Assembly: GCF_008704555.1 (NCBI RefSeq)
Contig: NZ_CP023702.1
Location: 3,410,001-3,474,000 of the forward strand
Source of the DNA: Streptomyces nitrosporeus
GTDB taxonomy: Bacteria; Actinomycetota; Actinomycetes; Streptomycetales; Streptomycetaceae
Length of the DNA: 64,000 nucleotides
Direction: 5' to 3'
Every line of letters begins with the position of its first letter. Within the stretch, counting starts at the first letter, position 1. The translations under genes and the position numbers were made by a program. Below the pieces are notes generated by a model. The model was given only the letters and a program-made list of their open reading frames with translations. It was not told where the DNA came from and searched no databases. Below, one piece after another: positions 1-64,000 of this stretch.

Positions 1-73
1 CACCGGCCGGCAGGACGGCAGCCCCGTCTTCACCTCGACCGTCACCACGGGTGGCGCCGGAGCGGTCCGTTGA
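1..73 (+). CDS. C-terminal end of an unidentified protein (partial)
   Basis: Only the last 23 codons are inside the window, ending at the TGA at 71-73. The next gene starts at TTG 70, so stop and start share a TTGA overlap. This coupling is the main reason to accept the fragment as coding. The visible tail (ending TTGGAGAVR) has no motif I recognise, so no function is given. Confidence 0.45.
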   Translation, partial: TGRQDGSPVFTSTVTTGGAGAVR

Positions 74-942
74 TCCTCGTCACCGGGGCGAGCGGGACCG
101 TGGGCGCGGAGGTGGCCCGGCAGCTCGCACCCCGGTGCGCCGTACGGCTGATGGCCAGGGACCCGGGGCGGATCACCGCCGGGGGCCCCCGGACCGAGGC
201 CGTCGCGGCCGACTACGAAAACCCCGTGTCCCTGGGGCGGGCCCTGCGTGGTGTGCGGACCGCCTTCCTCGTCACCGGCCATCCGGCCCGGCGGCACGAC
301 GAGGCCTTCCTCGCAGCCGCGGCCGCCGCCGGGGTCCGGCACGTGGTCAAGCTCTCCGCGGCGGTGGTCGGGGACGACACGGACGACCTCGTCACCCGCC
401 GCCAGCGGGAGACGGAGGAGGCGGTGCGCCGCTCGCCTCTCACCTGGGCCCTGCTCAGGCCCCGCGCCTTCATGTCGAACACCCTGGCGTGGGCCCCGGG
501 CATACGGGCGGGGGACACGGTCGCCGCGCTGTACGGCGACGCGCCCAACACCCCCGTCGACCCCCGTGACGTGGCGTCGGTCGCGGTACGGCTGCTCATG
601 GAGCCGGAGCGGCACGCGGGCAGGACCTGCACCCTGGTGGGCCCCGAGGCGCTGACGGCCGTACAGCAGACCCGGATCCTCTCCGAACTGCTGGGCAGGC
701 CCCTGCGCTTCAGGCCGCTGACGCGCCGGGAGGCGGCGGCGGAGCTCATGCGGCGGTATCCCCCGGAGGTGGCCGAGGCCCTGCTCCGGCGCGCCGACCT
801 CCAGGCCGCCGGCGGGAAGAAGCGGACCGGTACCGTGCCGCCGGAGCTGACGGGCGGACCGCTTCGCACGTACCGCGCCTGGGCCCTCGGCCATCTGCAC
901 CACTTCGGCGGACGGTCCCCCGCCCTCGCCCCCGCGCGCTGA
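70..942 (+). CDS. NmrA-like NAD(P)-binding oxidoreductase (atypical SDR)
   Basis: A 290-residue protein opening with the Rossmann dinucleotide motif GASGTVG at residues 6-12. It is followed by the alternating beta-alpha pattern of NmrA/TMR-type atypical short-chain dehydrogenases, with RPRAFMSN in the middle and a P-DPRDVASVA segment typical of the family. The length fits NmrA-like enzymes, which act as NAD(P)H oxidoreductases or redox-sensing proteins. The TTG start at 70 has GGAG 7 nt upstream and overlaps the preceding stop, so the two genes are probably coupled. It converges on the P450 gene across a strong hairpin. Family is well supported; substrate is unknown. It may belong to the metabolite locus to its right. 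Confidence 0.8.
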   Translation: MILVTGASGTVGAEVARQLAPRCAVRLMARDPGRITAGGPRTEAVAADYENPVSLGRALRGVRTAFLVTGHPARRHDEAFLAAAAAAGVRHVVKLSAAVVGDDTDDLVTRRQRETEEAVRRSPLTWALLRPRAFMSNTLAWAPGIRAGDTVAALYGDAPNTPVDPRDVASVAVRLLMEPERHAGRTCTLVGPEALTAVQQTRILSELLGRPLRFRPLTRREAAAELMRRYPPEVAEALLRRADLQAAGGKKRTGTVPPELTGGPLRTYRAWALGHLHHFGGRSPALAPAR

Positions 943-1030
943 GCGCGGCGCACGCCCCGGGGCCGGCCCTGTACGACGGGCGGGGCTGTACGGCGGGCCG
1001 GCCCTCACCGCGGGCCGGCCCGCCGTGGTG

Positions 1031-1064
1031 CTCCGGGAGGGGCGGGATCCCGCCCCTCCCGGAG
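1031..1064. terminator. Bidirectional hairpin between oxidoreductase and P450
   Basis: A perfect inverted repeat with 16-bp arms (CTCCGGGAGGGGCGGG and its complement) around a central AT. It sits between the convergent genes ending at 942 and 1072, where a shared terminator is expected. A second GC-rich inverted repeat lies just upstream around 990-1022. Confidence 0.6.
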
Positions 1065-1071
1065 TCCGCGG

Positions 1072-2328
1072 TCAGCCGCTGTCGCCCAGGAAGACCGGAA
1101 GCCTCCGGTGGCCGTTGGAGATGAAGGACGGCAGGAGTTCGAGCCGTTCCGCCGGATCGGCGAGCCTCATGCCGGGAAAGCGCCGGAACAGGGCTTCGAG
1201 AGCGATCACGGCGTCCATTCTGGCCAGCGGTGCGCCGAGACAGTAATGCACTCCGAATCCGAAGGCCAGATGCTCGCGGCGCTTTTCTCTGGTCACATCG
1301 AATTGTTCCGCGTTGTCGCCGTGCACCTCCGGATCCCGGCCCGCTCCGGCGAGCGAGATGATGATGGCGTCCCCCGCGGGGATGAGGACACCGGCGATCT
1401 CGATGTCCTCGACCGCATAACGTAACGGGACGTGGAATCCGGAGGGTTCACAGCGCAGAATTTCGTCCACGACGTCGTCCCAGGTCGCCACCCCCTCGCG
1501 TACGAGGGCGAGCTGGTCGGGGTTCCGGAGAAGGCTGTGCACCGCGTGGTCGAGGAGGTTGACCGTCGTCTCGTAACCGGCCGATATGACGAGGAGGAGC
1601 GTGTCCACGAGTTCCTGCTGGGTCAGCCCCGAGCCGTCCTCCGCGTCGCGCGCGGCGATCAGATGCGTGACCAGGTCGTCCTTCGGAGTGGCGCGCCTGC
1701 TCTCGATCAGCTCCCCCAGGGCGGCGTAGAGCTCGCGGACGTTGCTCTCCACCACCTCGGCCGGCACCGCGGTCAGGAAGGTGAGGCCGATCTTCTCCTG
1801 GAGGCCGTCGCGCGACTCCTCCGGGATACCGAGGAACTCGCAGATGACGCGCACGGGCAGGACGGCGGCGAACCGTTCCCGCAGATCCACCACCGCCCCC
1901 GGCGGCGCTTCGGCCAGGCGGTCGAGCAGGGAGTGCGCGATCGCGGTGACCATCGGTCCGAGCGTGCTGATGCTCCGGGCGGTGAACGCCTTCGTGACGA
2001 GCTTTCTGAGACGTCTGTGCTCATCGCCGTACGCGGTGATCATGCTGCGCACGGAGACCCACAGGGCGAGCGGCCAGCCCGCGGGGATGTCCCCGTTGAT
2101 CCAGGCGGGCCAGTGCCGTTCGGCGTCCTTGGAGACCCGCGGGTCCGTCAGCAGCCGTTTGATGGCCCACTGGCTGGTGACGGACCACGCGAATACGCCG
2201 CCCGGAAGCATGACGGGGGCTATCGGTCCCCGCTCCCTCAGGCGTGCTATCTCGGCGTGCGGGTCGCGCCCGTTGATGTCGAGATGAACCGGGTCGACCG
2301 GACGGACAGCAGACGTTGCATTCATCAT
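1072..2328 (-). CDS. Cytochrome P450
   Basis: A 418-residue soluble bacterial P450, a haem monooxygenase needing ferredoxin partners. It has the I-helix oxygen-activation motif AGYETT near residue 250, the K-helix ExxR as EILR near 286, and the haem loop FGFGVHYCLGAPLAR with the Cys ligand near 362. The ATG at 2328 is chosen because GAGGAG lies 9 nt upstream; the ORF is open 27 nt further but without a better site. Codon 302 is a rare TTA (1425-1423), so expression may need the bldA tRNA. No ferredoxin gene is adjacent. The 262 bp upstream, toward the response regulator, contain a TATATG -10-like element. A tailoring hydroxylase or epoxidase of the AmCP pathway is likely; the substrate cannot be read from sequence. 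Confidence 0.93.
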   Translation of the reverse strand: MMNATSAVRPVDPVHLDINGRDPHAEIARLRERGPIAPVMLPGGVFAWSVTSQWAIKRLLTDPRVSKDAERHWPAWINGDIPAGWPLALWVSVRSMITAYGDEHRRLRKLVTKAFTARSISTLGPMVTAIAHSLLDRLAEAPPGAVVDLRERFAAVLPVRVICEFLGIPEESRDGLQEKIGLTFLTAVPAEVVESNVRELYAALGELIESRRATPKDDLVTHLIAARDAEDGSGLTQQELVDTLLLVISAGYETTVNLLDHAVHSLLRNPDQLALVREGVATWDDVVDEILRCEPSGFHVPLRYAVEDIEIAGVLIPAGDAIIISLAGAGRDPEVHGDNAEQFDVTREKRREHLAFGFGVHYCLGAPLARMDAVIALEALFRRFPGMRLADPAERLELLPSFISNGHRRLPVFLGDSG

Positions 2329-2590
2329 GCGAGCCTTCTCCTCGGGGATTACCACAACCGACTTCGAGCCTCACATATACTGCGCACTTTTCGCCCGCAT
2401 CAAGCGTCCGCTTTCACGGCGGGAAATGCTTTTGCCATCTGTTTGCCGAGCCGGTGCGTGAATCCTTCATTCCACATGACGGGTTCCCGGGACGGACGAA
2501 GGTCATTGTTTTCATGCACCGAAGAAATTCGGGGGCCACCGGGCCGGGGACGCAATCCCTCCTGCGTGAATCCCCTGCGCGCCAAAGGGG

Positions 2591-3367
2591 TCAGCGGCAT
2601 CCGATCTGGAACCCGACGCCGCGGACGGTGAGGATCCAGTCGTTCGAGCCGAGCTTGCTCCGGAGACTGCACACATGGGTGTCCAGCGTCCGCCTGGACC
2701 AGGAGCCGGCCCACACCTCCCGCATGAGCCGCTCCCGGGGCAGGACGTCCCCGGCGTGCGAGACCAGCAGGGCGAGGAGGCTGAACTCCTTGGGCGTCAG
2801 GTCGAGCCGCTCCCCGGCCAGGGTCGCCGTGCGCCGCTCCAGGTCGATCCGCAGGCCGTTGTGCGTCGTGGCACCGGTGGCGGTGGGGGCCGCCCGGGGG
2901 CGGGAGCGGCGCATGACCGCCTCCATCCGCGCCATCAGCTCCCGGAAGCCGTAGGGCTTCACCAGGTAGTCGTCGGCTCCGGCCTGCAGCCCGAGCACAC
3001 GGTCCAGTTCACTGGCGCGGGCGGTCACCGCGATGAGCGGCTTGTCGTCGGCCAGCCGGATGCTGCGGCAGACCTCCAGGCCGTCGAGGTCGGGGAGGTC
3101 CAGGTCGAGGAGCACGAGGTCGGCTTCCCCGTAGACCTCCAGCGCGGCCCGCCCCGTCCCCACGTTCCTCGTCCGGTGGCCGTGGCGCCGCAGGGCCCGT
3201 GCCAGGTGGTCCGCCTCGTCCGGGACGCTCTCGACGACCAGGACCCGCCATCCCCCGCCGTCCTCCGGTGCCGGCGGGGCCGCGGGGGCCGTTCGCCCCG
3301 GCTGCCGGGACGGCGCTTCGTGTGACGCGGGACCGCGGTGCGCGAGCAGGGCTGTCTTGCCGGCCAT
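2591..3367 (-). CDS. Orphan OmpR/PhoB-type response regulator
   Basis: A 258-residue regulator: a 45-residue Ala/Pro-rich leader, a receiver domain and a C-terminal winged helix. The receiver keeps the phospho-acceptor Asp (VLLDLDLPDLDG), the Thr (TARAS) and the Lys (LVKPYG). The usual N-terminal acidic pair is degenerate (VVESVPDE), and there is no sensor kinase nearby. This combination resembles the atypical pathway-specific regulators of the JadR1 type. It is adjacent to a gamma-butyrolactone-receptor-like TetR gene, as jadR1 is to jadR2. The start at 3367 is preceded by GGGAAGGG. It probably activates the metabolite locus. Confidence 0.88.
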   Translation of the reverse strand: MAGKTALLAHRGPASHEAPSRQPGRTAPAAPPAPEDGGGWRVLVVESVPDEADHLARALRRHGHRTRNVGTGRAALEVYGEADLVLLDLDLPDLDGLEVCRSIRLADDKPLIAVTARASELDRVLGLQAGADDYLVKPYGFRELMARMEAVMRRSRPRAAPTATGATTHNGLRIDLERRTATLAGERLDLTPKEFSLLALLVSHAGDVLPRERLMREVWAGSWSRRTLDTHVCSLRSKLGSNDWILTVRGVGFQIGCR

Positions 3368-3414
3368 GACTTTCCCTTCCCCCTGAAATGGAGCTCCCAG
3401 CAACCGACTGCCAA

Positions 3415-3443
3415 ATTAAAACCGTGACGAATGTTTTTGTCAA
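3415..3443 (-). promoter_or_regulatory. Sigma-70-type promoter for the response regulator
   Basis: On the minus strand TTGACA (3443-3438) is separated by exactly 17 bp from TTTAAT (3420-3415). Transcription would begin about 40 nt before the ATG at 3367. The spacing and hexamers are unusually close to consensus for Streptomyces. The whole 3368-3688 gap is AT-rich compared with its neighbours and serves both this gene and the divergent TetR gene. I could not find a convincing autoregulatory-element palindrome in it. Confidence 0.6.
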
Positions 3444-3688
3444 AGGGGAGTACGGCAGTAAATATTCATATTAGAGACGATATGTACCCCTGCACGGCTA
3501 AGCGCTTTGCCTACCCTTTCCCGCCGGGAGGCGATCACAGGACATCAACTCAGCCAATGAAAGGAATATAAGAGACAAAAAGTCCATGGAGGTGGCACCA
3601 AATCATTCACGAAGGTATTGATACTGGTATGCCGCTGCCACCGTTCCTGGACGGACCTGAGCCAGACGCCCATCCCGCCGGAGCGGGC

Positions 3689-4336
3689 ATGCAGGAGCGT
3701 GCCGTCCGCACCCGCCGGGCGCTGATCCGCTCGGCCGCCGAGCAGTTCGAGAGACACGGATACGAGAAGACGCGCCTGAGCGAGGTGAGCAACGGCGCGG
3801 GCGTGACGAGCGGAGCCCTGCACTTCCACTTCCAGAGCAAGCCCGAACTGGCCGACGCCGTCGAGAGGACCGCGGCCCGCAGGCTGTACCGCGCGGCCTG
3901 GCGGTCCCAGCAGTCCCCGGCCGGCGCCCTCCAGACCCTCATCGACGTGACCCACGCCCTCACCCGCCTGCTCCACGAGGACGTGGTCGTGCGGGCGGGT
4001 CTGCGCCTCAACAGCGACGCCTCCGGGCGGCTCTGCCTCAGCCTGAGGCACGCGTGGCAGAGCTGCGTCCAGCAACTGCTGGCGCGCGCCGCCGACCAGG
4101 GGGAGCTCGCCGGGACGCCGGCCCCCTCGCACCTGGCCCAGACCATGACGGCGGCGACCACCGGGTACGAGGTCCTCGCACGGGAGAACAGGGAGTGGCT
4201 CTCGCACCGGGCCGTCACCGATCTGTGGCGGCTCCTGCTGCCGGGAGCCGCCGCCCCGGCGGTCCTGGCCGGACTGCGCCCCGAGGGCACCGGGGAGCTG
4301 CCCCGCGGGGCCCGGGACGGGGGCGCCCCGCCGTGA
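3689..4336 (+). CDS. TetR-family regulator of the gamma-butyrolactone-receptor type
   Basis: A 215-residue repressor. The N-terminal helix-turn-helix reads EQFERHGYEKTRLSEV then GALHFHFQSK, which matches the ArpA/ScbR/JadR2 subfamily rather than generic TetR proteins; the C-terminal part fits the same group. Such proteins sense gamma-butyrolactones, or the pathway product in the pseudo-receptor type, and repress biosynthetic or regulatory genes. The ATG at 3689 is preferred over 3629 because it has GGAG upstream and gives the usual short leader before RTRR. It is divergent from the response regulator, an arrangement typical of antibiotic loci. Receptor versus pseudo-receptor cannot be decided here; no butyrolactone synthase gene is in the window. 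Confidence 0.85.
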   Translation: MQERAVRTRRALIRSAAEQFERHGYEKTRLSEVSNGAGVTSGALHFHFQSKPELADAVERTAARRLYRAAWRSQQSPAGALQTLIDVTHALTRLLHEDVVVRAGLRLNSDASGRLCLSLRHAWQSCVQQLLARAADQGELAGTPAPSHLAQTMTAATTGYEVLARENREWLSHRAVTDLWRLLLPGAAAPAVLAGLRPEGTGELPRGARDGGAPP

Positions 4337-4390
4337 CCCGCGCCCGCCGCACGGGGAGGGCCCCGGGCACGGGGCGGCCCGCGGAAACGT

Positions 4391-4431
4391 GAAAGCCCCG
4401 CCCCGGCCGGGAAGGCGGGGGCGGGGCTTTC
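4391..4431. terminator. Bidirectional hairpin terminator
   Basis: A 14-bp perfect stem (GAAAGCCCCGCCCC and its complement at 4418-4431) with a CTTTC tail lies between the convergent TetR gene and MFS gene. Beyond it, 4522-4541 and 4545-4564 are two copies of a 20-nt direct repeat in otherwise noncoding DNA. Confidence 0.65.
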
Positions 4432-4615
4432 GTGGACACCACGGGCGAAGGGGCTCCGACGGGGGTGGCGGAGCCCCTCCGCTCCCCGCGGCGCGTCTCC
4501 CGGCACACGGCCGGAAGCGGATACGGGTGCGGCACGGGCACAGGTACGGGTGCGGCACGGGCACGGGATCGTACGGGCTCCCCCGGTGTGCCCGGCCGTG
4601 TGCGGGCGAACCGTC

Positions 4616-5821
4616 CTACGTCGACTCCGGACGCTTGGCGGGGAAGGCGTGCTTGCGCGCCACCAGTACGACCAGCAGCACCGGGACCATCAGCAGGAGG
4701 ACGCTCCAGGCGAAGGAGTCCGGGCCGAAGGACCCCAGGAGGAGTCCGCCGACCGCGCCGCCGCCGGCCATGAAGGAGTTCCACGTGGTGACCAGCAGGG
4801 CCTGGCCCCGGTCGCCGCCGGCATCGGTGACCGCGGTCTGCAGGAGGGTGGTGACGCCGCCCCAGCCGAGTCCCCACAGCACCATCGCGCCGTAGACGAC
4901 CAGGACGTTGGTGGCCAGCACCGCCAGCAGGGCCGCCGCGACGATGAACAGGGCGCTGCTGACGATCAGCAGCATCCGCAGCTTGCGGTCCACCATGGCA
5001 CCGGTGATCCAGATGCTCACCACGGAGGCGATGCCGAAGACGAGCAGGACCACGTCCCGGGCGCCGCCCAGGCCGTTCTCGTCGAGGAAGGTGGCGATGT
5101 AGGTGTACAGGATGTTGTGCGCCAGCACGTAGGCCGCGACGACGAACAGCACGGCCGCGACGCCGGGGAGGGCCAGCGCCCTGAAGACCGGTTCGCGGGT
5201 GCCGGCGCTCTGGCCGGGCGAGTCCGGGACCGTGAAGTGGATCCACCCCAGCAGGAGGACGGAGACCGCGGTCACCAGACCGAAGGTCAGGCGCCAGCCG
5301 AACAGTTCACCGAGGAAGGTGCCGGCGGGGATGCCGAGGGAGAGGGCCAGTGGCACACCGGCCATGGTGATGGCGATGGCGCGGCCCTGGAGGTGCGGGG
5401 GCGCCAGGCGCCGCGCGTATCCGACCAGTTCGGCCCAGACGGCCGCCGCGGCGATACCGGCCAGGAGCCGGAACACCATCGTCAGCGGGTAGTTGGAGGA
5501 GAGCGCCGTCACGGTGTTGGCCACCGCGAACATCGCCACGGACAGCAGCAGCAGCCGCTTGCGCCTCCACCGTGCCGTGGTCACGGCCAGCGGGATGGCC
5601 GACACACCGGTGGCGATGGCGTAGATGGTGAGCGCCTGGCCCATGGCCGACTCGCTGACCGACAGGTCGCGGGCCATCTCGGGCAGCACGCCGGCCGGGA
5701 GGGCCTCGGTCAGGATGCCCATGAAGGCGGCGGTGGCGAGTGCCAGCAGCGGCGACAGGGGCAGCTTGCGGTTGTCCGCGGGCGGGGACGTGTCGAGTAG
5801 ATCTGTCTGTGTCGTTGACAT
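4616..5821 (-). CDS. MFS transporter, drug:H+ antiporter (DHA1-like)
   Basis: A 401-residue membrane protein with about twelve hydrophobic segments and the MFS loop 2-3 region followed by RWRRKRLLL. It resembles AraJ/Cmx-type sugar-efflux and chloramphenicol-efflux transporters. It would export a small molecule at the cytoplasmic membrane in exchange for protons. The ATG at 5821 is about 65 bp from a divergent MerR gene with an operator-like palindrome between. The simplest reading is a ligand-inducible efflux gene controlled by that MerR protein, giving self-resistance or export for the neighbouring pathway. The specificity is inferred only from position. Confidence 0.87.
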   Translation of the reverse strand: MSTTQTDLLDTSPPADNRKLPLSPLLALATAAFMGILTEALPAGVLPEMARDLSVSESAMGQALTIYAIATGVSAIPLAVTTARWRRKRLLLLSVAMFAVANTVTALSSNYPLTMVFRLLAGIAAAAVWAELVGYARRLAPPHLQGRAIAITMAGVPLALSLGIPAGTFLGELFGWRLTFGLVTAVSVLLLGWIHFTVPDSPGQSAGTREPVFRALALPGVAAVLFVVAAYVLAHNILYTYIATFLDENGLGGARDVVLLVFGIASVVSIWITGAMVDRKLRMLLIVSSALFIVAAALLAVLATNVLVVYGAMVLWGLGWGGVTTLLQTAVTDAGGDRGQALLVTTWNSFMAGGGAVGGLLLGSFGPDSFAWSVLLLMVPVLLVVLVARKHAFPAKRPEST

Positions 5822-5827
5822 GACGGT

Positions 5828-5860
5828 ATCCTGAAACCCTCACATTGATGTGAATGTCAA
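5828..5860 (-). promoter_or_regulatory. MerR-type operator and promoter of the MFS gene
   Basis: A perfect palindrome TCACATTGATGTGA (5840-5853) lies between a -35-like TTGACA (minus strand, 5860-5855) and a -10-like CAGGAT (5833-5828). The spacer is about 21 bp, longer than the optimum. A dyad inside an over-long spacer is the hallmark of MerR-activated promoters. The divergent MerR gene starts 33 bp away, so the same site could also repress it. Confidence 0.6.
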
Positions 5861-5885
5861 GTGGACGTGAGTGGAGGTGGGTCGT

Positions 5886-6329
5886 ATGCGGATCGGTGAG
5901 CTCTCCGAGCGCACGGGAACGCCGCGCCGGCTGCTGCGCTACTACGAGGAGCAGGAGCTCCTGGTGCCCGGCCGGGCACCGAACGGCTACCGGGACTACG
6001 CCGAAGGCTGCGTGGACCGGGTCCTGCAGATCCGGGGGATGCTCGACGCGGGTCTGTCGACCCGGGTCATCAAGCAGGTGCTTCCCTGCGTCAACGATCC
6101 CCGGGCCATCCACGTGTCGGGGGCGAACGAGGAGACGATCGCCACCCTGGAGCACGAGCGGGAGCGCATGGCCGACCGCATCCGGTGCCTGACGCGCAGT
6201 CACGACGCCATCACCGGTTACCTGGAGGCGGTACGGCGTGACCGCCGCTCCCGCGGTGAGGCGCCGGTGACCGCCTACGCGGTGGCCGACTCCGCGGCCG
6301 GCCCCCTCTCCGTGACCGAGGCGGCCTGA
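5886..6329 (+). CDS. MerR-family transcriptional regulator
   Basis: A 147-residue protein with the N-terminal winged helix-turn-helix RIGELSERTGTPRRLLRYYE and the following wing NGYRDY, then a long dimerisation helix (ERERMADRIRCL). There is no Cys-rich C-terminal metal-binding loop, so it is probably a multidrug or small-molecule sensor rather than a metal or SoxR type. The ATG at 5886 has GGAGGTGG 5 nt upstream. Its 3' end overlaps the convergent FAH-family gene by 55 bp. It probably controls the divergent MFS gene. Confidence 0.88.
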   Translation: MRIGELSERTGTPRRLLRYYEEQELLVPGRAPNGYRDYAEGCVDRVLQIRGMLDAGLSTRVIKQVLPCVNDPRAIHVSGANEETIATLEHERERMADRIRCLTRSHDAITGYLEAVRRDRRSRGEAPVTAYAVADSAAGPLSVTEAA

Positions 6330-7204
6330 GGTCCGTAGCGGACGACGTTGGACAGCACCGCGCCGTGGCTGGACACGTCGATGACCATGCGGTCACCGTC
6401 CTCGATCCGGAACCCGTCGTGGTAGCTGGCCTTGTCCGCGCCCACGAAGAGGTAGTTGACCAGCCCGGGACGGCGCAGTGCCGGGTACGAGAACAGGTAC
6501 TCCGTCATGTCCCCGAAGCGGTGGAAGATCGAGTCGGCGCCGCACGAGAAGGGCCCCTCCCAGGCCGTGGCGCCGTCGCGCTCGATCGCGACACGCCCCG
6601 TCACGGTCCGCGGCGGCTCCCCGAGGAACAGCCACGGGGTCATGGACGTCTCGCACAGCTTGGCGTACGGCGTCCAGGCCCAGGGGTTCTTCAGGTGCAG
6701 TCCGATGTCGTTGAGGTCGTTGCCGAAGCTGTAGCCGGCGTAGTGCGGGTTCCCCTCGTCGTCGTTGACGTACACCAGGACGACCTCGGGCTCCTCCAGC
6801 AGCCAGACGGGGTCGGCGGGGGTGACCAGCGGGTCACCGGGCATGCGCAGCCACGACCCGAAGCCCTTGATGTAGTAGTTCGGCGGGGTGAACTCCTCGT
6901 CCGGTTCCGGGGCGCGGTCGAACTTGGAGCGGTGCGTGCCCATGAAGCCGTTGATGAGGGAGCTGTCCGTGGCGGTGGGAAGCAGCGGGGGGAGGAAACG
7001 CAGCCCGGGATCGCCGGCCGGGACCGTGACGGTCCCGGCGGTGTCCGCGACGACGGCGGCCGCCGCCTCCGGGCCGCCGGCCAGGACGGCCGCGCGTAAC
7101 CGGCCCTCCTCCACCGCGTGGAGCGTGAGGGGGTCGCCCTCGGCGGGGATGCCGAGGCCCGCGTAACGCCTGCCTTCGTACGAGCATTCGAAGATGATGG
7201 ACAT
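6275..7204 (-). CDS. Fumarylacetoacetate hydrolase-family protein
   Basis: A 309-residue protein with the FAH-fold core: EEPEVVLVYV, then HYAGYSFGNDLNDIG, which supply the acidic metal ligands, and a GDRMVIDVS end segment. FAH-fold enzymes hydrolyse C-C bonds of acylpyruvates, hydrate enols or decarboxylate beta-keto acids. The ATG at 7204 follows GGAGGT. It is the last gene of the AmCP operon, 74 bp after the aminotransferase stop. Codon 36 is TTA (7099-7097), a rare codon here. It may act on a keto-acid or acyl intermediate; the reaction is not known. Confidence 0.78.
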   Translation of the reverse strand: MSIIFECSYEGRRYAGLGIPAEGDPLTLHAVEEGRLRAAVLAGGPEAAAAVVADTAGTVTVPAGDPGLRFLPPLLPTATDSSLINGFMGTHRSKFDRAPEPDEEFTPPNYYIKGFGSWLRMPGDPLVTPADPVWLLEEPEVVLVYVNDDEGNPHYAGYSFGNDLNDIGLHLKNPWAWTPYAKLCETSMTPWLFLGEPPRTVTGRVAIERDGATAWEGPFSCGADSIFHRFGDMTEYLFSYPALRRPGLVNYLFVGADKASYHDGFRIEDGDRMVIDVSSHGAVLSNVVRYGPQAASVTERGPAAESATA

Positions 7205-7278
7205 GGTGTCGGTGACCTCCGGTGGGTCCTCGGGGTCCGGGCGGTGTGCCGGACCGGGGTCGTCGGGATGTGCGGGTC

Positions 7279-8583
7279 TCATGGCCGCGCGCCGTCCGGC
7301 GCGGGGCCGGGGGGCCGGCCGGTGAGGTCGTGCAGGACCTCGGTGACGCGGTCCAGGGCGGCGCGGATCCAGGGCAGTTCCAGCGGGTCGCGGGCCGTGA
7401 GCGCCGCGGTGCGTTCGGCGTCGGTCTCGCCGTACAGGCGGGAGGTGGCGATCCGGATCCTCAGCGGGTCGTCCGGCTCGCCGAAGACCGCCCCGGGCAG
7501 GACGCCCACCCCGTACCGCTCCATGAGCAGCTCCGTCAGAGCGGTGCCGCCCCGTATCCCGTGGAGGCGTACGAGGTCCTCCCGCAGGGGCTCGAAATCG
7601 GGGTAGAGGTAGCTCGTCGCCCGTACCGGTGTGAGGACGGTGCCGGCCGCGGCGAACCGCCGGGCCGCCTCCCGGACGACCGTCCCGTGGAGCCGGCGGC
7701 TCGCGGTGACACGGGCGGTGACCTCGGGCGGTTCCTCCAGGGCGTACGCCGCGGCCTCCTGCACGGGCGCCGCGGTGCTCGACCAGATCTGGCTGACGAC
7801 ACCGAGCAGCCGTGTGTGCAGCTCGCGCCCCGTGTCGCTGTCGGGCAGCCGCGCGACGCCGAGCCGCCAGCCGCCGAGCGCCAGGTTCTTGGTGACGCCG
7901 GTGGTGATCACCGTCCTCTCGGGGGCGTACAGCGCGGGGGAGGCGATCCGGTCCGCGGGGTCGAAGACCAGGTCGCGGTAGATCTCGTCGGAGATGACGA
8001 CGAGGCCGAGCTCCCTGGCGGCCCGTGCCAGACGGCGCACGGTCCGGGGCGAGGCGATGGTGCCGGTCGGGTTGTCGGGCAGGGTGACCACCACGGACCG
8101 CGGGTCCCGCCCGCCGGACCGGGCCGCCGCCACCGCCTCCCGCAGGGCGTCCGGGTCGGGCACCCCGCCCTCGCCGGGCGGGGTGGGGACCGGCACGGCA
8201 CGCGCGCCGGCCAGCCGGGCCTGGGCGCTGTAGCTGACCCAGCTCGGCACCGGCACCACCACGTCACCGCCGACGGCGAGCATCAGCGCGAACAGCAGCG
8301 GCTTGCTCCCCGGCCCGCAGACGACCAGGCCGGGATCGACGGGCAGACCGCGGCGCGCCCAGTACCCGGCCGCCGCCGCCCGCAGCCGCGGGCTCCCCGG
8401 CACCGGGCCGTAGGCGTTGCGGCCGGCCGCGTCGGCGAGCAGGCTCCTCAGCCGCGGAAGAACCGGCAGGCCGACTTCACCGCTGGCCAGGGACAGCACC
8501 TCCTGGCCCGCCAGACGCCTGCGGGCCAGCGCTTCGTCCGCGGCGAGCGTGGCCGACACGGCCACCGGCACGGGAGGGGACAT
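7279..8583 (-). CDS. Class I/II PLP-dependent aminotransferase
   Basis: A 434-residue fold-type I aminotransferase with NAYGPVPGSPRLR near the N terminus, the substrate and cofactor loop PDNPTGT, the Asp that pairs with the pyridine nitrogen (VISDEIY), and the PLP Lys in VTKNLALGGWRLG near residue 235. The start at 8583 has GGAG 5 nt upstream. In AmCP pathways an aminotransferase converts a carrier-bound aldehyde or ketone to an amine. This gene, in the same transcription unit as LysX/Y/Z homologues, is the obvious candidate, though action on a released keto acid is equally possible. Confidence 0.9.
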   Translation of the reverse strand: MSPPVPVAVSATLAADEALARRRLAGQEVLSLASGEVGLPVLPRLRSLLADAAGRNAYGPVPGSPRLRAAAAGYWARRGLPVDPGLVVCGPGSKPLLFALMLAVGGDVVVPVPSWVSYSAQARLAGARAVPVPTPPGEGGVPDPDALREAVAAARSGGRDPRSVVVTLPDNPTGTIASPRTVRRLARAARELGLVVISDEIYRDLVFDPADRIASPALYAPERTVITTGVTKNLALGGWRLGVARLPDSDTGRELHTRLLGVVSQIWSSTAAPVQEAAAYALEEPPEVTARVTASRRLHGTVVREAARRFAAAGTVLTPVRATSYLYPDFEPLREDLVRLHGIRGGTALTELLMERYGVGVLPGAVFGEPDDPLRIRIATSRLYGETDAERTAALTARDPLELPWIRAALDRVTEVLHDLTGRPPGPAPDGARP

Positions 8584-8742
8584 CGGGTCTCCATGGGGTG
8601 TCGGATGCCCCTGCGGGGCGGCGGGAGCGGGGATACGGACGTGGGGGGTACGGGCCGGGGGGCCCGGGCGTGGGGGCCCGGGCCCGGGGAGCGAGGCGTG
8701 GGGGCGGGTGTGTGGGGGGCGTGGGGGGGGCGGGGCGCGGGC
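8584..8742. other. Strongly G-rich spacer inside the AmCP operon
   Basis: The 159 bp between the acyl-CoA ligase stop and the aminotransferase start form an almost uninterrupted run of G tracts on the plus strand (many runs of 4-8 G), so the operon mRNA would be C-rich here. It is the longest spacer in the operon and could form G-quadruplex structure in the DNA template strand's partner. No ORF or promoter consensus is seen in it. Confidence 0.5.
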
Positions 8743-10407
8743 TCACGCCACGGCGTAGCGGTTCCGCAGTTCGACCTTGCGGATCTTGCCGGTGAGGGTC
8801 TTGGGCAGTTCCTCGACGGTCTCCAGCCGGTCGGGCAGGAAGCGTTCGGGCTGGCCGGCCGCCGTGAGGTGGGAGCGGACGTCCTCCAGCGTCGGCCGTT
8901 CGCCGCCCCGGGGCACGACCACGGCCAGGATGAGGTCGTCCAGCTTCCCGGTGGGACCGACGATGGCGGCCTCGGTGACCCGGGGATGGCGGGAGATGAT
9001 CGCCTCCAGCTCCGCCATGGGGACCACGATCCCGTCGCGCAGGATGGCGTCCTTGGCGCGCCCCAGCAGGCGGATGCCGCCCCGCCCGTCCTCACGGGCC
9101 ACGTCGCCGGTGTCGAACCACCCCTCCGCGTTCAGTTCGGAGGCGAAGCAGTCCATCCGCCGGTGGTAGCCGAGCGCCCTCGACGCCCCGCGCACCCGGA
9201 GCCGGCCCACCTCGGCGCGCTGGCCCGGGTTGTGGCAGGCGTCGATGCGTATCTCCATGGAGTCGATCGGCCGCCCGTGGCTGTGCGCCGCCCAGTCCTG
9301 GTTGTAGTCGAGCCGGGTGATGGTGACGGGGCCGAACTCCGACATCCCCCACACCGAGTACGTCTGGGCCCCGAGGGTCGCCCGTAACTCGTCGACCAGC
9401 TGTTGCAGGACGGGTGCCGCGCCGGTGACCACGTGGCGCAGGGTCGACACGTCCCGGGGGTCGGCGCGCTGGGACTCCGCCACGGCCGTGAGGGTGGGGG
9501 GCGGCCCGTACAGCAGGGTCGCCCCGTACCGCTGGATCAGGTCGGGGAGGCTGGCGTTGTCCTGCTCGTCCTGGAAGACGACCGTGCCGCCGAGCATGAC
9601 ACCGGCCAGGATGCCCTGCCCGAAACCGGAGTAGTGGATCAGGGGGGTGGTGACGGCGGCGACCAGGTCGTCGCGGAGCAGGAAGGTGTCCACGTATCCG
9701 CGTACGGCCGAGTGGACGGTGTTCTGGCTGTGCAGCACCCCCTTGGAGTCGCCCGTCGTGCCGGAGGTGAACAGCACGACGAACGGGTCGTCGGGCCCGA
9801 GCTCGCGGTCGGCGAGCTCCACCGCGCGCGACTCCTCGCGGCGGGGGGCGATGAAGAGGCCGTGGAAGTCGACGGCACCGTCCGGCGCGTGTCCGCCGAC
9901 CACGACGACGTGCTCGACGGGCAGTTCGTCCGCCATGGCCACCAGTGTCTTGGCGAGCGGGTAGCCCTCCCAGGACTCGACGGTGATGCACACCTTCGCC
10001 TCGGTCAGGGTCAGCCGGTGGCGCAGGTCGGTCTCCCGGCAGACCGGGGCGATGGGGCAGATGACGGCGCCCGCGCGCATGCAGGCGAACATCAGCGGCA
10101 CCATCTCCCACCGGTTGGGGAGCTGTACCGCCACGACGTCCCCCCGCCCGACGCCCAGTTCGAGCAGGGCCACGGCGAACCGGTCGGTGAGCCGCGCGAG
10201 TTCGGAGTAGTCCAGCGTGTCGGTGTGCGCCTCGTGCATCCGGCGGCCCGCGACGGCGAGCTTGTGGGGCCGCTCCCGGGCCTGGCGCCGCAGGTCGTCC
10301 AGGAAGGTCTCGTCGCGCCACCAGCCGCGCCGCCGGTACTCGTCGGCGCGCTCCTTCGGGATCAGGGCGCCCTGCCCGCTCCCCGGCGCCTCGGTCGTCG
10401 CGGTCAT
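8743..10407 (-). CDS. AMP-dependent acyl-CoA synthetase/ligase
   Basis: A 554-residue ANL-superfamily enzyme with P-loop motif LFTSGTTGDSKG, the SVWGMSEFG adenylation motif, the hinge region WFDTGDVAREDG and the C-terminal catalytic Lys in KTLTGKIRKVEL. It adenylates a carboxylic acid and transfers it to CoA or a carrier thiol. Sequence features fit the cyclohexanecarboxylate/medium-chain acyl-CoA ligase group. The ATG at 10407 overlaps the upstream stop (ATGA), so translation is coupled. A TTA codon lies at 9387-9385 (codon 341). With the two acyl-CoA dehydrogenases of the locus, it could feed an acyl-CoA branch. Confidence 0.9.
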   Translation of the reverse strand: MTATTEAPGSGQGALIPKERADEYRRRGWWRDETFLDDLRRQARERPHKLAVAGRRMHEAHTDTLDYSELARLTDRFAVALLELGVGRGDVVAVQLPNRWEMVPLMFACMRAGAVICPIAPVCRETDLRHRLTLTEAKVCITVESWEGYPLAKTLVAMADELPVEHVVVVGGHAPDGAVDFHGLFIAPRREESRAVELADRELGPDDPFVVLFTSGTTGDSKGVLHSQNTVHSAVRGYVDTFLLRDDLVAAVTTPLIHYSGFGQGILAGVMLGGTVVFQDEQDNASLPDLIQRYGATLLYGPPPTLTAVAESQRADPRDVSTLRHVVTGAAPVLQQLVDELRATLGAQTYSVWGMSEFGPVTITRLDYNQDWAAHSHGRPIDSMEIRIDACHNPGQRAEVGRLRVRGASRALGYHRRMDCFASELNAEGWFDTGDVAREDGRGGIRLLGRAKDAILRDGIVVPMAELEAIISRHPRVTEAAIVGPTGKLDDLILAVVVPRGGERPTLEDVRSHLTAAGQPERFLPDRLETVEELPKTLTGKIRKVELRNRYAVA

Positions 10408-11522
10408 CGGCGCTCCCCCCGGCGGGCGCCCAGCAGTTCCGGCAGCGGGTCGCCGGCCCGGCCGTCCGCGATCTCCAGCAGGTCGCGGGTGTTCTGCCGC
10501 ACCCGGTCGCCGACCCAGTCGAAGACCCATGCCTTGCGCGCCGCGGCCTCCAGGCCGAAGGGGACGACCCGGGTAACGGCCAGCGCGGCCGACGCCGCAC
10601 CGCCGATGTTGGCGATCACGCCCGGGACCAGGACCCCGCCCGAGGCGGCCACCTTCTCCTTCGCGGCGGCGCTGGACGCGAGGTTGGCACCCTCGACGAC
10701 CAGCCCGGCACGCAGCCGGTGCGTGTTCTCGGCGGTGAGCGCGTACTTCTGGGCGGCGAGGACCAGCACGTCGGCGTCCACGTCGAGCCAGGCGTCCGGC
10801 TCGCCGGACAGGGTGACGCCGGCCGGCAGCCGGGACCGGTCGATCCGGCCGAACTCGTCCGTGGCCGCCAGCAGCCCCTCCACGGGGAGCCGGTCCGCGC
10901 TGATGGTGCCCTCGACGTCGGCGACGCCCACGACGGTGTGCCCGCGTTCCTCCAGGAACCGCGCGACGGACCGGCCGACCGCGCCGAAGCCCTGCACCAC
11001 GACCCTGGCCGGCCCGGAGTTCCGGCCCGCCTCCCACGCCGTGACGGCCGCCACCCCGACACCGTGGCCGGTGACGTCGATCAGCGGCTCGTAGTACGTC
11101 CGCCAGTCGATCGGCATGTCCGGGGCGCCCAGCCGGTAGCGGGGGTCGTACTTCGCCTCCTCGAAGAAGACGGCCCGGTCGGCGGGGGTGACACCCATGT
11201 CGATGCCGAGGTGGATGCCGCCGTGCAGCAGCGGCTTCACCGTACGGCCGAACGTCCGGAACGTCTCCAGGCGGTCGCCGCCGTCCGCGACGATCCCCGC
11301 CTTGGCTCCGCCGATGCGCAGCCCGGCGAGCGTGAACTTGTCGGTCATGTCCCGGGCGAGGCCCGCGACTTCCTCCTCGGTGACCCCGGTGGTCATCCGG
11401 GTGCCGCCCATCGCCAGGCCGTCGACGAGCGTGTCGACGACCACCCAGCCCTTGATGTCCCCGCCGCTGCCGTTCAGATGAACGGTGAGGGCGGGTGCCT
11501 GCGGTTCTTCCAGAGCGCTCAT
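10404..11522 (-). CDS. Glu/Leu/Phe/Val dehydrogenase-family amino acid dehydrogenase
   Basis: A 372-residue enzyme with the catalytic-Lys motif RIGGAKAG, where the family usually has GGGK, and the Rossmann motif VQGFGAVGRS for NAD(P). Family members reversibly interconvert a 2-oxo acid and an L-amino acid. The size fits leucine or phenylalanine dehydrogenases rather than hexameric glutamate dehydrogenase. The ATG at 11522 follows AAGGA. It overlaps the ligase gene by 4 nt. In this operon it may aminate a pathway-specific 2-oxo acid; the G-to-A change beside the catalytic Lys may affect specificity. Confidence 0.87.
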   Translation of the reverse strand: MSALEEPQAPALTVHLNGSGGDIKGWVVVDTLVDGLAMGGTRMTTGVTEEEVAGLARDMTDKFTLAGLRIGGAKAGIVADGGDRLETFRTFGRTVKPLLHGGIHLGIDMGVTPADRAVFFEEAKYDPRYRLGAPDMPIDWRTYYEPLIDVTGHGVGVAAVTAWEAGRNSGPARVVVQGFGAVGRSVARFLEERGHTVVGVADVEGTISADRLPVEGLLAATDEFGRIDRSRLPAGVTLSGEPDAWLDVDADVLVLAAQKYALTAENTHRLRAGLVVEGANLASSAAAKEKVAASGGVLVPGVIANIGGAASAALAVTRVVPFGLEAAARKAWVFDWVGDRVRQNTRDLLEIADGRAGDPLPELLGARRGERR

Positions 11523-11568
11523 GCCAGGTCCTTGTGTCCGTGGATCGAGAGGGTTCGGTCGGTACGGG

Positions 11569-11604
11569 ACGTGCTCACTGGTACAGACGTGCTCACTGGT
11601 ACAG
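11569..11604. repeat. Perfect 18-bp tandem duplication at a stop codon
   Basis: The 18-mer ACGTGCTCACTGGTACAG occurs twice head to tail (11569-11586 and 11587-11604). The right copy contains the stop codon and last codons of the amidotransferase gene; the left copy is just downstream on the minus strand. It looks like a recent slippage duplication that did not alter the protein. Confidence 0.8.
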
Positions 11605-12156
11605 CTGTGCGAAGCCGCGCAGGATCTCCAGACCGTCCTTGCGGAACTCCAGGTGCGCCTGCGAGCCGTGGACGCGTCCGTCGTCGGAGCACAGGAACTC
11701 CACGGGGGCGTGCTCCGAGCGGCCGATCGACCGGAAGCCGGGCGGCGCCTGGCGCAGGTAGAGGGTGTGGCGGTGGAACACCGTCACCGTCGGTCCGACG
11801 TGGGCGAACAGCGGTTCCGCCGTGTCCACTTCCACCTTGTAGCCGCCGACCCGCTGGGGCCCCTCCTCCATGCGCCCGCCGGCCGCGAGGGCGATGATCT
11901 GCATGCCGCCGCAGATCCCCAGGACGGGGACGTCGGTGCCGGTGACCAGGTCGATGAGGGGCTTGTAGTACGCCTGGTCGTAGGCGCGGACCTTGGTCCC
12001 GCTCAGGACGACCGCCTGGTAGCGGCCGCCGGTGCCCGCCGGCACCTCCGCCGCTTCGACGGTCTCGGTGTCCGCCCCGAGGTCCTCCAGCCGCCGGCGC
12101 AGCTGCGGGAGCGAGAGGGTCCCGTTGTCGACGACGAGTACGCGGGGTTTCGTCAC
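11593..12156 (-). CDS. Class I glutamine amidotransferase domain protein
   Basis: A 187-residue stand-alone GATase-1 domain with the nucleophile elbow GICGGMQ (Cys near residue 81) and the C-terminal His-x-Glu of the triad in QAHLEF. It resembles the GMP-synthase glutaminase subunit by motif, but no synthetase partner lies here. Related folds also include gamma-glutamyl hydrolases such as PuuD. The GTG start at 12156 overlaps the kinase stop (GTGA). In an operon whose carrier protein ends in Gln and that has no LysK-type peptidase, this protein could deamidate the carrier or cleave the gamma-glutamyl amide link. That is inference; the fold is well supported. Confidence 0.88.
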   Translation of the reverse strand: MTKPRVLVVDNGTLSLPQLRRRLEDLGADTETVEAAEVPAGTGGRYQAVVLSGTKVRAYDQAYYKPLIDLVTGTDVPVLGICGGMQIIALAAGGRMEEGPQRVGGYKVEVDTAEPLFAHVGPTVTVFHRHTLYLRQAPPGFRSIGRSEHAPVEFLCSDDGRVHGSQAHLEFRKDGLEILRGFAQLYQ

Positions 12157-12968
12157 GGCGCTTCTCCGTTTCGCGTGATGGCGGTGCCGGTACGGCCTTC
12201 CAGCAGGTCCGTGACGGGGGCGCTGCCGAGGACGACCCGTCGTACGCCCGCCGCCAGCGCCTCGTCGGCGGCCCGCAGCTTCTTGCGCATCCCGCCGGTG
12301 GCGCCCCGGTCGCGGAAGGCCGCGGCCTGCTCGGCCGTGACCGCGCGGACCGGCTCGTCGTCGATCAGCAGGTGGGCGACGTCGGTGACCAGGACCAGGT
12401 CGGGTGCGCCGACGGCGCCCGCGAGGGCCGCCGCCGCCCGGTCGGCGTCGGTGTTCACCTCCTGGCCCGCCGCGTTGCGGGCGAGCGGGGTGACCAGGCA
12501 GGCGTGGCCGGGTGCGAGGTTCTTCAGCGCGCCCGGGTCCACCGAGGTGATCGGGCCCACGAGGTTCTCCATCTCGACGAGCTGCCGCTCCCGCCACCAC
12601 CAGCGTTCGCCCTCGCCCGCGCCGGCCAGGCCGTCGCTCCCGAGGATCCGCTCGGCCGTGATGCCGCGGTCCGCCAGCCGCCGGATGACGTCCTGCCCCA
12701 GCGCCTCGCTGACCGTCTTGATGTCCTCGATGACCTCGGGTGTGGTCCACCGGCTCTGGTTGCCGTACCGGTCGCGCAGGACCGCCGAAGGCTCCCGGTA
12801 ACGGGCGTCGAGGTTCCTGAGCGGTTTGGACCAGCCGTGCACCAGGACCAGCGGACGGTCCCGCCCGTGCCGGGCGAGGTCGTCCCACCAGGTGCCGTCG
12901 AGATCGTCCAGGCAGCTGCCGCCCAGCTTGACGACGACGGGGGCGGTCTTTCCGGCCGGTCCGCTCAT
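12153..12968 (-). CDS. LysZ/ArgB-like amino acid kinase
   Basis: A 271-residue amino acid kinase with the N-terminal KLGGS motif, a VHGWSKPL segment where the family normally has VHGGG, the VNTDADRAAAALAG nucleotide/substrate motif and GGMRKKL near the C terminus. LysZ and ArgB phosphorylate the side-chain carboxylate of a carrier- or acetyl-blocked amino acid. The operon order with LysX and LysY homologues makes AmCP-bound glutamate or a homologue the likely substrate. The start at 12968 overlaps the LysY-like stop (ATGA). Confidence 0.9.
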   Translation of the reverse strand: MSGPAGKTAPVVVKLGGSCLDDLDGTWWDDLARHGRDRPLVLVHGWSKPLRNLDARYREPSAVLRDRYGNQSRWTTPEVIEDIKTVSEALGQDVIRRLADRGITAERILGSDGLAGAGEGERWWWRERQLVEMENLVGPITSVDPGALKNLAPGHACLVTPLARNAAGQEVNTDADRAAAALAGAVGAPDLVLVTDVAHLLIDDEPVRAVTAEQAAAFRDRGATGGMRKKLRAADEALAAGVRRVVLGSAPVTDLLEGRTGTAITRNGEAP

Positions 12969-14023
12969 ACCGGCATCACCGGCTGCATCGTCAGCCCCGT
13001 CTCCTCGGGCAGCCCGAACCTCATGTTGAGGGCCTGGACGGCCTGGCCCGCGGCGCCCTTGATCAGGTTGTCCAGCGCCGCGAGGACGACGACGCGTCCC
13101 CCGTCCGGGTCGTGCAGGACCGTGACGTCGCAGTAGTTGGAGCCCAGCGTCGCCTGGGGGTCGGGCATGGGGATGAGCGTCTCGTCGCTGCGGCGGACCC
13201 GCACGAAGGGATGCGGCCGGTAGAACCGCAGGTAGGCGCGCTGGAGTTCGCGGAGGTCGAGCTCCTCGTCGGTGAACACGTAGCAGCTGGCGAGCAGTCC
13301 GCGCACGTGCGAGACACCGTAGGCGGACATCGTCAGCGACCCGACGGTGCCCGGTTTGCTCCGCTCCAGGAAGTCCCCCACCTCGGCGGCGTGCCGGTGC
13401 CCGGTGGGCGCGTACGGGGCGATGGCACCGTTGCGCAGCGGGTGCAGGTCCGCGGTGCGCAGCTGGAGGCCGCCCCCGCTGGACCCGCTCTTCCCGTCGA
13501 CGAGCACGGTCCGCAGGTGCAGGCCGAGGCCGAGGACGAGAGGGGCGAGCCCCAGGGTGATGGCGGTCGCGTAGCACCCGGGTACGGAGATCAGCGGCGC
13601 GTCCTTCAGGGCGTCACCGACGAGTTCCGGTACGCCGTAGACGAAGCGGTCGGCGAGTCCGGCGGAACGCTCCGCCTTGGGGTACCACCGCTCGTGCAGC
13701 TCCTGCCCGCGGATACGGAACGCTCCGCTCAGGTCGATCACGCACGCGACCCGGTCGGCGAGTTCCCCGGCGAGCCGGGCGGACACCGGGGCGGGCGTGG
13801 CCAGCAGGACCACGTCGCAGCGCTCGGCGATCCGGTCGGCGTCGGCCCGTTCGACGGTCAGGCCGAGGTCGACCCGGAGGCCGGGGTGCAGTTCGGCCGG
13901 TCTTCGGCCGGCGCTGGACTCACCGCCGAGAAAGGTCAGCCGGAGGCCGGGGTGCTGGTGCACCAGGCGGATGAGGTCTCCGCCCGCGAGACCGGACGCT
14001 CCGACAATGCCCACACGTATCAT
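12965..14023 (-). CDS. LysY/ArgC-like acyl-phosphate reductase
   Basis: A 352-residue NADPH-dependent reductase with the N-terminal Rossmann motif GIVGASGLAGG, the catalytic Cys in SVPGCYAT, and GKSGSSGGG and PYAPTGHRH segments diagnostic of N-acetyl-gamma-glutamyl-phosphate reductases and LysY. It would reduce the acyl phosphate made by the adjacent kinase to a semialdehyde while the amino group stays attached to the carrier. It overlaps the LysX-like stop by ATGA. It is probably not the host's arginine enzyme, because it lies in a carrier operon without argJ, argD or argF. Confidence 0.93.
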   Translation of the reverse strand: MIRVGIVGASGLAGGDLIRLVHQHPGLRLTFLGGESSAGRRPAELHPGLRVDLGLTVERADADRIAERCDVVLLATPAPVSARLAGELADRVACVIDLSGAFRIRGQELHERWYPKAERSAGLADRFVYGVPELVGDALKDAPLISVPGCYATAITLGLAPLVLGLGLHLRTVLVDGKSGSSGGGLQLRTADLHPLRNGAIAPYAPTGHRHAAEVGDFLERSKPGTVGSLTMSAYGVSHVRGLLASCYVFTDEELDLRELQRAYLRFYRPHPFVRVRRSDETLIPMPDPQATLGSNYCDVTVLHDPDGGRVVVLAALDNLIKGAAGQAVQALNMRFGLPEETGLTMQPVMPV

Positions 14024-14868
14024 CCGAGTGTCTCCTGCACATAGCCGAGGACCGCCGTCGTGATGTCCGCGTCGGTCGTCGAGGCCACGCCGCGCCAGGC
14101 GGGGGCGTGGTTGACCTCGTTGACGACGAAGCCGTCCGGGGTCCTGAAGAGGTCGATGCCGTAGATGCCGGGGCCGAGACTGTCCACGACCCCGCTCACC
14201 ACTTTCCGGATGTCGGGATCGAGGGCCAGGGAACGGCTCCGGTTGCCCAGGGCCGCGTTGCTGCGCCAGTCGGCCCCCGCGCTCTCGAACTCGGCGGCCG
14301 CGACGATCTCGTGCCCGACGGCCAGGCAGCGGATCGAGCCGCCGCCCAGGTAGGGCTCGGCCAGGCACGCCTGCTCGAAGGCGTGCCCCAGGTCCTCGAC
14401 GTAGTCGTACACGGAGTGGGCGAGATCGGCGTCGCGCACCAGGGTGACGCGCTTGCCCATCCCGCCGTAGACCGGCTTGAGCACCAGCGGCACCCCGAGC
14501 CCGGCGACGGCCTGTTCGAAGTCCCTGCGGGACAGCACGAGCCGGAAGTCCGGCACGGGGACACCCGCCTCACGCAGCACGGCCCGCAGCACCAGCTTGT
14601 TCTCACAGGTGTGGACGGCGGTCGCGGAGTTGAGGACGAAGGCACCGGCGGACTCGGCGTAGGCCGCGATCAGTCCGCCGCGGGTGTAACTGCGGCTGCG
14701 TACCAGCAGCGCCCCGTAGCCGTCGGCCGCGGACGGGCCGGGTCCGCCGAGGCACAGGGACTCGTCGTTGACCCAGTCGACCCGCAGGCCGAACCCGGGT
14801 GCCGCCTCGATGAGCCGGCGTTCCTCCCAGCCGACCCGGTCGGCGACGACGGCGACTGCTCCGCCCAT
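14020..14868 (-). CDS. LysX-like ATP-grasp ligase loading the amino-group carrier
   Basis: A 282-residue RimK/LysX-type ATP-grasp enzyme. It has the LysX-like N terminus (RVGWEERRLIEAAP), NSATAVHTCENK, the ATP-grasp lysine VLKPVYGGMGKRV and the metal-binding NEVNHAP near the C terminus. LysX uses ATP to join the alpha-amino group of alpha-aminoadipate or glutamate to the C-terminal Glu gamma-carboxylate of its carrier. The carrier gene immediately precedes it with a 1-nt gap, as in lysW-lysX pairs. Whether it accepts this carrier's C-terminal Gln is an open question. Confidence 0.93.
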   Translation of the reverse strand: MGGAVAVVADRVGWEERRLIEAAPGFGLRVDWVNDESLCLGGPGPSAADGYGALLVRSRSYTRGGLIAAYAESAGAFVLNSATAVHTCENKLVLRAVLREAGVPVPDFRLVLSRRDFEQAVAGLGVPLVLKPVYGGMGKRVTLVRDADLAHSVYDYVEDLGHAFEQACLAEPYLGGGSIRCLAVGHEIVAAAEFESAGADWRSNAALGNRSRSLALDPDIRKVVSGVVDSLGPGIYGIDLFRTPDGFVVNEVNHAPAWRGVASTTDADITTAVLGYVQETLG

Positions 14869-14869
14869 G

Positions 14870-15055
14870 TCACTGGCCCCAGTCGCGCAGCTGCACCGCG
14901 ACCATCCGCAGCGACAACCGGCCGTCCGTCACGTCCTCGACCCGCAGGGTCAGCATGCACTCGGGGCAGGAGAGCGTCTCGCCCGGTACGACGGGCGGCA
15001 CGGTGAGGCCGGTCTCGCACTCGGGGCAGGAACCGTTCAATGTCGCGGTGGTCAT
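14870..15055 (-). CDS. LysW-type amino-group carrier protein (AmCP) ending in DWGQ
   Basis: A 61-residue acidic carrier. Two CPEC knuckles at residues 10-13 and 30-33 form the zinc-binding N-terminal domain of LysW, and the tail ends RDWGQ. LysW proteins end in EDWGE; the gamma-carboxylate of that last Glu is the attachment point of the substrate amino group. Here the last codon is CAG (Gln) followed by TGA, and the first motif residue is Arg. The ATG at 15055 has GGAG 6 nt upstream; longer ORF starts lack a site and extend into the spacer. It is flanked by the LysX-type ligase and the DRE-TIM gene. Related carriers act in vazabitide A and s56-p1 biosynthesis in Streptomyces. The identity is firm; how the Gln end functions is unknown. 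Confidence 0.93.
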   Translation of the reverse strand: MTTATLNGSCPECETGLTVPPVVPGETLSCPECMLTLRVEDVTDGRLSLRMVAVQLRDWGQ

Positions 15056-15104
15056 GATCAACTCCAGTTCTGGGCAGCTCTGGGGGTCCGGTGGGGAAGG
15101 GTGT

Positions 15105-16256
15105 TCAGAGGGAGCGGTAGTCGACGGCGGCCTTGCGCACCGCGTCGCGGTCCAGCAGCGGGCCGCCGGCGCGTTCCTGGCGCTCGACGAGCCACTCGGT
15201 GAAGGCGTCCGTGTCGACGTCGACACCCGAGTCGGTCAGCGCCCACCGCACGAGCGCCGGGGTGATCCGGGTCCGTACCCGCATCTCCCGCGCGTTGCCG
15301 ACGAGTTCGGCGGGCAGCGTCTCGTACGCCTGCGGGCTGGTGAGCTGGCCCGGCAGTTCGTAGGCGAAGGCGTGCGGGGTGGTCGGGCCGGACTGGAAGG
15401 CGTCACCGAACCCGGCTCCCCGCAGGGCGATCCGGGACAGCTCGGTGAGGTGGGTCAGGTCGAAGCGGGTGTCGCCGTGGATCACCCGCAGCGAGGTGAG
15501 CAGTTCGGCCAGGGGCGCGTTGCCGCCCCGCTCACCGATGCCGCCGACGGTCGCCGAGACCCACCGGGCCCCGGCGCGCACGGCGGCCAGGGAGTTGGCC
15601 ACGGCCATGCCCAGCATGTTGTGCGAGTGGATCTCGATCTCGGAGCCCTCGATGGCCGTGAGGTCCGCGATCACGGACTCCATCTGCCAGGGCGAGAGGC
15701 ACGCGACGGTCTCCGCGAGGCGGAAGCGGTCGGCCCCCGCCTCGAAACCCGTCGTCACGTACGGGACCAGGCGCTCCCTCGGGGTACGGGCCCCGTCCTC
15801 GCCGCTGAAGGTGACGTGGAAGCCGCGCTCCTTGGCCTGCGAGACCGCCGAGCGGACGAGGCTCTGGAGCAGCTTGAGGCTCGGGGACCCCAGCTTCAGG
15901 GCCGCGTGCTGTTCGGAGGTGGGGATGGAGTACATGACGTGGTGCACGCCGAGCCGCTCGGCCTCGTCGAGGGCCAGGGCGACCTGCTGCCGGTCCCGTA
16001 CGACGACGAGGGTCATGCTGCGCTGCGGGCCGACGGCCTCGTGGGTGGCGTGCACCAGGCCGGCGTCCTTCGACCCGGGGCCGGACACCATGCCGACCTC
16101 GACCAGTTCGACGCCGGTGCGGACCAGCAGGGTGGCGATCGCCGCGGCGTCCTCGGGGCCGAATTCGACGCCCGCCATGTGCGCGGAGTCCCGCAGGGTG
16201 GCGTCGGATATACGGGGCAGGGGCGGGGCCGCGGCACCCGCTTCCTCTGATTCCAT
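15105..16256 (-). CDS. DRE-TIM metallolyase (isopropylmalate/homocitrate synthase or HMG-CoA lyase-like)
   Basis: A 383-residue TIM-barrel enzyme with the N-terminal DATLRDSAHM (canonical D-x-TLRDG-x-Q), the metal-binding HSHNMLGMAVANSL and the GIGERGGNAPL loop. Members condense acetyl-CoA with 2-oxo acids, cleave HMG-CoA, or do retro-aldol chemistry. It lacks the C-terminal LeuA regulatory domain. The ATG at 16256 (AAGGGA upstream) is preferred over the GTG at 16292. As first gene of the operon it may make a chain-extended amino acid precursor, or extend an aldehyde. The exact reaction is unresolved, because Gly-Glu/Gln after LRD is replaced by Ser-Ala-His. Confidence 0.85.
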   Translation of the reverse strand: MESEEAGAAAPPLPRISDATLRDSAHMAGVEFGPEDAAAIATLLVRTGVELVEVGMVSGPGSKDAGLVHATHEAVGPQRSMTLVVVRDRQQVALALDEAERLGVHHVMYSIPTSEQHAALKLGSPSLKLLQSLVRSAVSQAKERGFHVTFSGEDGARTPRERLVPYVTTGFEAGADRFRLAETVACLSPWQMESVIADLTAIEGSEIEIHSHNMLGMAVANSLAAVRAGARWVSATVGGIGERGGNAPLAELLTSLRVIHGDTRFDLTHLTELSRIALRGAGFGDAFQSGPTTPHAFAYELPGQLTSPQAYETLPAELVGNAREMRVRTRITPALVRWALTDSGVDVDTDAFTEWLVERQERAGGPLLDRDAVRKAAVDYRSL

Positions 16257-16661
16257 TGCATTCCCTTCGGTGTACGGTGCGCTGGTTTCCACCCACCGCC
16301 CGGGGCCTTTTCCGGCGCCGCGCCGATGAATTGCGCGACGGCGGTCCCGGGACGGCGGAGCGGTGTGGAGAACTGATGAACATGCTGCTCGCCCGAGACC
16401 CCCCGGCGCAATGAAGTCCGTGTCAAAGTACGGTCAGCCACTGTCAGGGCGTGTCATGGATCCTGACTCAGGAAAGCCCTGCACACGCATCGTGAAAAGA
16501 ATTCACGACCTTCGCCCAGGCATTCGGTATTCGCGTCTACGGTTCATGCGGACGCACACACCGGGGAACTCGGTTCCGTTCCGTCCGCCGGTTCGACAAC
16601 GAAACGTTTCTGCTCCATGGAGACCCTGCCGCCCGACAAGAACTCCGAAAGAGGAATGCCG
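16257..16661. promoter_or_regulatory. Divergent promoter region of the AmCP operon
   Basis: The 405 bp between the divergent DRE-TIM and acyl-CoA dehydrogenase genes contain no convincing ORF and are relatively AT-rich around 16400-16560. They must carry promoters for both transcription units. I see no clear regulator palindrome; this is the first place to look for binding sites of the OmpR- or butyrolactone-receptor-type regulators. Confidence 0.5.
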
Positions 16662-17852
16662 ATGCTGCTTTCACCGACCCCGCCCGTCCACGCCCCCAAG
16701 GACCCGGCGGCGGACCCGCCGACCGCCGGCCGGGCCCGCGAGCTGGCCGGCCGTGTCGCCTGGCCGTCGACCGCCGAGCGGGACGCCGGCCGCCGCTGGG
16801 ACGAGGACCTGTTCACCGAGCTGACACGCGCACCGCGGGGGCCGGGCCTCACCGGGCCGCTGATCCCCGTGGAACTGGGCGGTGACGGGCTGTCCGCGAG
16901 TGAGGCCTTCGCCCTCCTGGAGGGGTGCGCCGAGGGCTCCAGGGACCCGGGCCTGACGCTCGCGGTGGTCACGCACGCCGTCCTGGCCGTCGTGCCGTTA
17001 CGGGCCTTCGGCACCCCGGAGCAGCGGGAACGCTATCTGCCCCGCATGGCGTCCGGTGAGTGGCCGGGAGCCCTGTCCCTGACCCAGACGCAGGGCGCCG
17101 CGCGCACCCCGGCGGTGCGGGCACGGCCCGGCGGCCCCGGCCAGCCGGGCTGGGTGCTGTCGGGCGAGCTGGGCCTCGTGGCGGGCGGGCCGCGGGCCCA
17201 CCACTTCCTGGTCGTCGCGGCCCACGAGGACGGGGGGCGGACGGCGTTCGTCGTGGACCGGTCCACCCCCGGCCTGCGGCTCCGTGAGGAACGCCCGGCG
17301 GCCATGCGCACCTGCGCCTGGAGCCGGCTGGTCATGGACGACTGCCCGGTGCCAAAGGACGCGGTCCTCGGGACGCCCGGCGGCGCGCCGGGCGAAGTCG
17401 AACCCCTGCTGGCGGCCCTGGACTGGGTGTTCTGCGGGGCCCCCTGGCTCGGTGTCATGCGCGCCCTGGTCCGGGACGCCATCCGGACGGCGGGCGAACG
17501 CGACGTGTTCGGCAGCCCGTTGACCCACTCCCAGACCTCCCGGTTCGCCCTGGCCGACCTCGCCACCCGCTGCGAACTGGCCGAAGGGCTGCTGCGCCGG
17601 GCGGCCGCGCGGTTCGACGCCGGTGGCCGGCCCTCCCTCCCGGAGGCCGCCGCCGCGCGCCTCTTCGTGACGTCGGCCGCCCGGGACGCCGCCGTGACCG
17701 CGGCACGTCTGGCGGGCCCGCTCACGGCCCGCGGCGACCGTCTGATCGAACGGACCCACCGCGACGCCCTGTTCTTCTCCGCGACCGGCGGCGGCCCCGA
17801 GGTGCTGCAGCCCGTCGTCGCCGCCCATCTGCTCGCGCTCGGCCAGGGATGA
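16662..17852 (+). CDS. Acyl-CoA dehydrogenase-like flavoprotein (degenerate)
   Basis: A 396-residue protein with the acyl-CoA dehydrogenase fold: LIPVELGGDGLSASEAFALLE near the N terminus, and C-terminal helices with AARLAGPLTARGDRLIERTHRD. The usual EP-x-AGSD flavin/substrate loop is replaced by SLTQTQGAA, so it may be a specialised or non-catalytic partner of the next gene. The ATG at 16662 is chosen because AGAGGA lies 6 nt upstream. A TTA codon is present at 16998-17000 (codon 113). It runs with the second dehydrogenase, 15 bp apart, divergent from the AmCP operon. Confidence 0.8.
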   Translation: MLLSPTPPVHAPKDPAADPPTAGRARELAGRVAWPSTAERDAGRRWDEDLFTELTRAPRGPGLTGPLIPVELGGDGLSASEAFALLEGCAEGSRDPGLTLAVVTHAVLAVVPLRAFGTPEQRERYLPRMASGEWPGALSLTQTQGAARTPAVRARPGGPGQPGWVLSGELGLVAGGPRAHHFLVVAAHEDGGRTAFVVDRSTPGLRLREERPAAMRTCAWSRLVMDDCPVPKDAVLGTPGGAPGEVEPLLAALDWVFCGAPWLGVMRALVRDAIRTAGERDVFGSPLTHSQTSRFALADLATRCELAEGLLRRAAARFDAGGRPSLPEAAAARLFVTSAARDAAVTAARLAGPLTARGDRLIERTHRDALFFSATGGGPEVLQPVVAAHLLALGQG

Positions 17853-17867
17853 GGAGTGGTCACCGAC

Positions 17868-19088
17868 ATGCGTACCGAAGGACACCGCGGACGGACCGTG
17901 CCGGGTTTCCCGGGTGTGGCGTCCCGCGCGGGCGAGACGGACAGCACCGGCGTCATCCCGCCGCAGAACTGGGCCGAGATCGTCGACAGCGGCTATCTGC
18001 GGCTCTTCCACCCGGCCGAGGCCGGCGGCACCGGCGCGGACGGGCCGGCCCAGATCGACGCCATGGAGGCACTGGCCCGCGCCTGCTCGGGCACCTACTG
18101 GTCGGCGACCGTGTCCGCGCTGCTCTGCGGCAAGCTCGTCTCCACCTACGGCGACCTCCGCCACCACGGGGGCCTCCTGCGCTCGCTGCTCTCCGGTGAG
18201 CGGACGGCGTGCTTCGCCATCGTCGAACCCACCGCGGGCAGCGACGCCGCCACCTACCGCACCACGGTGCGTCCCGCCGGGGACCCGGACGGGGGGTTCG
18301 TGATCCGGGGGGAGAAGTCCCGGATCACCAACGCCCCGACGGCCGACCTGGCCGTGGCGCTGGCCCGCAGGCAGAGGCCGGCCGGCGACGACGGACCCGA
18401 CTGGTGCCTGGCCTTCGTGGACCTGCACCGGCCCGGAGTCCACCGCTACGGCACACCCCACATGGGTCTGCGGGGAATGCCCTGGGGAGGGCTCGTCCTC
18501 GACGACGTCGAAGTCGACGCGCGGGACGTCGTCCCCGTCCCGTTCGACGAACTCGCCGAAGGGATGACCTGGGGCTGGCTCCTGGTGTCCGTGGCCGCCA
18601 TAGCCACGGCGGAGGCGGCGCTGGCGGCCTCGGTCCGCCATGCCCGGGAACGGGTCTCGGCCGGCCGCCCGCTGGCCCACATGGAGGGCGTCCAGGCCCA
18701 GCTCGCCGAGTCCCGCGCGCAGATCGACGCCGCCCGTGTGCTCGCCCGCCGCGCGGCGTCCGAGCGGATGGCCGGACGTCCGGCCCGGCAGCTCATCGGC
18801 ATGCTCAAGGTGTACGCCACCGAGATGGCGGTCGAGGTGGCGGCCCGCGCGGTGCAGATCCACGGGGCGTTCGGGGTGACCCAGGGGCACGAGGTGGAAC
18901 GCCACTACCGGGACGCCCAGATGAACGTGATCGGCGCGTTCGCGTCGAACCGGCTGCGCGAGCAGATCGCCGAGGGCCTGGGCCTGGGCCCCGCGGTCTA
19001 CCGGCCCTTCGACTGGATCGCGTCCTCGGGGCTGGAGCACCGGCCCGTGGGCCTCGACGGCCCGTACCGGCCCGCCGCGACGGCCTGA
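17868..19088 (+). CDS. Acyl-CoA dehydrogenase-family flavoprotein
   Basis: A 406-residue enzyme with the canonical flavin/substrate loop FAIVEPTAGSDAATYR, the mid-domain GMPWGGLVLDDVEV and the C-terminal QIHGAFGVTQGHEVERHYRD. It would introduce an alpha,beta-double bond or act as an N- or C-oxidase on a carrier- or CoA-bound intermediate, using FAD and an electron-transfer partner. GAGGAG overlapping the previous stop serves the ATG at 17868, 11 nt away; an in-frame GTG at 17856 is too close to it. Pairs of a normal and a degenerate member often form heteromers, which may apply here. Confidence 0.88.
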   Translation: MRTEGHRGRTVPGFPGVASRAGETDSTGVIPPQNWAEIVDSGYLRLFHPAEAGGTGADGPAQIDAMEALARACSGTYWSATVSALLCGKLVSTYGDLRHHGGLLRSLLSGERTACFAIVEPTAGSDAATYRTTVRPAGDPDGGFVIRGEKSRITNAPTADLAVALARRQRPAGDDGPDWCLAFVDLHRPGVHRYGTPHMGLRGMPWGGLVLDDVEVDARDVVPVPFDELAEGMTWGWLLVSVAAIATAEAALAASVRHARERVSAGRPLAHMEGVQAQLAESRAQIDAARVLARRAASERMAGRPARQLIGMLKVYATEMAVEVAARAVQIHGAFGVTQGHEVERHYRDAQMNVIGAFASNRLREQIAEGLGLGPAVYRPFDWIASSGLEHRPVGLDGPYRPAATA

Positions 19089-19132
19089 CCGCGCACCGTG
19101 CCGTCCGCCGGTCCGGCCGGCGGGCGGTGCGG

Positions 19133-20404
19133 TCAGACCCCGGTCCGCTCCCGCACCGGGGCGCGCCCGGCACCCGGCAGGCACAGCGCCAGCCCCGCCC
19201 CGGCGAGCGGAACGGCGGCAAGCACCGCCCACAGGACGCCCCGGGGCGCGCCGAGGAGGGTGCCGGTGGCCGCGCTGCCCAGCAGGACCGCCAGCCCGGA
19301 GAGCGAGGACAGCACGCCGGTCGCGACACCGAGCCGGTGGCCCGGGACCAGGTCGGGCACCAGACCGCGGGCCGCCGGGACCAGGAGCATCTGGCCGAGC
19401 GTGAGCAGGACCACGAGGACCGCGCCGGGCAGCAGTCCGGCGGGCCCGCCCGGGGTGAGCGGCACCGCGGCGAACCCCGCGGCGACGACGGCCAGTCCGG
19501 CGGTGAGCGCGGCGCGGGGTGCGACGCGGTGGGCGGACCAGCGGGTGAGCGGCAGCTGGGCGGCGACGACCAGGAGCGAGGAGAGCGCGAACAGTCCGCC
19601 GAGCGCGTTCTGCGACCCGGTCGCCCGCTCCACCTCCGCGGGCAGCGCGAGATAGAGCTGGTTGTAGGACACGAGGTAGGTGCTGTACGCCAGGCACAGG
19701 ACCAGGAACGGCCGGTTGGCGAGGACGTCCCGGAAGAGCCCGCCGCGCGGCCGTTCCCGTACGGTACGCGGCCGGCGGGGCATCAGACGGGCGTGCCCGG
19801 CCAGTACGAGGACGAAGACGGCGGCCCCGGCGAGGCAGGCGGCCCGGAAACCTCCGCCCAGGAACAGCAGCAGGGTGCCGAGCAGCGGCCCGAGGAAGGC
19901 CCCGGCCTGTCCGGCGGCGGAGAACACGGCGAGCACCCGCGCCCGCGGTTCACCGGTCGCCCGCTCGTGGGTGACGGCGGCCCGGGCGGTCTCGGACTCG
20001 ACGGCGGGTGAGAACAGCGCGGCGGCGAACCCGATGAGGAGCACCGCCCCGACGACGGCGGCGGTGGCGGTGGCCTGGGCGAGCCAGCAGAACCCGGCGA
20101 TGCGCAGCACACAGCCCGCCAGGACCACCGGACGCGGGCCGTAGCGGTCGGTGAGGGCCCCGCCGACGACGAAGAGGCCCTGCTGGCTGAACGTCCGCAG
20201 CCCGAGGACCAGCCCGACGAGCCAGCCCGCCATGCCGAGGCCGTCGCCGAGGTGGGCGGCCAGATAGGGCAGCACCGCGTAGAAACCGGTGTTGAAGGCG
20301 AACTGGGTGCCGGCCAGCAGGCGCAGGTACGCCTTCAGTTCCCGTGGGGCCGGGGGCGCGCCGGCAGAGCGCCGGAGAGCCGCCGTACGCCGCTGCGGAC
20401 TCAT
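19133..20404 (-). CDS. MFS transporter
   Basis: A 423-residue protein with about twelve membrane spans and the MFS A-motif-like GGALTDRYGPRPVVL. It overlaps the permease stop by ATGA, so it is translationally coupled to the binding-protein/permease genes. In opine-metallophore loci (cnt type) an MFS exporter accompanies the ABC importer; by analogy this protein could export a metallophore. Substrate is not visible in the sequence. It converges on the dehydrogenase pair, 44 bp away. Confidence 0.85.
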   Translation of the reverse strand: MSPQRRTAALRRSAGAPPAPRELKAYLRLLAGTQFAFNTGFYAVLPYLAAHLGDGLGMAGWLVGLVLGLRTFSQQGLFVVGGALTDRYGPRPVVLAGCVLRIAGFCWLAQATATAAVVGAVLLIGFAAALFSPAVESETARAAVTHERATGEPRARVLAVFSAAGQAGAFLGPLLGTLLLFLGGGFRAACLAGAAVFVLVLAGHARLMPRRPRTVRERPRGGLFRDVLANRPFLVLCLAYSTYLVSYNQLYLALPAEVERATGSQNALGGLFALSSLLVVAAQLPLTRWSAHRVAPRAALTAGLAVVAAGFAAVPLTPGGPAGLLPGAVLVVLLTLGQMLLVPAARGLVPDLVPGHRLGVATGVLSSLSGLAVLLGSAATGTLLGAPRGVLWAVLAAVPLAGAGLALCLPGAGRAPVRERTGV

Positions 20405-22155
20405 CCGCCGCTCCCGCCCCGCCCGCCGCTCCTGCCCCGCCCGCCGCTCCCGCCCCGCCTGCCGCGTACGGACGCCGTGGTGAGCACCGCGAGGGCGCCG
20501 AGCACGGCGAGGGCGGCGGCCGGGGCGAGGACGGCCCAGGGGGCGCGTTCCGCGTAGGGCATGTTCTCGGAGAGCATGCGCCCCCATTCCGGGGCGGGCG
20601 CCTGCGCCCCCAGGCCCAGGAAGCCGAGCGAGGCGAGGGCCAGCGCCACGGCGGGGACGCGCAGTACGGCGTGGCGTACGACCGGGGGCACCACACCGGG
20701 CAGCAGGTGGCGGCGGAGCAGATGGCCGCGGCCGGCGCCCAGCGCCAGCGAGGCGGCCAGGTGCGGGGCGGCCTTCTCCTGGGTGTACAGCGCGGAGGTG
20801 TGCGCGGCGAGCGGGGCCCAGGCGACGGCGGCGACGGCGGCCGCGGCACCCCAGGGTCCGGGCCCGGCGACGCCCGCGACGACGAGGCCGGCCAGGACGG
20901 CGGGCAGCGCGTTGGCCGTCTCCGTCAGGGCACCGGCACGCAGCGCCCCGGCGACCAGGCCCAGCAGGAGGGTGACGGCGCTGACGGCGACGGCGGTCAG
21001 CACGGTCCGGGCCGTGCCATGGCCGAGCCGGGCCAGCACGTCACGGCCCAGCGAGTCCGTGCCCAGCGGATGCGCGGCCGACGGGGAGGCGAGGCGGGCG
21101 GCGGCGTCCACGGCCAGCGGGTCGCGGAGCAGCCCCACGACGGTGACGGCGGCCAGCAGCACGGCCAGGCCGCCCGCCGCGACGGTGACCGCCCGCCGCA
21201 CGGGCAGCACCGGGGCGACGAGCGCGGGCAGGGCGCGCGCGGTGCGGACCGGCCCGAGCAGCAGCCGGGAGCCGGCGCGTGCGACGAGGGACGCGGCGAG
21301 CCCGAGCAGGAGCAGCAGCAGGACACACGCCTGCAGGACGGGCAGGTCCTGGGCCAGGGCGGCGGCCAGCGCGGTGGAGCCGAGCCCGGGTATCGCGTAC
21401 AGCGTCTCCACCGCGACCGCGCCTCCGGTCAGCCCGACGACGACCAGGCCGAGCTGCGGCAGCAGTGCGGGCGCGCTGCGGCGCAGGGCATGGCCCGCGA
21501 CCCGCCGCGGGGGCATACCGCTCGCGGCGGCGGCGCGGGCCCAGGGTTCGGCGAAGGCGGCGGGCAGGGCGTCGTCCAGCAGCCGCCCGAGCAGCGCGCC
21601 GGCCGGGACGCCCATGGCGAGGGCGGGCAGCACCAGCTGGTCGGCCCGCCCCCAGCCGAGCGCCGGGAACCAGCCCAGCTGCACGGCGAGGACGGTGGCC
21701 AGGACGGCGGCGAGGAGGAACTCGGGCAGGGCGGCGAGGACGGCGGCGACGGCACCGGCCCGGGTGGTGGTGAGCCTGCGGCGCGCCCCCCGCCACAGGG
21801 TGGGGGCCGCCAGGGCGAACGCCAGGACCAGGGCGACGGCGAGCGAGCCGCCCATCAGGGTCAGCGAGACCCCGAGCGCCGAGGTCACGTCGGGTGCGAC
21901 GGGCTGCCCCGACACCCACGACCGGCCGAGGTCGCCGTGGAGCAGCCCGCCCGCCCAGTCGCCCAGCACCCGCAGCGGCCCGCCGTCCAGGCCGGTCTCG
22001 GCACGGATCGCGTCGAGCACGGCGGGGGTGGGAGGCCGGTCCGCGTAGCGGGCGTGCAGGATCGTCAGAGCCGGGTCGGTCCGGGTGAGCCAGGGCAGCA
22101 GCCCGACGGCGGCGAGGACGGTGGCGAGGACGGCCGGCCGCCCCAGGTGGCGCAT
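20401..22155 (-). CDS. Fused Dpp/Opp/Nik-type ABC permease (B-C fusion)
   Basis: A 584-residue protein in which two peptide/nickel-type permease subunits are joined. The first half (to about residue 300) has an EAA-type loop EPWARAAAASGMPPRR and the second half has AAPHLAASLALGAGRG, with SAAHPLGTDSLGRDVLARL typical of DppC between them. It would form the membrane channel for the binding protein encoded upstream, 3 bp away. The C terminus is a low-complexity Gly/Ser/Arg tail made by an 18-bp repeat. No ATPase gene lies in the operon or nearby, so the transporter needs one from elsewhere or is incomplete. Confidence 0.87.
   Translation of the reverse strand: MRHLGRPAVLATVLAAVGLLPWLTRTDPALTILHARYADRPPTPAVLDAIRAETGLDGGPLRVLGDWAGGLLHGDLGRSWVSGQPVAPDVTSALGVSLTLMGGSLAVALVLAFALAAPTLWRGARRRLTTTRAGAVAAVLAALPEFLLAAVLATVLAVQLGWFPALGWGRADQLVLPALAMGVPAGALLGRLLDDALPAAFAEPWARAAAASGMPPRRVAGHALRRSAPALLPQLGLVVVGLTGGAVAVETLYAIPGLGSTALAAALAQDLPVLQACVLLLLLLGLAASLVARAGSRLLLGPVRTARALPALVAPVLPVRRAVTVAAGGLAVLLAAVTVVGLLRDPLAVDAAARLASPSAAHPLGTDSLGRDVLARLGHGTARTVLTAVAVSAVTLLLGLVAGALRAGALTETANALPAVLAGLVVAGVAGPGPWGAAAAVAAVAWAPLAAHTSALYTQEKAAPHLAASLALGAGRGHLLRRHLLPGVVPPVVRHAVLRVPAVALALASLGFLGLGAQAPAPEWGRMLSENMPYAERAPWAVLAPAAALAVLGALAVLTTASVRGRRGGSGGRGRSGGRGGSGG
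20408..20461. repeat. Three 18-bp tandem repeats at the permease 3' end
   Basis: Units at 20408-20425, 20426-20443 and 20444-20461 are identical except for one or two bases (unit 1 CCGCTCCCGCCCCGCCCG). They encode the Gly/Ser/Arg tail of the permease just before its overlap with the MFS gene. The repeat may mark where an ATPase-coding segment was lost. Confidence 0.75.
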
Positions 22156-22158
22156 CCG

Positions 22159-23667
22159 TCAGCCGATGCGGGTGTCGGCGGTGATGAGGGTGCGCTCCAT
22201 CGGGTCGAGCGCGACGCCCTGGACGCGCTCGCCGTCGTACCCCTGGACGAAGCGCTCGTGGACCAGCGGTACGAGGGCGTCGGCGCCCAGGATGGCGGCC
22301 TCGGCGGCCATCTCGGCCGTGTGGCGCCGGTCCGTGTCGGCGATCGAGGCGGCCTTCGCGACGGCGGCGTCGACGCGCGGGTCGCAGAGCTGGGAGATGT
22401 TGAAACTGCCGTCGCAGGTGAAGTCCGAGGCGAGGTAGGAGACCGGGTCGGCGGTGTCCAGGAGGGTGTTGCGGGCCTGGATGAAGGCGTCGTACTTCCC
22501 GGCCAGCGCGTCGGCCTCCAGCTGGGCGTAGTCGCGGACGACCTGCTTGACCGTGAAGCCGCGTTCCGTCAGCTGCTGCTGGACGATCGAGGCGGCCTCG
22601 GGGAGTTCGGGCCGGTTGGTGTAGGTGGCGAGGACGATCTCCCCCGTCTTCGCCACCTGCTCCTCGTCCGCCGCCTCCGCACGGCCGGTGGGGGCGGTAC
22701 GGGCCTTCGCGGCCCACGGGACGCCGGGGCCGAGCAGGCCCTGCGAGGTGTCGGCGCGGCCTTCGTAGACGCCGTCGGCCAGGGCCTCGGAGTCGATGGC
22801 CTCACGGGCGGCGGCGCGCATGGCCGGGTCGGCGAAGACACCGCGCCCGGTGTTCAGGGAGAGCCCGTTGGTCCGGGCGGACGGGAACTCGTGCACGAAG
22901 GAGTCGCCGAGCAGGGACGCCTGGGCGATCGGTACGTACTCGGCGACGTCGACCTCGCCCGTCCGCAGCGCGTTCGCGCGGGCGGTGCCGTCCGCGACGA
23001 AGGTGACGTCGACGCCGGGGGACTTCGCCGCGCCGCCCCAGTAGTCGGCGTTGCGCTCCAGGGTGGCCGCGACCGCGCCCTTGACGCCGGTCAGGGTGAA
23101 GGGGCCGGTGGCGTGCCCGGCGGGGTCCACCGTGCCGCCCTCGTAGGCGCCGGCGGACAGGATCGTCAACGAGGGGTTGGCGAGCCGTTGCGGGAGCAGC
23201 GGGTCGGCCTCCTCGGTGACGATCCGTACGGTGTCCGCGTCCTGGGCCGTGGCCGTCAGCTTCACGTCGGACAGGACGCGGGGCAGCGGGGACGCCTTGC
23301 CCGCGGCGGTGAGCGAACGGACGACGGCCTCGGCGTCGACCTTCGTGCCGTCCTGGAAGACGGCCTCGCGCAGTTCGAACGTCCAGGCGGTGGCGGACTC
23401 CCGCTTCCAGGAGGTGGCGAGCGCGGGCTGCGGCGCGCCGTTCCCGTCGAGGGTGGTGAGGCCCTCGACGACGGCCAGCCGGCTGAGGGTGACCGCGTCG
23501 TCGCCGTAGGGGGACATGGCCTGGGCGGGCGGGAAGGCCATCACGACCCGCAGCCGCCCGCCCTCGTCCGACGCCGCCGGGCCGTCCTGGGAGGAGCAGG
23601 CGGCGAGCGGGAGCAGCAGAGCGGCGGCTATCACCGGCAGGGACCGGCGGCTTCGGATCGTAGACAT
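22159..23667 (-). CDS. Family 5 (peptide/nickel/metallophore) substrate-binding lipoprotein
   Basis: A 502-residue extracellular lipoprotein: Arg-rich N region, hydrophobic core and lipobox LLPLAAC with Cys near residue 24, then the SBP_bac_5 body (FELREAVFQDGTKVDAEAVV, a diagnostic stretch). Such proteins deliver oligopeptides, nickel complexes or opine-type metallophores to ABC permeases. The ATG at 23667 has AGGG upstream. A Zur-like 15-bp box lies 15 bp before the gene, which favours a zinc or related metal chelate as substrate. It heads the operon with the fused permease and MFS. Confidence 0.9.
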   Translation of the reverse strand: MSTIRSRRSLPVIAAALLLPLAACSSQDGPAASDEGGRLRVVMAFPPAQAMSPYGDDAVTLSRLAVVEGLTTLDGNGAPQPALATSWKRESATAWTFELREAVFQDGTKVDAEAVVRSLTAAGKASPLPRVLSDVKLTATAQDADTVRIVTEEADPLLPQRLANPSLTILSAGAYEGGTVDPAGHATGPFTLTGVKGAVAATLERNADYWGGAAKSPGVDVTFVADGTARANALRTGEVDVAEYVPIAQASLLGDSFVHEFPSARTNGLSLNTGRGVFADPAMRAAAREAIDSEALADGVYEGRADTSQGLLGPGVPWAAKARTAPTGRAEAADEEQVAKTGEIVLATYTNRPELPEAASIVQQQLTERGFTVKQVVRDYAQLEADALAGKYDAFIQARNTLLDTADPVSYLASDFTCDGSFNISQLCDPRVDAAVAKAASIADTDRRHTAEMAAEAAILGADALVPLVHERFVQGYDGERVQGVALDPMERTLITADTRIG

Positions 23668-23682
23668 GTCGGAAACCCTATG

Positions 23683-23697
23683 TGAAAACGATTGTCA
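23683..23697. promoter_or_regulatory. Zur/Fur-like operator
   Basis: TGAAAACGATTGTCA is a 7-1-7 imperfect palindrome (5 of 7 pairs) with the TGA-AAA-x-x-ATT-x-TCA layout of actinobacterial Zur boxes. It sits where the promoter of the binding-protein gene should be, between that gene and the GNAT gene. Zur assignment is by pattern only. Confidence 0.5.
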
Positions 23698-23802
23698 TCT
23701 GAATAGCGGGGGCCCTGCGGAGCGGTCCGGCCTCACCGGGCGGGGCCGGGCCGGACCCCGCGGCACGGCCGGGAGCCGGCGCGCCCGGCCCCGGCCTCGG
23801 GG

Positions 23803-24432
23803 TCAGGCCCCGGGCGACGCGGCGGACGCGGCACCCGCGGGCGGCAGGGGCAGGGGCAGTTCGAAGTGGATGATGCCCTGCCCGCCGCCCGGCAGGGTCC
23901 GCTCGTCGCAGACCTCCCGCGCCATCGACCGCCAGAACGGCTCGGCGCCGGGCACGGCCGGATCGGTGTGGAGGTAGAGCGAGGTGTAGCCGCCCGCCCC
24001 GGCGGCGAAGGCCGCGAGCTCCCGCACCAGCCGGCGCGCCAGCCCGTGCCTGCGGTGCTCGGGGCGCACATAGATCCGGCACAGCTGGGCGGTGGAACCG
24101 GACGGGAAGCGGTCGGCGATCCAGCGGGGGTTGGGCGGCGACTGCGGGCCCCGGTCCCGGACGGCTCCGGTCGCCACGACCTCGTCGCCGTACCGGACGA
24201 CCAGCAGCGTGCAGCGCCCGGGGCGCAGGTAGGCGCCCTCCAGGTCGATGATGTCGGCGTGCCAGCGGGGCACGTAGCCGGACCGCAGGTCGTGGTAGAC
24301 GGTGTCCAGCATCACGGCCCGCGCACCGCCGACGTCCTCGGCGGCGGCGGTCTTGAGGACGTACCCGCCGCCCTTCTCCGGCGACGCCTCACGCGCCCGT
24401 GTCGCCGTCGCCCCGGCGGTCGCACTCACCAC
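23803..24432 (-). CDS. GNAT-family N-acetyltransferase
   Basis: A 209-residue protein whose central part has the acetyl-CoA-binding motif A of GNAT enzymes, CRIYVRPEHRRHGLARRLV, followed by a LYLHTDPA-x-P-x-AEPFWRSM segment. It would transfer an acetyl group from acetyl-CoA to an amine of unknown nature. The start is uncertain: tandem GTG codons at 24432 and 24429 are both possible after GAGGGTGAGC. The C-terminal Pro/Ala tail is low complexity. It could be a standalone housekeeping gene or belong with the uptake genes, which begin 136 bp from its 3' end. Confidence 0.82.
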   Translation of the reverse strand: MVSATAGATATRAREASPEKGGGYVLKTAAAEDVGGARAVMLDTVYHDLRSGYVPRWHADIIDLEGAYLRPGRCTLLVVRYGDEVVATGAVRDRGPQSPPNPRWIADRFPSGSTAQLCRIYVRPEHRRHGLARRLVRELAAFAAGAGGYTSLYLHTDPAVPGAEPFWRSMAREVCDERTLPGGGQGIIHFELPLPLPPAGAASAASPGA

Positions 24433-24525
24433 TGCCGCTCACCCTCGCTCCCGGCGGCCGTACGGCACGCCACCTGCGGATACCTGCCGTACCAGCGTAC
24501 GTGCAAGTGATACGCAACAAGGAGC

Positions 24526-24558
24526 GGGGAGCCGCCGCGGCTGCCGCGGCGGCTCCCC
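24526..24558. terminator. Terminator of the ispD-ispF unit
   Basis: A 15-bp perfect stem (GGGGAGCCGCCGCGG) with a 3-nt loop lies 6 bp after the ispF stop on the minus strand. It is in the expected position for the end of the isoprenoid unit. Confidence 0.65.
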
Positions 24559-24563
24559 GGAGG

Positions 24564-25073
24564 TCAGTCCGTGCGGTACACCAGGGCGGTCGCGATACCC
24601 GCGATCCCCTCTCCGCGCCCGGTGAACCCGAGGCCGTCGGAGGTGGCCGCGGAGAGCGAGACGGGCGCGCCGACCGCCTGGGACAGCACCTTCTGGGCCT
24701 CCTCGCGCCGCTTGCCGATCTTCGGCCGCAGGCCGATGACCTGGACGGCGACATTGCCGATCGCGAAGCCCTCCGCCCGCACGATCCGGGCCGCCTCGGT
24801 GAGCAGGGTGACACCGGAGGCACCGGACCACTCCGGGCGCCCGGTGCCGAAGTGCTGCCCCAGATCACCGAGTCCGGCGGCCGAGAACAGGGCGTTGCAC
24901 GCGGCGTGCGCGACCACGTCGGCGTCCGAGTGCCCGGCCAGACCGGGGCCCTCGCCCTCCCAGAGCAGCCCGGCGCACCAGAGTTCACGGCCCTCCTCGA
25001 AGGCGTGGATGTCCGTCCCGATGCCGGTCAGCGGGATCACGGGAGCGGGCTGCGGCACCGTCTCAGAACCCAT
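24564..25073 (-). CDS. ispF: 2-C-methyl-D-erythritol 2,4-cyclodiphosphate synthase
   Basis: A 169-residue enzyme of the non-mevalonate isoprenoid pathway, forming MEcPP from CDP-ME 2-phosphate with loss of CMP. The metal site GTDIHAF (Asp-x-His), the [12 protein letters not shown] motif and the C-terminal [15 protein letters not shown] are all present. It overlaps ispD by 11 nt, so the two are co-translated. In S. coelicolor cysS follows ispF, as far as I recall; here the neighbour is a GNAT gene. Confidence 0.97.
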
Positions 25074-25818
25074 CGTTCGCCCTCCGGCGTGCGAGAACGG
25101 CCTCGGCCAGGACGAGGTCCAGCGGCCGGGTCACCTTGAAAGCCTCCTCGTGGCCGGGCACGACGACCACGGGCACGCCGAGCCGCTCGACCATCCCGGC
25201 GTCGTCCGTCGCCCCCTCGCCGTCGGGGGCCGCCTCGGCGTGGGCCCGCGCGAGCGTGTCCCGGTCGAAGCCCTGCGGGGTCTGCACCGCGCGCAGCCTG
25301 GCCCGCTCCGGGGTGGCCACGACCGGCTCCTGCTCGCCCTTCGCGCCGGGCTCGACCTCCTTGACGGTGTCGGCGAGCGGCAGCGCGGGCACCACGGCGA
25401 GCGCCCCGTCCCGCACGGCCTCGACGACGGCGTCCACGGTGTCGACGGGGACCAGCGGCCGGGCGGCGTCGTGGACCAGTACGACGGAGATGTCGTCGGG
25501 CAGCGCGCCCACGCCGAGCCCCACGGACTCCTGGCGGGTGGCACCGCCCGGGACGACGAGGTAGTCGGTGCGCTCGGGCAGCGCGTGGGTGTCGATGAGG
25601 TTCTTGACCTCCGTCACGCCCTCGGGGGGCGCGACCACGACGACCAGGCGGACGGCGCGGGAGGCGGCCATCGCCCGTACGGCGTGGATGAGCATGGGCG
25701 TACCGCCGAGCCCCCGCAGCGCCTTGGGCGCGCCGGGGCCGAGACGGACCCCGCGGCCGGCCGCGGGGATCACCGCCGCGGTACGGAACGAGCGTGGTCG
25801 GTCGGGCGTCGGTGACAT
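25063..25818 (-). CDS. ispD: 2-C-methyl-D-erythritol 4-phosphate cytidylyltransferase
   Basis: A 251-residue nucleotidyltransferase with the N-terminal CTP-binding [14 protein letters not shown], a VHDAARPLV metal/substrate motif, and [10 protein letters not shown] plus ATDDAGMVE toward the C terminus. It makes CDP-methylerythritol. The ATG at 25818 with GGAG 8 nt upstream is chosen; the ORF is open upstream without similarity. It lies downstream of carD, with 295 bp between. Confidence 0.97.
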
Positions 25819-26113
25819 CGATTGCACTCCGAGGCTTCGGCAGGTTTGTTTCCCCGGCCGCCATGGGTATGGCCCTGGGGGTGCCCCCGACCGTAGGTTG
25901 GGGGAGAGCCGGGCACGACGCCTCGACTCGGCCGGGACCCTTTCCGTGACCCCCGGCCGGGCGAGCGGGACCCGGGCGGGACGTCGAGGGGGCCGTACGG
26001 GGACGGGGACGGGTTCGAAGGATCCGGACATGCCGCAGCGCCCGGCGACTCACCGTACGGGACGGTCGGTCAGCGGGCACCGCGGCACATTCATACAGCC
26101 GGCGTGATCCGGT

Positions 26114-26596
26114 TCAGGACGCGAGAACCTCGTCGAGCAGGGCCTCGGCCTTGTCCTCGTTGGTGTTCTCCGCGAGAGCCAGCTCACTCACCAGGATCTG
26201 GCGGGCCTTGGCGAGCATGCGCTTCTCACCTGCGGAGAGTCCGCGCTCACGCTCGCGGCGCCACAGGTCGCGCACCACTTCCGCGACCTTGATGACATCG
26301 CCGGAGGCGAGCTTCTCGAGATTTGCCTTGTAACGCCGGGACCAGTTCGTCGGCTCCTCGGCATAGGGTGCGCGCAGCACCTCGAAGACCCGGTCCAGCC
26401 CGTCCTGCCCGACTACGTCGCGCACGCCCACGAACTCCGCGTTGTCCGCCGGTACGCGAACGGTCAGGTCGCCCTGGGCGACCTTGAGCACCAAGTAGGT
26501 CTTGTCCACGCCTTTGATCTGGCGAGTTTCGATAGCCTCGATCAGCGCGGCCCCGTGATGGGGATAGACCACGGTGTCGCCAACCTTGAACGTCAT
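26114..26596 (-). CDS. carD: CarD-family RNA polymerase-binding transcription regulator
   Basis: A 160-residue protein with the N-terminal Tudor-like RNAP-interaction domain ([17 protein letters not shown]) and the basic C-terminal DNA-binding helices ([15 protein letters not shown], then [20 protein letters not shown]). CarD stabilises open complexes at rRNA and other promoters in actinobacteria. The ATG at 26596 is preceded by GGAAGGGG. The position next to ispDF is conserved in the genus. Confidence 0.96.
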
Positions 26597-27233
26597 GTGA
26601 CAGGTACCCCTTCCGTGGCTATCCAGAGTAACACGAGAATCGCTTCTCCTGAATGGCGTTTTCGCAGGTCAGGGCATATCTCGGGGCTTGACAACAACAA
26701 CACGGACGTGCTGCGGAGGGCCCCCGGAAGGCGATATCCGCAGGTCGGAGCGGGCGCGCGAGCCCCCCGAAACGGGTACGTCACGCGGGCCGGAAGTCAC
26801 TCAGAAGGACCCAAACATCCCGTTTTGCCGGGTTCCAGATGGTGAAGTTTCCGTACTCCGTTCGGAGATCGGTCACTCGTACGGCCCTTAACACGCGAGG
26901 ACATTGGAATTGATCACCGTCCGGCCCTCGGGCCGATTATGCGTACGGAATGCGCCACCGCCCGGAAATCGATCACCCGGTGATCACGCTCCGATCACGG
27001 GCGTTATGTGAACACGGTGTGAATCGGCGTGTGACCACCGGCTGCCGGAACCTTCGCCGGCCACTCGCTCCGCGAGAGATCGCCCCGAGGGGCGGGTCGG
27101 GTGCGGGCCCGGCACAACGGCTCGGTAGCCTGGGCCCGCTGACACGTACTTGGGGCGGCTTTGTGCCGCCCGGCCTTCCTGTCCGCAGAGTCCGAAGCCC
27201 GCTGTCCGAAACGTTCAAGGAGTTGCCGCCGCC
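26597..27233. promoter_or_regulatory. Long intergenic region between carD and the lipoprotein gene
   Basis: No gene is seen in these 637 bp. The region is AT-rich for the window. It contains a TTGACA at about 26689, several GATCAC palindromic elements around 26970-27005, and GTGAA-x-x-x-x-x-x-GTGAA direct repeats near 27007-27025. The latter resemble weak PHO-box half sites on the minus strand. Promoters for the divergent carD and lipoprotein genes must lie here. Confidence 0.5.
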
Positions 27234-27893
27234 GTGAGCCGCAGCCTTCGACACGGCGCCCTCGCCGCCACTGCCATCGTGTTCTCGATCGTCTCGCTGT
27301 CCGCCTGCGGTGCCGGAAACGACGCGGCAACGCTCAAGGTCAGGCCCGACAACGCGTCGACCGCTCTCGACCAGATCAAAGTCCAGAACGTGAACGTCAT
27401 CACGCAGCCCGAGCGGGAGGCCGAGGGCCCGGCTGTCATCGCCGCGACGCTGTTCAACGACGGCACCAAGCAGGAGACCCTGGAGTCCATCACCCTCCCG
27501 GGCACCGACACCACGGTGAAGCTGACGCCCGCCGAGGGCGGGGGCCCGGTCGTGGTGCCGGCCGGCGGCCGGGTCATCCTGGGCGGCGAGGGCAACGCCT
27601 CCGCCGTGATCGAGGACGGGCGCGAGGCCACACAGGACGGCAACGTCCAGAACGTCGCCTTCACCTTCAGCGAGACCGGCGAGGTCAGCCTGGGCGCTCT
27701 GGTCGTCCCGGCGACCCACTTCTTCAAGGACTTCGGCCCGAGCGCCCTCCCGTCGCCGGAGCCGACGCCCTCGCAGTCGGCGAGCGGCTCCCCGTCGCCG
27801 GACGCGTCGGCCGAGGGAACCGGGGCCGAGGGCGCGACGCAGACGGAGACCGGCGAGAACGCCTCGGCGGAGGACGTCCCGGCCGCCGGATGA
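27234..27893 (+). CDS. Secreted lipoprotein of unknown function
   Basis: A 219-residue protein with a signal peptide and lipobox SLSAC (Cys near residue 24), a central beta-rich domain (NVITQPEREAEGPAVIAAT, VKLTPAEGGGPVVVP) resembling copper-chaperone PCuAC/DUF461-like folds, and a C-terminal Ser/Pro/Glu/Ala-rich tail of about 50 residues. The GTG at 27234 has AAGGAG upstream. It is divergent from carD and convergent with phoP. The fold resemblance is only by eye; no Met/His copper motif is evident. Confidence 0.85.
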   Translation: MSRSLRHGALAATAIVFSIVSLSACGAGNDAATLKVRPDNASTALDQIKVQNVNVITQPEREAEGPAVIAATLFNDGTKQETLESITLPGTDTTVKLTPAEGGGPVVVPAGGRVILGGEGNASAVIEDGREATQDGNVQNVAFTFSETGEVSLGALVVPATHFFKDFGPSALPSPEPTPSQSASGSPSPDASAEGTGAEGATQTETGENASAEDVPAAG

Positions 27894-27899
27894 CCGTGC

Positions 27900-27936
27900 G
27901 CGAGAGGGGCGCCCCCGGTGGGGGCGCCCCTCTCGC
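27900..27936. terminator. Bidirectional terminator between lipoprotein gene and phoP
   Basis: A perfect 17-bp stem (GCGAGAGGGGCGCCCCC) with a GGT loop starts 7 bp after the lipoprotein stop. It separates convergent genes. Short repeats (CACGGCGTCAC twice, CCTGTGG three times) follow before the phoP stop. Confidence 0.75.
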
Positions 27937-28058
27937 ACGGCGTCACAGGCCCGCACGGCGTCACGTGCTCCGCGGCACCCGGCCGTACCGCGCTCCGCGC
28001 CGCCGTCCCACGGGCTGCGCGGCCTGTGGCCTGTGGCCTGTGGCTCACGCCCTACGGC

Positions 28059-28739
28059 CTACGGCTCGAACTTGTACCCCAGGCCCCGCACCGTCACCAG
28101 GTACCGCGGCGCCCCCGGGTCCGGTTCGATCTTGGCGCGCAGGCGCTTGACGTGGACGTCGAGGGTCTTCGTGTCGCCGACGTAGTCAGCGCCCCACACC
28201 CGGTCGATCAGCTGCATGCGGGTCAGGACCCGGCCCGCGTTGCGCAGCAGCATCTCCAGCAGGTCGAACTCCTTCAGCGGCAGGTCGACCTTCCCGCCGG
28301 AGACCGTGACGACGTGGCGGTCCACGTCCATCCGGACCGGTCCCGCCTCCAGGGCCGCGGGCGTGACCTCCTCCGGTTCTCCACGGCGGCGCAGCACCGC
28401 GCGGATACGGGCCACCAGCTCCCGCGAGGAGAAGGGCTTGGTCACATAGTCGTCGGCTCCTATTTCCAGGCCGACCACCTTGTCGATCTCGCTGTCCTTC
28501 GCGGTGACCATGATCACCGGTACGTTCGACCGGACGCGGAGCTGCCGGCAGACCTCCGTACCGGGCAGGCCGGGCAGCATCAGGTCGAGCAGGACGAGGT
28601 CCGCGCCGTTGCGCTCGAACTCGTCGAGGCCGTCGGGGCCGGTGGCCGCGATGGCCACCTCGAAGCCTTCCTTGCGAAGCATGTAGGACAGGGCGTCGCT
28701 GAAGGATTCCTCATCCTCGACGACAAGCACTCGGGTCAC
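28059..28739 (-). CDS. phoP: Phosphate-response regulator PhoP
   Basis: A 226-residue OmpR-family regulator: receiver with VVEDEES, LLDLMLPG (phospho-Asp), TAKDSE and TKPFSSREL, and winged helix with TLDVHVKRLRAKIEP and VRGLGYKFEP. It activates phosphate-scavenging genes and represses others under phosphate limitation by binding 11-bp PHO-box repeats. The GTG start at 28739 overlaps the phoR stop (GTGA). Order phoU / phoR-phoP and the divergent arrangement match S. coelicolor. Confidence 0.96.
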   Translation of the reverse strand: MTRVLVVEDEESFSDALSYMLRKEGFEVAIAATGPDGLDEFERNGADLVLLDLMLPGLPGTEVCRQLRVRSNVPVIMVTAKDSEIDKVVGLEIGADDYVTKPFSSRELVARIRAVLRRRGEPEEVTPAALEAGPVRMDVDRHVVTVSGGKVDLPLKEFDLLEMLLRNAGRVLTRMQLIDRVWGADYVGDTKTLDVHVKRLRAKIEPDPGAPRYLVTVRGLGYKFEP

Positions 28740-30007
28740 GGAAGAGCCTCCGGGGCAGGAAACGGTTCGAAGGTGTCGTTCTCGTACGGGCCGTCGTCGT
28801 CGACGGATTCCCCGTCGGAGATGAGCGGTCCGCCGGTGGTGCGGCCCCGTACGACGCCCGATTCGGGCAGTCGCAGGGTGAAGGTGGAGCCCTGGCCCTC
28901 CGAGCTCCACACAGTGACCTCCCCGCCGTGCGAGGCGGCCACATGCTTGACGATGGCGAGGCCGAGGCCGGTGCCACCGGTGGCCCGTGAGCGGGCGGGG
29001 TCGACACGGTAGAACCGCTCGAAGACCCGCTCGCGGTCCTTCTCGGGGATGCCGAAGCCCTGGTCGGTCACGGCTATCTCGATCAGGTCCCCGCCGGGTG
29101 CGGCCATCCGGCGGGCGGCGATACCGACCCGGGTACGGACGGGACTGTAGTTGACGGCGTTCTCCACGAGGTTGCCGAGCGCGGCCGCGAGCTGGCCGCG
29201 GTTGCCCCAGACGAAGAGCCCGGAGGCACCGCCCGAGGCCATGGTGATCTGTTTGTGCGCCGCCTGCTGCCGGCACCGGTCGACCGCCTCGGCGACGAGC
29301 TCGTCCACGCGTACGGGCTCCGCGTCCTCCAGCGGGTCGTCGTTCTGCACCCGCGAGAGATCGATGAGTTCCTGGACGAGGTTGGTCAGCCGGGTCGCCT
29401 CTATCTGCATGCGTCCGGCGAACCGCTCCACCGCCTCCGGGTCGTCCGAGGCGTCCATGACGGCCTCGGACAGCAGCGACAGCGCGCCGACCGGGGTCTT
29501 GAGCTCATGGCTGACGTTGGCGACGAAGTCGCGGCGTACCGCTTCTATGCGGCGGGCCTCCGTGAGGTCCTCGACGAGCAGCAGCACCAGCCGGGAGCCG
29601 AGCGGGGCGACCCGGGCGGAGACGGCGAGTGCCTCGCCGCGTCCGGTGCCGCGCCTGGGCAGATCCAGCTCCACCTGTCGTATCTCGCCGTCCCGCCGGG
29701 TGTCCCTGGCCATGTTGAGCATCGGCTCGACCGCCAGGCGCCCGCCCCTGACCAGCCCCAGCGCGTAGGCGGCGGAACTGGCCTTGACGACGCTGTCGCT
29801 CTCGTCGAGCACCACCGCGGAGGAGCTGAGCACGGAGAGGACCGTGTCCACCCCCGCGGGCAGGGGGGCACCGCGCTCGGGCCGCAGGGACGTACGCGTC
29901 GGCCGCTTCTGCTCGCGCTCGCTCCAGCGGAACGCCAGCACGGCGATCACGCCGGTGCACAACCCGGCGATCGCAGCGGCTGCGGCGACCGCCGCGTTCA
30001 CGTCCAT
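28736..30007 (-). CDS. phoR: Phosphate sensor histidine kinase PhoR
   Basis: A 423-residue kinase with one N-terminal membrane segment (about residues 5-27), a PAS-like region, the phospho-His box FVANVSHELKTP, and the HATPase motifs ENAVNYSP, DQGFGIPEKD and GGTGLGLAIVKH. It phosphorylates PhoP when phosphate is low. ATG at 30007. The promoter region shared with phoU has a PHO box, so the operon is probably autoregulated. Confidence 0.96.
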   Translation of the reverse strand: MDVNAAVAAAAAIAGLCTGVIAVLAFRWSEREQKRPTRTSLRPERGAPLPAGVDTVLSVLSSSAVVLDESDSVVKASSAAYALGLVRGGRLAVEPMLNMARDTRRDGEIRQVELDLPRRGTGRGEALAVSARVAPLGSRLVLLLVEDLTEARRIEAVRRDFVANVSHELKTPVGALSLLSEAVMDASDDPEAVERFAGRMQIEATRLTNLVQELIDLSRVQNDDPLEDAEPVRVDELVAEAVDRCRQQAAHKQITMASGGASGLFVWGNRGQLAAALGNLVENAVNYSPVRTRVGIAARRMAAPGGDLIEIAVTDQGFGIPEKDRERVFERFYRVDPARSRATGGTGLGLAIVKHVAASHGGEVTVWSSEGQGSTFTLRLPESGVVRGRTTGGPLISDGESVDDDGPYENDTFEPFPAPEALP

Positions 30008-30080
30008 GCTTCAAGGTTATGCGGGTGCGCGGACACTCTCCCAGCCATAGGAGTGCCATCTCGAACACTCGTCGCCCAGA

Positions 30081-30113
30081 GTTCACCAGGGGGAAAGTGA
30101 CGGTTCACTTATG
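30081..30113. promoter_or_regulatory. PHO box (three 11-bp direct repeat units)
   Basis: GTTCACCAGGG (30081-30091), GGAAAGTGACG (30092-30102) and GTTCACTTATG (30103-30113) are consecutive 11-bp units. Units 1 and 3 match the GTTCACC consensus bound by PhoP. The site is between divergent phoR and phoU, where autoregulatory PhoP binding is known in S. coelicolor. Confidence 0.85.
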
Positions 30114-30233
30114 CGGCCGGAACCCGACGCGTTCGAACCGCACCGTGGCAGCGTGGAGGCCGGCCCGAGACCCCGGCCTCGATGTGCCCGCCCCCGATCG
30201 CCGGTCGGGCCAAGGATCTGGAGAGGGACTTCC

Positions 30234-30911
30234 ATGCGCGACGCTTACCACGAGGAACTCGATTCGATCGGTGAAGGGCTGGTCGAGATGGCCCGGCTCG
30301 TCGGATCGGCGATCGGACGGGCCACGACGTCCATGCTGGACGCCGATCTCCATCTCGCCGAGAGCGTGATCGCCGCGGACCAGAAGGTCGACGACCTGCA
30401 GCACGACCTGGAGGCCAGGGCCATCGCCCTGCTGGCCCGCCAGCAGCCGGTCGCCACCGATCTGCGGATCGTGGTCACCTCGCTGCGGATGAGCGCCGAC
30501 CTGGAGCGCTCGGGCGACCTCGCCCAGCACGTCGCCAAGCTGGCCCGGCTGCGTTTCCCGGCCTCGGCGGTGCCGCGCGACCTGCACGCCACCATCCTGG
30601 AGATGGGCCAGCTCGCCCAGCGGCTGATGGCGAAGGCCGCCGAGGTGATCATCACCAAGGACGTCGACCTGGCGCTCCAGCTGGAGCAGGACGACGACGA
30701 GATGGACCTGCTGCACCGCGCCCTGTTCCAGCACCTGATGGACGACCGCTGGAAGCACGGCATCGAGACGGCGGTCGACGTGACGCTGCTCGGCCGCTAC
30801 TACGAGCGCTTCGCCGACCACGCCGTGTCGGTCGCCAAGCGGGTCGTCTACCTCGTGACGGGCGAGCACGCCGACGAGATCCAGACGCCGACGGCGGTGG
30901 AGGGGGCGTAA
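30234..30911 (+). CDS. phoU: Phosphate signalling/transport regulator PhoU
   Basis: A 225-residue all-helical protein with two PhoU repeats (VDDLQHDLEARAIALLARQQP and, in the second half, DLLHRALFQHLMD then RYYERFADHAVSVAKRVVYL). It links phosphate transport to PhoR signalling. The ATG at 30234 with GGAGAGGGA upstream is chosen; the ORF is open further upstream into the PHO box without support. Confidence 0.96.
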   Translation: MRDAYHEELDSIGEGLVEMARLVGSAIGRATTSMLDADLHLAESVIAADQKVDDLQHDLEARAIALLARQQPVATDLRIVVTSLRMSADLERSGDLAQHVAKLARLRFPASAVPRDLHATILEMGQLAQRLMAKAAEVIITKDVDLALQLEQDDDEMDLLHRALFQHLMDDRWKHGIETAVDVTLLGRYYERFADHAVSVAKRVVYLVTGEHADEIQTPTAVEGA

Positions 30912-30930
30912 AGGCGCAGCCCTCCCCGAT

Positions 30931-30956
30931 CGCACACGCGTCCCAGCGCGTGTGCG
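30931..30956. terminator. Hairpin after phoU
   Basis: CGCACACGCG pairs with CGCGTGTGCG across a 5- to 6-nt loop, 20 bp after the phoU stop. No T-run follows, as is common in Streptomyces. Confidence 0.5.
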
Positions 30957-31075
30957 CCGTTGATGCGCCCGCCCGGATGGGCATGCAATGGGTCGGGGAC
31001 GCCGGGGCACGCCCCGGTGCCCTCGCGTACGGCGGGTGCCGTACGCAGTCGTGTCGTACCCCCTGAGGAGGGACC

Positions 31076-31225
31076 ATGGCCGATTCCCCCATGACCGGAC
31101 CGCAGCAGGAGACCCTGACCGAAGTGGTACGCCCGACCGTGCTCGGGGCCTGCGGCTGCGGCTCGGGCTGCGGATGCGGCTGCCAGTCCGGCGGCCCGTG
31201 CCAGTGCGGCGGCTGCTCCGGCTGA
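31076..31225 (+). CDS. Small cysteine-rich metallothionein-like protein
   Basis: A 49-residue protein with eight Cys in its last 24 residues (positions 26, 28, 32, 34, 36, 42, 44 and 47), arranged as C-x-C and C-x-x-C pairs among Gly. The first 25 residues lack Cys. GAGGAGGG lies just upstream of the ATG at 31076 and a strong hairpin follows the stop, so it is a genuine small gene. Metal binding by the Cys cluster is likely by composition; the metal is unknown. Confidence 0.85.
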   Translation: MADSPMTGPQQETLTEVVRPTVLGACGCGSGCGCGCQSGGPCQCGGCSG

Positions 31226-31235
31226 TCCGGGTCCA

Positions 31236-31283
31236 CCGCGGGGGTGCCCCGGGGAGAACGCGACCCCCGGGGCACCCCCGCGG
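31236..31283. terminator. Strong hairpin terminator
   Basis: CCGCGGGGGTGCCCCGGGG pairs with its complement across a loop of about 10 nt, starting 11 bp after the Cys-rich gene. Confidence 0.75.
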
Positions 31284-31392
31284 CCTCCCCGCGCGTCAGG
31301 CCGCCGGCCCGCTCTGCGCGGCGGCCCGCTGTATGGGCGACCCTCTCCGTACGCGCGAACCGCTCCGTACACGCGACCCGCTGTACGCCGCC

Positions 31393-32697
31393 CTACGCGC
31401 GCTCGGCCGCCGCCGCGGGCGGGGCCGGGGCCGCCGGTTCCGGTGCGGGGACCACGGGAAGCCGTCCGTCCGCCCGCGCCTTCTCCGGCTCCGGCAGCTT
31501 CCGCATCAGCAGCCAGTAACCGAGCGCCGCCGCCGTACCCAGCACCGCGCAGGTCCCCCAGAGCCAGTCGGCACCGTAGTGGTCGATCACCGTGCCGGAC
31601 ATCAGCGGGGCGACCAGCGCCGCCGCCGACCAGGACATCGAGTACATGCCCTGGTAGCGGCCCCGGCCGCGGGCCGGGGAGAGCTGGACGACGATGCCGG
31701 TCTGTGTCGGGGCGTTGACCACCTCGGCCAGGGTCCAGACGCACACGGTCATCGCGTACACGCCGACCGACCCGGCGAAGGCGGTCAGCCCGAAGCCGTA
31801 CCCCGCGAGCACCGACGAGATGATCAGCAGCCGGCGCGGGTCGCGGTGCTGGATGAAGCGGGTGACGGGGATCTGGAGCACCACGATCAGCACCCCGTTG
31901 ACGGCGATGGCCGTACCGAAGTCGGAGCTGGACAGCCCGTCCGCCCCCATGGCCACCGGCAGTCCGACGTACCCCTGCTGGAAGATCAGGGCGACGAGGA
32001 ACGACAGGCCCACCACCCCCATGAACCGCCCGTCGCGCAGCACCGTGCCCAGCCGCACGTCGTCCTTCACCGCCTCCGCGCCCGCCGGCGCCCCCGCCTC
32101 CTCGGGCCGGGACTCCGGCACCTTCATGAAGACGAGGACGGCGCAGGCCAGCGTCATGGCGGCCTCCCCCAGGAACCCGGCCAGGTAGCTGTACTCGGCG
32201 ATGAACCCGGCACCGGCCGAGGAGACGGCGAACCCCAGGTTGATCGCCCAGTAGTTGAGCGAGAAGGCCCGCACCCGGTCCTCGGGGCGCACGATGTCGG
32301 CCATCATCGCCTGCACGGCGGGACGGGACGCGTTGGAGGCCATACCGACCACGAAGGCCACACCCGCGATCGCGACCGGGTGGACCATGAAACCGAGCAC
32401 CGCCACGGACACGGCGGTCGACAGCTGGGCGATCAGCATCGTGGGCCGGCGGCCGAGGCGGTCCGTCATCACACCGGCCCCGAGCGAGGAGACGACCCCG
32501 CCGAGCCCGTGCAGCGCGGCGACCAGACCCGCGTACGAGGCCGAGTAGCCGCGCTCCATGGTCAGGTACAGCGCCATGAAGGTGGCGACGAAGGCCCCGA
32601 GGCGGTTGACCAGCGTGCTGGTCCACAGCCACCAGAACTCCCTGGGGAGCCCGGCGACCGTCTCGTGTGCCGCCTTTCTGAGACCGGCGACGGACAT
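31393..32697 (-). CDS. MFS transporter
   Basis: A 434-residue protein with twelve predicted spans and the MFS A motif GAGVMTDRLGRRPTMLI, ending in a Pro/Ala-rich cytoplasmic tail. It resembles MDR-type MFS exporters found beside phoU and gpm in related Streptomyces. The ATG at 32697 is used. The substrate is unknown. Confidence 0.87.
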   Translation of the reverse strand: MSVAGLRKAAHETVAGLPREFWWLWTSTLVNRLGAFVATFMALYLTMERGYSASYAGLVAALHGLGGVVSSLGAGVMTDRLGRRPTMLIAQLSTAVSVAVLGFMVHPVAIAGVAFVVGMASNASRPAVQAMMADIVRPEDRVRAFSLNYWAINLGFAVSSAGAGFIAEYSYLAGFLGEAAMTLACAVLVFMKVPESRPEEAGAPAGAEAVKDDVRLGTVLRDGRFMGVVGLSFLVALIFQQGYVGLPVAMGADGLSSSDFGTAIAVNGVLIVVLQIPVTRFIQHRDPRRLLIISSVLAGYGFGLTAFAGSVGVYAMTVCVWTLAEVVNAPTQTGIVVQLSPARGRGRYQGMYSMSWSAAALVAPLMSGTVIDHYGADWLWGTCAVLGTAAALGYWLLMRKLPEPEKARADGRLPVVPAPEPAAPAPPAAAAERA

Positions 32698-33045
32698 AGG
32701 GCTTCCCCCCGGGGACGTACGGCATGGGCGAGGGCTCCGGTGGACGGCCCCACGCGTGAGCGGCGCGCTCCGAGGAGTGAACCGCCGCGGGTAAGCGGCC
32801 CCGAAGCCATCCGCACATTACGAAAGCGGAATCATCGACCGCCACTCAATTGACGCCGCACGTCAAACGTCGCCCGCCCACCGCACGCGCCTTCCCCGCC
32901 CACCGCACGTCACCCCGTCCGCGCCTCCCCCGCCCCTTTGCGCGTCACCCCGTCCGCCGCACCGCGCGCCAGGGCCGCCGCGCGGTGCTGTCCGCCCTGT
33001 GACCGTACGCGCGAAGGCCGCACCGGTTCGATTACGCTCGGGCAC
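32698..33045. promoter_or_regulatory. Divergent intergenic region MFS / gpm
   Basis: No gene is seen in these 348 bp. It contains a TTGACG element near 32850 and two imperfect copies of CGTCACCCCGTCCGC around 32910-32955. The short, C-rich leader just before gpm has no recognisable operator. Confidence 0.4.
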
Positions 33046-33807
33046 ATGGCCGACGCACCGTACAAGCTGATCCTGCTCCGCCACGGCGAGAGCGAATGGA
33101 ACGCGAAGAACCTGTTCACCGGATGGGTGGACGTCAACCTCACCGAGAAGGGCGAGAAGGAGGCGGTCCGCGGCGGTGAGCTGCTCAAGGACGCCGGCCT
33201 GCTCCCCGATGTCGTGCACACCTCCCTCCAGAAGCGCGCGATCCGCACCGCCCAGCTCTCGCTGGAGGCCGCCGACCGCCACTGGATCCCCGTGCACCGC
33301 TCCTGGCGCCTGAACGAGCGCCACTACGGCGCCCTCCAGGGCAAGGACAAGGCCCAGACCCTCGCCGAGTTCGGCGAGGAGCAGTTCATGCTGTGGCGCC
33401 GTTCGTACGACACCCCGCCGCCGGCCCTGGAGGACGGCACGGAGTTCTCGCAGAGCGCCGACGCGCGCTACGCGACGATCCCGCCGGAGCTGCGCCCGCG
33501 CACGGAGTGCCTCAAGGACGTCGTCGTCCGCATGATGCCGTACTGGTACGACGGCATCGTCCCGGACCTGCTGACCGGCCGCACCGTCCTGGTCGCCGCC
33601 CACGGCAACAGCCTGCGCGCCCTGGTCAAGCACCTCGACGGCATCTCCGACACGGACATCGCGGGCCTCAACATCCCGACCGGCATCCCGCTCTCCTACG
33701 AGCTGGACGCCGACTTCCGCCCGCTGAACCCGGGCGGCACCTACCTCGACCCGGACGCGGCGAAGGCCGCGATCGAGGCCGTGAAGAACCAGGGCAAGAA
33801 GAAGTAA
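33046..33807 (+). CDS. gpmA: 2,3-bisphosphoglycerate-dependent phosphoglycerate mutase
   Basis: A 253-residue glycolytic enzyme interconverting 3- and 2-phosphoglycerate. The phospho-His motif [10 protein letters not shown], the [13 protein letters not shown] loop and the second catalytic His in [11 protein letters not shown] are present. The last codons (GKKK then TAA) lie inside the 19-bp direct repeat that bounds the dnd island, so the 3' end serves as the integration site while leaving the enzyme intact. Confidence 0.97.
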
Positions 33808-33810
33808 GCA
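33792..33810. repeat. attL-like 19-bp direct repeat at the gpm 3' end
   Basis: GGGCAAGAAGAAGTAAGCA covers the last codons and stop of gpm. An exact second copy is at 51813-51831, 18 kb away. Flanking bases differ on both sides, so the repeat is precisely 19 bp. Integration at a gene's 3' end is common for site-specific elements, although protein genes are less usual targets than tRNA genes. Confidence 0.8.
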
Positions 33811-33818
33811 GACCGAAG

Positions 33819-33859
33819 AAGCCCCCACCTGCGGGTTCTCCGCGTGGTGGGGGCTTTTT
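33819..33859 (+). terminator. Intrinsic terminator after gpm
   Basis: AAGCCCCCACC pairs with GGTGGGGGCTT across a 16-nt loop and is followed by five T. It lies 12 bp past the gpm stop, inside the left end of the island. A related hairpin with the same GGTTCTCCGC loop follows the right repeat copy. Confidence 0.85.
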
Positions 33860-34143
33860 GGTGCGCTGGGCCGTCTGTGGCCGTCAACCCTACTACCGCC
33901 AGCGTCGCATGGTGATCCGCAGCGCCACCAGGGCTCCGGCAGGGATACACAAGCCGGGCGGTGCGCTGCTCCACAGCGACAGGCATGCGGCGCCAAGATG
34001 CACGGCCGAGCCGGGTTCCCCCTGCTCCGCCACCGCATCCTCCTCCAGTGATCACTACACGGCGCTACCACCGATTACGGGCCAGAGCGGCTCGTTTGAC
34101 AGACCCCCGAGCAGTTCTTCAAAAGCACGGGGCACACAGAAAC

Positions 34144-34182
34144 GTGCCCTGGCACAAGCGATGACGGCTTGCACCAGGGCAC
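34144..34182. terminator. Terminator of the GHKL-ATPase unit
   Basis: GTGCCCTGGCACAAGC pairs with GCTTGCACCAGGGCAC with one mismatched step, about 23 bp beyond the ATPase stop on the minus strand. The rest of 33860-34205 has no gene-like ORF. Confidence 0.6.
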
Positions 34183-34205
34183 GGACTAGCGGGTGATCTC
34201 GGCTG

Positions 34206-35939
34206 TCAGAGAACGTCCTTGATCTTGTTGAGGTATAGCTCAGCGAAGCCGCCCCATTGCTTCCTCAACTGTCCGTACTGCTCGTTCGGGGTGTCGTGCA
34301 TCGACTCAGCCTTCGCGTAGGCGACGAGCAGCAGAGTTATGGCTTCGATCGCTCGACGTGCCGTCGTCTGCAGCGACGGAGCATTCGCCATGGTGACGTC
34401 CTTGGAGAGAGCATTAAGCGGCTCGTACATCTCCCGGTAGAAGGCGTGTCGCTGATTGAGCCGGATGATCGTCTGGTCCCCAAGGTGGGTCAGCTCGATG
34501 AGTTGGTCGCCAGGGAAGCTGACCGTCTCGATCACGAAGGGCATGTCCTTGATCTCTTGGACGTACGCTGCCTGCTCTTCCTCGGTCGAGCTGCGCCCCG
34601 CGTCCTGAGCAAGGTCGACGTACTCCCTGTCCCGTTCGTCCGGAGTGGGTACGTCCTTGACTCGCGACTTGGGCATCGTGCGATCGGCTTCCTTCACCGC
34701 CTTGGCCAGAGGGGCGTGCTCCCCTGACTTCACCGCTTCGGTCCGATCGTCATCGCCCCAGTGGCGCTGGAGTTCTTCGCGCGCCCGCGGGATGATCCGG
34801 CGAGCCAAATCGCGGAGAGTCTTGCGGAGTTCATCTGCCGGCACTGCTCCGCGCTTGACGTTGCGGACGCCCATGAGGCGGTCGAGCTCAGGGGTGAAGT
34901 AGACCTCGAAGCCGATAAACCTGTCCGGCGTAAGGATCCCGTCGGGGAAGAGACGGGCCACCGGCGTGTAACTGATCTCGCGGTCGAGCCGCATGAAGCT
35001 GATTGCGCCCTCGTTCTCGGGCAACCGCAGCTTGCGTGCCAGGGTGTCTCCACCCTTGCCCTTGGCCCGCAGCACTTCGCGGGGTGCGAGCGTAATGACC
35101 ACTCGAATCTTGTGATCGGTTCCCTGGACGTCCACTTCTTCGTTGAAGAAGACCTGCCCCTCGAAGTGGGTGTCCTTGTCGTCCCGCGGTGCTTTCTCGC
35201 GGCGAGCGATTTCATCCGTCAGGACCTTGTCCACCCAAGTTCCCTTGCGCAGAAACGTCGGGTCGTGGGGCACAAGATCGGTGTGGTCGACCGTGATCTT
35301 GATGCCGCCGCAGAGGAAGTCCCGGAAGATCCTGGAGAGTTCCTTGGTGATTTCTGTGCGGACGTGATCCGGGGTGCTGCGGCCGTGTCCGTCGGACACC
35401 CGGTCGATCTTGGACCAGAGGACTAGCGTCCCGGTGCCTTCCGGGAAGTAGGGCACGAGATGGGCGGGCAGCGGCTCATCGTTGGGCGGATTAATGCCGA
35501 TCTTCTCCCCCCGCTTCTCTGCTTCGACGGCATCGTCCAGGTCGAACTTCACATGCCTGATCGCCTCGCTACCCGCCACACGAGACCATGCTTCGATGCA
35601 CGTGCCCACGCTGAGGCCGGCCAGCTTGGCGCCGACACCGAACTTTCCGATGGTCTTGTCGGACATGAACCGCGTGGAGAAGCCAAGTTGCAGGTAGTGG
35701 TGCAGGGTCTTGTCATCCATGCCCTCCCCGTCGTCGAAAAAGGCGATCTGGCTGATCACCTTCTTGCGCCCCTTCATGACCTCTTCAGTCATGATCTGGA
35801 CGTGGTTGGCGCGTGCCTCGACGCTGTTGTCGATCACTTCCCCGACTGCGGACGGGAAGTTATGGCCCGACTCACGGAGGCTGAGGAGTGCCTGGCCGGA
35901 CAGGACGACGGGAATGGCGCCCTCGGCGATGTCGTTCAT
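34206..35939 (-). CDS. GHKL (Hsp90/MutL/MORC-type) ATPase
   Basis: A 577-residue protein with the Bergerat ATP-binding fold at the N terminus: EVIDNSVEA (N box), DDGEGMDD (G1) and KFGVGAKLAGLS (G2). The remaining 400 residues are not recognised, apart from a charged linker near 400-440. GHKL ATPases of this type accompany nucleases in several anti-phage systems. It ends a three-gene minus-strand unit with a GIY-YIG protein 14 bp upstream. Its role in the island is probably defence or DNA processing, by context only. Confidence 0.85.
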   Translation of the reverse strand: MNDIAEGAIPVVLSGQALLSLRESGHNFPSAVGEVIDNSVEARANHVQIMTEEVMKGRKKVISQIAFFDDGEGMDDKTLHHYLQLGFSTRFMSDKTIGKFGVGAKLAGLSVGTCIEAWSRVAGSEAIRHVKFDLDDAVEAEKRGEKIGINPPNDEPLPAHLVPYFPEGTGTLVLWSKIDRVSDGHGRSTPDHVRTEITKELSRIFRDFLCGGIKITVDHTDLVPHDPTFLRKGTWVDKVLTDEIARREKAPRDDKDTHFEGQVFFNEEVDVQGTDHKIRVVITLAPREVLRAKGKGGDTLARKLRLPENEGAISFMRLDREISYTPVARLFPDGILTPDRFIGFEVYFTPELDRLMGVRNVKRGAVPADELRKTLRDLARRIIPRAREELQRHWGDDDRTEAVKSGEHAPLAKAVKEADRTMPKSRVKDVPTPDERDREYVDLAQDAGRSSTEEEQAAYVQEIKDMPFVIETVSFPGDQLIELTHLGDQTIIRLNQRHAFYREMYEPLNALSKDVTMANAPSLQTTARRAIEAITLLLVAYAKAESMHDTPNEQYGQLRKQWGGFAELYLNKIKDVL

Positions 35940-35953
35940 GCTGGTCTCCTGAT

Positions 35954-36313
35954 CTACAGAGTGTGCGGCGGAGGGAGAGCGCGGCGCAGCGCGCGCTCGA
36001 TTTCGGTCTCATGGCAGTACGGGCAGCATCGGCCTGTTCCTGCGGGGCTGGCGGGGTGGATCAAGTTGGTGATCGTGGCGCTCGTCGAGAGGTAGCGGTG
36101 GTACCAGTACGACTCGATGGCGTAGGCGTGGTGGCTGTCGCGGGTTGGCGCAGCTACGAAGTGCGTGGCGCGGTTATAGAGGGGATGACGAATCAGACGT
36201 CGGCGAAGACAGGTGTCGGAGCGGCCGACGTACAAGGGCGTGGCCTGCTGCTGTTCGTATCGCAGAAGCAGATAAGCGCCGACGGTTCCCGCAGGAATTT
36301 GTAGGTTGACCAT
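35954..36313 (-). CDS. GIY-YIG nuclease-like protein
   Basis: A 119-residue protein that fits the GIY-YIG layout: AYLLLRYE for the first strand, PLYVGRSD for YIG, the catalytic Arg in LRRRLIRH and Glu in YAIESYWYHRY. A CPYCH pair near the C terminus could bind a metal. The ATG at 36313 has a weak SD. It is sandwiched between a hypothetical gene (80 bp) and the GHKL ATPase (14 bp), so all three are probably one operon. Confidence 0.75.
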   Translation of the reverse strand: MVNLQIPAGTVGAYLLLRYEQQQATPLYVGRSDTCLRRRLIRHPLYNRATHFVAAPTRDSHHAYAIESYWYHRYLSTSATITNLIHPASPAGTGRCCPYCHETEIERALRRALPPPHTL

Positions 36314-36393
36314 GGCCCGTGTGAAACGGAGAGCCAGACTTCCCTTGCTCTCGTACGGCTCACCAAGACGAACCCCTGATCCTTGGAGCCCCG

Positions 36394-36927
36394 TCACGCC
36401 GTGATGCTGATGAGTGTCTTCGCGTGCTGGCGAAGCGCACGCCGAGTCCGTTCCACGGTCGCCACGGACCGCTGCGTCTGCACTGCGCAGTCGGCGACGG
36501 TCATCATGTCGAGCATTCCTTGGAGGCACGCAGTCCCATGAGATCCGAGCGCCCTCGCGAACGCTCTCAGCTCCTGCAGAGTCTCCGCTGCGACGGCACA
36601 ATCTTCGGGGGTGACATGGGTGATCACCTCAGCAACCATCGCTCCGTCCGCAGACGTGGAACACACACGGCGGCGAGCTGCGTCAGCGAGTGGACGGCAG
36701 GCGGCCTGCTCGCGAGCATTGGCATGCGCGCGACGTATGGTCCGGCGTACGTCCCTAATGACGTTCCGGCACAGATGGTCGGGGTCCTCCGCGGCGCGCT
36801 TGTCGCCGAGCGTGAGGTTCAGTGCGGTGTCGAGCCAGTCGAGGTACTCGCCATCCCACGGACGCTTGATGTACTTCGCGTAGAGACGGCACATCGTTTC
36901 GATACGAACTTCGTTGAGCTGGAGCAT
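36394..36927 (-). CDS. Hypothetical helical protein of the dnd island
   Basis: A 177-residue protein without a family I recognise. It is rich in predicted helix and basic residues (RDVRRTIRRAHANAREQ; VERTRRALRQHAK at the C terminus) and has an internal acidic stretch. The ATG at 36927 has GGGGAGGGG upstream, which supports it. It is first of the unit with the GIY-YIG and GHKL genes. A DNA-associated or regulatory role is possible. Confidence 0.65.
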   Translation of the reverse strand: MLQLNEVRIETMCRLYAKYIKRPWDGEYLDWLDTALNLTLGDKRAAEDPDHLCRNVIRDVRRTIRRAHANAREQAACRPLADAARRRVCSTSADGAMVAEVITHVTPEDCAVAAETLQELRAFARALGSHGTACLQGMLDMMTVADCAVQTQRSVATVERTRRALRQHAKTLISITA

Positions 36928-37265
36928 GGAGCCCCTCCCCGGTGCCCGGCTGCTGTAAGCCGGACCCACTCAGTCTTGACCCACTCTCCCTTTGGCCGTC
37001 GTCGCCAGGTGGTCGGCTTCGGCATGAGCAGGTTCTTGAACTGTAGAGCGTGCCACTGACAGTCATCTGCGGAACGCCCCCATCTCCTATGGAACAGCTT
37101 CGCGGCCCTTCCCCTCACTGTCATCCCTGCGGATTCCCATCTGCCCGCGCGGGCGCAGGTCACAAGGCACGGAGGCGCGAGGAGTGCTGAAAGAACGCCC
37201 TGTCGGCTTCTGTCACCAGGTAGCGTTGGGGGCGGCTTGGATCATGTCGCTCTGGAGGACCCTGC
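36928..37265. promoter_or_regulatory. Divergent intergenic region in the island
   Basis: These 338 bp lie between the divergent hypothetical gene and the DGQHR gene. Small ORFs here have poor codon usage and are not accepted. A good SD (GGAGGA) immediately precedes the GTG at 37266. I see no clear promoter consensus or repeat. Confidence 0.4.
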
Positions 37266-38981
37266 GTGAACGCGAAGACGATCACATACACGTACCCAGC
37301 ACACATCACGCAGCAAACGGCATCTGGCAAGCCGTTGGTCTTCTTCGCGGCGCCGGCGACCGAGATCGACCGATGGGTCGGCGTCCCGCAGCGCAGCCGA
37401 CTGGACGACGAGGAAACGATCGGCTTCCAGCGACAAGAGAACAAGACTCGCATCCGTGAGCTTTCGAGCTTCTACCATGACGAGCGCAACATCGTGCAGA
37501 ACCCGCTCCTTGCGGCGCCGCAGACCAAGACACTGGTGGAGTTCGAAGAGCTCGATGGGCACCCCCAGTTCGGCACGATCAAGATCGTGAGCCCTGACTT
37601 CAGCGACACCTCTCTGCTGGACCTCATGACTCAGGTTGTCGAACAACTGGAGTCACGAGTTCCGGAACTCAAGGAAACGGATCTGGATCCGGATCGCTTG
37701 TCTTCGATCATGGACCGAGGACGCAAAGAGCACGGGCTCGAAGTTCTGACAGAAGAGGACGACGAGGAGGACGAAGAGGGAGCGGAGGAAAACGGGGGCA
37801 GCGGTGACGACACGGATGCTGCCAGCGTGCTCCTCACAGACGAGACGCATCTGATCGACTTTTACACCGAGCTCAAAGGACGCATCAGGGTCCTTGAAGC
37901 TTTGGACACAGATGTGAACCCCGACAGAATCCTCGGGTTCGACCGCGGTGCCATGATCAGTTACCTCAAGCCGGTTATGCTTGTAGACGGTCAGCATCGC
38001 CTAAAGGGCGCCGTGCTCGCAGCCGAGAGCCTCGCCGAAGGAAGTGAAGGGGAAGACTTCCTGCTAGACGCGGCTGAGGCTGGCAAAGACCCCGGGCAAG
38101 CGAAGGACGAGTTCATCGGCCAGCACTCCCGACAGCTCCCGGTCTCCCTACTCATGGACGACAGCCCGAGCGAGCACGTCTTTCAGTTCGTGGTGGTCAA
38201 CCAGAAGGCGACCCCCATGGGAAAGGCGCTCCTGGGCACGATCGTTTCAACCAGCCTGAGCAAAGAAGAGCTCGACCCTGTTGCCCAGCGTCTCAAGGAC
38301 GCCGGCATCAAGCTCGATGACTCGCAAGCCATTGCCTACCTCACCCGCACTGATGAAAGTCCTTTCAAGAACTTCGTGCAAACAGGCATCACGGGTGCTA
38401 CCGGGGATCAGAACACCCATCTCCAGTGGTCCGTACTCAAGGGACTCGTCAGCATCTTCCGTGAGCTGTCAGGTGGCAAGCTCTTCGCACAGAAGAATGA
38501 CTGGGCAAAAGCCTGGGCAAAATTCCACCTGGACGACAGTTCCTACGTGGCTACCTTTGACACCCACAAGGAGAAGCTTGCCGAATGGGGTCGCCCCGAC
38601 GGCCCCTGGCGCGAAGTCTTCATCAGGTTCTACTCGAACATCAGGGAGAAATTTGGCTCCGATGATCCCGAGGCGCTCAATGCGTGGGGGACGACGCGAA
38701 GCAACCTGTTCAATAAGGTATCTCTGACGATCCTGGCCGCCGACTACTTTGAGTATCTTCGCACCCAGAAGAGGACGCTCAATAATCTGGCCGATGTCGA
38801 CGCCACCATGAGTGAGTGGCTTGACGGGGTTAATCTCGCCTACTTCAACCGGAACTGGAAAGTCGAGAAAAAGGACACCCCTCTGATTCGTCGCACTTGG
38901 GCCCGCCTGTGGAATGACTACCGCAGGAACCCTGACTACCTGCCCAAGGAAGGCGAGTTCAACCCAACTGCAGGGGCATGA
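37266..38981 (+). CDS. DGQHR-domain protein (DndB-superfamily)
   Basis: A 571-residue protein with the signature VDGQHRLKG near residue 240, followed by FQFVVVNQKATPMGKALL, as in DndB-like proteins. A very acidic insert of about 25 residues (near 160-185) precedes it. It differs from the island's own DndB, which is shorter. The 3' end overlaps the HNH gene by ATGA. DGQHR proteins often accompany DNA-modification and restriction genes. It probably partners the HNH protein. Confidence 0.85.
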   Translation: MNAKTITYTYPAHITQQTASGKPLVFFAAPATEIDRWVGVPQRSRLDDEETIGFQRQENKTRIRELSSFYHDERNIVQNPLLAAPQTKTLVEFEELDGHPQFGTIKIVSPDFSDTSLLDLMTQVVEQLESRVPELKETDLDPDRLSSIMDRGRKEHGLEVLTEEDDEEDEEGAEENGGSGDDTDAASVLLTDETHLIDFYTELKGRIRVLEALDTDVNPDRILGFDRGAMISYLKPVMLVDGQHRLKGAVLAAESLAEGSEGEDFLLDAAEAGKDPGQAKDEFIGQHSRQLPVSLLMDDSPSEHVFQFVVVNQKATPMGKALLGTIVSTSLSKEELDPVAQRLKDAGIKLDDSQAIAYLTRTDESPFKNFVQTGITGATGDQNTHLQWSVLKGLVSIFRELSGGKLFAQKNDWAKAWAKFHLDDSSYVATFDTHKEKLAEWGRPDGPWREVFIRFYSNIREKFGSDDPEALNAWGTTRSNLFNKVSLTILAADYFEYLRTQKRTLNNLADVDATMSEWLDGVNLAYFNRNWKVEKKDTPLIRRTWARLWNDYRRNPDYLPKEGEFNPTAGA

Positions 38982-39937
38982 TGCAGCCGCAGGAAGTCGG
39001 CGAATTCTTCGCCGAGATCAAGAAAGCGCTGGACAGTAACTGGTCAGATGAGGCTTTGAGGTCACTCTCGAAGCACACGGTTCCAGAAGTTATCCCAGGC
39101 AATCACGGCTGGCTTCTACGCGGAGATCTCTCCACGGTATGGGCGCGATGGTTCATCGAAAGCCTGGTGGACCTTGCCCCGTACGAGCTGGACACGACAC
39201 TCAACATCGGACACCTTCACCTACCGATACTGGCATTTTTTGACGCCACCAGCCCGCTGGTCCCCCTCGACGAGCGCAAGAAATACGCCAAAGCGCTCAC
39301 CACATTCGCCTGGCAACTGGTCATCGCCCGAAGAGAACGGAAGCGGGCCCCGATCGGAGTTTCGCTACGCAAAGAGCTCTGGGCTCGTGGACAACCACAA
39401 CCACGCTGCTATCTGTGCGGATTCTTGTTCGAGTCCCCGGCTCGGAAAAAGTTTCTCTGCGAGTCTAAGGATATTCCACCGGTACCGAAACTCGTTGACT
39501 TCACACGCCCTCGCGGTCAGCGTCCCGCACAACTATGTATCGAGGTCGATCATGTCATCCCCGTTACAGACGGAGGGAAGACGAATGCCGATAACTTGCG
39601 CCTTGCCTGTGGCTGGTGCAATTCGATAAAGAATCGGTACACGAACATTTACGATGCCACCCCGTGGTCAGGTGGCATATTTCAGCATCCTACGCTTGGG
39701 CCCGTGACACGACCCCAGCCGCTGTGGGTATTGCGTACGGTTGCCACTCGCAGAAGGTGCGAGCACCCCGATGGGTGCTCATCGAAAATTGAAGACAGCG
39801 AGCTGTTCGCGGGGCCTAGAAACCCAAAGGGCGCCCTTACACCAGTGAATCTCGCCGTGTACTGCGAGGTTCACGACCCCTGGTATCTGGATAGGTGGAT
39901 CGGGCCGAAGCGTCTTGCCGCATCGTCCACGATGTAG
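38978..39937 (+). CDS. HNH endonuclease
   Basis: A 319-residue protein with a central HNH domain: CYLCG, then IEVDHVIPVTDGGKTNADN and CGWCNS, giving two CxxC zinc knuckles and the catalytic His. The N-terminal half is helical and unrecognised; a second Cys/His cluster (CEHPDGC) is in the last third. It is translationally coupled to the DGQHR gene and converges on dndE. It could be the restriction partner for phosphorothioate or non-phosphorothioate DNA in an island lacking dndFGH. Confidence 0.87.
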   Translation: MMQPQEVGEFFAEIKKALDSNWSDEALRSLSKHTVPEVIPGNHGWLLRGDLSTVWARWFIESLVDLAPYELDTTLNIGHLHLPILAFFDATSPLVPLDERKKYAKALTTFAWQLVIARRERKRAPIGVSLRKELWARGQPQPRCYLCGFLFESPARKKFLCESKDIPPVPKLVDFTRPRGQRPAQLCIEVDHVIPVTDGGKTNADNLRLACGWCNSIKNRYTNIYDATPWSGGIFQHPTLGPVTRPQPLWVLRTVATRRRCEHPDGCSSKIEDSELFAGPRNPKGALTPVNLAVYCEVHDPWYLDRWIGPKRLAASSTM

Positions 39938-39940
39938 CTG

Positions 39941-39990
39941 GAATGCGCTGGCAGGTTTCCGGTATGTGCACGAAACTTGCCAGCGCATTC
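39941..39990. terminator. Bidirectional terminator HNH gene / dndE
   Basis: GAATGCGCTGGCAGGTTTC pairs with GAAACTTGCCAGCGCATTC with one mismatch across 12 nt. It exactly fills the gap between the convergent HNH and dndE genes. Confidence 0.8.
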
Positions 39991-39991
39991 A

Positions 39992-40372
39992 TTACGTAGG
40001 GTTGGCCGCTCCGACCAAGCCTTCCAGGGACTGGAATTCCTTTTGGCCACCAAGGTGGCCGATGCCTCGATGTAGATGAATCGTCAAAGTCTTGGCGACG
40101 TTTTCATCCGTCGGCTCGTCCCCGTCGGCAATACAGCGTTGCTTAAGGAGTGCCAGATAGATGTCGCCATACTGGCCGGCAAAGGTCTTCCACGACATCT
40201 CCACAGTCGAATCGGTGACGATGTCCTTCACCAACGGCGTCGACGGGTCCTTGAGTGACATGACGAGGGCCCACCGACACAGAACGTTCCAGTTGGGGAT
40301 CCCGGTCGTGCGCTTCAGCCACGACAAACGATCTTTGGCTGGCTGTGAGAGACGGACGCTATCGAGCGACAT
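39992..40372 (-). CDS. dndE: DNA phosphorothioation protein DndE
   Basis: A 126-residue protein with the conserved start VRLSQPAKDRLSWLKRTTG and the family motif HLHRGIGHL near the C terminus. DndE binds nicked DNA and is needed for sulfur insertion by DndBCDE. The gene is last in dndBCDE and overlaps dndD by 14 nt. The size fits the family. Confidence 0.95.
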   Translation of the reverse strand: MSLDSVRLSQPAKDRLSWLKRTTGIPNWNVLCRWALVMSLKDPSTPLVKDIVTDSTVEMSWKTFAGQYGDIYLALLKQRCIADGDEPTDENVAKTLTIHLHRGIGHLGGQKEFQSLEGLVGAANPT

Positions 40373-42380
40373 GCAGGGCTCCTTCGTTCCACCAGTACCC
40401 CTCGACGACGTTGGTGGTGAAAGTCGTATCGTCGTGGACCAGCGTGTACGTATGGGCTACCGACTTCTTCAGGCGGCCCAGCAGGTATTCGTCGATCTCC
40501 TTGTCAGTGGAGAGGAGAAGTACCTGGTCGCTCGCCTGCGGGAAGTATCGGTCCACAAGGTGCTCGCGATGGCGGCTGTCGAGGCGTCCGAGGGGCGTGT
40601 CGATCACGCTGGGAAGGCGGTTTCCGGCGACCTTCATCAACCCCCACAGAAGTGAGACGGCTAGGATTTGGCGCTCGCCAGCACTGAGGCGCCCAGGGTC
40701 GATCGTGTCGCCTTGAGAGTCGGTCAGGGTGAGCCTGAAGTCGTCGGCGATGCGGAGGTCTTGGACGAGTCCCCGCTTTCGCATGAGGTCCTTAAAGCTC
40801 TGCAGTACAGCCACCTCAAGCCGACTGATATGCCGCTGCAGGAGTGCTTCCCCAAAGCGCTCAAGAGTACCGCGGGCCTTCTCCGAGTACTTGATGATCC
40901 GCTCGACCTCTTTGGCCTTCACCTTCGTCCGGACGAACTCCTTGTGAGCACGTTCAAGGGCGGCTTCCACGTTGGCCCGACGCCGCTTGAGTTCGGCGGC
41001 GCGTTCCCTGCCACGGGCAACTGTGGCCTCCATGCGGGCAAGCTCTTTGAGCTGTGCTGCGCGCTTCTTCTGGAGGTCTTCTACCTTGCTCTGCTCCGGA
41101 ACACCGGCCAGCTGCCGATCCAGTTGATCGAGCTCCTCAGCAGCAGCGGCAACATGTGCCAGAAGCTCGCTGGCCCGAGCCTCGTCTCGTACAAGAACCT
41201 CGTCAAGCACCGTCAGCTGCGCCAGAGCATCGTGGGGAAGCACGAAGTCCACCTTCAAGACAGAAGACTTGGAGCGCTTGGCTCGGTCTTCCTCCAGCCT
41301 TTTCGTGATGGTGTCCCTTGCATCCTCGGGCAAGAGATCGAGCAGCCACTGATCTCGCTGCTCCAAGACGTCAAGGACCTGGCCGGCTTCAGCCGCCGAC
41401 TGCTCACGCCGGGCCTGCTTGCGGACGTCCTTCAGGTGCGTACGCATCATGAGCAGTGGGAGCGGGCCTGCTGCGAGCTGGGCTAGGGACAAACGAAGCT
41501 CGGCAAGGCGCTCGTCAGCCCGCTTACGCTCTTGCTCGATCTCGAGACGGCGCTCAAAGAGGCCGCCTCCTTCGTTCTGGAACTCGCGCTCCAAGCTCTC
41601 AAGTTTGTGGCGAGCATTCTTCAGCAGAGCATCTTGGTGCTTCGAATCCTGCTCCGCCACGTCCAACTGTTCCTGAACAGATTCGCATTCATGCTCCTGT
41701 GCACGAATGTTGTCCATCAGGTGCTGTTCCTCATCGGACAGTTTCTGGCGACGTTGGAGTGCGAGCAGGTCAGTGCGGAGTTGTTGCACGGTGCTTACTC
41801 CGAGCAAGGAATGCACCGCTGACTCGATGACCGAGGCTGCACGCTCGGGGTCGGCGAGGGACTCGATCTTCTCGCCGTCGAAGAAGGACAGCGATGCCAC
41901 TTCAAGCGGAAGCAGGTCTTCGACGTGGTCTGCCCAGCCTTCGCTGAGTAGCCTGCTGTACTTCAGTTCTGGCTGAGTACGGCGCCCAGGCTTGGTGACG
42001 TAGTTCTCATCAACGGAGACGTTGAGGAATTCCTTCAGAGTCTTGCCGTTGACGTGCCAGCTTCGGACGACTCTGTAGTAGTGCTCTTTACCGTCGACAG
42101 TGACGGTAAATTCCAAAGTAACTGAGGAACCACGTGCCGGGTCGTGCTGTCGGTTGATGCTCTCGCGAAGGTAGGTCTCGTATGCCTTGCTACCTCGTCC
42201 ACTGCACCGGGCACGCGGACCGTACAGGGCGAGCTGGATGGCATCGAGCAGAGTCGTCTTGCCGCAACCGTTGAGTCCACCGATCAGGATGATCGGCTTG
42301 CTCTTCTTCACGGTGAGGTCGAGTGACTGCTTACCTCGATAAGCGCCGAACTCTTCAAGGGTGATGTTACGCAGGAGCAT
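40359..42380 (-). CDS. dndD: DNA phosphorothioation ATPase DndD
   Basis: A 673-residue SMC/Rad50-like ATPase with Walker A GGLNGCGKTT near residue 34-43, long central coiled coil (about 180-510) and the ABC signature LSAGERQILAVSLLWGL near 580. DndD hydrolyses ATP and is thought to alter or nick DNA so that sulfur can be inserted. It overlaps dndC by 14 nt and dndE by 14 nt, consistent with one operon. Confidence 0.96.
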   Translation of the reverse strand: MLLRNITLEEFGAYRGKQSLDLTVKKSKPIILIGGLNGCGKTTLLDAIQLALYGPRARCSGRGSKAYETYLRESINRQHDPARGSSVTLEFTVTVDGKEHYYRVVRSWHVNGKTLKEFLNVSVDENYVTKPGRRTQPELKYSRLLSEGWADHVEDLLPLEVASLSFFDGEKIESLADPERAASVIESAVHSLLGVSTVQQLRTDLLALQRRQKLSDEEQHLMDNIRAQEHECESVQEQLDVAEQDSKHQDALLKNARHKLESLEREFQNEGGGLFERRLEIEQERKRADERLAELRLSLAQLAAGPLPLLMMRTHLKDVRKQARREQSAAEAGQVLDVLEQRDQWLLDLLPEDARDTITKRLEEDRAKRSKSSVLKVDFVLPHDALAQLTVLDEVLVRDEARASELLAHVAAAAEELDQLDRQLAGVPEQSKVEDLQKKRAAQLKELARMEATVARGRERAAELKRRRANVEAALERAHKEFVRTKVKAKEVERIIKYSEKARGTLERFGEALLQRHISRLEVAVLQSFKDLMRKRGLVQDLRIADDFRLTLTDSQGDTIDPGRLSAGERQILAVSLLWGLMKVAGNRLPSVIDTPLGRLDSRHREHLVDRYFPQASDQVLLLSTDKEIDEYLLGRLKKSVAHTYTLVHDDTTFTTNVVEGYWWNEGALHVAR

Positions 42381-43965
42381 CAGTGTCGGTCACTTCGTCG
42401 AAGGTCGGGTTGGTCTCTACCTCTTCGCGCCACTTCTTCTTGCGCTGCGCGAACGCGACGGCATCGTCACGATCCTCATAGAAGCCCTTCTGTACCGCAC
42501 CTTCGAGTGCCTGGAAGAGTCCTGAGCGTCGCGTCATGGTGCGGTACTTGCGCTCGACGGAGAGCAACTCGCGCACCATGTCGTAATGCAACTCGTCACC
42601 GTCACAGACCTCTTTGAGGAGCTCCATCTCATCGGCACCCATGACGAGCTGCTCATCGAGCGGACCACCGGGGAACTCCTCGCCAGTAGCCTTCTTGTAG
42701 ATCGTCGGTACAGAGTCCTCGACCTCGTGCTTGTCGAAGACCCAGATGCGCCGGATCTCCGTGAGCTCTTCGATGCTGATGAGCTCAATGTTGCGGACGT
42801 GCTCGGGCGCGTGGGCCCTGATCCAGGTTTGGGCAGTCAGGAGCTCCCTGAGCCACTCCTCCCGGTACTTCTGAAGGTAGGGGCCATGGACGACGCTGAA
42901 TTCCCCATCGCTGCGACGAGTGAACAGGTTGACCTGTCCGTTCATCCGACGGAAGTCACGAGCTTGCTTATCTGGCCGAGGGTGCGGGATCTTTTTGCCG
43001 GGCTGGTAGTCGGGGTCCAGCTTGTCCTCAACGAAACCAAAGGGCGAATCGAGTTTGTCCCTCAAGTTCAGCAGAGGGATCATCCACTCCTTCTCTTCGT
43101 CGTTTTGGATCATTGCCGTCATTGACTTGTCCTGCTCGACCAGCGTGCACGTCCAGCAGCCGAAGCGGCTTGAACCACAAGACGGAGTAGTGGAGTCGAC
43201 CACCAGCGGGCATTCCCCATCTTCAGAGGCACCCTGATACATGCTGAGGAGGTCCTGATTGTTGTAGCCCCATGGGTTGGGCTTCTGCATCAGGTACTCC
43301 CACACGTCATCGTTGGTCCAGTCCTCAACGGGGCTGTAGACGAGTGAGTTAGGAAGGTTTGCGTTCGGCGAGAGTCGGTCGCGGACACGGCGCTTCTCGT
43401 GCTTCTCCATCGCGCGGGCACGGGCCTGGCTCTCAGTCTTGCGAATACCGAGGACCATGATGGCTTCGCCGTGGGCGGCTACGACACTTCGGATGAACAA
43501 GTTGGAAGGTTTGATCTTCAACCGCTCGGTGCACCAACGGAACTTGGGACGCGGTGCAGGGTATCCGCGGCCGATGAGGTTGACCCAGAAGGTGTCCTTG
43601 ATCTCTGGAGTCAGGCGATGCGGCTCGACAGGCAACCCCTGTTCGGCAGCAGCCTTCTCCATGGTTTCGAGCGACGCAGTAACCCAAGCCGCCACTACCG
43701 GGTTCTCAACCAGGGTGTCTGTGCTGATGACATGAACCGGCTTGGTGAGTTTGTCGGCTGGCAGTTCTTTCAGCGCCGCCCAGACCAGCTGAAGGACTGC
43801 GGTGGAGTCCTTGCCACCGCTGTACCCGATCACCCAAGGAACTTCATCCGCGGTGTAGAGCTCACGCACCTCGTCAGTCAGTTCGGCGACGACGTCGTCG
43901 AGTAGCCGACCGTCAAACGGCAGCCGTCGGACGGAGGGCAGGCCAAGGGGAAGGGGGGTATTCAT
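42367..43965 (-). CDS. dndC: DNA phosphorothioation protein DndC (PAPS-reductase-like)
   Basis: A 532-residue protein with the ATP-pyrophosphatase loop GYSGGKDSTA near residue 50 and a Cys cluster CGSSRFGCWTC in the middle, consistent with the 4Fe-4S cluster known for DndC. It activates sulfur received from the cysteine desulfurase. The start at 43965 overlaps the dndB stop by ATGA. Confidence 0.96.
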   Translation of the reverse strand: MNTPLPLGLPSVRRLPFDGRLLDDVVAELTDEVRELYTADEVPWVIGYSGGKDSTAVLQLVWAALKELPADKLTKPVHVISTDTLVENPVVAAWVTASLETMEKAAAEQGLPVEPHRLTPEIKDTFWVNLIGRGYPAPRPKFRWCTERLKIKPSNLFIRSVVAAHGEAIMVLGIRKTESQARARAMEKHEKRRVRDRLSPNANLPNSLVYSPVEDWTNDDVWEYLMQKPNPWGYNNQDLLSMYQGASEDGECPLVVDSTTPSCGSSRFGCWTCTLVEQDKSMTAMIQNDEEKEWMIPLLNLRDKLDSPFGFVEDKLDPDYQPGKKIPHPRPDKQARDFRRMNGQVNLFTRRSDGEFSVVHGPYLQKYREEWLRELLTAQTWIRAHAPEHVRNIELISIEELTEIRRIWVFDKHEVEDSVPTIYKKATGEEFPGGPLDEQLVMGADEMELLKEVCDGDELHYDMVRELLSVERKYRTMTRRSGLFQALEGAVQKGFYEDRDDAVAFAQRKKKWREEVETNPTFDEVTDTDAPA

Positions 43966-45101
43966 GCATCGCCTCGCAGGTATGCGTCTTCCACGCGCTG
44001 CTCCTCGGGGCTAAGCCCGAGACCGAGGTGGTTGCGCAGGTAGTTCACAGTCAGGGTCACGTTCTGGTGGCTCTTGGACACACGGCCGCCGACGATGGCA
44101 CGTCCCTCCCAGTCGGTATTCGCCCGCGCCCAGTCCACCTGCTCAAGCGGGGTGAGCCGCTTCTGCCACTTGGCCGGCGAGGTGGATTCACGCAAGAGGG
44201 AGTTTCCGATTCGCCCGAGGGCATGAAGGGCGATGCCGTGACTATGGATGAAGTCGCGCCGCATCTCGGCGGAGGTGAGAGCACGGGTGCGGACCATCTC
44301 CCACTCAGGGAGGGCCTTGTCGATCGTCTCCCAGTACAGCTGAGCCAGCTCCGTAGCAGCGTCTTGCTTGAGGTCAAGTCCTTGGAGGAGCGCCTGCGTT
44401 CCGTAGTACAGGGCGCTCAAGGTGAACATCATCCGGGAACGGGCCGAGAGATTGCTTTTCTCCATCTCGACGTAGCCCTTGAAGATCTTCGCCCTTCCCG
44501 TCATCTCCCGCACCACCTGGGAGGAAGGGTCCCGGTGGTCGTAGAGAACACCGATGGAGCGCGCCGGACGGACAGCATGCCGGTTGAGGTCGGCGAACAT
44601 CTGCTGGGATCGATCCAACCCGGCGTCGTGGAAGAAAACGACAGCAATCGTCTCCTCGTTCAGGTCTGGGCTCTCCTTGAGGGCGAGCTCGATGGCTGCC
44701 CGTCGGTGCTGCCCATCATTGATCAAGAACCTGGCGTCCATGGGGATGCGGAGCTGCCCTGTGCGGAAGCCTGGGCCATCCGCGCTGTGGCTGTCGAAGT
44801 CCATTTCGCCATCGACCGAAGCAGTCAGAGCACTGAAGACGTAATCAGACGGATTGTCCAGAATGTACTTAGTGAGGGCGGGGAGTCTCCCCTTGTTGAG
44901 GATGCGTTGCGCCCGCAGCTCCGGAGACAGCTCATCTTCGTCAAAGATAAAGATCTTGGGGATCAGCCGTAGCGGGCACATAGAGACGTAGAACTCTCGA
45001 CCTGCCTGAATGCCGCGGATCGCAGGGAAGGTGTACTCGAACCCCGTGGAAGTGCGGGGGGCGACGACTCGGGTCGCAGGTGCCACAGCTTCGCTCTCCA
45101 C
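43962..45101 (-). CDS. dndB: DNA phosphorothioation regulator DndB
   Basis: A 379-residue DGQHR-family protein with NDGQHRRAAIELAL near residue 130 and a long C-terminal helical part. DndB is not essential for modification. In other bacteria it controls dnd transcription, so the repeat cluster upstream may be its target. The GTG at 45101 starts ESEAV. It heads the dndBCDE operon, divergent from dndA as in S. lividans. Confidence 0.94.
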   Translation of the reverse strand: MESEAVAPATRVVAPRTSTGFEYTFPAIRGIQAGREFYVSMCPLRLIPKIFIFDEDELSPELRAQRILNKGRLPALTKYILDNPSDYVFSALTASVDGEMDFDSHSADGPGFRTGQLRIPMDARFLINDGQHRRAAIELALKESPDLNEETIAVVFFHDAGLDRSQQMFADLNRHAVRPARSIGVLYDHRDPSSQVVREMTGRAKIFKGYVEMEKSNLSARSRMMFTLSALYYGTQALLQGLDLKQDAATELAQLYWETIDKALPEWEMVRTRALTSAEMRRDFIHSHGIALHALGRIGNSLLRESTSPAKWQKRLTPLEQVDWARANTDWEGRAIVGGRVSKSHQNVTLTVNYLRNHLGLGLSPEEQRVEDAYLRGDA

Positions 45102-45110
45102 TTCGCAACT

Positions 45111-45339
45111 TTAACGTACTGGCGTCAACTGGCAGCCATCATTTGACGTACCAGCGCTCCCCCTCAGCACCCAGGTCGCGATGGAGCTAGCGCAGGGGCG
45201 AAGCGTGAATCGGTGGGCGCCTCGCCGTGACGCCACCCGGCGGGATGACGTGCGGCACCTCTTGTGTTGACAGAGGCGGCGGCGGTGCCCTGCGGCGCGT
45301 TAACGCGTCGCACGTGTACGTTAACCGATTGACGTACAC
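45111..45339. promoter_or_regulatory. dndA-dndB intergenic control region with TTRACGTAC repeats
   Basis: The nonamer TTRACGTAC occurs at 45111-45119, 45143-45151 and 45329-45337, and inverted at 45316-45324. The last two form a 26-bp imperfect palindrome (45314-45339) with perfect 8-bp outer arms GTGTACGT / ACGTACAC. It sits directly before dndA. The first two lie just upstream of dndB. A shared regulator of both transcripts, perhaps DndB itself, is the simplest reading. Confidence 0.7.
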
Positions 45340-45379
45340 GATGGTACGAGAAACGTCCTAGAAGTGGGTGGCGGTTGTG

Positions 45380-46519
45380 GTGGCGTATCTGGATGTGGCA
45401 GCAACGACTCGGGTGGACCCCCGCGTGGCGGATGTCGTACTCCACTGGATGACTGAAGAGTTCGGCAACGCCGGCAGCCGCACCCATGAGTACGGAGCAC
45501 GCGCCAAGAAGGCGGTGCAAGAAGCTCGGGCATACCTAGCGGGCTCGGTAGGCGCCAAGACGGAGGAGGTCATCTTCACCTCCGGGGCAACCGAGTCGAA
45601 CAACATCGCCCTTCTGGGTATGGCTCCCTACGGCGAGAAGAGTGAGCGACGCCACATCATCACGTCCGCAATCGAGCACAAGGCAGTGCTTGAGCCCCTT
45701 CAGCACCTACAGAGCCGGGGCTTCGAGGTCGACTTCTTGGAGCCGGGAGCATCTGGCCGAATCGAGACAGAGGCGGTACTGGCGAGGCTGCGCCCAGACA
45801 CGCTCTTGGTCTCCCTCATGCACGTGAACAACGAGACTGGCGTCATCCAGCCCGTCGCGGAGCTCGCCGAGAAGCTCTGCGAGACGCCGACATTCCTGCA
45901 TGTCGACGCCGCACAGGGCTACGGCAAGCTCCCGCAGGACCTCAAGGCCCCCATCGACATGATCAGCATCAGCGGCCATAAGATCGGCGCCCCGAAGGGC
46001 GTGGGGGCGCTGGTGACGCGACGACGCGGGTGGGACAAGGTTCCACTGGAGCCGATCATGTTCGGAGGCGGCCAGGAGCGGAAGCTCCGCCCGGGGACGC
46101 TACCTGTGCCGCTGATCATGGGTCTCTATGAAGCAGCAAGGATTTTCAACGAGGGGCAGGCTCGTTGGAAGCGGGACGCCCTTGCGATCCGAGAGCGAAT
46201 GCTCACCGCCCTTGGCAAGACGCGCTTCCGGATTAACGGGGACGCTGATCGCACCGTGCCCCACATTCTGAACGTGACGTTCGATGGCCTCAATGCGGAG
46301 GCGTTGATCGTGCGTCTTAAGAGTCAGGTAGCTGTGGCGACCGGCTCGGCATGCACTAGCGCGGCGTACACGCCCAGTCACGTTCTGACAGCGATGGGAT
46401 TGCCAGAGGAAGTTGCAACCAATGGGCTGCGATTTTCGTGGTTCCCGAGTCAGATTGCAGACTTCGACCCGGAGGATGTGGCAGCGACGATCGCTCGGAT
46501 GCAGCCTGACGCAGTCTGA
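45380..46519 (+). CDS. dndA: Cysteine desulfurase DndA
   Basis: A 379-residue class V PLP enzyme (IscS type). TSGATESNNIALLG, the PLP Lys in ISISGHKIGAPKG and the catalytic Cys in VATGSACTSA are all present. It supplies persulfide sulfur to DndC. The GTG at 45380 is preferred because it gives the family N terminus (AYLDVAATT); GTG at 45368 is possible. It is transcribed away from dndBCDE and converges on the methyltransferase gene 15 bp downstream. Confidence 0.96.
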   Translation: MAYLDVAATTRVDPRVADVVLHWMTEEFGNAGSRTHEYGARAKKAVQEARAYLAGSVGAKTEEVIFTSGATESNNIALLGMAPYGEKSERRHIITSAIEHKAVLEPLQHLQSRGFEVDFLEPGASGRIETEAVLARLRPDTLLVSLMHVNNETGVIQPVAELAEKLCETPTFLHVDAAQGYGKLPQDLKAPIDMISISGHKIGAPKGVGALVTRRRGWDKVPLEPIMFGGGQERKLRPGTLPVPLIMGLYEAARIFNEGQARWKRDALAIRERMLTALGKTRFRINGDADRTVPHILNVTFDGLNAEALIVRLKSQVAVATGSACTSAAYTPSHVLTAMGLPEEVATNGLRFSWFPSQIADFDPEDVAATIARMQPDAV

Positions 46520-46534
46520 TCTTCGAGAGCTGGG

Positions 46535-47974
46535 TCAGCCTTCCGGACGCCGGACGAGCCGGTGGCCGCGCAGTTCGCGGCCGCAGCGGATGAGCTCGGC
46601 TTCCCAGCCCTTCTCGGTGCCGATGAGGTGTGGGTGCTCGTACAGCCCCGCCTTCACCTCGGAGCTGGTGAGCCGGTGGTAACGGTCCACATCGGGGTCG
46701 TCCGGTGCCAGGAACTCATGCTTGCGGTGGAGAAGCGGGCGGTTCTCCGAGTTCGCGTAGGACAGGTGTGACGTCTCGAGGGACTTCAGATCCACTAGGT
46801 AGGAGGACAAGATCCGCGGGTGTGGGTCCTTGTCGAACTCGGGATAGTCGAGCCAACTGACGGCCCGGCCTTGATGCTTCAGCTTCGCCAGGGTCCATTC
46901 CTGTGGGCGGCCGGCGGCGATGGACGCGCAGTGCTCATACAGGCGCAGGATCGTGGGCATACGGCCCAGGGCGCGCCGATGGACGTACAGCGCGGTCGGT
47001 GTCATCTTGCCGATGGCTGAGGCGTTCATGGCGCCGCGCACGTAGGCGTCGTCGCGGAGCTTGAGGAGGAGCCGGTCGGATCGCTGGCAGGCTTCCTTGT
47101 ACGACGTGAAGAAGGATCGGACGTCGAGCTGCACGCCGAGGGGCAAGCTGGCGAAGGGGCCTCGGCCGTTGAACAGCTCCACCGCCAGGTAGAGCAGAGT
47201 GTTCAAGGTGGAGCGCTTTCCGCCCTCAGCAACCTTGCCGGGATCTGCGGTGTCGTTCACCAGTCGCTTTACCTCACCGGGCTTGAGATGCGCGAGGAGT
47301 TCGGCCGTCGCCCGGGGCATCTCGTCAATGCGGGGCAGACGTCCCCGCCGCTCCACGTAGTCGACGAGAGCCGTGATCGCGGACGCGGTGTCCTCGGAGG
47401 TCAGCCACTCGGCATCTGGGGTGATCCGATGGGCGAGATAGCCGAGTCGGGCTGTGTCGTCCTTGAAGACGTAGACGATGCCGGGGGCCGCCGAGACAAC
47501 CCGGGCACCGGTGACTTCCTCGACGTAGGAGCGCAGCTCATTGGCACCGAAGAGATGTTGGAAGGTCTGGCGGCTGGTGAGCAGTCCGTCACCGAATGCC
47601 TCGCCGCGGACTTTGGACTTCTCCCAGGTGAGACGTGCGGAGACGATCAGAACGGTGCTGGCGAGTTCCCAGGCGCGCTTCAGGGTTTCACGGCGTTCAG
47701 CCGGGTCCTCGATCACGTTCAAGACGTAAGTGAGGAGGACAACCGAGGACGGCTCAGCACGCGTCTCCGAGCGGTAGTAGGGGTCCCAGCCGACGACCTT
47801 GCAGTCCAGTCTTTCCAAGGCCCGCACGTCGTCGCCGCGTCCACAGCCGTAGTCGAGGATCGTTCTGTCAGGCGTGAGCTGTCTGTCGGCGAGAGCTTGG
47901 CGGACGGGGACGGAGAGGGCGACACGGCCGATGGCAGTGCGGCGGCGATCACTGTTCCAGGTCTGTTGCTGCAT
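46535..47974 (-). CDS. Dnd-associated putative DNA methyltransferase
   Basis: A 479-residue protein with a SAM-binding motif ILDYGCGRGDD near residue 42 and VVGWDPYY, then VLLTYVLNVIED, in a methyltransferase-like domain. The remainder matches the group named DNA phosphorothioation-associated putative methyltransferase. The ATG at 47974 has GCGAGG upstream. It converges on dndA. It may methylate DNA or another target to protect modified cells; no activity has been assigned by sequence. Confidence 0.85.
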   Translation of the reverse strand: MQQQTWNSDRRRTAIGRVALSVPVRQALADRQLTPDRTILDYGCGRGDDVRALERLDCKVVGWDPYYRSETRAEPSSVVLLTYVLNVIEDPAERRETLKRAWELASTVLIVSARLTWEKSKVRGEAFGDGLLTSRQTFQHLFGANELRSYVEEVTGARVVSAAPGIVYVFKDDTARLGYLAHRITPDAEWLTSEDTASAITALVDYVERRGRLPRIDEMPRATAELLAHLKPGEVKRLVNDTADPGKVAEGGKRSTLNTLLYLAVELFNGRGPFASLPLGVQLDVRSFFTSYKEACQRSDRLLLKLRDDAYVRGAMNASAIGKMTPTALYVHRRALGRMPTILRLYEHCASIAAGRPQEWTLAKLKHQGRAVSWLDYPEFDKDPHPRILSSYLVDLKSLETSHLSYANSENRPLLHRKHEFLAPDDPDVDRYHRLTSSEVKAGLYEHPHLIGTEKGWEAELIRCGRELRGHRLVRRPEG

Positions 47975-48103
47975 TGAGCCTCGCTGCATCTCACGAACCT
48001 GGAGGCAGCGTAGTTGCGGGCAGCGCTGGGCGAGACCTCTTCGAGGAATTTCTTGATCCCAAGGTGCTCGGGGCCGAGGCTTGGGCTTCGTAGCACTCAG
48101 CCC

Positions 48104-49399
48104 TGAGCTGTACTGAGATTTATGGAGTCCCTGATGCCAGGGTTACCGTCCTGGCGAAGGAGATCCACCAGCACCATGGCAGCACCCCGTAAATACCCGG
48201 ACGAGCTCCGCGAGCGCGCGAGGTCCGCACCACCGGCCGCCCCATCGCCCACGTCGCGAAGGACCTGAACATCCACAAGGAAGCCCTGCGCGGCTGGGTC
48301 CGCCAGGCCGAGACCGACCGCGGCGAGCGGGACGACCGGCTCACCACCGCCGAGCTCGACGAGTTGAAGCAACTTCGCAGGGAAAACGCCGAGCTGAAGC
48401 GGGCGAGTGAGATCCTGAAAGCCGCCTCGGTGTTTTTTGCCCAGGAGATCGACCGTCCCCGGACGAGGCCGAGCAGGTGATCGACCACCTGCGTGGATAC
48501 GGCCTCGGGGTCGATCCCGTCTGCCGGGTACTGGAGCTGTCCGCGTCGACGTACTTCGCCCGCAAGAAGCGGCCGAAGTCGGCCCGCCGGCCCTGGGACG
48601 AACAGCTCATGCCGCTGATCGAAAAGATTCATGACGATTCGGGCAGCACCTATGGTGCCCGCCGGATCACGCGGGCCCTGGGGCGCAAGGGCGTCGAGGT
48701 GGCCCGCTGCACCGTCGAGCGGCTGATGGCCGAGCTGGGCCTGGAGGGCGTCACCCGTGGCCGACGACGCCGGACCACGGTTCCAGAGCCGTCGGCACCC
48801 CGTCCGCCGGACCTGGTCGACCGCGACTTCACAGCCTCGCGGTCTGATCAGCCGTGGGTGGCGGACATGATGTATGTCCGCACCTGGTCGGGGTGGGCGA
48901 TGTAGCGTTCGTCCTGGACGTGTACTCGCGGATGATCGTCGGATGGCAGGTCGCGAAGCATATGCGGACAGAACTCCCGCTGGACGCACTGGAGATGGCG
49001 GTGTGGAAGCGCCGGATCAAGAAGGATTCCGGCCTCATTCATCACAGCGACCGCGGGTCGCAATATGTATCAATTCGGCACACCGACCGGCTCGCCGACA
49101 TCGGCGCCTCCGCGTCGGTCGGGTCCGTCGCGGACAGCTATGACAACGCGATGGCCGAGGCCTTGAACGGCACCCTCAAAGCCGAGCTGATCGAGATGCA
49201 GGGCCCCTGGAAGGACGTCGACCAGGTCGAGCGGGCGATCTTCCAGTAGATCACCTGGTACAACGAAGAGCGTCTTCACCCCGCGCTCGACTACGTGCCG
49301 CCGGCCGAGTACGAGGAAGCCTTCTGGCGGAGCCATGACCAAACCCCGCAGTCCGCCTGAAACAAGATCACCGGACTCTACGGAACTCGGTACAGCTCA
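48104..49399 (+). mobile_element. Decayed IS3-family insertion sequence
   Basis: Imperfect terminal inverted repeats of about 26 bp begin TGAGCTGTAC at 48104 and end GTACAGCTCA at 49399. Between them is an orfA/orfB transposase pair. No clear target duplication is visible. The element lies in the middle of an HNH gene, of which only the 5' part remains at its right side. Confidence 0.85.
48176..49360 (+). pseudogene. IS3-family transposase orfA/orfB, inactivated
   Basis: OrfA starts MAAPRKYPDELRERA, then loses frame near 48213-48223, where a 7-bp deletion between GCGCG repeats would explain the loss of VR; the remainder (EVRTTGRPIAHVAKDLNIHK) is in another frame. OrfB (from about 48477) has the IS3 start HLRGYGLGVDPVCRVL and DDE parts YGARRIT and VADSYDNAMAEALNG. 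It has a frameshift near 48893-48903 and an amber TAG at 49247-49249 in place of a sense codon before ITWYNEERLH. Three lesions make it non-functional without correction. Confidence 0.9.
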
Positions 49400-49585
49400 G
49401 TTCCACCAGAGATCTCGTCCTGCTCCGCTCGCCAGCGGTGCCTCGTGCTCCAGAGTTTGCGATGGCCTCTCGGCGCAGTACACGCAGCGACCGCCATGGG
49501 CGGTTAGAACCATGATCCACACCCAGAGCGGCTGGCTCCCCCGGCCCCTACTCAGCACTTCCTGCTTGGCTACTGCCACATCCAC
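49397..49585 (-). pseudogene. 5' remnant of an HNH endonuclease gene truncated by the IS3 element
   Basis: Sixty-two residues from a GTG at 49585 are HNH-like: a GGRCVYC zinc knuckle, then LEHEAPLASGAGRDLWWN. Translation then reaches a TGA supplied by the end of the IS. An HNH domain would normally continue with another CxxC. The sequence on the other side of the IS does not clearly restore the frame, so part may be lost. This is a second nuclease of the dnd island. Confidence 0.75.
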
Positions 49586-49690
49586 CCCTTTGTCGCACAG
49601 TTCGACGACATCGTAAGGAGGTGTGCTGGCAGTCGGCCTTGACTACGTTCGGTAGCGCATCCGTCGGCACTGCTCAGGAATGCGAGGCGC

Positions 49691-50044
49691 TCAGGCTGCG
49701 GCTTCGCCGGGGTCTTCGTCCTCATCTTCCGAGGAGCCGCCCCGCTCGTATCCCGACACATCGATCTCGCGGCCGTCAGAGAGCCGCCTCGTGTGCGGAG
49801 TGACGGCGTGCTTGACGGGCGAGTTCCGCTGCTCGCTCTCGTCCGCAGAGTCAGCGGCCGAGCCGGCGTCCTCGGCGTCGTCCGGGCTAATGGTGTACGC
49901 GACTACTGCGACTGCGAAGAACGCGGCCACGGCACCGAATGCGCCCCCCACGGCGCGGATCGTCGGCTTGTTTTTCTCGTACCATTTCTTCGTCTTCTGA
50001 CCGAAGGAGGTGGGCTCGTCATTTTCGGGCGTGGAGTCAGTCAC
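49691..50044 (-). CDS. Small single-pass membrane protein with acidic tail
   Basis: A 117-residue protein: basic KTKKWYEKNKPT, one hydrophobic segment of about 23 residues (GAFGAVAAFFAVAVVAY), then a highly acidic tail (SEDEDEDPGEAAA). The start is uncertain; GTG at 50044 is taken, and further in-frame GTG codons to 50074 are possible, none with a good SD. It has no recognised family. It could be a real island gene. Confidence 0.5.
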   Translation of the reverse strand: MTDSTPENDEPTSFGQKTKKWYEKNKPTIRAVGGAFGAVAAFFAVAVVAYTISPDDAEDAGSAADSADESEQRNSPVKHAVTPHTRRLSDGREIDVSGYERGGSSEDEDEDPGEAAA

Positions 50045-50484
50045 GCGCACACATCTACCGGACACATCCCCCACCTGTCAGGCAATCAGCCGACATCGCC
50101 CGTCCTCGCCAGGCGAAGTACGTCTGTACCTCTTCCCGGAAGCCTTCTGTGCCGGCCTCCGGGGCGGCTCTGCTCCTTCGCCGCTGGAGAAGGAAGCGGC
50201 CATCTGTGCTGTGGGGCAGCTCGCTGACCACGTGCATTGGGTGCGAGCGTGTCCCGAGAAGCCAACTTTGCGTGACCGGCTCCGCCGATGGGCCTACCCC
50301 GAGTTCTACCGATCCGATCGGACCGCCACCCCACCAAAACCATGGGTTGGTCATCCAGCCGGAGCTTACGAGCGGACGGGTTGACGCATCCGAGCGGGGT
50401 ACGTGCGATCCAAGCTGGCGTTTGAAGTCGAGTACGTGGTCTGTGATCTGTGCGAGATCGGCGGGGTTGAGTCACCTCTTTCTA
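50045..50484. other. No convincing gene
   Basis: These 440 bp between the membrane protein and the IS630 element contain only short ORFs without SD, start or family support. They may be remnants of older island genes. Confidence 0.4.
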
Positions 50485-51590
50485 TTGATCAGAAACTCAT
50501 GGGGTTCTCGTCCAGGACGTAGCGGACGTGCGGGCCGCCGAAGTATCCGCGAATGATGTGTGGCTGACGCTGGCGTCCACGGAAGAAGCGGCGGGTCTCC
50601 GCGGCGAGTTCGGCTTGGTCCCGGGCCCGGTGCCGCTTGGGCAGACTGTGCTTGAGGTCAGCGTTGACCAGCTCGTCGGGGTTCAGCTCGGGCGAGTACG
50701 GGGGCAGGAAGTGCAACTCGACGTCGTCGGGATGGGCAGCGAGCCAGTCGCGGACCTTCCTGGAACGGTGGGCGGAGTGCCCGTCCACCACGAGATGGAC
50801 CTTGCGGTCGAAGTGGCCGGCGAGCCGGTCCAGGAAGCGGCACATCACCTCGGCGGTGAAGCTCTCGGCGAAGACCATGAAGTGCATCCGACCCTTGGTA
50901 CTGATCGCGGACATCGCGTTCACCGAGAACCGGTTGCCGGTCCGCCGCACGACGGGAGTCTTCCCCTTCTCTCCCCAGGTGCGGCCGGTGACCTGGTCAA
51001 AACGGATGCCGACCTGGTCGACGAACAGGACCTCACCGCCGTCCTTCTTCGCCTTCGCCCGGATCGCGGGCCAGGTCTCCTCGTGCCAGCGGCGCACGGC
51101 CTCCGGGTCCTGCTCCACGGCCCGCTTGTCCGGACGCTGGAAGGACAGCCCCCACCGCTTCAGGTACTTACCCACCCCCGGTTCGGTCAGCCGCAGCCGG
51201 TACAGCTTCGCGATCAGCTCGCCCACCAGTCGCCGCGTCCACAACTGCCCGCTCAGCCCCACGTCGCAGGGCCGGTGATCGAGGACCGCCTGCCGCACGG
51301 CGGCCTGCTCGGCCTCCCCGAGCACCTGGTGCACCCCGACCGGCTTGCCCCGCGGCTGCATGACCAGCGCCTCCCGGCCGCCGGCCTGCCACTTCGCCCA
51401 CCACCCATCGACGGCCTTCAGCGACACCCCGAAGACTGCTGCCACGTCCTCACGGCCCCGCCCCGCCACCAACGCGGCCACCGCACGCAACCGCAGCGCC
51501 TCCTGCGCCGACGGCGACAGATGCCGCGCGTCCCCCACCAGATCGCTCACACCCCACCAACGACTCAGAACCCAAACCGTTTCGGATCAA
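50485..51590 (-). mobile_element. IS630-family insertion sequence
   Basis: A 1106-bp element with inverted ends (TTGATCAGAAAC left; TTGATCCGAAAC as the right end read inward) flanked by TA on both sides (50483-50484 and 51591-51592). TA duplication is characteristic of the IS630/Tc1 superfamily. The transposase ORF is intact. Confidence 0.9.
50489..51550 (-). CDS. IS630-family transposase
   Basis: A 353-residue transposase. The N-terminal helix-turn-helix (VAAVFGVSLKAVDGWWAKW) is followed by the DDE domain: FVDQVGIRF, VVDGHSAHRS and LPPYSPELNPDEL. The gene is complete with no stop or frameshift, so the element may still move. Confidence 0.95.
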   Translation of the reverse strand: MSDLVGDARHLSPSAQEALRLRAVAALVAGRGREDVAAVFGVSLKAVDGWWAKWQAGGREALVMQPRGKPVGVHQVLGEAEQAAVRQAVLDHRPCDVGLSGQLWTRRLVGELIAKLYRLRLTEPGVGKYLKRWGLSFQRPDKRAVEQDPEAVRRWHEETWPAIRAKAKKDGGEVLFVDQVGIRFDQVTGRTWGEKGKTPVVRRTGNRFSVNAMSAISTKGRMHFMVFAESFTAEVMCRFLDRLAGHFDRKVHLVVDGHSAHRSRKVRDWLAAHPDDVELHFLPPYSPELNPDELVNADLKHSLPKRHRARDQAELAAETRRFFRGRQRQPHIIRGYFGGPHVRYVLDENPMSF

Positions 51591-51591
51591 T

Positions 51592-51916
51592 ATACCCGGC
51601 AGGAAAGATGCCTTCACGTAGAACCATGGCGAGCGCAGCGAGCCTGAGTGGGCCCCTGAAGCCGTACTCGGGCGCCTCAGGCTGGGCCGCCCCTGGGCCG
51701 TCCGAGGTTGCTCAACGGCACCCGATAACGACCAATGGCGACCGCTCACGCCAAGTCGACCAGCGTCCCCACCTGCGAAAACCCTGGTGGACGAGATATT
51801 CCGCAAGACCCGGGGCAAGAAGAAGTAAGCACTTGTCACGGGTACACGGCCCCTCCGCAGGCGGTTCTCCGCCCGGTGGAGGGCCCGTTGCCGTACCGGG
51901 AGGCCCCGGTGGAGCC
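51592..51916. other. Right end of the island and flank
   Basis: These 325 bp hold the right 19-bp repeat and, after it, a hairpin (CCCTCCGCAGG to CCGGTGGAGGG around 51853-51889) that looks like the original gpm terminator of this chromosome. An open frame ending at the repeat reads LVDEIFRKTRGKKK then stop, but it has no start or family and is not called as a gene. Confidence 0.5.
51813..51831. repeat. attR-like 19-bp direct repeat
   Basis: Exact copy of the left repeat (GGGCAAGAAGAAGTAAGCA). Both copies are followed within 50 bp by hairpins sharing a GGTTCTCCGC loop. This suggests that the incoming element brought the 3' flank of gpm from an earlier host. Confidence 0.8.
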
Positions 51917-52339
51917 TCATCGGGCCGGCGGAGGGCCGTCCGGGGTGCCGAAGTGGATGCCGGAGAAGTCACGGCCCTGGAGGACCGGGCCGTTCTGGGT
52001 GCCGCCGCTGATGTCGTTGCGCGTCTCGCCATCACCGGTCCGCAGCGCCTGCGCCTGCTGGTGCCACTGCGCGAGCCCCGCCCCGAAGGCGGGCTCGGAC
52101 CGGGCCCGGTGCCCCAGGGCCTCGCTCAACCGCCTTGCGCGTTCCTCGTCGTGGGGTGCCGAGACCAGTGCGTCCAGTTCGTCCTCGGCGGCCGCCAGGG
52201 CGGGCGGGCCGCCCTCTTCCGCGTCGCGTCCCCGGCTCCTGCGCACCAGTCCGCTCAGCGTCAGCCAGAGGTGCCGCCCGGCCTCCCCCGCGGTCCCGGT
52301 CGCCAGTGCCACGAGCAGTGCTGCCGAGATCGGTTCCAT
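51917..52339 (-). CDS. Small STAND-associated protein with GPxxQxRDxxGxHF tail
   Basis: A 140-residue protein of unknown function. A hydrophobic N-terminal helix (ISAALLVALATGTAGEAG) is followed by a charged region and a C-terminal GGTQNGPVLQGRDFSGIHFG. That motif recurs in the STAND NTPase encoded at 56130-58587. The first 110 residues show no recognised domain, except that they may be helical. The ATG at 52339 has no strong SD. It lies downstream of the SARP gene in the same orientation. Confidence 0.7.
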   Translation of the reverse strand: MEPISAALLVALATGTAGEAGRHLWLTLSGLVRRSRGRDAEEGGPPALAAAEDELDALVSAPHDEERARRLSEALGHRARSEPAFGAGLAQWHQQAQALRTGDGETRNDISGGTQNGPVLQGRDFSGIHFGTPDGPPPAR

Positions 52340-52899
52340 GCTCCGCGCCCCCCGTCCACGAACGGATCGATGCGCCATGGTCCCAGGAACAGTGTCTTCC
52401 GGGGAGGGCGCGAACCGGTCGCGCCCACGAGCCGGCGGCCGTCTGCCGGCGGCCGGGGAGGAGGGCCGCCGGCCGGGCCCCGGTGCCGGGCCGCGCCCGT
52501 GGCCCGGTGCCGGCGGCCGTCTGCCGGCACCGGGAACCGCATTCGTCAGAGGAAAGCCCCGCCGGCCCCGGTCAGGAATCCGCCCGGCCTTGCGGTGTAT
52601 GCAATACATGTAAATGACATCAATATAAGGGCGCGGAGAAAATTACGCATTGGTTCGCTTTCTCTGTGCAATGAGCGGGCAGCCCCCTTCCCCACGGAAG
52701 CGGCGGCTGCGTTTCGATTGGCCACAGCCTAGCGCCAAAGCGGGGACCTTGATCACCCGTCATCCGGCCCACGAGGCGCCCATTGCCTCATGCGCGCCGC
52801 TGTCATATGCCTATGGCATATAAAATTGAATGTATGCAGGAATTCCCGCCCATCGCGCCGCCCGAAGCCTCACAGGCTTCGGCGCGCGCGTAGTCATAC
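52340..52899. promoter_or_regulatory. AT-rich intergenic region between the small gene and SARP gene
   Basis: No gene is seen in these 560 bp. A 20-bp direct repeat occurs at 52431-52450 and 52509-52528. The 52600-52830 segment is AT-rich, with a 17-bp palindrome ATATGCC-tat-GGCATAT at 52805-52821 followed by AAAATTG. It may hold the promoter of the small gene and the terminator of the SARP gene. Confidence 0.5.
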
Positions 52900-55800
52900 C
52901 TACAGACCTTCAGACAATCCGCGCATTCGGGTGAGGGCGCACACGGCGCGCGCTTCCTCTGCGCGCGCGCCTATGCGCCTGCTGATCGCCAAGCTCTCCT
53001 CCAGGTGGGCGACCGCCCGTTCCACGCTGCCCGCCTCACACTCGGCCATCGCGAGATCGTGGAGCACATCGGCCTCCTCACCTGCGGCATCGATGCGGCG
53101 CGCCACCGTCAGGGCGCTCGTGTGCCACCCCAGCGCCTCCTCGCCGCGACCGACCGCCAGGTGTGCCCGCCCCATCCCGTTCAAGGCGATCGTCTCTCCA
53201 CGCAGGTCTCCCAGCTCCCTCAGCACAGGGAGGACCGCGGCGTAGAGGCTGAGCGCCTCGTCGACCCGCCCCTGCGCCTCCAGTACGTCCGCCAGGTTCA
53301 TGTGCACCGTGACCTGGTCGCGTTTGGTCCCCACACCCGGCATCTCGGCTATCGCCTGCCGCAGATACAACTCGGCGGATTTCTTGTCCCCGATTTTCTG
53401 ATGGAACTTCGCGAGGTTGTTGATGGCCACGTACTGGCCTCTCGCATCCCCTATCTCGGCGAACTCGGCAAGAGACTGCGTAAAGCAGAAAAGGGCATCC
53501 TGGTACTCTGCGAGATGGAGGTTGATGATGCCCAGCATGTTATGACTGCGCGCCGCCTTCAGTTTGTCTTCCGTAGCGGTCGGCAAGCCCAGTAAGTCTT
53601 CCTGTAATGACCGCGCCTCCTCGTACCGGCCGGCCTGCCAGAAGAGGATCGACAACTGGTGGGCACTCTGGAACTCCAGCTCGGGGTCCCCCACCGAGCG
53701 GGCGACTTCCAGTGCCTTTCCCGCCTCCGTGATGCCTTCCGGGTAGTGGGCGCCCTGGGTGTGCACCGTGCTGAGGTCGAGCAGCGCCTGCGCCCACTCC
53801 ACGTCCTCGCCCCGCACCTCCCAGTGCCGCACGGCCTTCCGGAACAGCGGTTCGGTGGTGGCGAGATGGCCTTCCGCGTCCAGGAAACACGCCAGCGCGC
53901 GTACCGCTACCGCCAGTTCGTGCTCGGTTCCGTTACTCGCAAACCAGTTCAGTGCATTCAGCAGATTTCCGCTCTCGGTGATCAGCCATTGCTCGGCCGG
54001 ACCCGCTCCGGCCAGTTCCGGAAGCGACGGGACGAGGTGCCGGGGGACATCGAATTCCGTGCGGGACCGGAAGGGGTACGCCATTGCGGATGCGCGGTCG
54101 GCCGCGCCGATGTAGTGGGTGACCAGATTCCGTACGGCATCCGCAGGATCGGTCCCGTCGGGTTCGGCCAGCGAACGGGCGTACTCGCGCAGCAGGTCGT
54201 GCATGGTGAACCGGTGGGGTGAGGGCTCCGACACGAGGTGGTGGGCCATGAGTTCCTCCAGCACCGCCTCTGCGGTACGGAAGGAGAGACCGGTGAGCGC
54301 GGCCACGGCGGACGGCCCGAACTCCACCCCGTCGTGCAGTCCGATACGCCGGAAAACCAGCTGCTGTCCGACGCTCAGGGCACGGTAGGAGAGATCGAAC
54401 ACATGCGTCATCGTCCGTTCCCCGTCCTGCAACGCGGCGAGCGCCCCCTCCCCCTCCAGCTGGCCCAGCAGATCCGAGACGGTCCAGGAGGGACGGGCGA
54501 GCAGGCGGCTGGCCGCGATCTCGATCGCCAGCGGCACATGGCAGCAGATGCGCACGATGTCGGCCGTCGCCGCTTCCGCGGTTCCCGGTCGGGCTCCCAG
54601 CCGCCGGTTGAACAGTTCGATCGCGTCATCGTCCGGCAGTACGTCGAGGGAGAACGCGCGCACCCCCGGAAGCCCCGGGAGCCGCCGTCGGCTGGTGACG
54701 ATGACCGCCGTCGGCGAGGCCCCGGGGAGCAGCGGCCGGATCTGCTCGGAGTCGACCGCGTCGTCCAGGACGACGAGCATGCGCCGGTTACGCGCGGACG
54801 AGCGCCACAAGGCGGTCAGTTCGTCCGCCTCACGTGGCAGTTCCTCGGCGCGCATGCCGAGCAGACGCAGCAGTTCGGCCAGTACGCGGGCGGGGGGACG
54901 CCCGACCGTGGGTCCGCCCAGGTGCACGAAGAGCCGGCCGTCCGGGAAGCGGTCCTTCAGCCGGTGCGCCAGGTGGACGGCGAGCGAGGTCTTGCCCACG
55001 CCCCCCATCCCATGGATCGCCTCGACCGTGACCACCGTTTCCCCGGCGCCTTCACCGAGCGTCGAGCCCAGCCGGTAGAGCTCGTCGCGCCGCCCGACCC
55101 AGGGGATGTCGCGGGGCAGGTTGTCCGGTGCCGTACTCGCCGGCCGCTCGGGGGCCGCTTCCCGTCTGTCGTCCGTCCGCCGCAGCAGGTCCCCCGCGGG
55201 GGTACCGGTGATGATCCCCTGGTGGGCCCGGTGCAGGCGGCGGCCCATGTCGAGCCCTACGTCCCGGACGATGCGCTGCCGGGTCCGCTGGAGGAGTCCG
55301 GTCGCCTCGGCCGTGCGGCCGCTTCCGTACAGGGCGATGACCAGGCGCTCCGCCAGTGCCTCGTCCAGGGCCCGTTCCTCCACGAGGGGCAGGAGCACGG
55401 GTACCGCTTCGGTGAACCTCCCCATGCCGAGGAGTGCGTCGGCCCGCGCCGTCGCCGCCTCCAGCACCGTGCCCGCGACGGTGGTCCGCAGGTGTTCGGG
55501 CCAGGAACCGGCGATACCGGCCAGGGGCTCACCCCGCCAGAGGCCGTCCGCGCGGTCCAGCAGGCGCAGCGCCTCCTCCGGATCGCTTTCCCGCAGCGAG
55601 CGCCCCCGGCCGGTGAGATCCGCGTGCAGCCTGAGGTCCACACGGTCCGGCGGGACCCGCAGGACGTAGGAGTTGGTGCCTCTGACGACCACGGGCGTGC
55701 CGGCGCCGGCGGACTGCAAACCGCTGCGGATCCTCGACACGTGGGAGTGCAGCGATTCCCGGGGCTTGAGCGGCGGGCGGTCGTCCCAGACCCGGTGGAT

Positions 55801-55941
55801 CAGGGTGTCCACGTCCACGGTGCGTTCCGCGTCCCAGGCGAGGGCCGCCAGCGTGAGACGGGTCTTCGTCGGGCCGAGGTCACCGCTGTGACCTGCGGTC
55901 CGCACCTCCACCAATCCCGAGAGCCGGATCTCGAACTCCAC
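52900..55941 (-). CDS. SARP-NB-ARC-TPR transcriptional regulator (AfsR-like)
   Basis: A 1013-residue regulator in three parts. N terminal (about 1-270): OmpR-like DNA-binding plus BTAD domain, with LTLAALAWDAERTVDVDTLI and SLHSHVSRIRSGLQ. Middle (about 290-600): NB-ARC ATPase with Walker A IHGMGGVGKTS, Walker B MLVVLDDA, the CCHVPLAI (GLPL-like) motif and MHDLLREYAR. The rest: TPR repeats. The GTG at 55941 after GGGAGGA gives the short EFEIRLSG start usual for SARPs; the ORF extends upstream. Two TTA codons (53607-53605, 53595-53593) imply bldA dependence. AfsR-type regulators control secondary metabolism; the targets are unknown. Confidence 0.92.
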   Translation of the reverse strand: MEFEIRLSGLVEVRTAGHSGDLGPTKTRLTLAALAWDAERTVDVDTLIHRVWDDRPPLKPRESLHSHVSRIRSGLQSAGAGTPVVVRGTNSYVLRVPPDRVDLRLHADLTGRGRSLRESDPEEALRLLDRADGLWRGEPLAGIAGSWPEHLRTTVAGTVLEAATARADALLGMGRFTEAVPVLLPLVEERALDEALAERLVIALYGSGRTAEATGLLQRTRQRIVRDVGLDMGRRLHRAHQGIITGTPAGDLLRRTDDRREAAPERPASTAPDNLPRDIPWVGRRDELYRLGSTLGEGAGETVVTVEAIHGMGGVGKTSLAVHLAHRLKDRFPDGRLFVHLGGPTVGRPPARVLAELLRLLGMRAEELPREADELTALWRSSARNRRMLVVLDDAVDSEQIRPLLPGASPTAVIVTSRRRLPGLPGVRAFSLDVLPDDDAIELFNRRLGARPGTAEAATADIVRICCHVPLAIEIAASRLLARPSWTVSDLLGQLEGEGALAALQDGERTMTHVFDLSYRALSVGQQLVFRRIGLHDGVEFGPSAVAALTGLSFRTAEAVLEELMAHHLVSEPSPHRFTMHDLLREYARSLAEPDGTDPADAVRNLVTHYIGAADRASAMAYPFRSRTEFDVPRHLVPSLPELAGAGPAEQWLITESGNLLNALNWFASNGTEHELAVAVRALACFLDAEGHLATTEPLFRKAVRHWEVRGEDVEWAQALLDLSTVHTQGAHYPEGITEAGKALEVARSVGDPELEFQSAHQLSILFWQAGRYEEARSLQEDLLGLPTATEDKLKAARSHNMLGIINLHLAEYQDALFCFTQSLAEFAEIGDARGQYVAINNLAKFHQKIGDKKSAELYLRQAIAEMPGVGTKRDQVTVHMNLADVLEAQGRVDEALSLYAAVLPVLRELGDLRGETIALNGMGRAHLAVGRGEEALGWHTSALTVARRIDAAGEEADVLHDLAMAECEAGSVERAVAHLEESLAISRRIGARAEEARAVCALTRMRGLSEGL

Positions 55942-56129
55942 CAGCGTCCTCCCGCCGGTAGGGCCTTCTGCTGGCCGGGCGTTCAAAGCTGCCATGAACC
56001 TGCCGCAATGAACATACTCGGAAGAACTACGACCGAAATTAAACGACTGAAGGACAGTTCTGTTCGTTTCTCTGATGGATTGGGGAGGAGGTTCCGAGAT
56101 ACCGGCCATACAGCACCCGAAGGAGCCTC

Positions 56130-58587
56130 ATGGAATCTTCCCGGCTCGAAGCGCTGTATTCGGTCTTGGCGGCACTCGGGGCCGATCCGGACTCCGTCCG
56201 CCTGGCATGAACTGGCGCGTCTCGTGGCGACGGCCGCCCGCCCGGAAGAGGCTCTGACCAGGCTCGGGGCCGTGTCCGCGACGGATCCGGCGCAGGCGCC
56301 GGCCGACCGGTGGCTGCTGGCCCGTGCTCTGGACCGGCTCGCGGCGGAGGAGACCGGGGTGGAGCAGGCCCTGACCGGCTGGATACGGCGTCACGCCCCG
56401 TCGGACACCGGGGCGACCGGGACCGTCGGTGCGACCGGGGCGACCGGGGCGATCAGCTCCACCGGCAACGTCATGAGCGGCGGTTCCGTGGTGCACGGCC
56501 CCAGCGTCCAGGCCCGCGACATCCGCGGCGGAATCCACTTCCACACGCGTGCCGAGGCCCCCCGCTCCCGGCCGCCCGTGCCACGCCAGCTGCCGGCCGT
56601 GACGAACCGGCTCCTCGGCCGGGACGGCGACCGGCGGGCGCTGGACGAGATCTGGGCCGGCCCGTCCGCACCGGCCTCCCGGATCATGGTCGTCACAGGG
56701 CTCGCCGGGGTGGGCAAGACCACCCTCGTCTCCCACTGGCTCCGGGAGCACACGAGCAGCTTCCCCGACGGCCATCTGTACGCCGATCTGGCCGGCCACG
56801 CGGCGGGGACGGAGAACGGCCCTTCGTCGCCCGGTGCCGTCCTCGAAGCCTTCCTCGTCTCCCTGGGAGTTCCGTCCGTGCCCGCCGACACCGCCCAGCG
56901 CATTGCGTTATGGCGGTCGTTGACAGCCGAACTGCGGATAGCCGTCCTTCTGGACAATGCTTTCTCCGCCGCGCAGGTACGCCCTCTGCTCCTCGGCGCC
57001 CCTGCCGCACTCACCGTGGTGACCAGCAGGAACTCGCTGTCGGGGCTGCGCGCTGACGGCGCGTCCGTCCACCGGCTGGACGGACTCCCGGCCGAGTCCG
57101 CGGTGGAGCTGCTGGCCGTCGGCGGCGGGGCCCGGGTGGCCCGGGAGCCCACGGCCGCCCATGAGGTGGTCCGGCTGTGCGGAGGGCTGCCGCTGGCCGT
57201 GGGGCTGGCCTCCGCACAGCTCGCCGTCCGCCCGTACCGCTCCGTATCGGCCCTCGCCGACAGCCTGGCACACGGGCAGGGGGCGGCCGGCGCGCTGTAC
57301 GCCGACGGAGAGGCGGTCCTGCGCACCGCACTGGACCTGTCGTACCGCTCGCTGCCCGGCCGGGGCGCGGAGCTCTACCGGCTGATGGGTGTGCTGCCCA
57401 CCGACAGGTACGACCCGTTCATGCTGGCCGCCGCTCTGCGCGGCCGGTCCCCGGACGCGGCACAGCTCACCGACATGACCATGCAGACCCTCATGGAGGC
57501 GAACCTTCTGGACGAGACCGGGCCGGGAACCTACCGGCTCCATGACGTCGTCCGGCCGCACGCCCGCAGACTCGGCCAGGACGGGGAGGGGCACGAGTGG
57601 CACGACCGCGTCCTGCGCCGCTACGTCGACTGGTGCCTGGCCACCACGGCCGCGGCCGAGCGCATCCTCGTCCCCAGCCATCGCCTCCCCGGACAGGAGG
57701 ACCCGGAAGCCGTCATCACCCCCACCCCGCTGAACGGGCCGGGCGAGGCACTGGCCTGGCTGGACACCCAGCGCAACGGGATCATGGGCGCCATCCGCCA
57801 CTGCGCGAGGGCCGGGTGGCACACCTCCTGCTGGCGCCTGGCCGATTCGGCCTGGCCCCTCTTCCAGCGGCTGCGCCCCACGGACCTGTGGATCGAGGCG
57901 CACCGGCTCGGCCTGGAGGCGGCGCGCCTCAGCGGGTCGGGGCCGGGCGAGGGCCGCATGCTCACCTCGGGCGCGATCGGCCTGCGGAACGCGGGCCGGT
58001 ACGAGGAGGCGGCCTCCTGGTACCGAAGAGCCCTGGAGATGGCGGAAGCGGACGGGGACACCCGGCAGGAGGCGCAGGCCATCAGCGGGCTCGGCCACCT
58101 CCACCTGCTCACCGGTCGCCTCGACGAGGCCCAGGAGTACTTCGAACACGCCCTGCGGCTGAGGGAGTCGGGCGGCCACCGGCGAGGAGCCGCACTGACC
58201 CGTCGGCGCCTCGGGGAGACGGCCCGGGCCAAGGGCGACCTCGCGTCCGCGGCACGGTATCTGCGGCAGGCGGAGGCCGAGCTGGGAGCGCTGGAGGAAA
58301 CGTACGAGCAGACCCGGGTCCGGGCCCTGCTCGGCCATGTGCTGGAGCAGGCGGGTGCCGGCGCCGAGGGGGTGGCCCTGCTGGAGGAGGCGCTGGCGGT
58401 GTTCCGGTCGGACCGGGCCCGCTCGGAGGACTGGGAGGGCCGCTGCCTGGAGTGGCTGGGCGTGGCCGCCGGGTCGAGAGGCGACACCTCTGCCGCGGAA
58501 CGCCATTACAGGGCGGCCCACGTCCTCCTCCGGAGACTGGACCCCGAAGCCGCGCAGCGGGTGGCCGGCCGGCTGCGGCAGTTGTGA
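56130..58587 (+). CDS. STAND NTPase (NB-ARC-TPR), frame broken near its start
   Basis: An apparently single protein whose body, from about residue 27, is read in the frame ending at 58587. A perfect SD (AAGGAG) precedes the ATG at 56130, but that frame ends at TGA 56208-56210 after 26 codons (MESSRLEALYSVLAALG). A +1 shift near 56196-56206 joins it to WHELARLVATA and so on. The body has a Gly-rich collagen-like linker, the GPSVQARDIRGGIHFH motif, Walker A GLAGVGKTTL, Walker B IAVLLDNA, GLPL, LHDVVRPHAR and TPRs. One TTA codon is at 56908-56910. It could be recoded, decayed or an error in the sequence. Confidence 0.85.
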
Positions 58588-58794
58588 CGGTACGACGGGC
58601 CGTCCCCCAGCAGGTGACAGTACGGCAGGCCGCCCACCAGCAGGTGACAGTACGACAGGCCGCCCACCAGCAGGTGACAGTACGACAGGCCGCCCACCAG
58701 CAGGTGACAGTACGACAGGCCGCCCACCAGCAGCTGACAGTACGACAGGCCGCCCACCAGCAGGTGACAGTACGACAGGCCGTCCACCGGCACC
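58585..58794. repeat. Seven-copy 30-bp tandem repeat
   Basis: Seven contiguous 30-bp units start at 58585, 58615, 58645, 58675, 58705, 58735 and 58765; units 2-6 are nearly identical, units 1 and 7 diverge. Each unit begins TGAC(A/G)GTACG. The first TGA is the stop codon of the STAND gene, and because 30 is a multiple of 3, every unit would stop that frame. There are no spacers, so it is a minisatellite and not a CRISPR. Confidence 0.95.
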
Positions 58795-58934
58795 CGTGGC
58801 GGTGCGGTGGACGGCCCGGCCGGCACGCCGCCCGGAGACCCGGTGTGCCGGCCGGGCCTGTCCGGCGGATCAGGGCCGGACAGGCGTGGCGTCCTGCACG
58901 GCGCCTCGCGGCGTCGCCGGACACCACGCGCCAC

Positions 58935-58960
58935 GCCCCTGGCCAGGACTGGCCAGGGGC
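58935..58960. terminator. Terminator of the 58982-60876 unit
   Basis: GCCCCTGGCCA pairs perfectly with TGGCCAGGGGC across GGAC, 21 bp after the minus-strand stop at 58982. Another hairpin (GCCTGTCCGGC, 58856-58885) lies beside it and may serve the STAND gene. Confidence 0.7.
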
Positions 58961-58981
58961 CACCGGACAGCCCTTACGGCG

Positions 58982-59641
58982 CTACGCGACCGCGGTCCCC
59001 GTGGCCGGCGGGGACACCGAGCGCAGGGCGCCGGGCGGCCTCCCCGCGGCCACCCACGCGTGCATCACCGACGCGGCCGTCCCGGCCGGGGAAAGGCCCC
59101 CCGCGCCGAAGGCCCCCGTTCCCAGCAGCCGGGGCCCGCTCGCCTCGCCCCGCACCCCCACGAGAGCGCGCCCCGGCTCCAGCACCGGCACCGCGACGAC
59201 GAGAACCCCCGGATAGCCGGTGAGCAGCTCGTGCACCCGCCGGCAGGCCGACGACGCCGGCAGCGGGACACCGCCCACCAGCACGTCCGCGTAGTGCGCC
59301 AGGCCGGACCGGAACGGAGCGTCCGGATCCGCCCGGAGGTGTACGTCGCAGGGGAAGCCGCCGCCCCCGTGAGCACACCGGGCCGGCGGTCCCGCGACAC
59401 CGGACCGCGCGGGGCCGGACGGTTCGCCGGAACTGACGCGTACGGTGCCGTGCGCGGTGTCCGAGGTCCAGACGGCGAGGACGGATCCGCCCGCTCCGGC
59501 CCCGGACCCGCCGGCCTGGAAGCAGACCCCGAACCACGCCGCGTCCGCCTCCTCCCCCTGCGGACGCCCGTGATCCGGCTCCGGCGGGGCCGGTTCCGGG
59601 CCCGCCCCTCGCCCCGGCCACCCCCGGGCACCATGCCTCAC
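58982..59641 (-). CDS. Hypothetical protein coupled to a glycosyltransferase-like gene
   Basis: A 219-residue protein from a GTG at 59641 that overlaps the upstream stop (GTGA). The middle looks like a regular beta-rich domain (AAWFGVCFQAGG, SVLAVWTSDTAHGTVRV, HLRADPDAPFRSGLAHYADVLVG), with a Pro/Gly-rich N terminus. No family is recognised. The coupling, codon bias and downstream terminator support it as a gene. Confidence 0.68.
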   Translation of the reverse strand: MRHGARGWPGRGAGPEPAPPEPDHGRPQGEEADAAWFGVCFQAGGSGAGAGGSVLAVWTSDTAHGTVRVSSGEPSGPARSGVAGPPARCAHGGGGFPCDVHLRADPDAPFRSGLAHYADVLVGGVPLPASSACRRVHELLTGYPGVLVVAVPVLEPGRALVGVRGEASGPRLLGTGAFGAGGLSPAGTAASVMHAWVAAGRPPGALRSVSPPATGTAVA

Positions 59642-60876
59642 AGCGCCACCCCGCGGTGCTCGTGCGCCTCCCACGCCTCCAGCGGAAGCGGTGGCGACGG
59701 CGGTGTGACGACCGGCGGGCGTGCGGGCTCCCCCAGACCGAGCAGCCGGTAGACCACCGACCTCATCCGCTGATGGAACTCTCCCGGTGCGGAGGACAGC
59801 GAGGCGGCCGCCTCGGCGTACTGCCCCGGTCCGCGCCGCCCGGCGGCGTACTCCAGCTGCTCGGCGAGCGGATGCAGCGCGGAGAGCACCGGTGCCACCC
59901 GCGCCAGCAGTCCCACCGGCGAGGATGCCGATATCTCCGGTCGCGGGCCGGGGTTGAACAGCACCGTGGCCTCGGTCAGCGTGCCGTACGCGGTCAGTGA
60001 GCCGTGGTCGCCGATGATCCAGTCGGCTGCGATCAGCAACGCCTGCCAGTCCGCTTCCGGGGGCACCAGGGCCACCCCCCGGCAGCCCGTCAGCCACCCC
60101 CGTACCTGCCACATGCCGTGGCCGGCGAACACGTTGGGATGCACCAGGAGCGCGGTCCGGTAGAGGTCTCCCGGCAACTGGCCGAGCAGGTGCGGCAGCA
60201 GGGAACCGAGCTGCCCGAACGTCGAAGCGGGCCCCCAGGTGGAGGTGACGACCACGAGCCGCTGTCCGGGCTCCAGCCCCAGCGCCTTCCGGTACTCCTC
60301 CCGGCGCGGGAGCCCGGCCGTGATCCTGTCGACGCACGGGTCACCCACGACATGGGCGACGGGCAGTGCCTCCGGGCAGGAACGCGCCAGTTCCGCGAGG
60401 TCCCGCTCGTGCGAGTAGACGACCGCCGCCGGTACCACCCGTCCCTCGTGCACCAGGTGCCGGCGGCTCAGCATCCCCGGCACCCGGGGCTCCCCGGGCA
60501 CCAGCAGCGAGACATCGGTGAGCAGCTTGATCTGGCCCGCACCGTGGGAGATGCGCAGGACCGGGGCGCGCAACTCGTGCACCCCCCGGGAGCCGGCGGC
60601 CAGCGCGAGATCGAAGTCGGCCCGGAGGGCCTCCTCCCAGGGCACGGTGGCGATGCCCAGACCTCGCAGGTAGTGGGTGACGCCGCTGCCGAAAGCGTGT
60701 GGCGCGGCGGTGAAGACGACTTGGACGCGCAGATCCGCGTCCAGCAGTTCGAAGACCTCGCGGAGCCGTTGCGCGAAGGTCACCGTGTGCACGACCACCA
60801 GGACCCTTTTGCAGTCCCTCACGGTCAGCCAGTGTCCCTGCTCGATCAGCGCCGCCTTGGTGGTTCTCACAGACAT
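59638..60876 (-). CDS. Glycosyltransferase / glycerophosphotransferase-like protein
   Basis: A 412-residue protein with two Rossmann-like halves: KRVLVVVHTVTFAQRLREV at the N terminus, and a C-terminal half with VVVTSTWGPASTFGQLG and ADWIIGDHGSLTAYGTL, which resembles the donor site of CDP-glycerol:glycerophosphotransferases and GT-B enzymes. The ATG at 60876 has GGGGGA 4 nt upstream; ATG 60888 is also possible. It is coupled to the hypothetical gene. Teichoic-acid-like or other polymer synthesis is possible; certainty is low. Confidence 0.65.
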   Translation of the reverse strand: MSVRTTKAALIEQGHWLTVRDCKRVLVVVHTVTFAQRLREVFELLDADLRVQVVFTAAPHAFGSGVTHYLRGLGIATVPWEEALRADFDLALAAGSRGVHELRAPVLRISHGAGQIKLLTDVSLLVPGEPRVPGMLSRRHLVHEGRVVPAAVVYSHERDLAELARSCPEALPVAHVVGDPCVDRITAGLPRREEYRKALGLEPGQRLVVVTSTWGPASTFGQLGSLLPHLLGQLPGDLYRTALLVHPNVFAGHGMWQVRGWLTGCRGVALVPPEADWQALLIAADWIIGDHGSLTAYGTLTEATVLFNPGPRPEISASSPVGLLARVAPVLSALHPLAEQLEYAAGRRGPGQYAEAAASLSSAPGEFHQRMRSVVYRLLGLGEPARPPVVTPPSPPLPLEAWEAHEHRGVAL

Positions 60877-61096
60877 GCGATCCCCCATCGCTCATCCCGG
60901 ACGTATGACGAAGAAGGGGATTCCCGGGGAGTACGGCACATTCCTTGCAGCGTCCTTGCGGCGGCCTTGCCCCCGGCCGGGACCGCCGTCCCGCCCGTCG
61001 CTAACCTGGCCCGCACGCCTGCCCGTTCACCGTGTGCGTACACGGCGCGGAACGGGTACAGAGGACAGAGGGCGAGAAGATCGGGGGAGACTGATC

Positions 61097-61345
61097 ATGG
61101 GCGAGTCCCTGAAGACCTTCGTCGGCGGTACCGAGGTGGACGTCCCCAACAGCATCCCGGCGATCCGTGCCGCGCTGCCGGAGGAGAGACGCGAGGAGTT
61201 CGACCGGGCGATCAACGAGGCCGGTGTGCACGAGATCCAGGCCGTCATGCGGCACTGGATGCTGGAGTCGGTGCCCGATCCCGAGGCCGATCGGATCCTG
61301 GACAGACTGGCCCAGGACGAGGCCGAGAGGCGGAGCGTGGCTTGA
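61097..61345 (+). CDS. DUF6247-type antitoxin-like protein
   Basis: An 82-residue acidic protein (SIPAIRAALPEERREEFDRAI) in the style of DUF6247 proteins, which usually precede RelE/ParE-type toxins in Streptomyces. The ATG at 61097 has GGGGGAGA upstream. It overlaps the following gene by TTGA, so translation is coupled. It would neutralise the downstream toxin and repress the pair. Confidence 0.75.
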   Translation: MGESLKTFVGGTEVDVPNSIPAIRAALPEERREEFDRAINEAGVHEIQAVMRHWMLESVPDPEADRILDRLAQDEAERRSVA

Positions 61346-61584
61346 GCTTCCGGATCTCCTACGCACCGCCCGCCGACGACACCCTGGCGAAGATGCGGGA
61401 CGGCGACTCCTTCCGGCGTGAGATGGCACGGACCCTGGGCCAGGACCCGTACGGGCACGCCTCGACCGCCGTCAAGCGGGAACGCGACCGCCGTGAGGCC
61501 ACCGTGTCCGGGGCGATCGTCCTCTACTACGTCTCCGGGACCGTGCTGACCGTCACCGTGGTCAGGCTGGTTCCGCTACCGTGA
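61342..61584 (+). CDS. RelE/ParE-like toxin
   Basis: An 80-residue basic protein with a helix-rich N-terminal half and the C-terminal beta strands typical of the RelE/ParE fold (IVLYYVSGTVLTVTVVRLV). It starts at TTG 61342 overlapping the antitoxin stop, the only start near the coupling point. Such toxins cleave mRNA or inhibit gyrase. Catalytic residues are not clear by eye. Confidence 0.72.
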   Translation: MSFRISYAPPADDTLAKMRDGDSFRREMARTLGQDPYGHASTAVKRERDRREATVSGAIVLYYVSGTVLTVTVVRLVPLP

Positions 61585-61630
61585 GGGGGCGGGCCGTTCC
61601 CTGCCCCGCCCCCTCACCACGCCGCCGCGA

Positions 61631-62410
61631 TCAGCCGAGCTTCTTGAGCTGGGCGTCGATCAGCTCGGTGGGCAGGTCGGATTCGGTCTTCTTCGTGGCC
61701 ATCGCCCCGAAGTCCATCGTGGCGAAGGTGGCGACCGTCGCACCCTGACGGATGATCACCAGCTTGAAGGGCACCTTCGAGCCGTCCGCGTCGAACAGCA
61801 CGTTCCAGGCCGCGGCCTCCTCGCCGCCGCTCACCTTCTCCTCGGTCACCTCGGCGAGGTTCTGCTTCTCCCCCTTCGTGGTCATCACGAAGCCGCCGGA
61901 GCACGCGGCGACGGCGTCCCGGAGCTCCGCGATGCTCTTCGCGGCGCCGTCACCCTCGTAGGAGTTCAGCGTGACCAGGGTGCTCGTGATGTCGAAGGCG
62001 GCCGCGAGCTGCTCCTCCGGGGAGGCGTCCTTGTCCTTCACGGGCTCCTGGGTCGCCCTGCGGGCGGCGTCACCGATCGGGGCGCCCCGCTTCACGCCGT
62101 AGAGGGCGGAGCTGATGGGCTCGCACTCCTTCTTGTCGGCGGTGACGTCCCCCTCACCGGCACGGTCGGCGGAGGTGGTCTTCGCGATCTTCTGGCCGGC
62201 CGCATCGCCCTGCTCCAGCGAGAGCTTCTCCAGCTCGGCGGAGGTGAGCGCCTTGACGGCCGCCTTCGTCGCGCCGCCGTCCTCGGCACCCGGTGCGGCG
62301 GCGTCGGCCTTCCCGCCCTTCTCCTCCGCACCGCCGCAGGCGGTGGCCAGGAGGGCCAGGGACATCACGGAGGCGGCGAGGGCGGTACGGCGTACGGCGG
62401 TGGTGCGCAT
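61631..62410 (-). CDS. Secreted lipoprotein of unknown function
   Basis: A 259-residue protein with an Arg-rich N region, hydrophobic core and lipobox LLATAC (Cys near residue 25), then an acidic Ala/Gly linker and a mixed domain with two Cys (KECEPISSALYG; AVAACSGGFVMTT) that could pair. This resembles LpqN/LpqT- or DUF-type actinobacterial lipoproteins. The 3' end converges on the toxin gene, with a hairpin between (GAGGGGGCGGGCC near 61581). Confidence 0.85.
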   Translation of the reverse strand: MRTTAVRRTALAASVMSLALLATACGGAEEKGGKADAAAPGAEDGGATKAAVKALTSAELEKLSLEQGDAAGQKIAKTTSADRAGEGDVTADKKECEPISSALYGVKRGAPIGDAARRATQEPVKDKDASPEEQLAAAFDITSTLVTLNSYEGDGAAKSIAELRDAVAACSGGFVMTTKGEKQNLAEVTEEKVSGGEEAAAWNVLFDADGSKVPFKLVIIRQGATVATFATMDFGAMATKKTESDLPTELIDAQLKKLG

Positions 62411-62774
62411 GGCTGGTTCATCTCTCGTCCGAAGGGAGCGGCAGTCCTCCTGGCGCGAACTTCGGCGACTTCAGGGGCTGTTACGCAGAGGCACACTCTA
62501 CGATCGGACTCCTGTCCGATGACCGGCCCGAGCGGTCACGGGATGTGATCGTGACGCCCCCGTGATCACCCTGTGAATCGGCTGTGGGGACGGGGAGTAC
62601 CCGTACGGTCTCCCCCTCCCGCGGTCCGTCCCGCCGGGGACCCACCACGAACCCGTCGGCGGGCCCGCCGACGGCCCGCCAGGCCCGCCACCGAACTCGC
62701 CGCCGGTCCCGCCACCGGACCGCCACCGGCCCCGCCCCGCCCACCGGACCGCCATGACCGAGGAGTTCCCGCCC
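62411..62774. promoter_or_regulatory. Divergent intergenic region lipoprotein / kinase
   Basis: No gene is seen in these 364 bp. Around 62530-62590 it contains GTGATC / GATCAC elements and TGTGAATCGGC. The same elements lie upstream of the other lipoprotein gene (26970-27035). The part nearest the kinase is a long run of C/G with low complexity. Confidence 0.45.
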
Positions 62775-63878
62775 GTGACCACCGATCCCACAGCAGCCGC
62801 GCTCGCGGTGGTACGCGCGCTCGGCGCGGACACGACCGGCACTTCCACGTCCCCCGGCGCCTCCGCTTCCTCCGACGCCCCCGCACCCGTCGGCGTCTTT
62901 GCACCCGTCGGCGACCCCGTCTCCTGCGAGACGCCGGCGGGCGGGACGTACAACACCGTCGTCCGGATGGCCTTCGGCGACGGACGCGACTGGGTGGTGA
63001 AGATCCCGCCCGCCCACAGCTCCGGGCTGCGGTACGAACACGCCCTGCTGACCGGGGAGGTGACCTTCTACGAGGCGGCGGCCGGGCTCGGCGGCGTGGT
63101 CCCGCGCGTCGTGCGCGCCGGACTCGGCGGTGTGGTGCCGCGCGCCGGTCTCGGCCCCGGTCCGGCGACCGGGCCGTACGTGGTGATGACCGCGTGTCCG
63201 GGCCGCCCCTGGAGCGAGCTCGCGGACGAGCTGACGGACGTCGAGACACGCCGGCTGCGGGCGGAACTCGGGGCGCTCGTCGGGAGGCTGCACAGGGTGA
63301 CGGGCCCCGCCGGCTTCGGATACCCGGGCGAACCCTTCGGCCCCCTCGCCCCCACCTGGCGGGCGGCGTTCACCGCGATGGCCGCCGCCGTGCTCGACGA
63401 CGCGGAGGAGTACGGGGTCCGTCCGCCGCGGCCGGTGGGCGAGATCCGCACCCTGCTCGGCGCGGCCTCGTACGTCCTGGACGAGGTGGTCCGGCCCGCC
63501 CTCGTCCACTTCGACCTCTGGCAGGGCAATGTGCTGGTGGCGGGCGGGCCCGGGGCGCGTTCCATCGGCGGGATCATCGACGGCGAGCGGATGTTCTGGG
63601 GCGACCCCGCCGCCGACCTCGTGTCGCTCGCGCTGCTCGGTGACATCGAGGAGGACGAGGACTTCCTCACCGGCTACGCCTCCTCGGCCGGCGCGCCCCT
63701 CGTGTTCACGCCGTCGCTGCGGCTCCGGCTCGCGCTGTACCGCAGTTACCTCTACCTGATCATGCTGGTCGAGACGGTCCCCCGGCAGGCGTCGGCCGAG
63801 GACCGGGCCTGGGTGTGGACGCATGTGGCGCCGGAGCTCGACGCGGCCCTGGACACGGTGGCCCGGGCCACCGGATAA
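62775..63878 (+). CDS. Aminoglycoside-phosphotransferase-fold kinase
   Basis: A 367-residue protein kinase-like enzyme of the APH/fructosamine-kinase group. It has the nucleotide Lys region DWVVKIPPA, the catalytic loop VHFDLWQGNVL (H-x-D-x-x-x-x-N) and the metal Asp in GGIIDGERMFWGDPAADL. GTG 62775 is preferred because GAGGAG lies 9 nt upstream; ATG 62754 is the alternative. It would phosphorylate a small-molecule hydroxyl; the substrate is unknown. Confidence 0.85.
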   Translation: MTTDPTAAALAVVRALGADTTGTSTSPGASASSDAPAPVGVFAPVGDPVSCETPAGGTYNTVVRMAFGDGRDWVVKIPPAHSSGLRYEHALLTGEVTFYEAAAGLGGVVPRVVRAGLGGVVPRAGLGPGPATGPYVVMTACPGRPWSELADELTDVETRRLRAELGALVGRLHRVTGPAGFGYPGEPFGPLAPTWRAAFTAMAAAVLDDAEEYGVRPPRPVGEIRTLLGAASYVLDEVVRPALVHFDLWQGNVLVAGGPGARSIGGIIDGERMFWGDPAADLVSLALLGDIEEDEDFLTGYASSAGAPLVFTPSLRLRLALYRSYLYLIMLVETVPRQASAEDRAWVWTHVAPELDAALDTVARATG

Positions 63879-63926
63879 CCGGGCGTTCCGTCAGCCACCG
63901 GAGCCGCCCGGTGCGCCGGCGCTCCG

Positions 63927-64000
63927 TCAGCCGTCGGAGCGCCGGGTGAGGTGGCGGAACGCGTCCAGGTTGCGGGTGGACTCGCCGCGCTCGACCCGCC
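63927..64000 (-). CDS. C-terminal end of an unidentified protein (partial)
   Basis: The last 23 codons and TGA of a minus-strand gene, ending RNLDAFRHLTRRSDG. Codon usage fits a real gene and a small hairpin (GCGCTCC / GGAGCGC, about 63918-63941) spans its end. Too short to identify. Confidence 0.5.
   Translation of the reverse strand, partial: RVERGESTRNLDAFRHLTRRSDG

Follow-up and report, generated by a model that had tools for sequence, protein, structure and literature searches.

LysW-like carrier proteins ending in glutamine and their conserved gene cassette in Streptomyces nitrosporeus and other actinobacteria

The window analysed here, a whole stretch of 64,000 nucleotides from Streptomyces nitrosporeus, contains an operon with a LysW-like carrier gene on the minus strand and two acyl-CoA dehydrogenase genes on the plus strand. 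The features are listed below, beginning with the six genes that form the core.

15105..16292, minus strand, HMGL-like condensing enzyme, first in the six-gene core and of the homocitrate/isopropylmalate synthase type, though it does not reach the cut-offs of the models for these enzymes
14870..15055, minus strand, LysW-like carrier of 61 amino acids, tail LRDWGQ, four zinc-ribbon cysteines (below the cut-offs of PF21344 and NF041070)
14020..14868, minus strand, RimK/LysX-type ATP-grasp ligase, loop GGMGKR, Ala257 (TIGR00768, 158 bits, above the cut-off of 143.4)
12965..14023, minus strand, ArgC/LysY-type reductase, start placed by eye (TIGR01850, 331 bits, above the cut-off of 233.6)
12153..12968, minus strand, LysZ/ArgB-type amino acid kinase, start placed by eye (TIGR00761, 102 bits, below the cut-off of 151.3)
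11593..12156, minus strand, stand-alone class I glutamine amidotransferase (GATase), triad C81-H167-E169, R128 and R171 invariant, GTG start placed by eye
10404..11522, minus strand, ELFV-type amino acid dehydrogenase, a common but non-universal neighbour
8743..10407, minus strand, AMP-dependent acyl-CoA synthetase/ligase, start placed by eye
7279..8583, minus strand, PLP enzyme, aminotransferase class I/II
6275..7282, minus strand, GguC/AraD1-like protein (NF040903, 120 bits, below the cut-off of 340; no match in Pfam)
4616..5821, minus strand, MFS transporter
16617..19088, plus strand, two acyl-CoA dehydrogenases, which adjoin the cassette in one cluster subtype only

The carrier frame (15055..14870, minus strand) translates as MTTATLNGSCPECETGLTVPPVVPGETLSCPECMLTLRVEDVTDGRLSLRMVAVQLRDWGQ, followed by TGA. 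The last codon is CAG, directly before this stop, and the translation thus agrees with the original prediction, which had read the tail as RDWGQ. The carrier scores 25.4 bits against PF21344, where the gathering cut-off is 27, and 38.9 bits against NF041070, where the cut-off is 75, and passes neither. The two CxxC zinc-binding pairs (C10, C13, C30, C33) are present in 63 out of 63 carriers counted, and a search of the PDB with the carrier found two LysW chains, the aligned ends of which read ...DWGE. As expected of a LysW system, there are homologues of LysX, LysY, and LysZ in the operon, but the C-terminal Glu that would be the attachment site is replaced by Gln in the carrier of the window, as it is in 67 further distinct genes.

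That the Gln is due to a point mutation or a sequencing error is ruled out by its conservation and by a second carrier gene in the same genome (C1:401691-401873), 82% identical to the window copy and also ending in RDWGQ. Readthrough or recoding of the TGA is unlikely, since TAA and TAG stops are also found (TGA in 72, TAA in 2, and TAG in 1 of the 75 undeduplicated RDWGQ genes) and the ATG of the ligase gene is one base past the carrier stop codon. The region around the second carrier gene (C1:392000-411000, L006) holds another complete RDWGQ cassette, in the order HMGL-W-X-Y-Z-GATase-ELFV-AMPL, which is of the subtype without acyl-CoA dehydrogenases.

Among 392 Streptomyces genomes, 34 have a match to the carrier, 25 of these with a close relative (66-100% identity) and nine with matches of 34-42% only. 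In a phylum-wide sample of 396 genomes, the genome from which the window is taken was the sole match. Gln-tailed carriers are present among the named loci of Streptomyces, Kitasatospora, Streptacidiphilus, Actinacidiphila, Actinoplanes, Kribbella, Glycomyces, Nocardiopsis, Streptomonospora, Spongiactinospora, and Sphaerisporangium. It had been envisaged in the original prediction that terminal Glu might prove to be the rule in identical operons; the reverse is the case, with 68 distinct close carrier genes, including that of the window, ending in RDWGQ after deduplication and a single one, from Actinopolyspora alba (L117), ending in RDWGE. A more distant relative, 49% identical (G1153), ends in LPDWGQ. 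All of the 23 other LysW-type carriers examined (9 + 9 + 5) end in Glu; nine distant carriers, found in the combined set of the genus search and the named loci, end in EDWGE, and the nine LysW carriers over the cut-off in a family search of 296 genomes of the class end in EEDWGE or EEDFGE.

The carrier set was made up of the 392-genome Streptomyces search and the 50 named loci, minus eight duplicates. A spurious match (L067), matches with internal stop codons (L156, L171, L172), 13 matches below the cut-off, and four loci on the same contigs as others (L157-L160, on the contigs of L077, L098, L108, and L115) were left out. The operon tree, based on five concatenated proteins, has 64 tips; 12 loci, of which eight were duplicates and four had a second carrier at their centre, were removed from the tree set, and L090 is also absent from it, its contig having no HMGL gene.

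On this tree the last residue of the carrier changes once. At the carrier's four other Gln/Glu sites, changes of any kind number 24 (position 24), 32 (position 43), 21 (position 50), and 7 (position 53). These counts (1 against 7-32) rule out neutrality between Gln and Glu at the tail and indicate that Gln is favoured over Glu there, beyond mere tolerance. The comparison of sequences therefore presents the terminal Gln as both conserved and selected. In carriers of this kind the cargo is taken to be attached at the terminal Glu, so a whole clade without it would mean either a different loading chemistry or a priming step that has gone unrecognised.

The conserved order of the cassette is HMGL-carrier-LysX-LysY-LysZ-GATase. 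In two loci, L109 and L056 (the latter the same as its duplicate L116), the six core genes are the only matches to the genes of the window operon. The ATP-grasp ligase is present in all 65 clade operons. The pattern used for the LysY catalytic motif matched in 12 of the 65, and was probably too narrow. It is highly probable that a conserved clade of Gln-tailed carriers exists that has the ligase and the GATase as partners.

There are several variants of this arrangement. Directly upstream of the core-only cassette of S. aurantiacus is a dihydrodipicolinate-reductase-like gene (L109:8029-8778). Two RDWGQ carriers are present in a cluster subtype that comprises L049, L072/L105, L074/L099, L080/L100, and L082/L095; the second of them adjoins the PLP enzyme gene, being directly before it in L082. 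In the PDWGQ cassette of G1153 (L161, L169), a gene similar to DAP/ornithine decarboxylases is located between the carrier and the ligase.

A profile made from the operon GATase matched in 75 out of 75 raw clade loci, including L117, and in none of the 18 Glu-type loci, the comparison being made within the loci only. In the 65 deduplicated operon sets the GATase is likewise always present, in 64 of them within the locus. In the remaining case, L161, no GATase was found on the stretch of contig examined, which ends at the operon; in this genome (G1153) a GATase of 41% identity is found on another contig, near genes that are aminotransferase-like, as judged by eye, and diaminopimelate-epimerase-like. 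That the GATase is a chance neighbour is ruled out by its constancy, the core-only loci included, and its presence in L109 and L056 makes it part of the core. None of the other five core genes was recognised as coding for an amide hydrolase, in these loci as in the others.

The catalytic triad of the GATase (C81, H167, E169) is intact in 65 out of 65, R128 and R171 are invariant, and the Gln at Cys+4 is kept. The model of the window GATase has a mean pLDDT of 94.4, and the 50 PDB matches listed for it are all glutaminases of the GMP synthetase, aminodeoxychorismate synthase, or anthranilate synthase type, with that of GMP synthetase the nearest; the titles of 1wl8, 2d7j, and 9kpv are silent on this, but another search names these entries as GMP synthase. 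This likeness points to glutaminase chemistry and, taken alone, gives no preference to a gamma-glutamyl hydrolase. There are sequence differences from GMP synthase, with LSGT in place of LSGG and QAHLE in place of QFHPE, and the invariant arginines are in the motifs FxRH and HxExR; all of these are possible specificity residues.

The GSWGR motif of LysX and ArgX recognises the EDWGE tail, as reported in a 2023 haloarchaeal study (PMC10433800). Of the 18 Glu-type loci, 16 gave a ligase match (L060 and L150 gave none), and each of these ligases has the motif. It is present as well in 3vpd, 3vpb, and six further loci, and in 17 out of 17 of the aligned Glu-type sequences, 3vpd and 3vpb included; L147, which has a GSWGR loop, is outside the column counts as only a fragment of it aligned. 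In the clade, the loop is GG[M/L]G[K/R]R in 65 out of 65 ligases (GGMGKR in 60, GGMGRR in 4, and GGLGRR in 1), and neither L117, with its Glu tail, nor the divergent L161 departs from this form. By sequence, the loop that meets the tail in the canonical systems has changed in step with the Gln.

At position 257 of the ligase, Glu is present in the 17 LysX and ArgX sequences compared, while of the 65 ligases of the clade 37 have Ala, 27 have Gly, and one has Leu; the RimK of P. aeruginosa has Gly here and GTQGIG as its loop. At position 260, Ala is present in 41 of the clade ligases, Gly in 23, and Ser in one. Glutamate-using ArgX is reported to have Gly-Phe or Ala-Leu and aminoadipate-using LysX to have Asn-Thr (PMC10433800), and by alignment these pairs would fall at 260-261 of the clade ligase. 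With this residue at 260 and a LysY that passes the ArgC cut-off, glutamate is likely to be the donor that is loaded on the carrier. The basic residues at 139-140 are kept, and it is plausible that they could bind the alpha-carboxylate of the tail. Position 209 was rejected as a tail contact: it is Asn in 62 out of 65, and the Ser found in L117 is also found in the Gln-tailed L049.

The window ligase fails TIGR02144 (LysX_arch), with 156.4 bits against a cut-off of 275.6, and passes the RimK-family model TIGR00768 (158 against 143.4), these scores being for the window's ligase alone. Its model (mean pLDDT 85.5; residues 201-207 below 50; other four models 71-75) has as its best structural matches 3vpd (TM 0.90), 3vpb, 3vpc, and 5k2m, with RimK chains at 0.86 or below.

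L117 combines a Glu tail with a ligase loop of the clade type and an intact GATase, and its genome has no LysK over the cut-off. This locus is inside the Gln clade, with a local support of 0.986, and outside it are only L103 and the outgroup L161, which is very distant (branch 1.9). The placement makes a reversion to Glu likely, short of proof. A close carrier was found in 1 out of 10 Actinopolyspora genomes, and the Glu tail is from one assembly. If this operon works, the amide is dispensable, which counts against transamidation as the means of loading. That the GATase is kept would mean that it does more than deamidate an encoded Gln, and suggests a further role, for example in release.

The release enzyme of the canonical systems, LysK, has a different distribution. 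Its signature, GRGxVDAK, is carried by 15 of the 18 Glu-type loci and is absent from all 75 clade loci, where a wider pattern gave five matches, none of the GRGxVDAK form. When 26 of the genomes were searched with TIGR01902, all 10 that are Glu-type had a match over the cut-off, as did 6 of the 16 from the clade; the best match in the genome of the window scores 54.8 bits against a cut-off of 163.1. Of the ten clade genomes without LysK over the cut-off, nine are Gln-tailed and one is that of L117. In the six with LysK, the 20-kb stretch around it has a GSWGR ligase in 6/6 and a Glu-ended carrier in 5/6 (L177 being the LysK stretch in which no carrier was found), and this is a separate system in those genomes. 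In this sample, LysK goes with the Glu tail and the GATase with the Gln tail. Weaker M20 matches to TIGR01902, or better ones, are present in all 26 genomes, including those of the clade, and an unlinked M20 peptidase could be the release enzyme.

With the LysW and ArgW systems of Thermus, Sulfolobus, Thermococcus, and the haloarchaea, the clade shares the zinc-ribbon carrier, the DWG tail, the RimK-type ligase, and the LysZ- and LysY/ArgC-type enzymes. It differs from them in ending in Gln, in having the loop GG[ML]G[KR]R for GSWGR, in the addition of the GATase and the HMGL enzyme, and in that its loci yielded no LysK. RimK is the alpha-L-glutamate ligase of ribosomal protein S6; the clade ligase is of the same superfamily and has Gly or Ala where LysX has Glu, as RimK has Gly, but the carrier context and the loop differ. 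In Natrinema, replacement of the last Glu of ArgW by Ala is reported to cause arginine auxotrophy (PMC10433800). Carriers are also described for Streptomyces secondary metabolites of the vazabitide, s56-p1, and azinomycin type (PMC9303977), and these have in common with the clade that non-protein amino acids are built on a carrier in an actinobacterium. In the actinobacterial Glu-type loci of the present study, which have not been equated with those clusters, the carriers end in Glu, the ligases have GSWGR, and LysK is mostly present. In lacking the terminal Glu, the GSWGR ligase, and a LysK in the locus, the Gln clade is set apart from the canonical carrier family, although it would probably work like an amino-group carrier system. 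Among the open-access papers listed by literature searches, none has, by its title and the beginning of its abstract, a Gln-tailed carrier as its subject; an earlier description is possible.

Iso-maleimycin is reported to have been lost from Streptomyces sp. QL37 when lysW and rimK of its BGC23a were deleted, and S. coelicolor M1152 with BGC23 is reported to produce it (PMC12022981). With BGC23a, and with the maleimycin cluster of S. showdoensis (PMC12022981), the clade cluster shares four components: a 2-isopropylmalate-synthase-like gene, LysW, the RimK ligase, and the AMP ligase. The main text of that paper does not contain the words 'glutamine', 'amidotransferase', or 'GATase'. Streptomyces sp. 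SM11 and S. shenzhenensis are named there as carrying a similar cluster, and both carry the RDWGQ cassette (L094 and L110, respectively). This makes the link to iso-maleimycin likely, and the cassette is therefore likely, short of proof, to belong to the maleimycin/iso-maleimycin cluster type. The clusters would then probably be tied to iso-maleimycin and hence to lugdunomycin, and the tail and ligase loop together provide a sequence signature with which such clusters can be found.

As regards the product, glutamate semialdehyde (C5) might be extended by two carbons through the HMGL enzyme to give a C7 aminopimelate. Neighbouring genes in L109, L169, and L161, which resemble dapB, dapF, and DAP/ornithine decarboxylase genes, would fit a C7 amino-dicarboxylate. 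Such an aminopimelate could presumably close to the cyclopentene dicarboximide of maleimycin.

Three ways of using a Gln tail had been put forward in the original prediction: deamidation of a pro-form, loading on the alpha-carboxylate, and transamidation. The first, with the GATase of the operon as the deamidating enzyme, and the second survive the comparisons made here; the third is weakened by the L117 operon. In the most far-reaching reading, to which we would give a probability of about 0.35, the glutamine used by the GATase would be the encoded last residue of a carrier protein instead of the free amino acid, and the carrier would be made in an amide-capped form, the GATase both opening and unloading it and a re-tuned ligase loading it, in replacement of the LysX(GSWGR)/LysK pair. 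The GATase would open the encoded terminal Gln, leaving a free gamma-carboxylate, to which the modified LysX would couple the amino group of what is probably glutamate. LysZ would phosphorylate the bound glutamate and LysY would reduce it to the semialdehyde, the HMGL enzyme would extend this, and the GATase would finally cleave the gamma-glutamyl amide and free the product in LysK's stead. This mechanism, with the gamma-amide of the tail as the target of the GATase, first in the encoded Gln and later to free the product, is the one that we prefer, though tentatively, at somewhat less than even odds. It would account for the mutual exclusion of GATase and LysK and for the retention of the GATase in L117. 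It explains the strong preference for Gln poorly, blocking by Gln alone being insufficient, and the likeness of the GATase to ammonia donors, together with a ligase that is without GSWGR and E257 and is RimK-like at 257, speaks against it.

Those same features are better accommodated if LysX couples to the alpha-carboxylate of the Gln, by analogy with RimK, the amide leaving a single reactive carboxylate; on balance we think this unlikely, but well worth consideration. The selection for Gln over Glu would then be explained, as would the tolerance of one Glu tail in L117, and the ligase does pass the RimK-family cut-off and not that of LysX_arch, with GSWGR and Glu257 lost in 65 out of 65 and Gly at 257 in RimK. 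A further part of this alternative, which we hold to be equally doubtful, is that the GATase would supply ammonia elsewhere in the pathway, as its resemblance to ammonia-donor subunits might suggest, and that an unlinked peptidase would release the product, M20 matches being present in 26/26 genomes. On the other hand, the best structural match of the ligase is a LysX (3vpd, TM 0.90, against 0.86 for RimK), basic residues are still present in the loop, no peptidase is recognised in the core, and the presence of the GATase in core-only loci would be left without a reason. A search of the RimK paper gave no passage on the choice between alpha and gamma.

The remaining alternatives are all improbable. 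Class I GATases form a gamma-glutamyl thioester, and with Gln and GATase occurring together it could be imagined that the GATase forms such a thioester with the carrier from its Gln, which the amine of the substrate then displaces, no ATP being needed for loading. This transamidation has little to recommend it, given that the ATP-grasp ligase is present in 65/65 operons and that a Glu tail would be dead, yet the L117 operon is otherwise intact. Slightly less credible still is that the Gln prevents loading by a coexisting GSWGR-type ligase and is deamidated by some other route; a locus with such a ligase and LysK is indeed present in 6/16 clade genomes, but 10/16 have no LysK over the cut-off, so that the second system is probably absent there, and nine of these keep the Gln, the tenth being that of the Glu-tailed L117. 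Least credible is that the tail amide donates its nitrogen to the product, for example as a maleimide nitrogen, with LysX and ammonia from the GATase re-amidating the Glu: the pairing of ATP-grasp enzyme and class I GATase does resemble carbamoyl-phosphate synthetase, iso-maleimycin is an imide, and a Glu tail could be amidated first, but a LysY so strongly of the ArgC type implies an acylated glutamate bound to the carrier.

Away from the operon, there are two differences in base composition within the window. The G+C content, which is 0.64-0.79 in the other 2-kb blocks, falls to 0.57-0.62 in the region 34001-46000, which has possibly been acquired. The block 20001-22000 has a G+C content of 0.79 and, with an AT skew of 0.37, is the most AT-skewed of the window.
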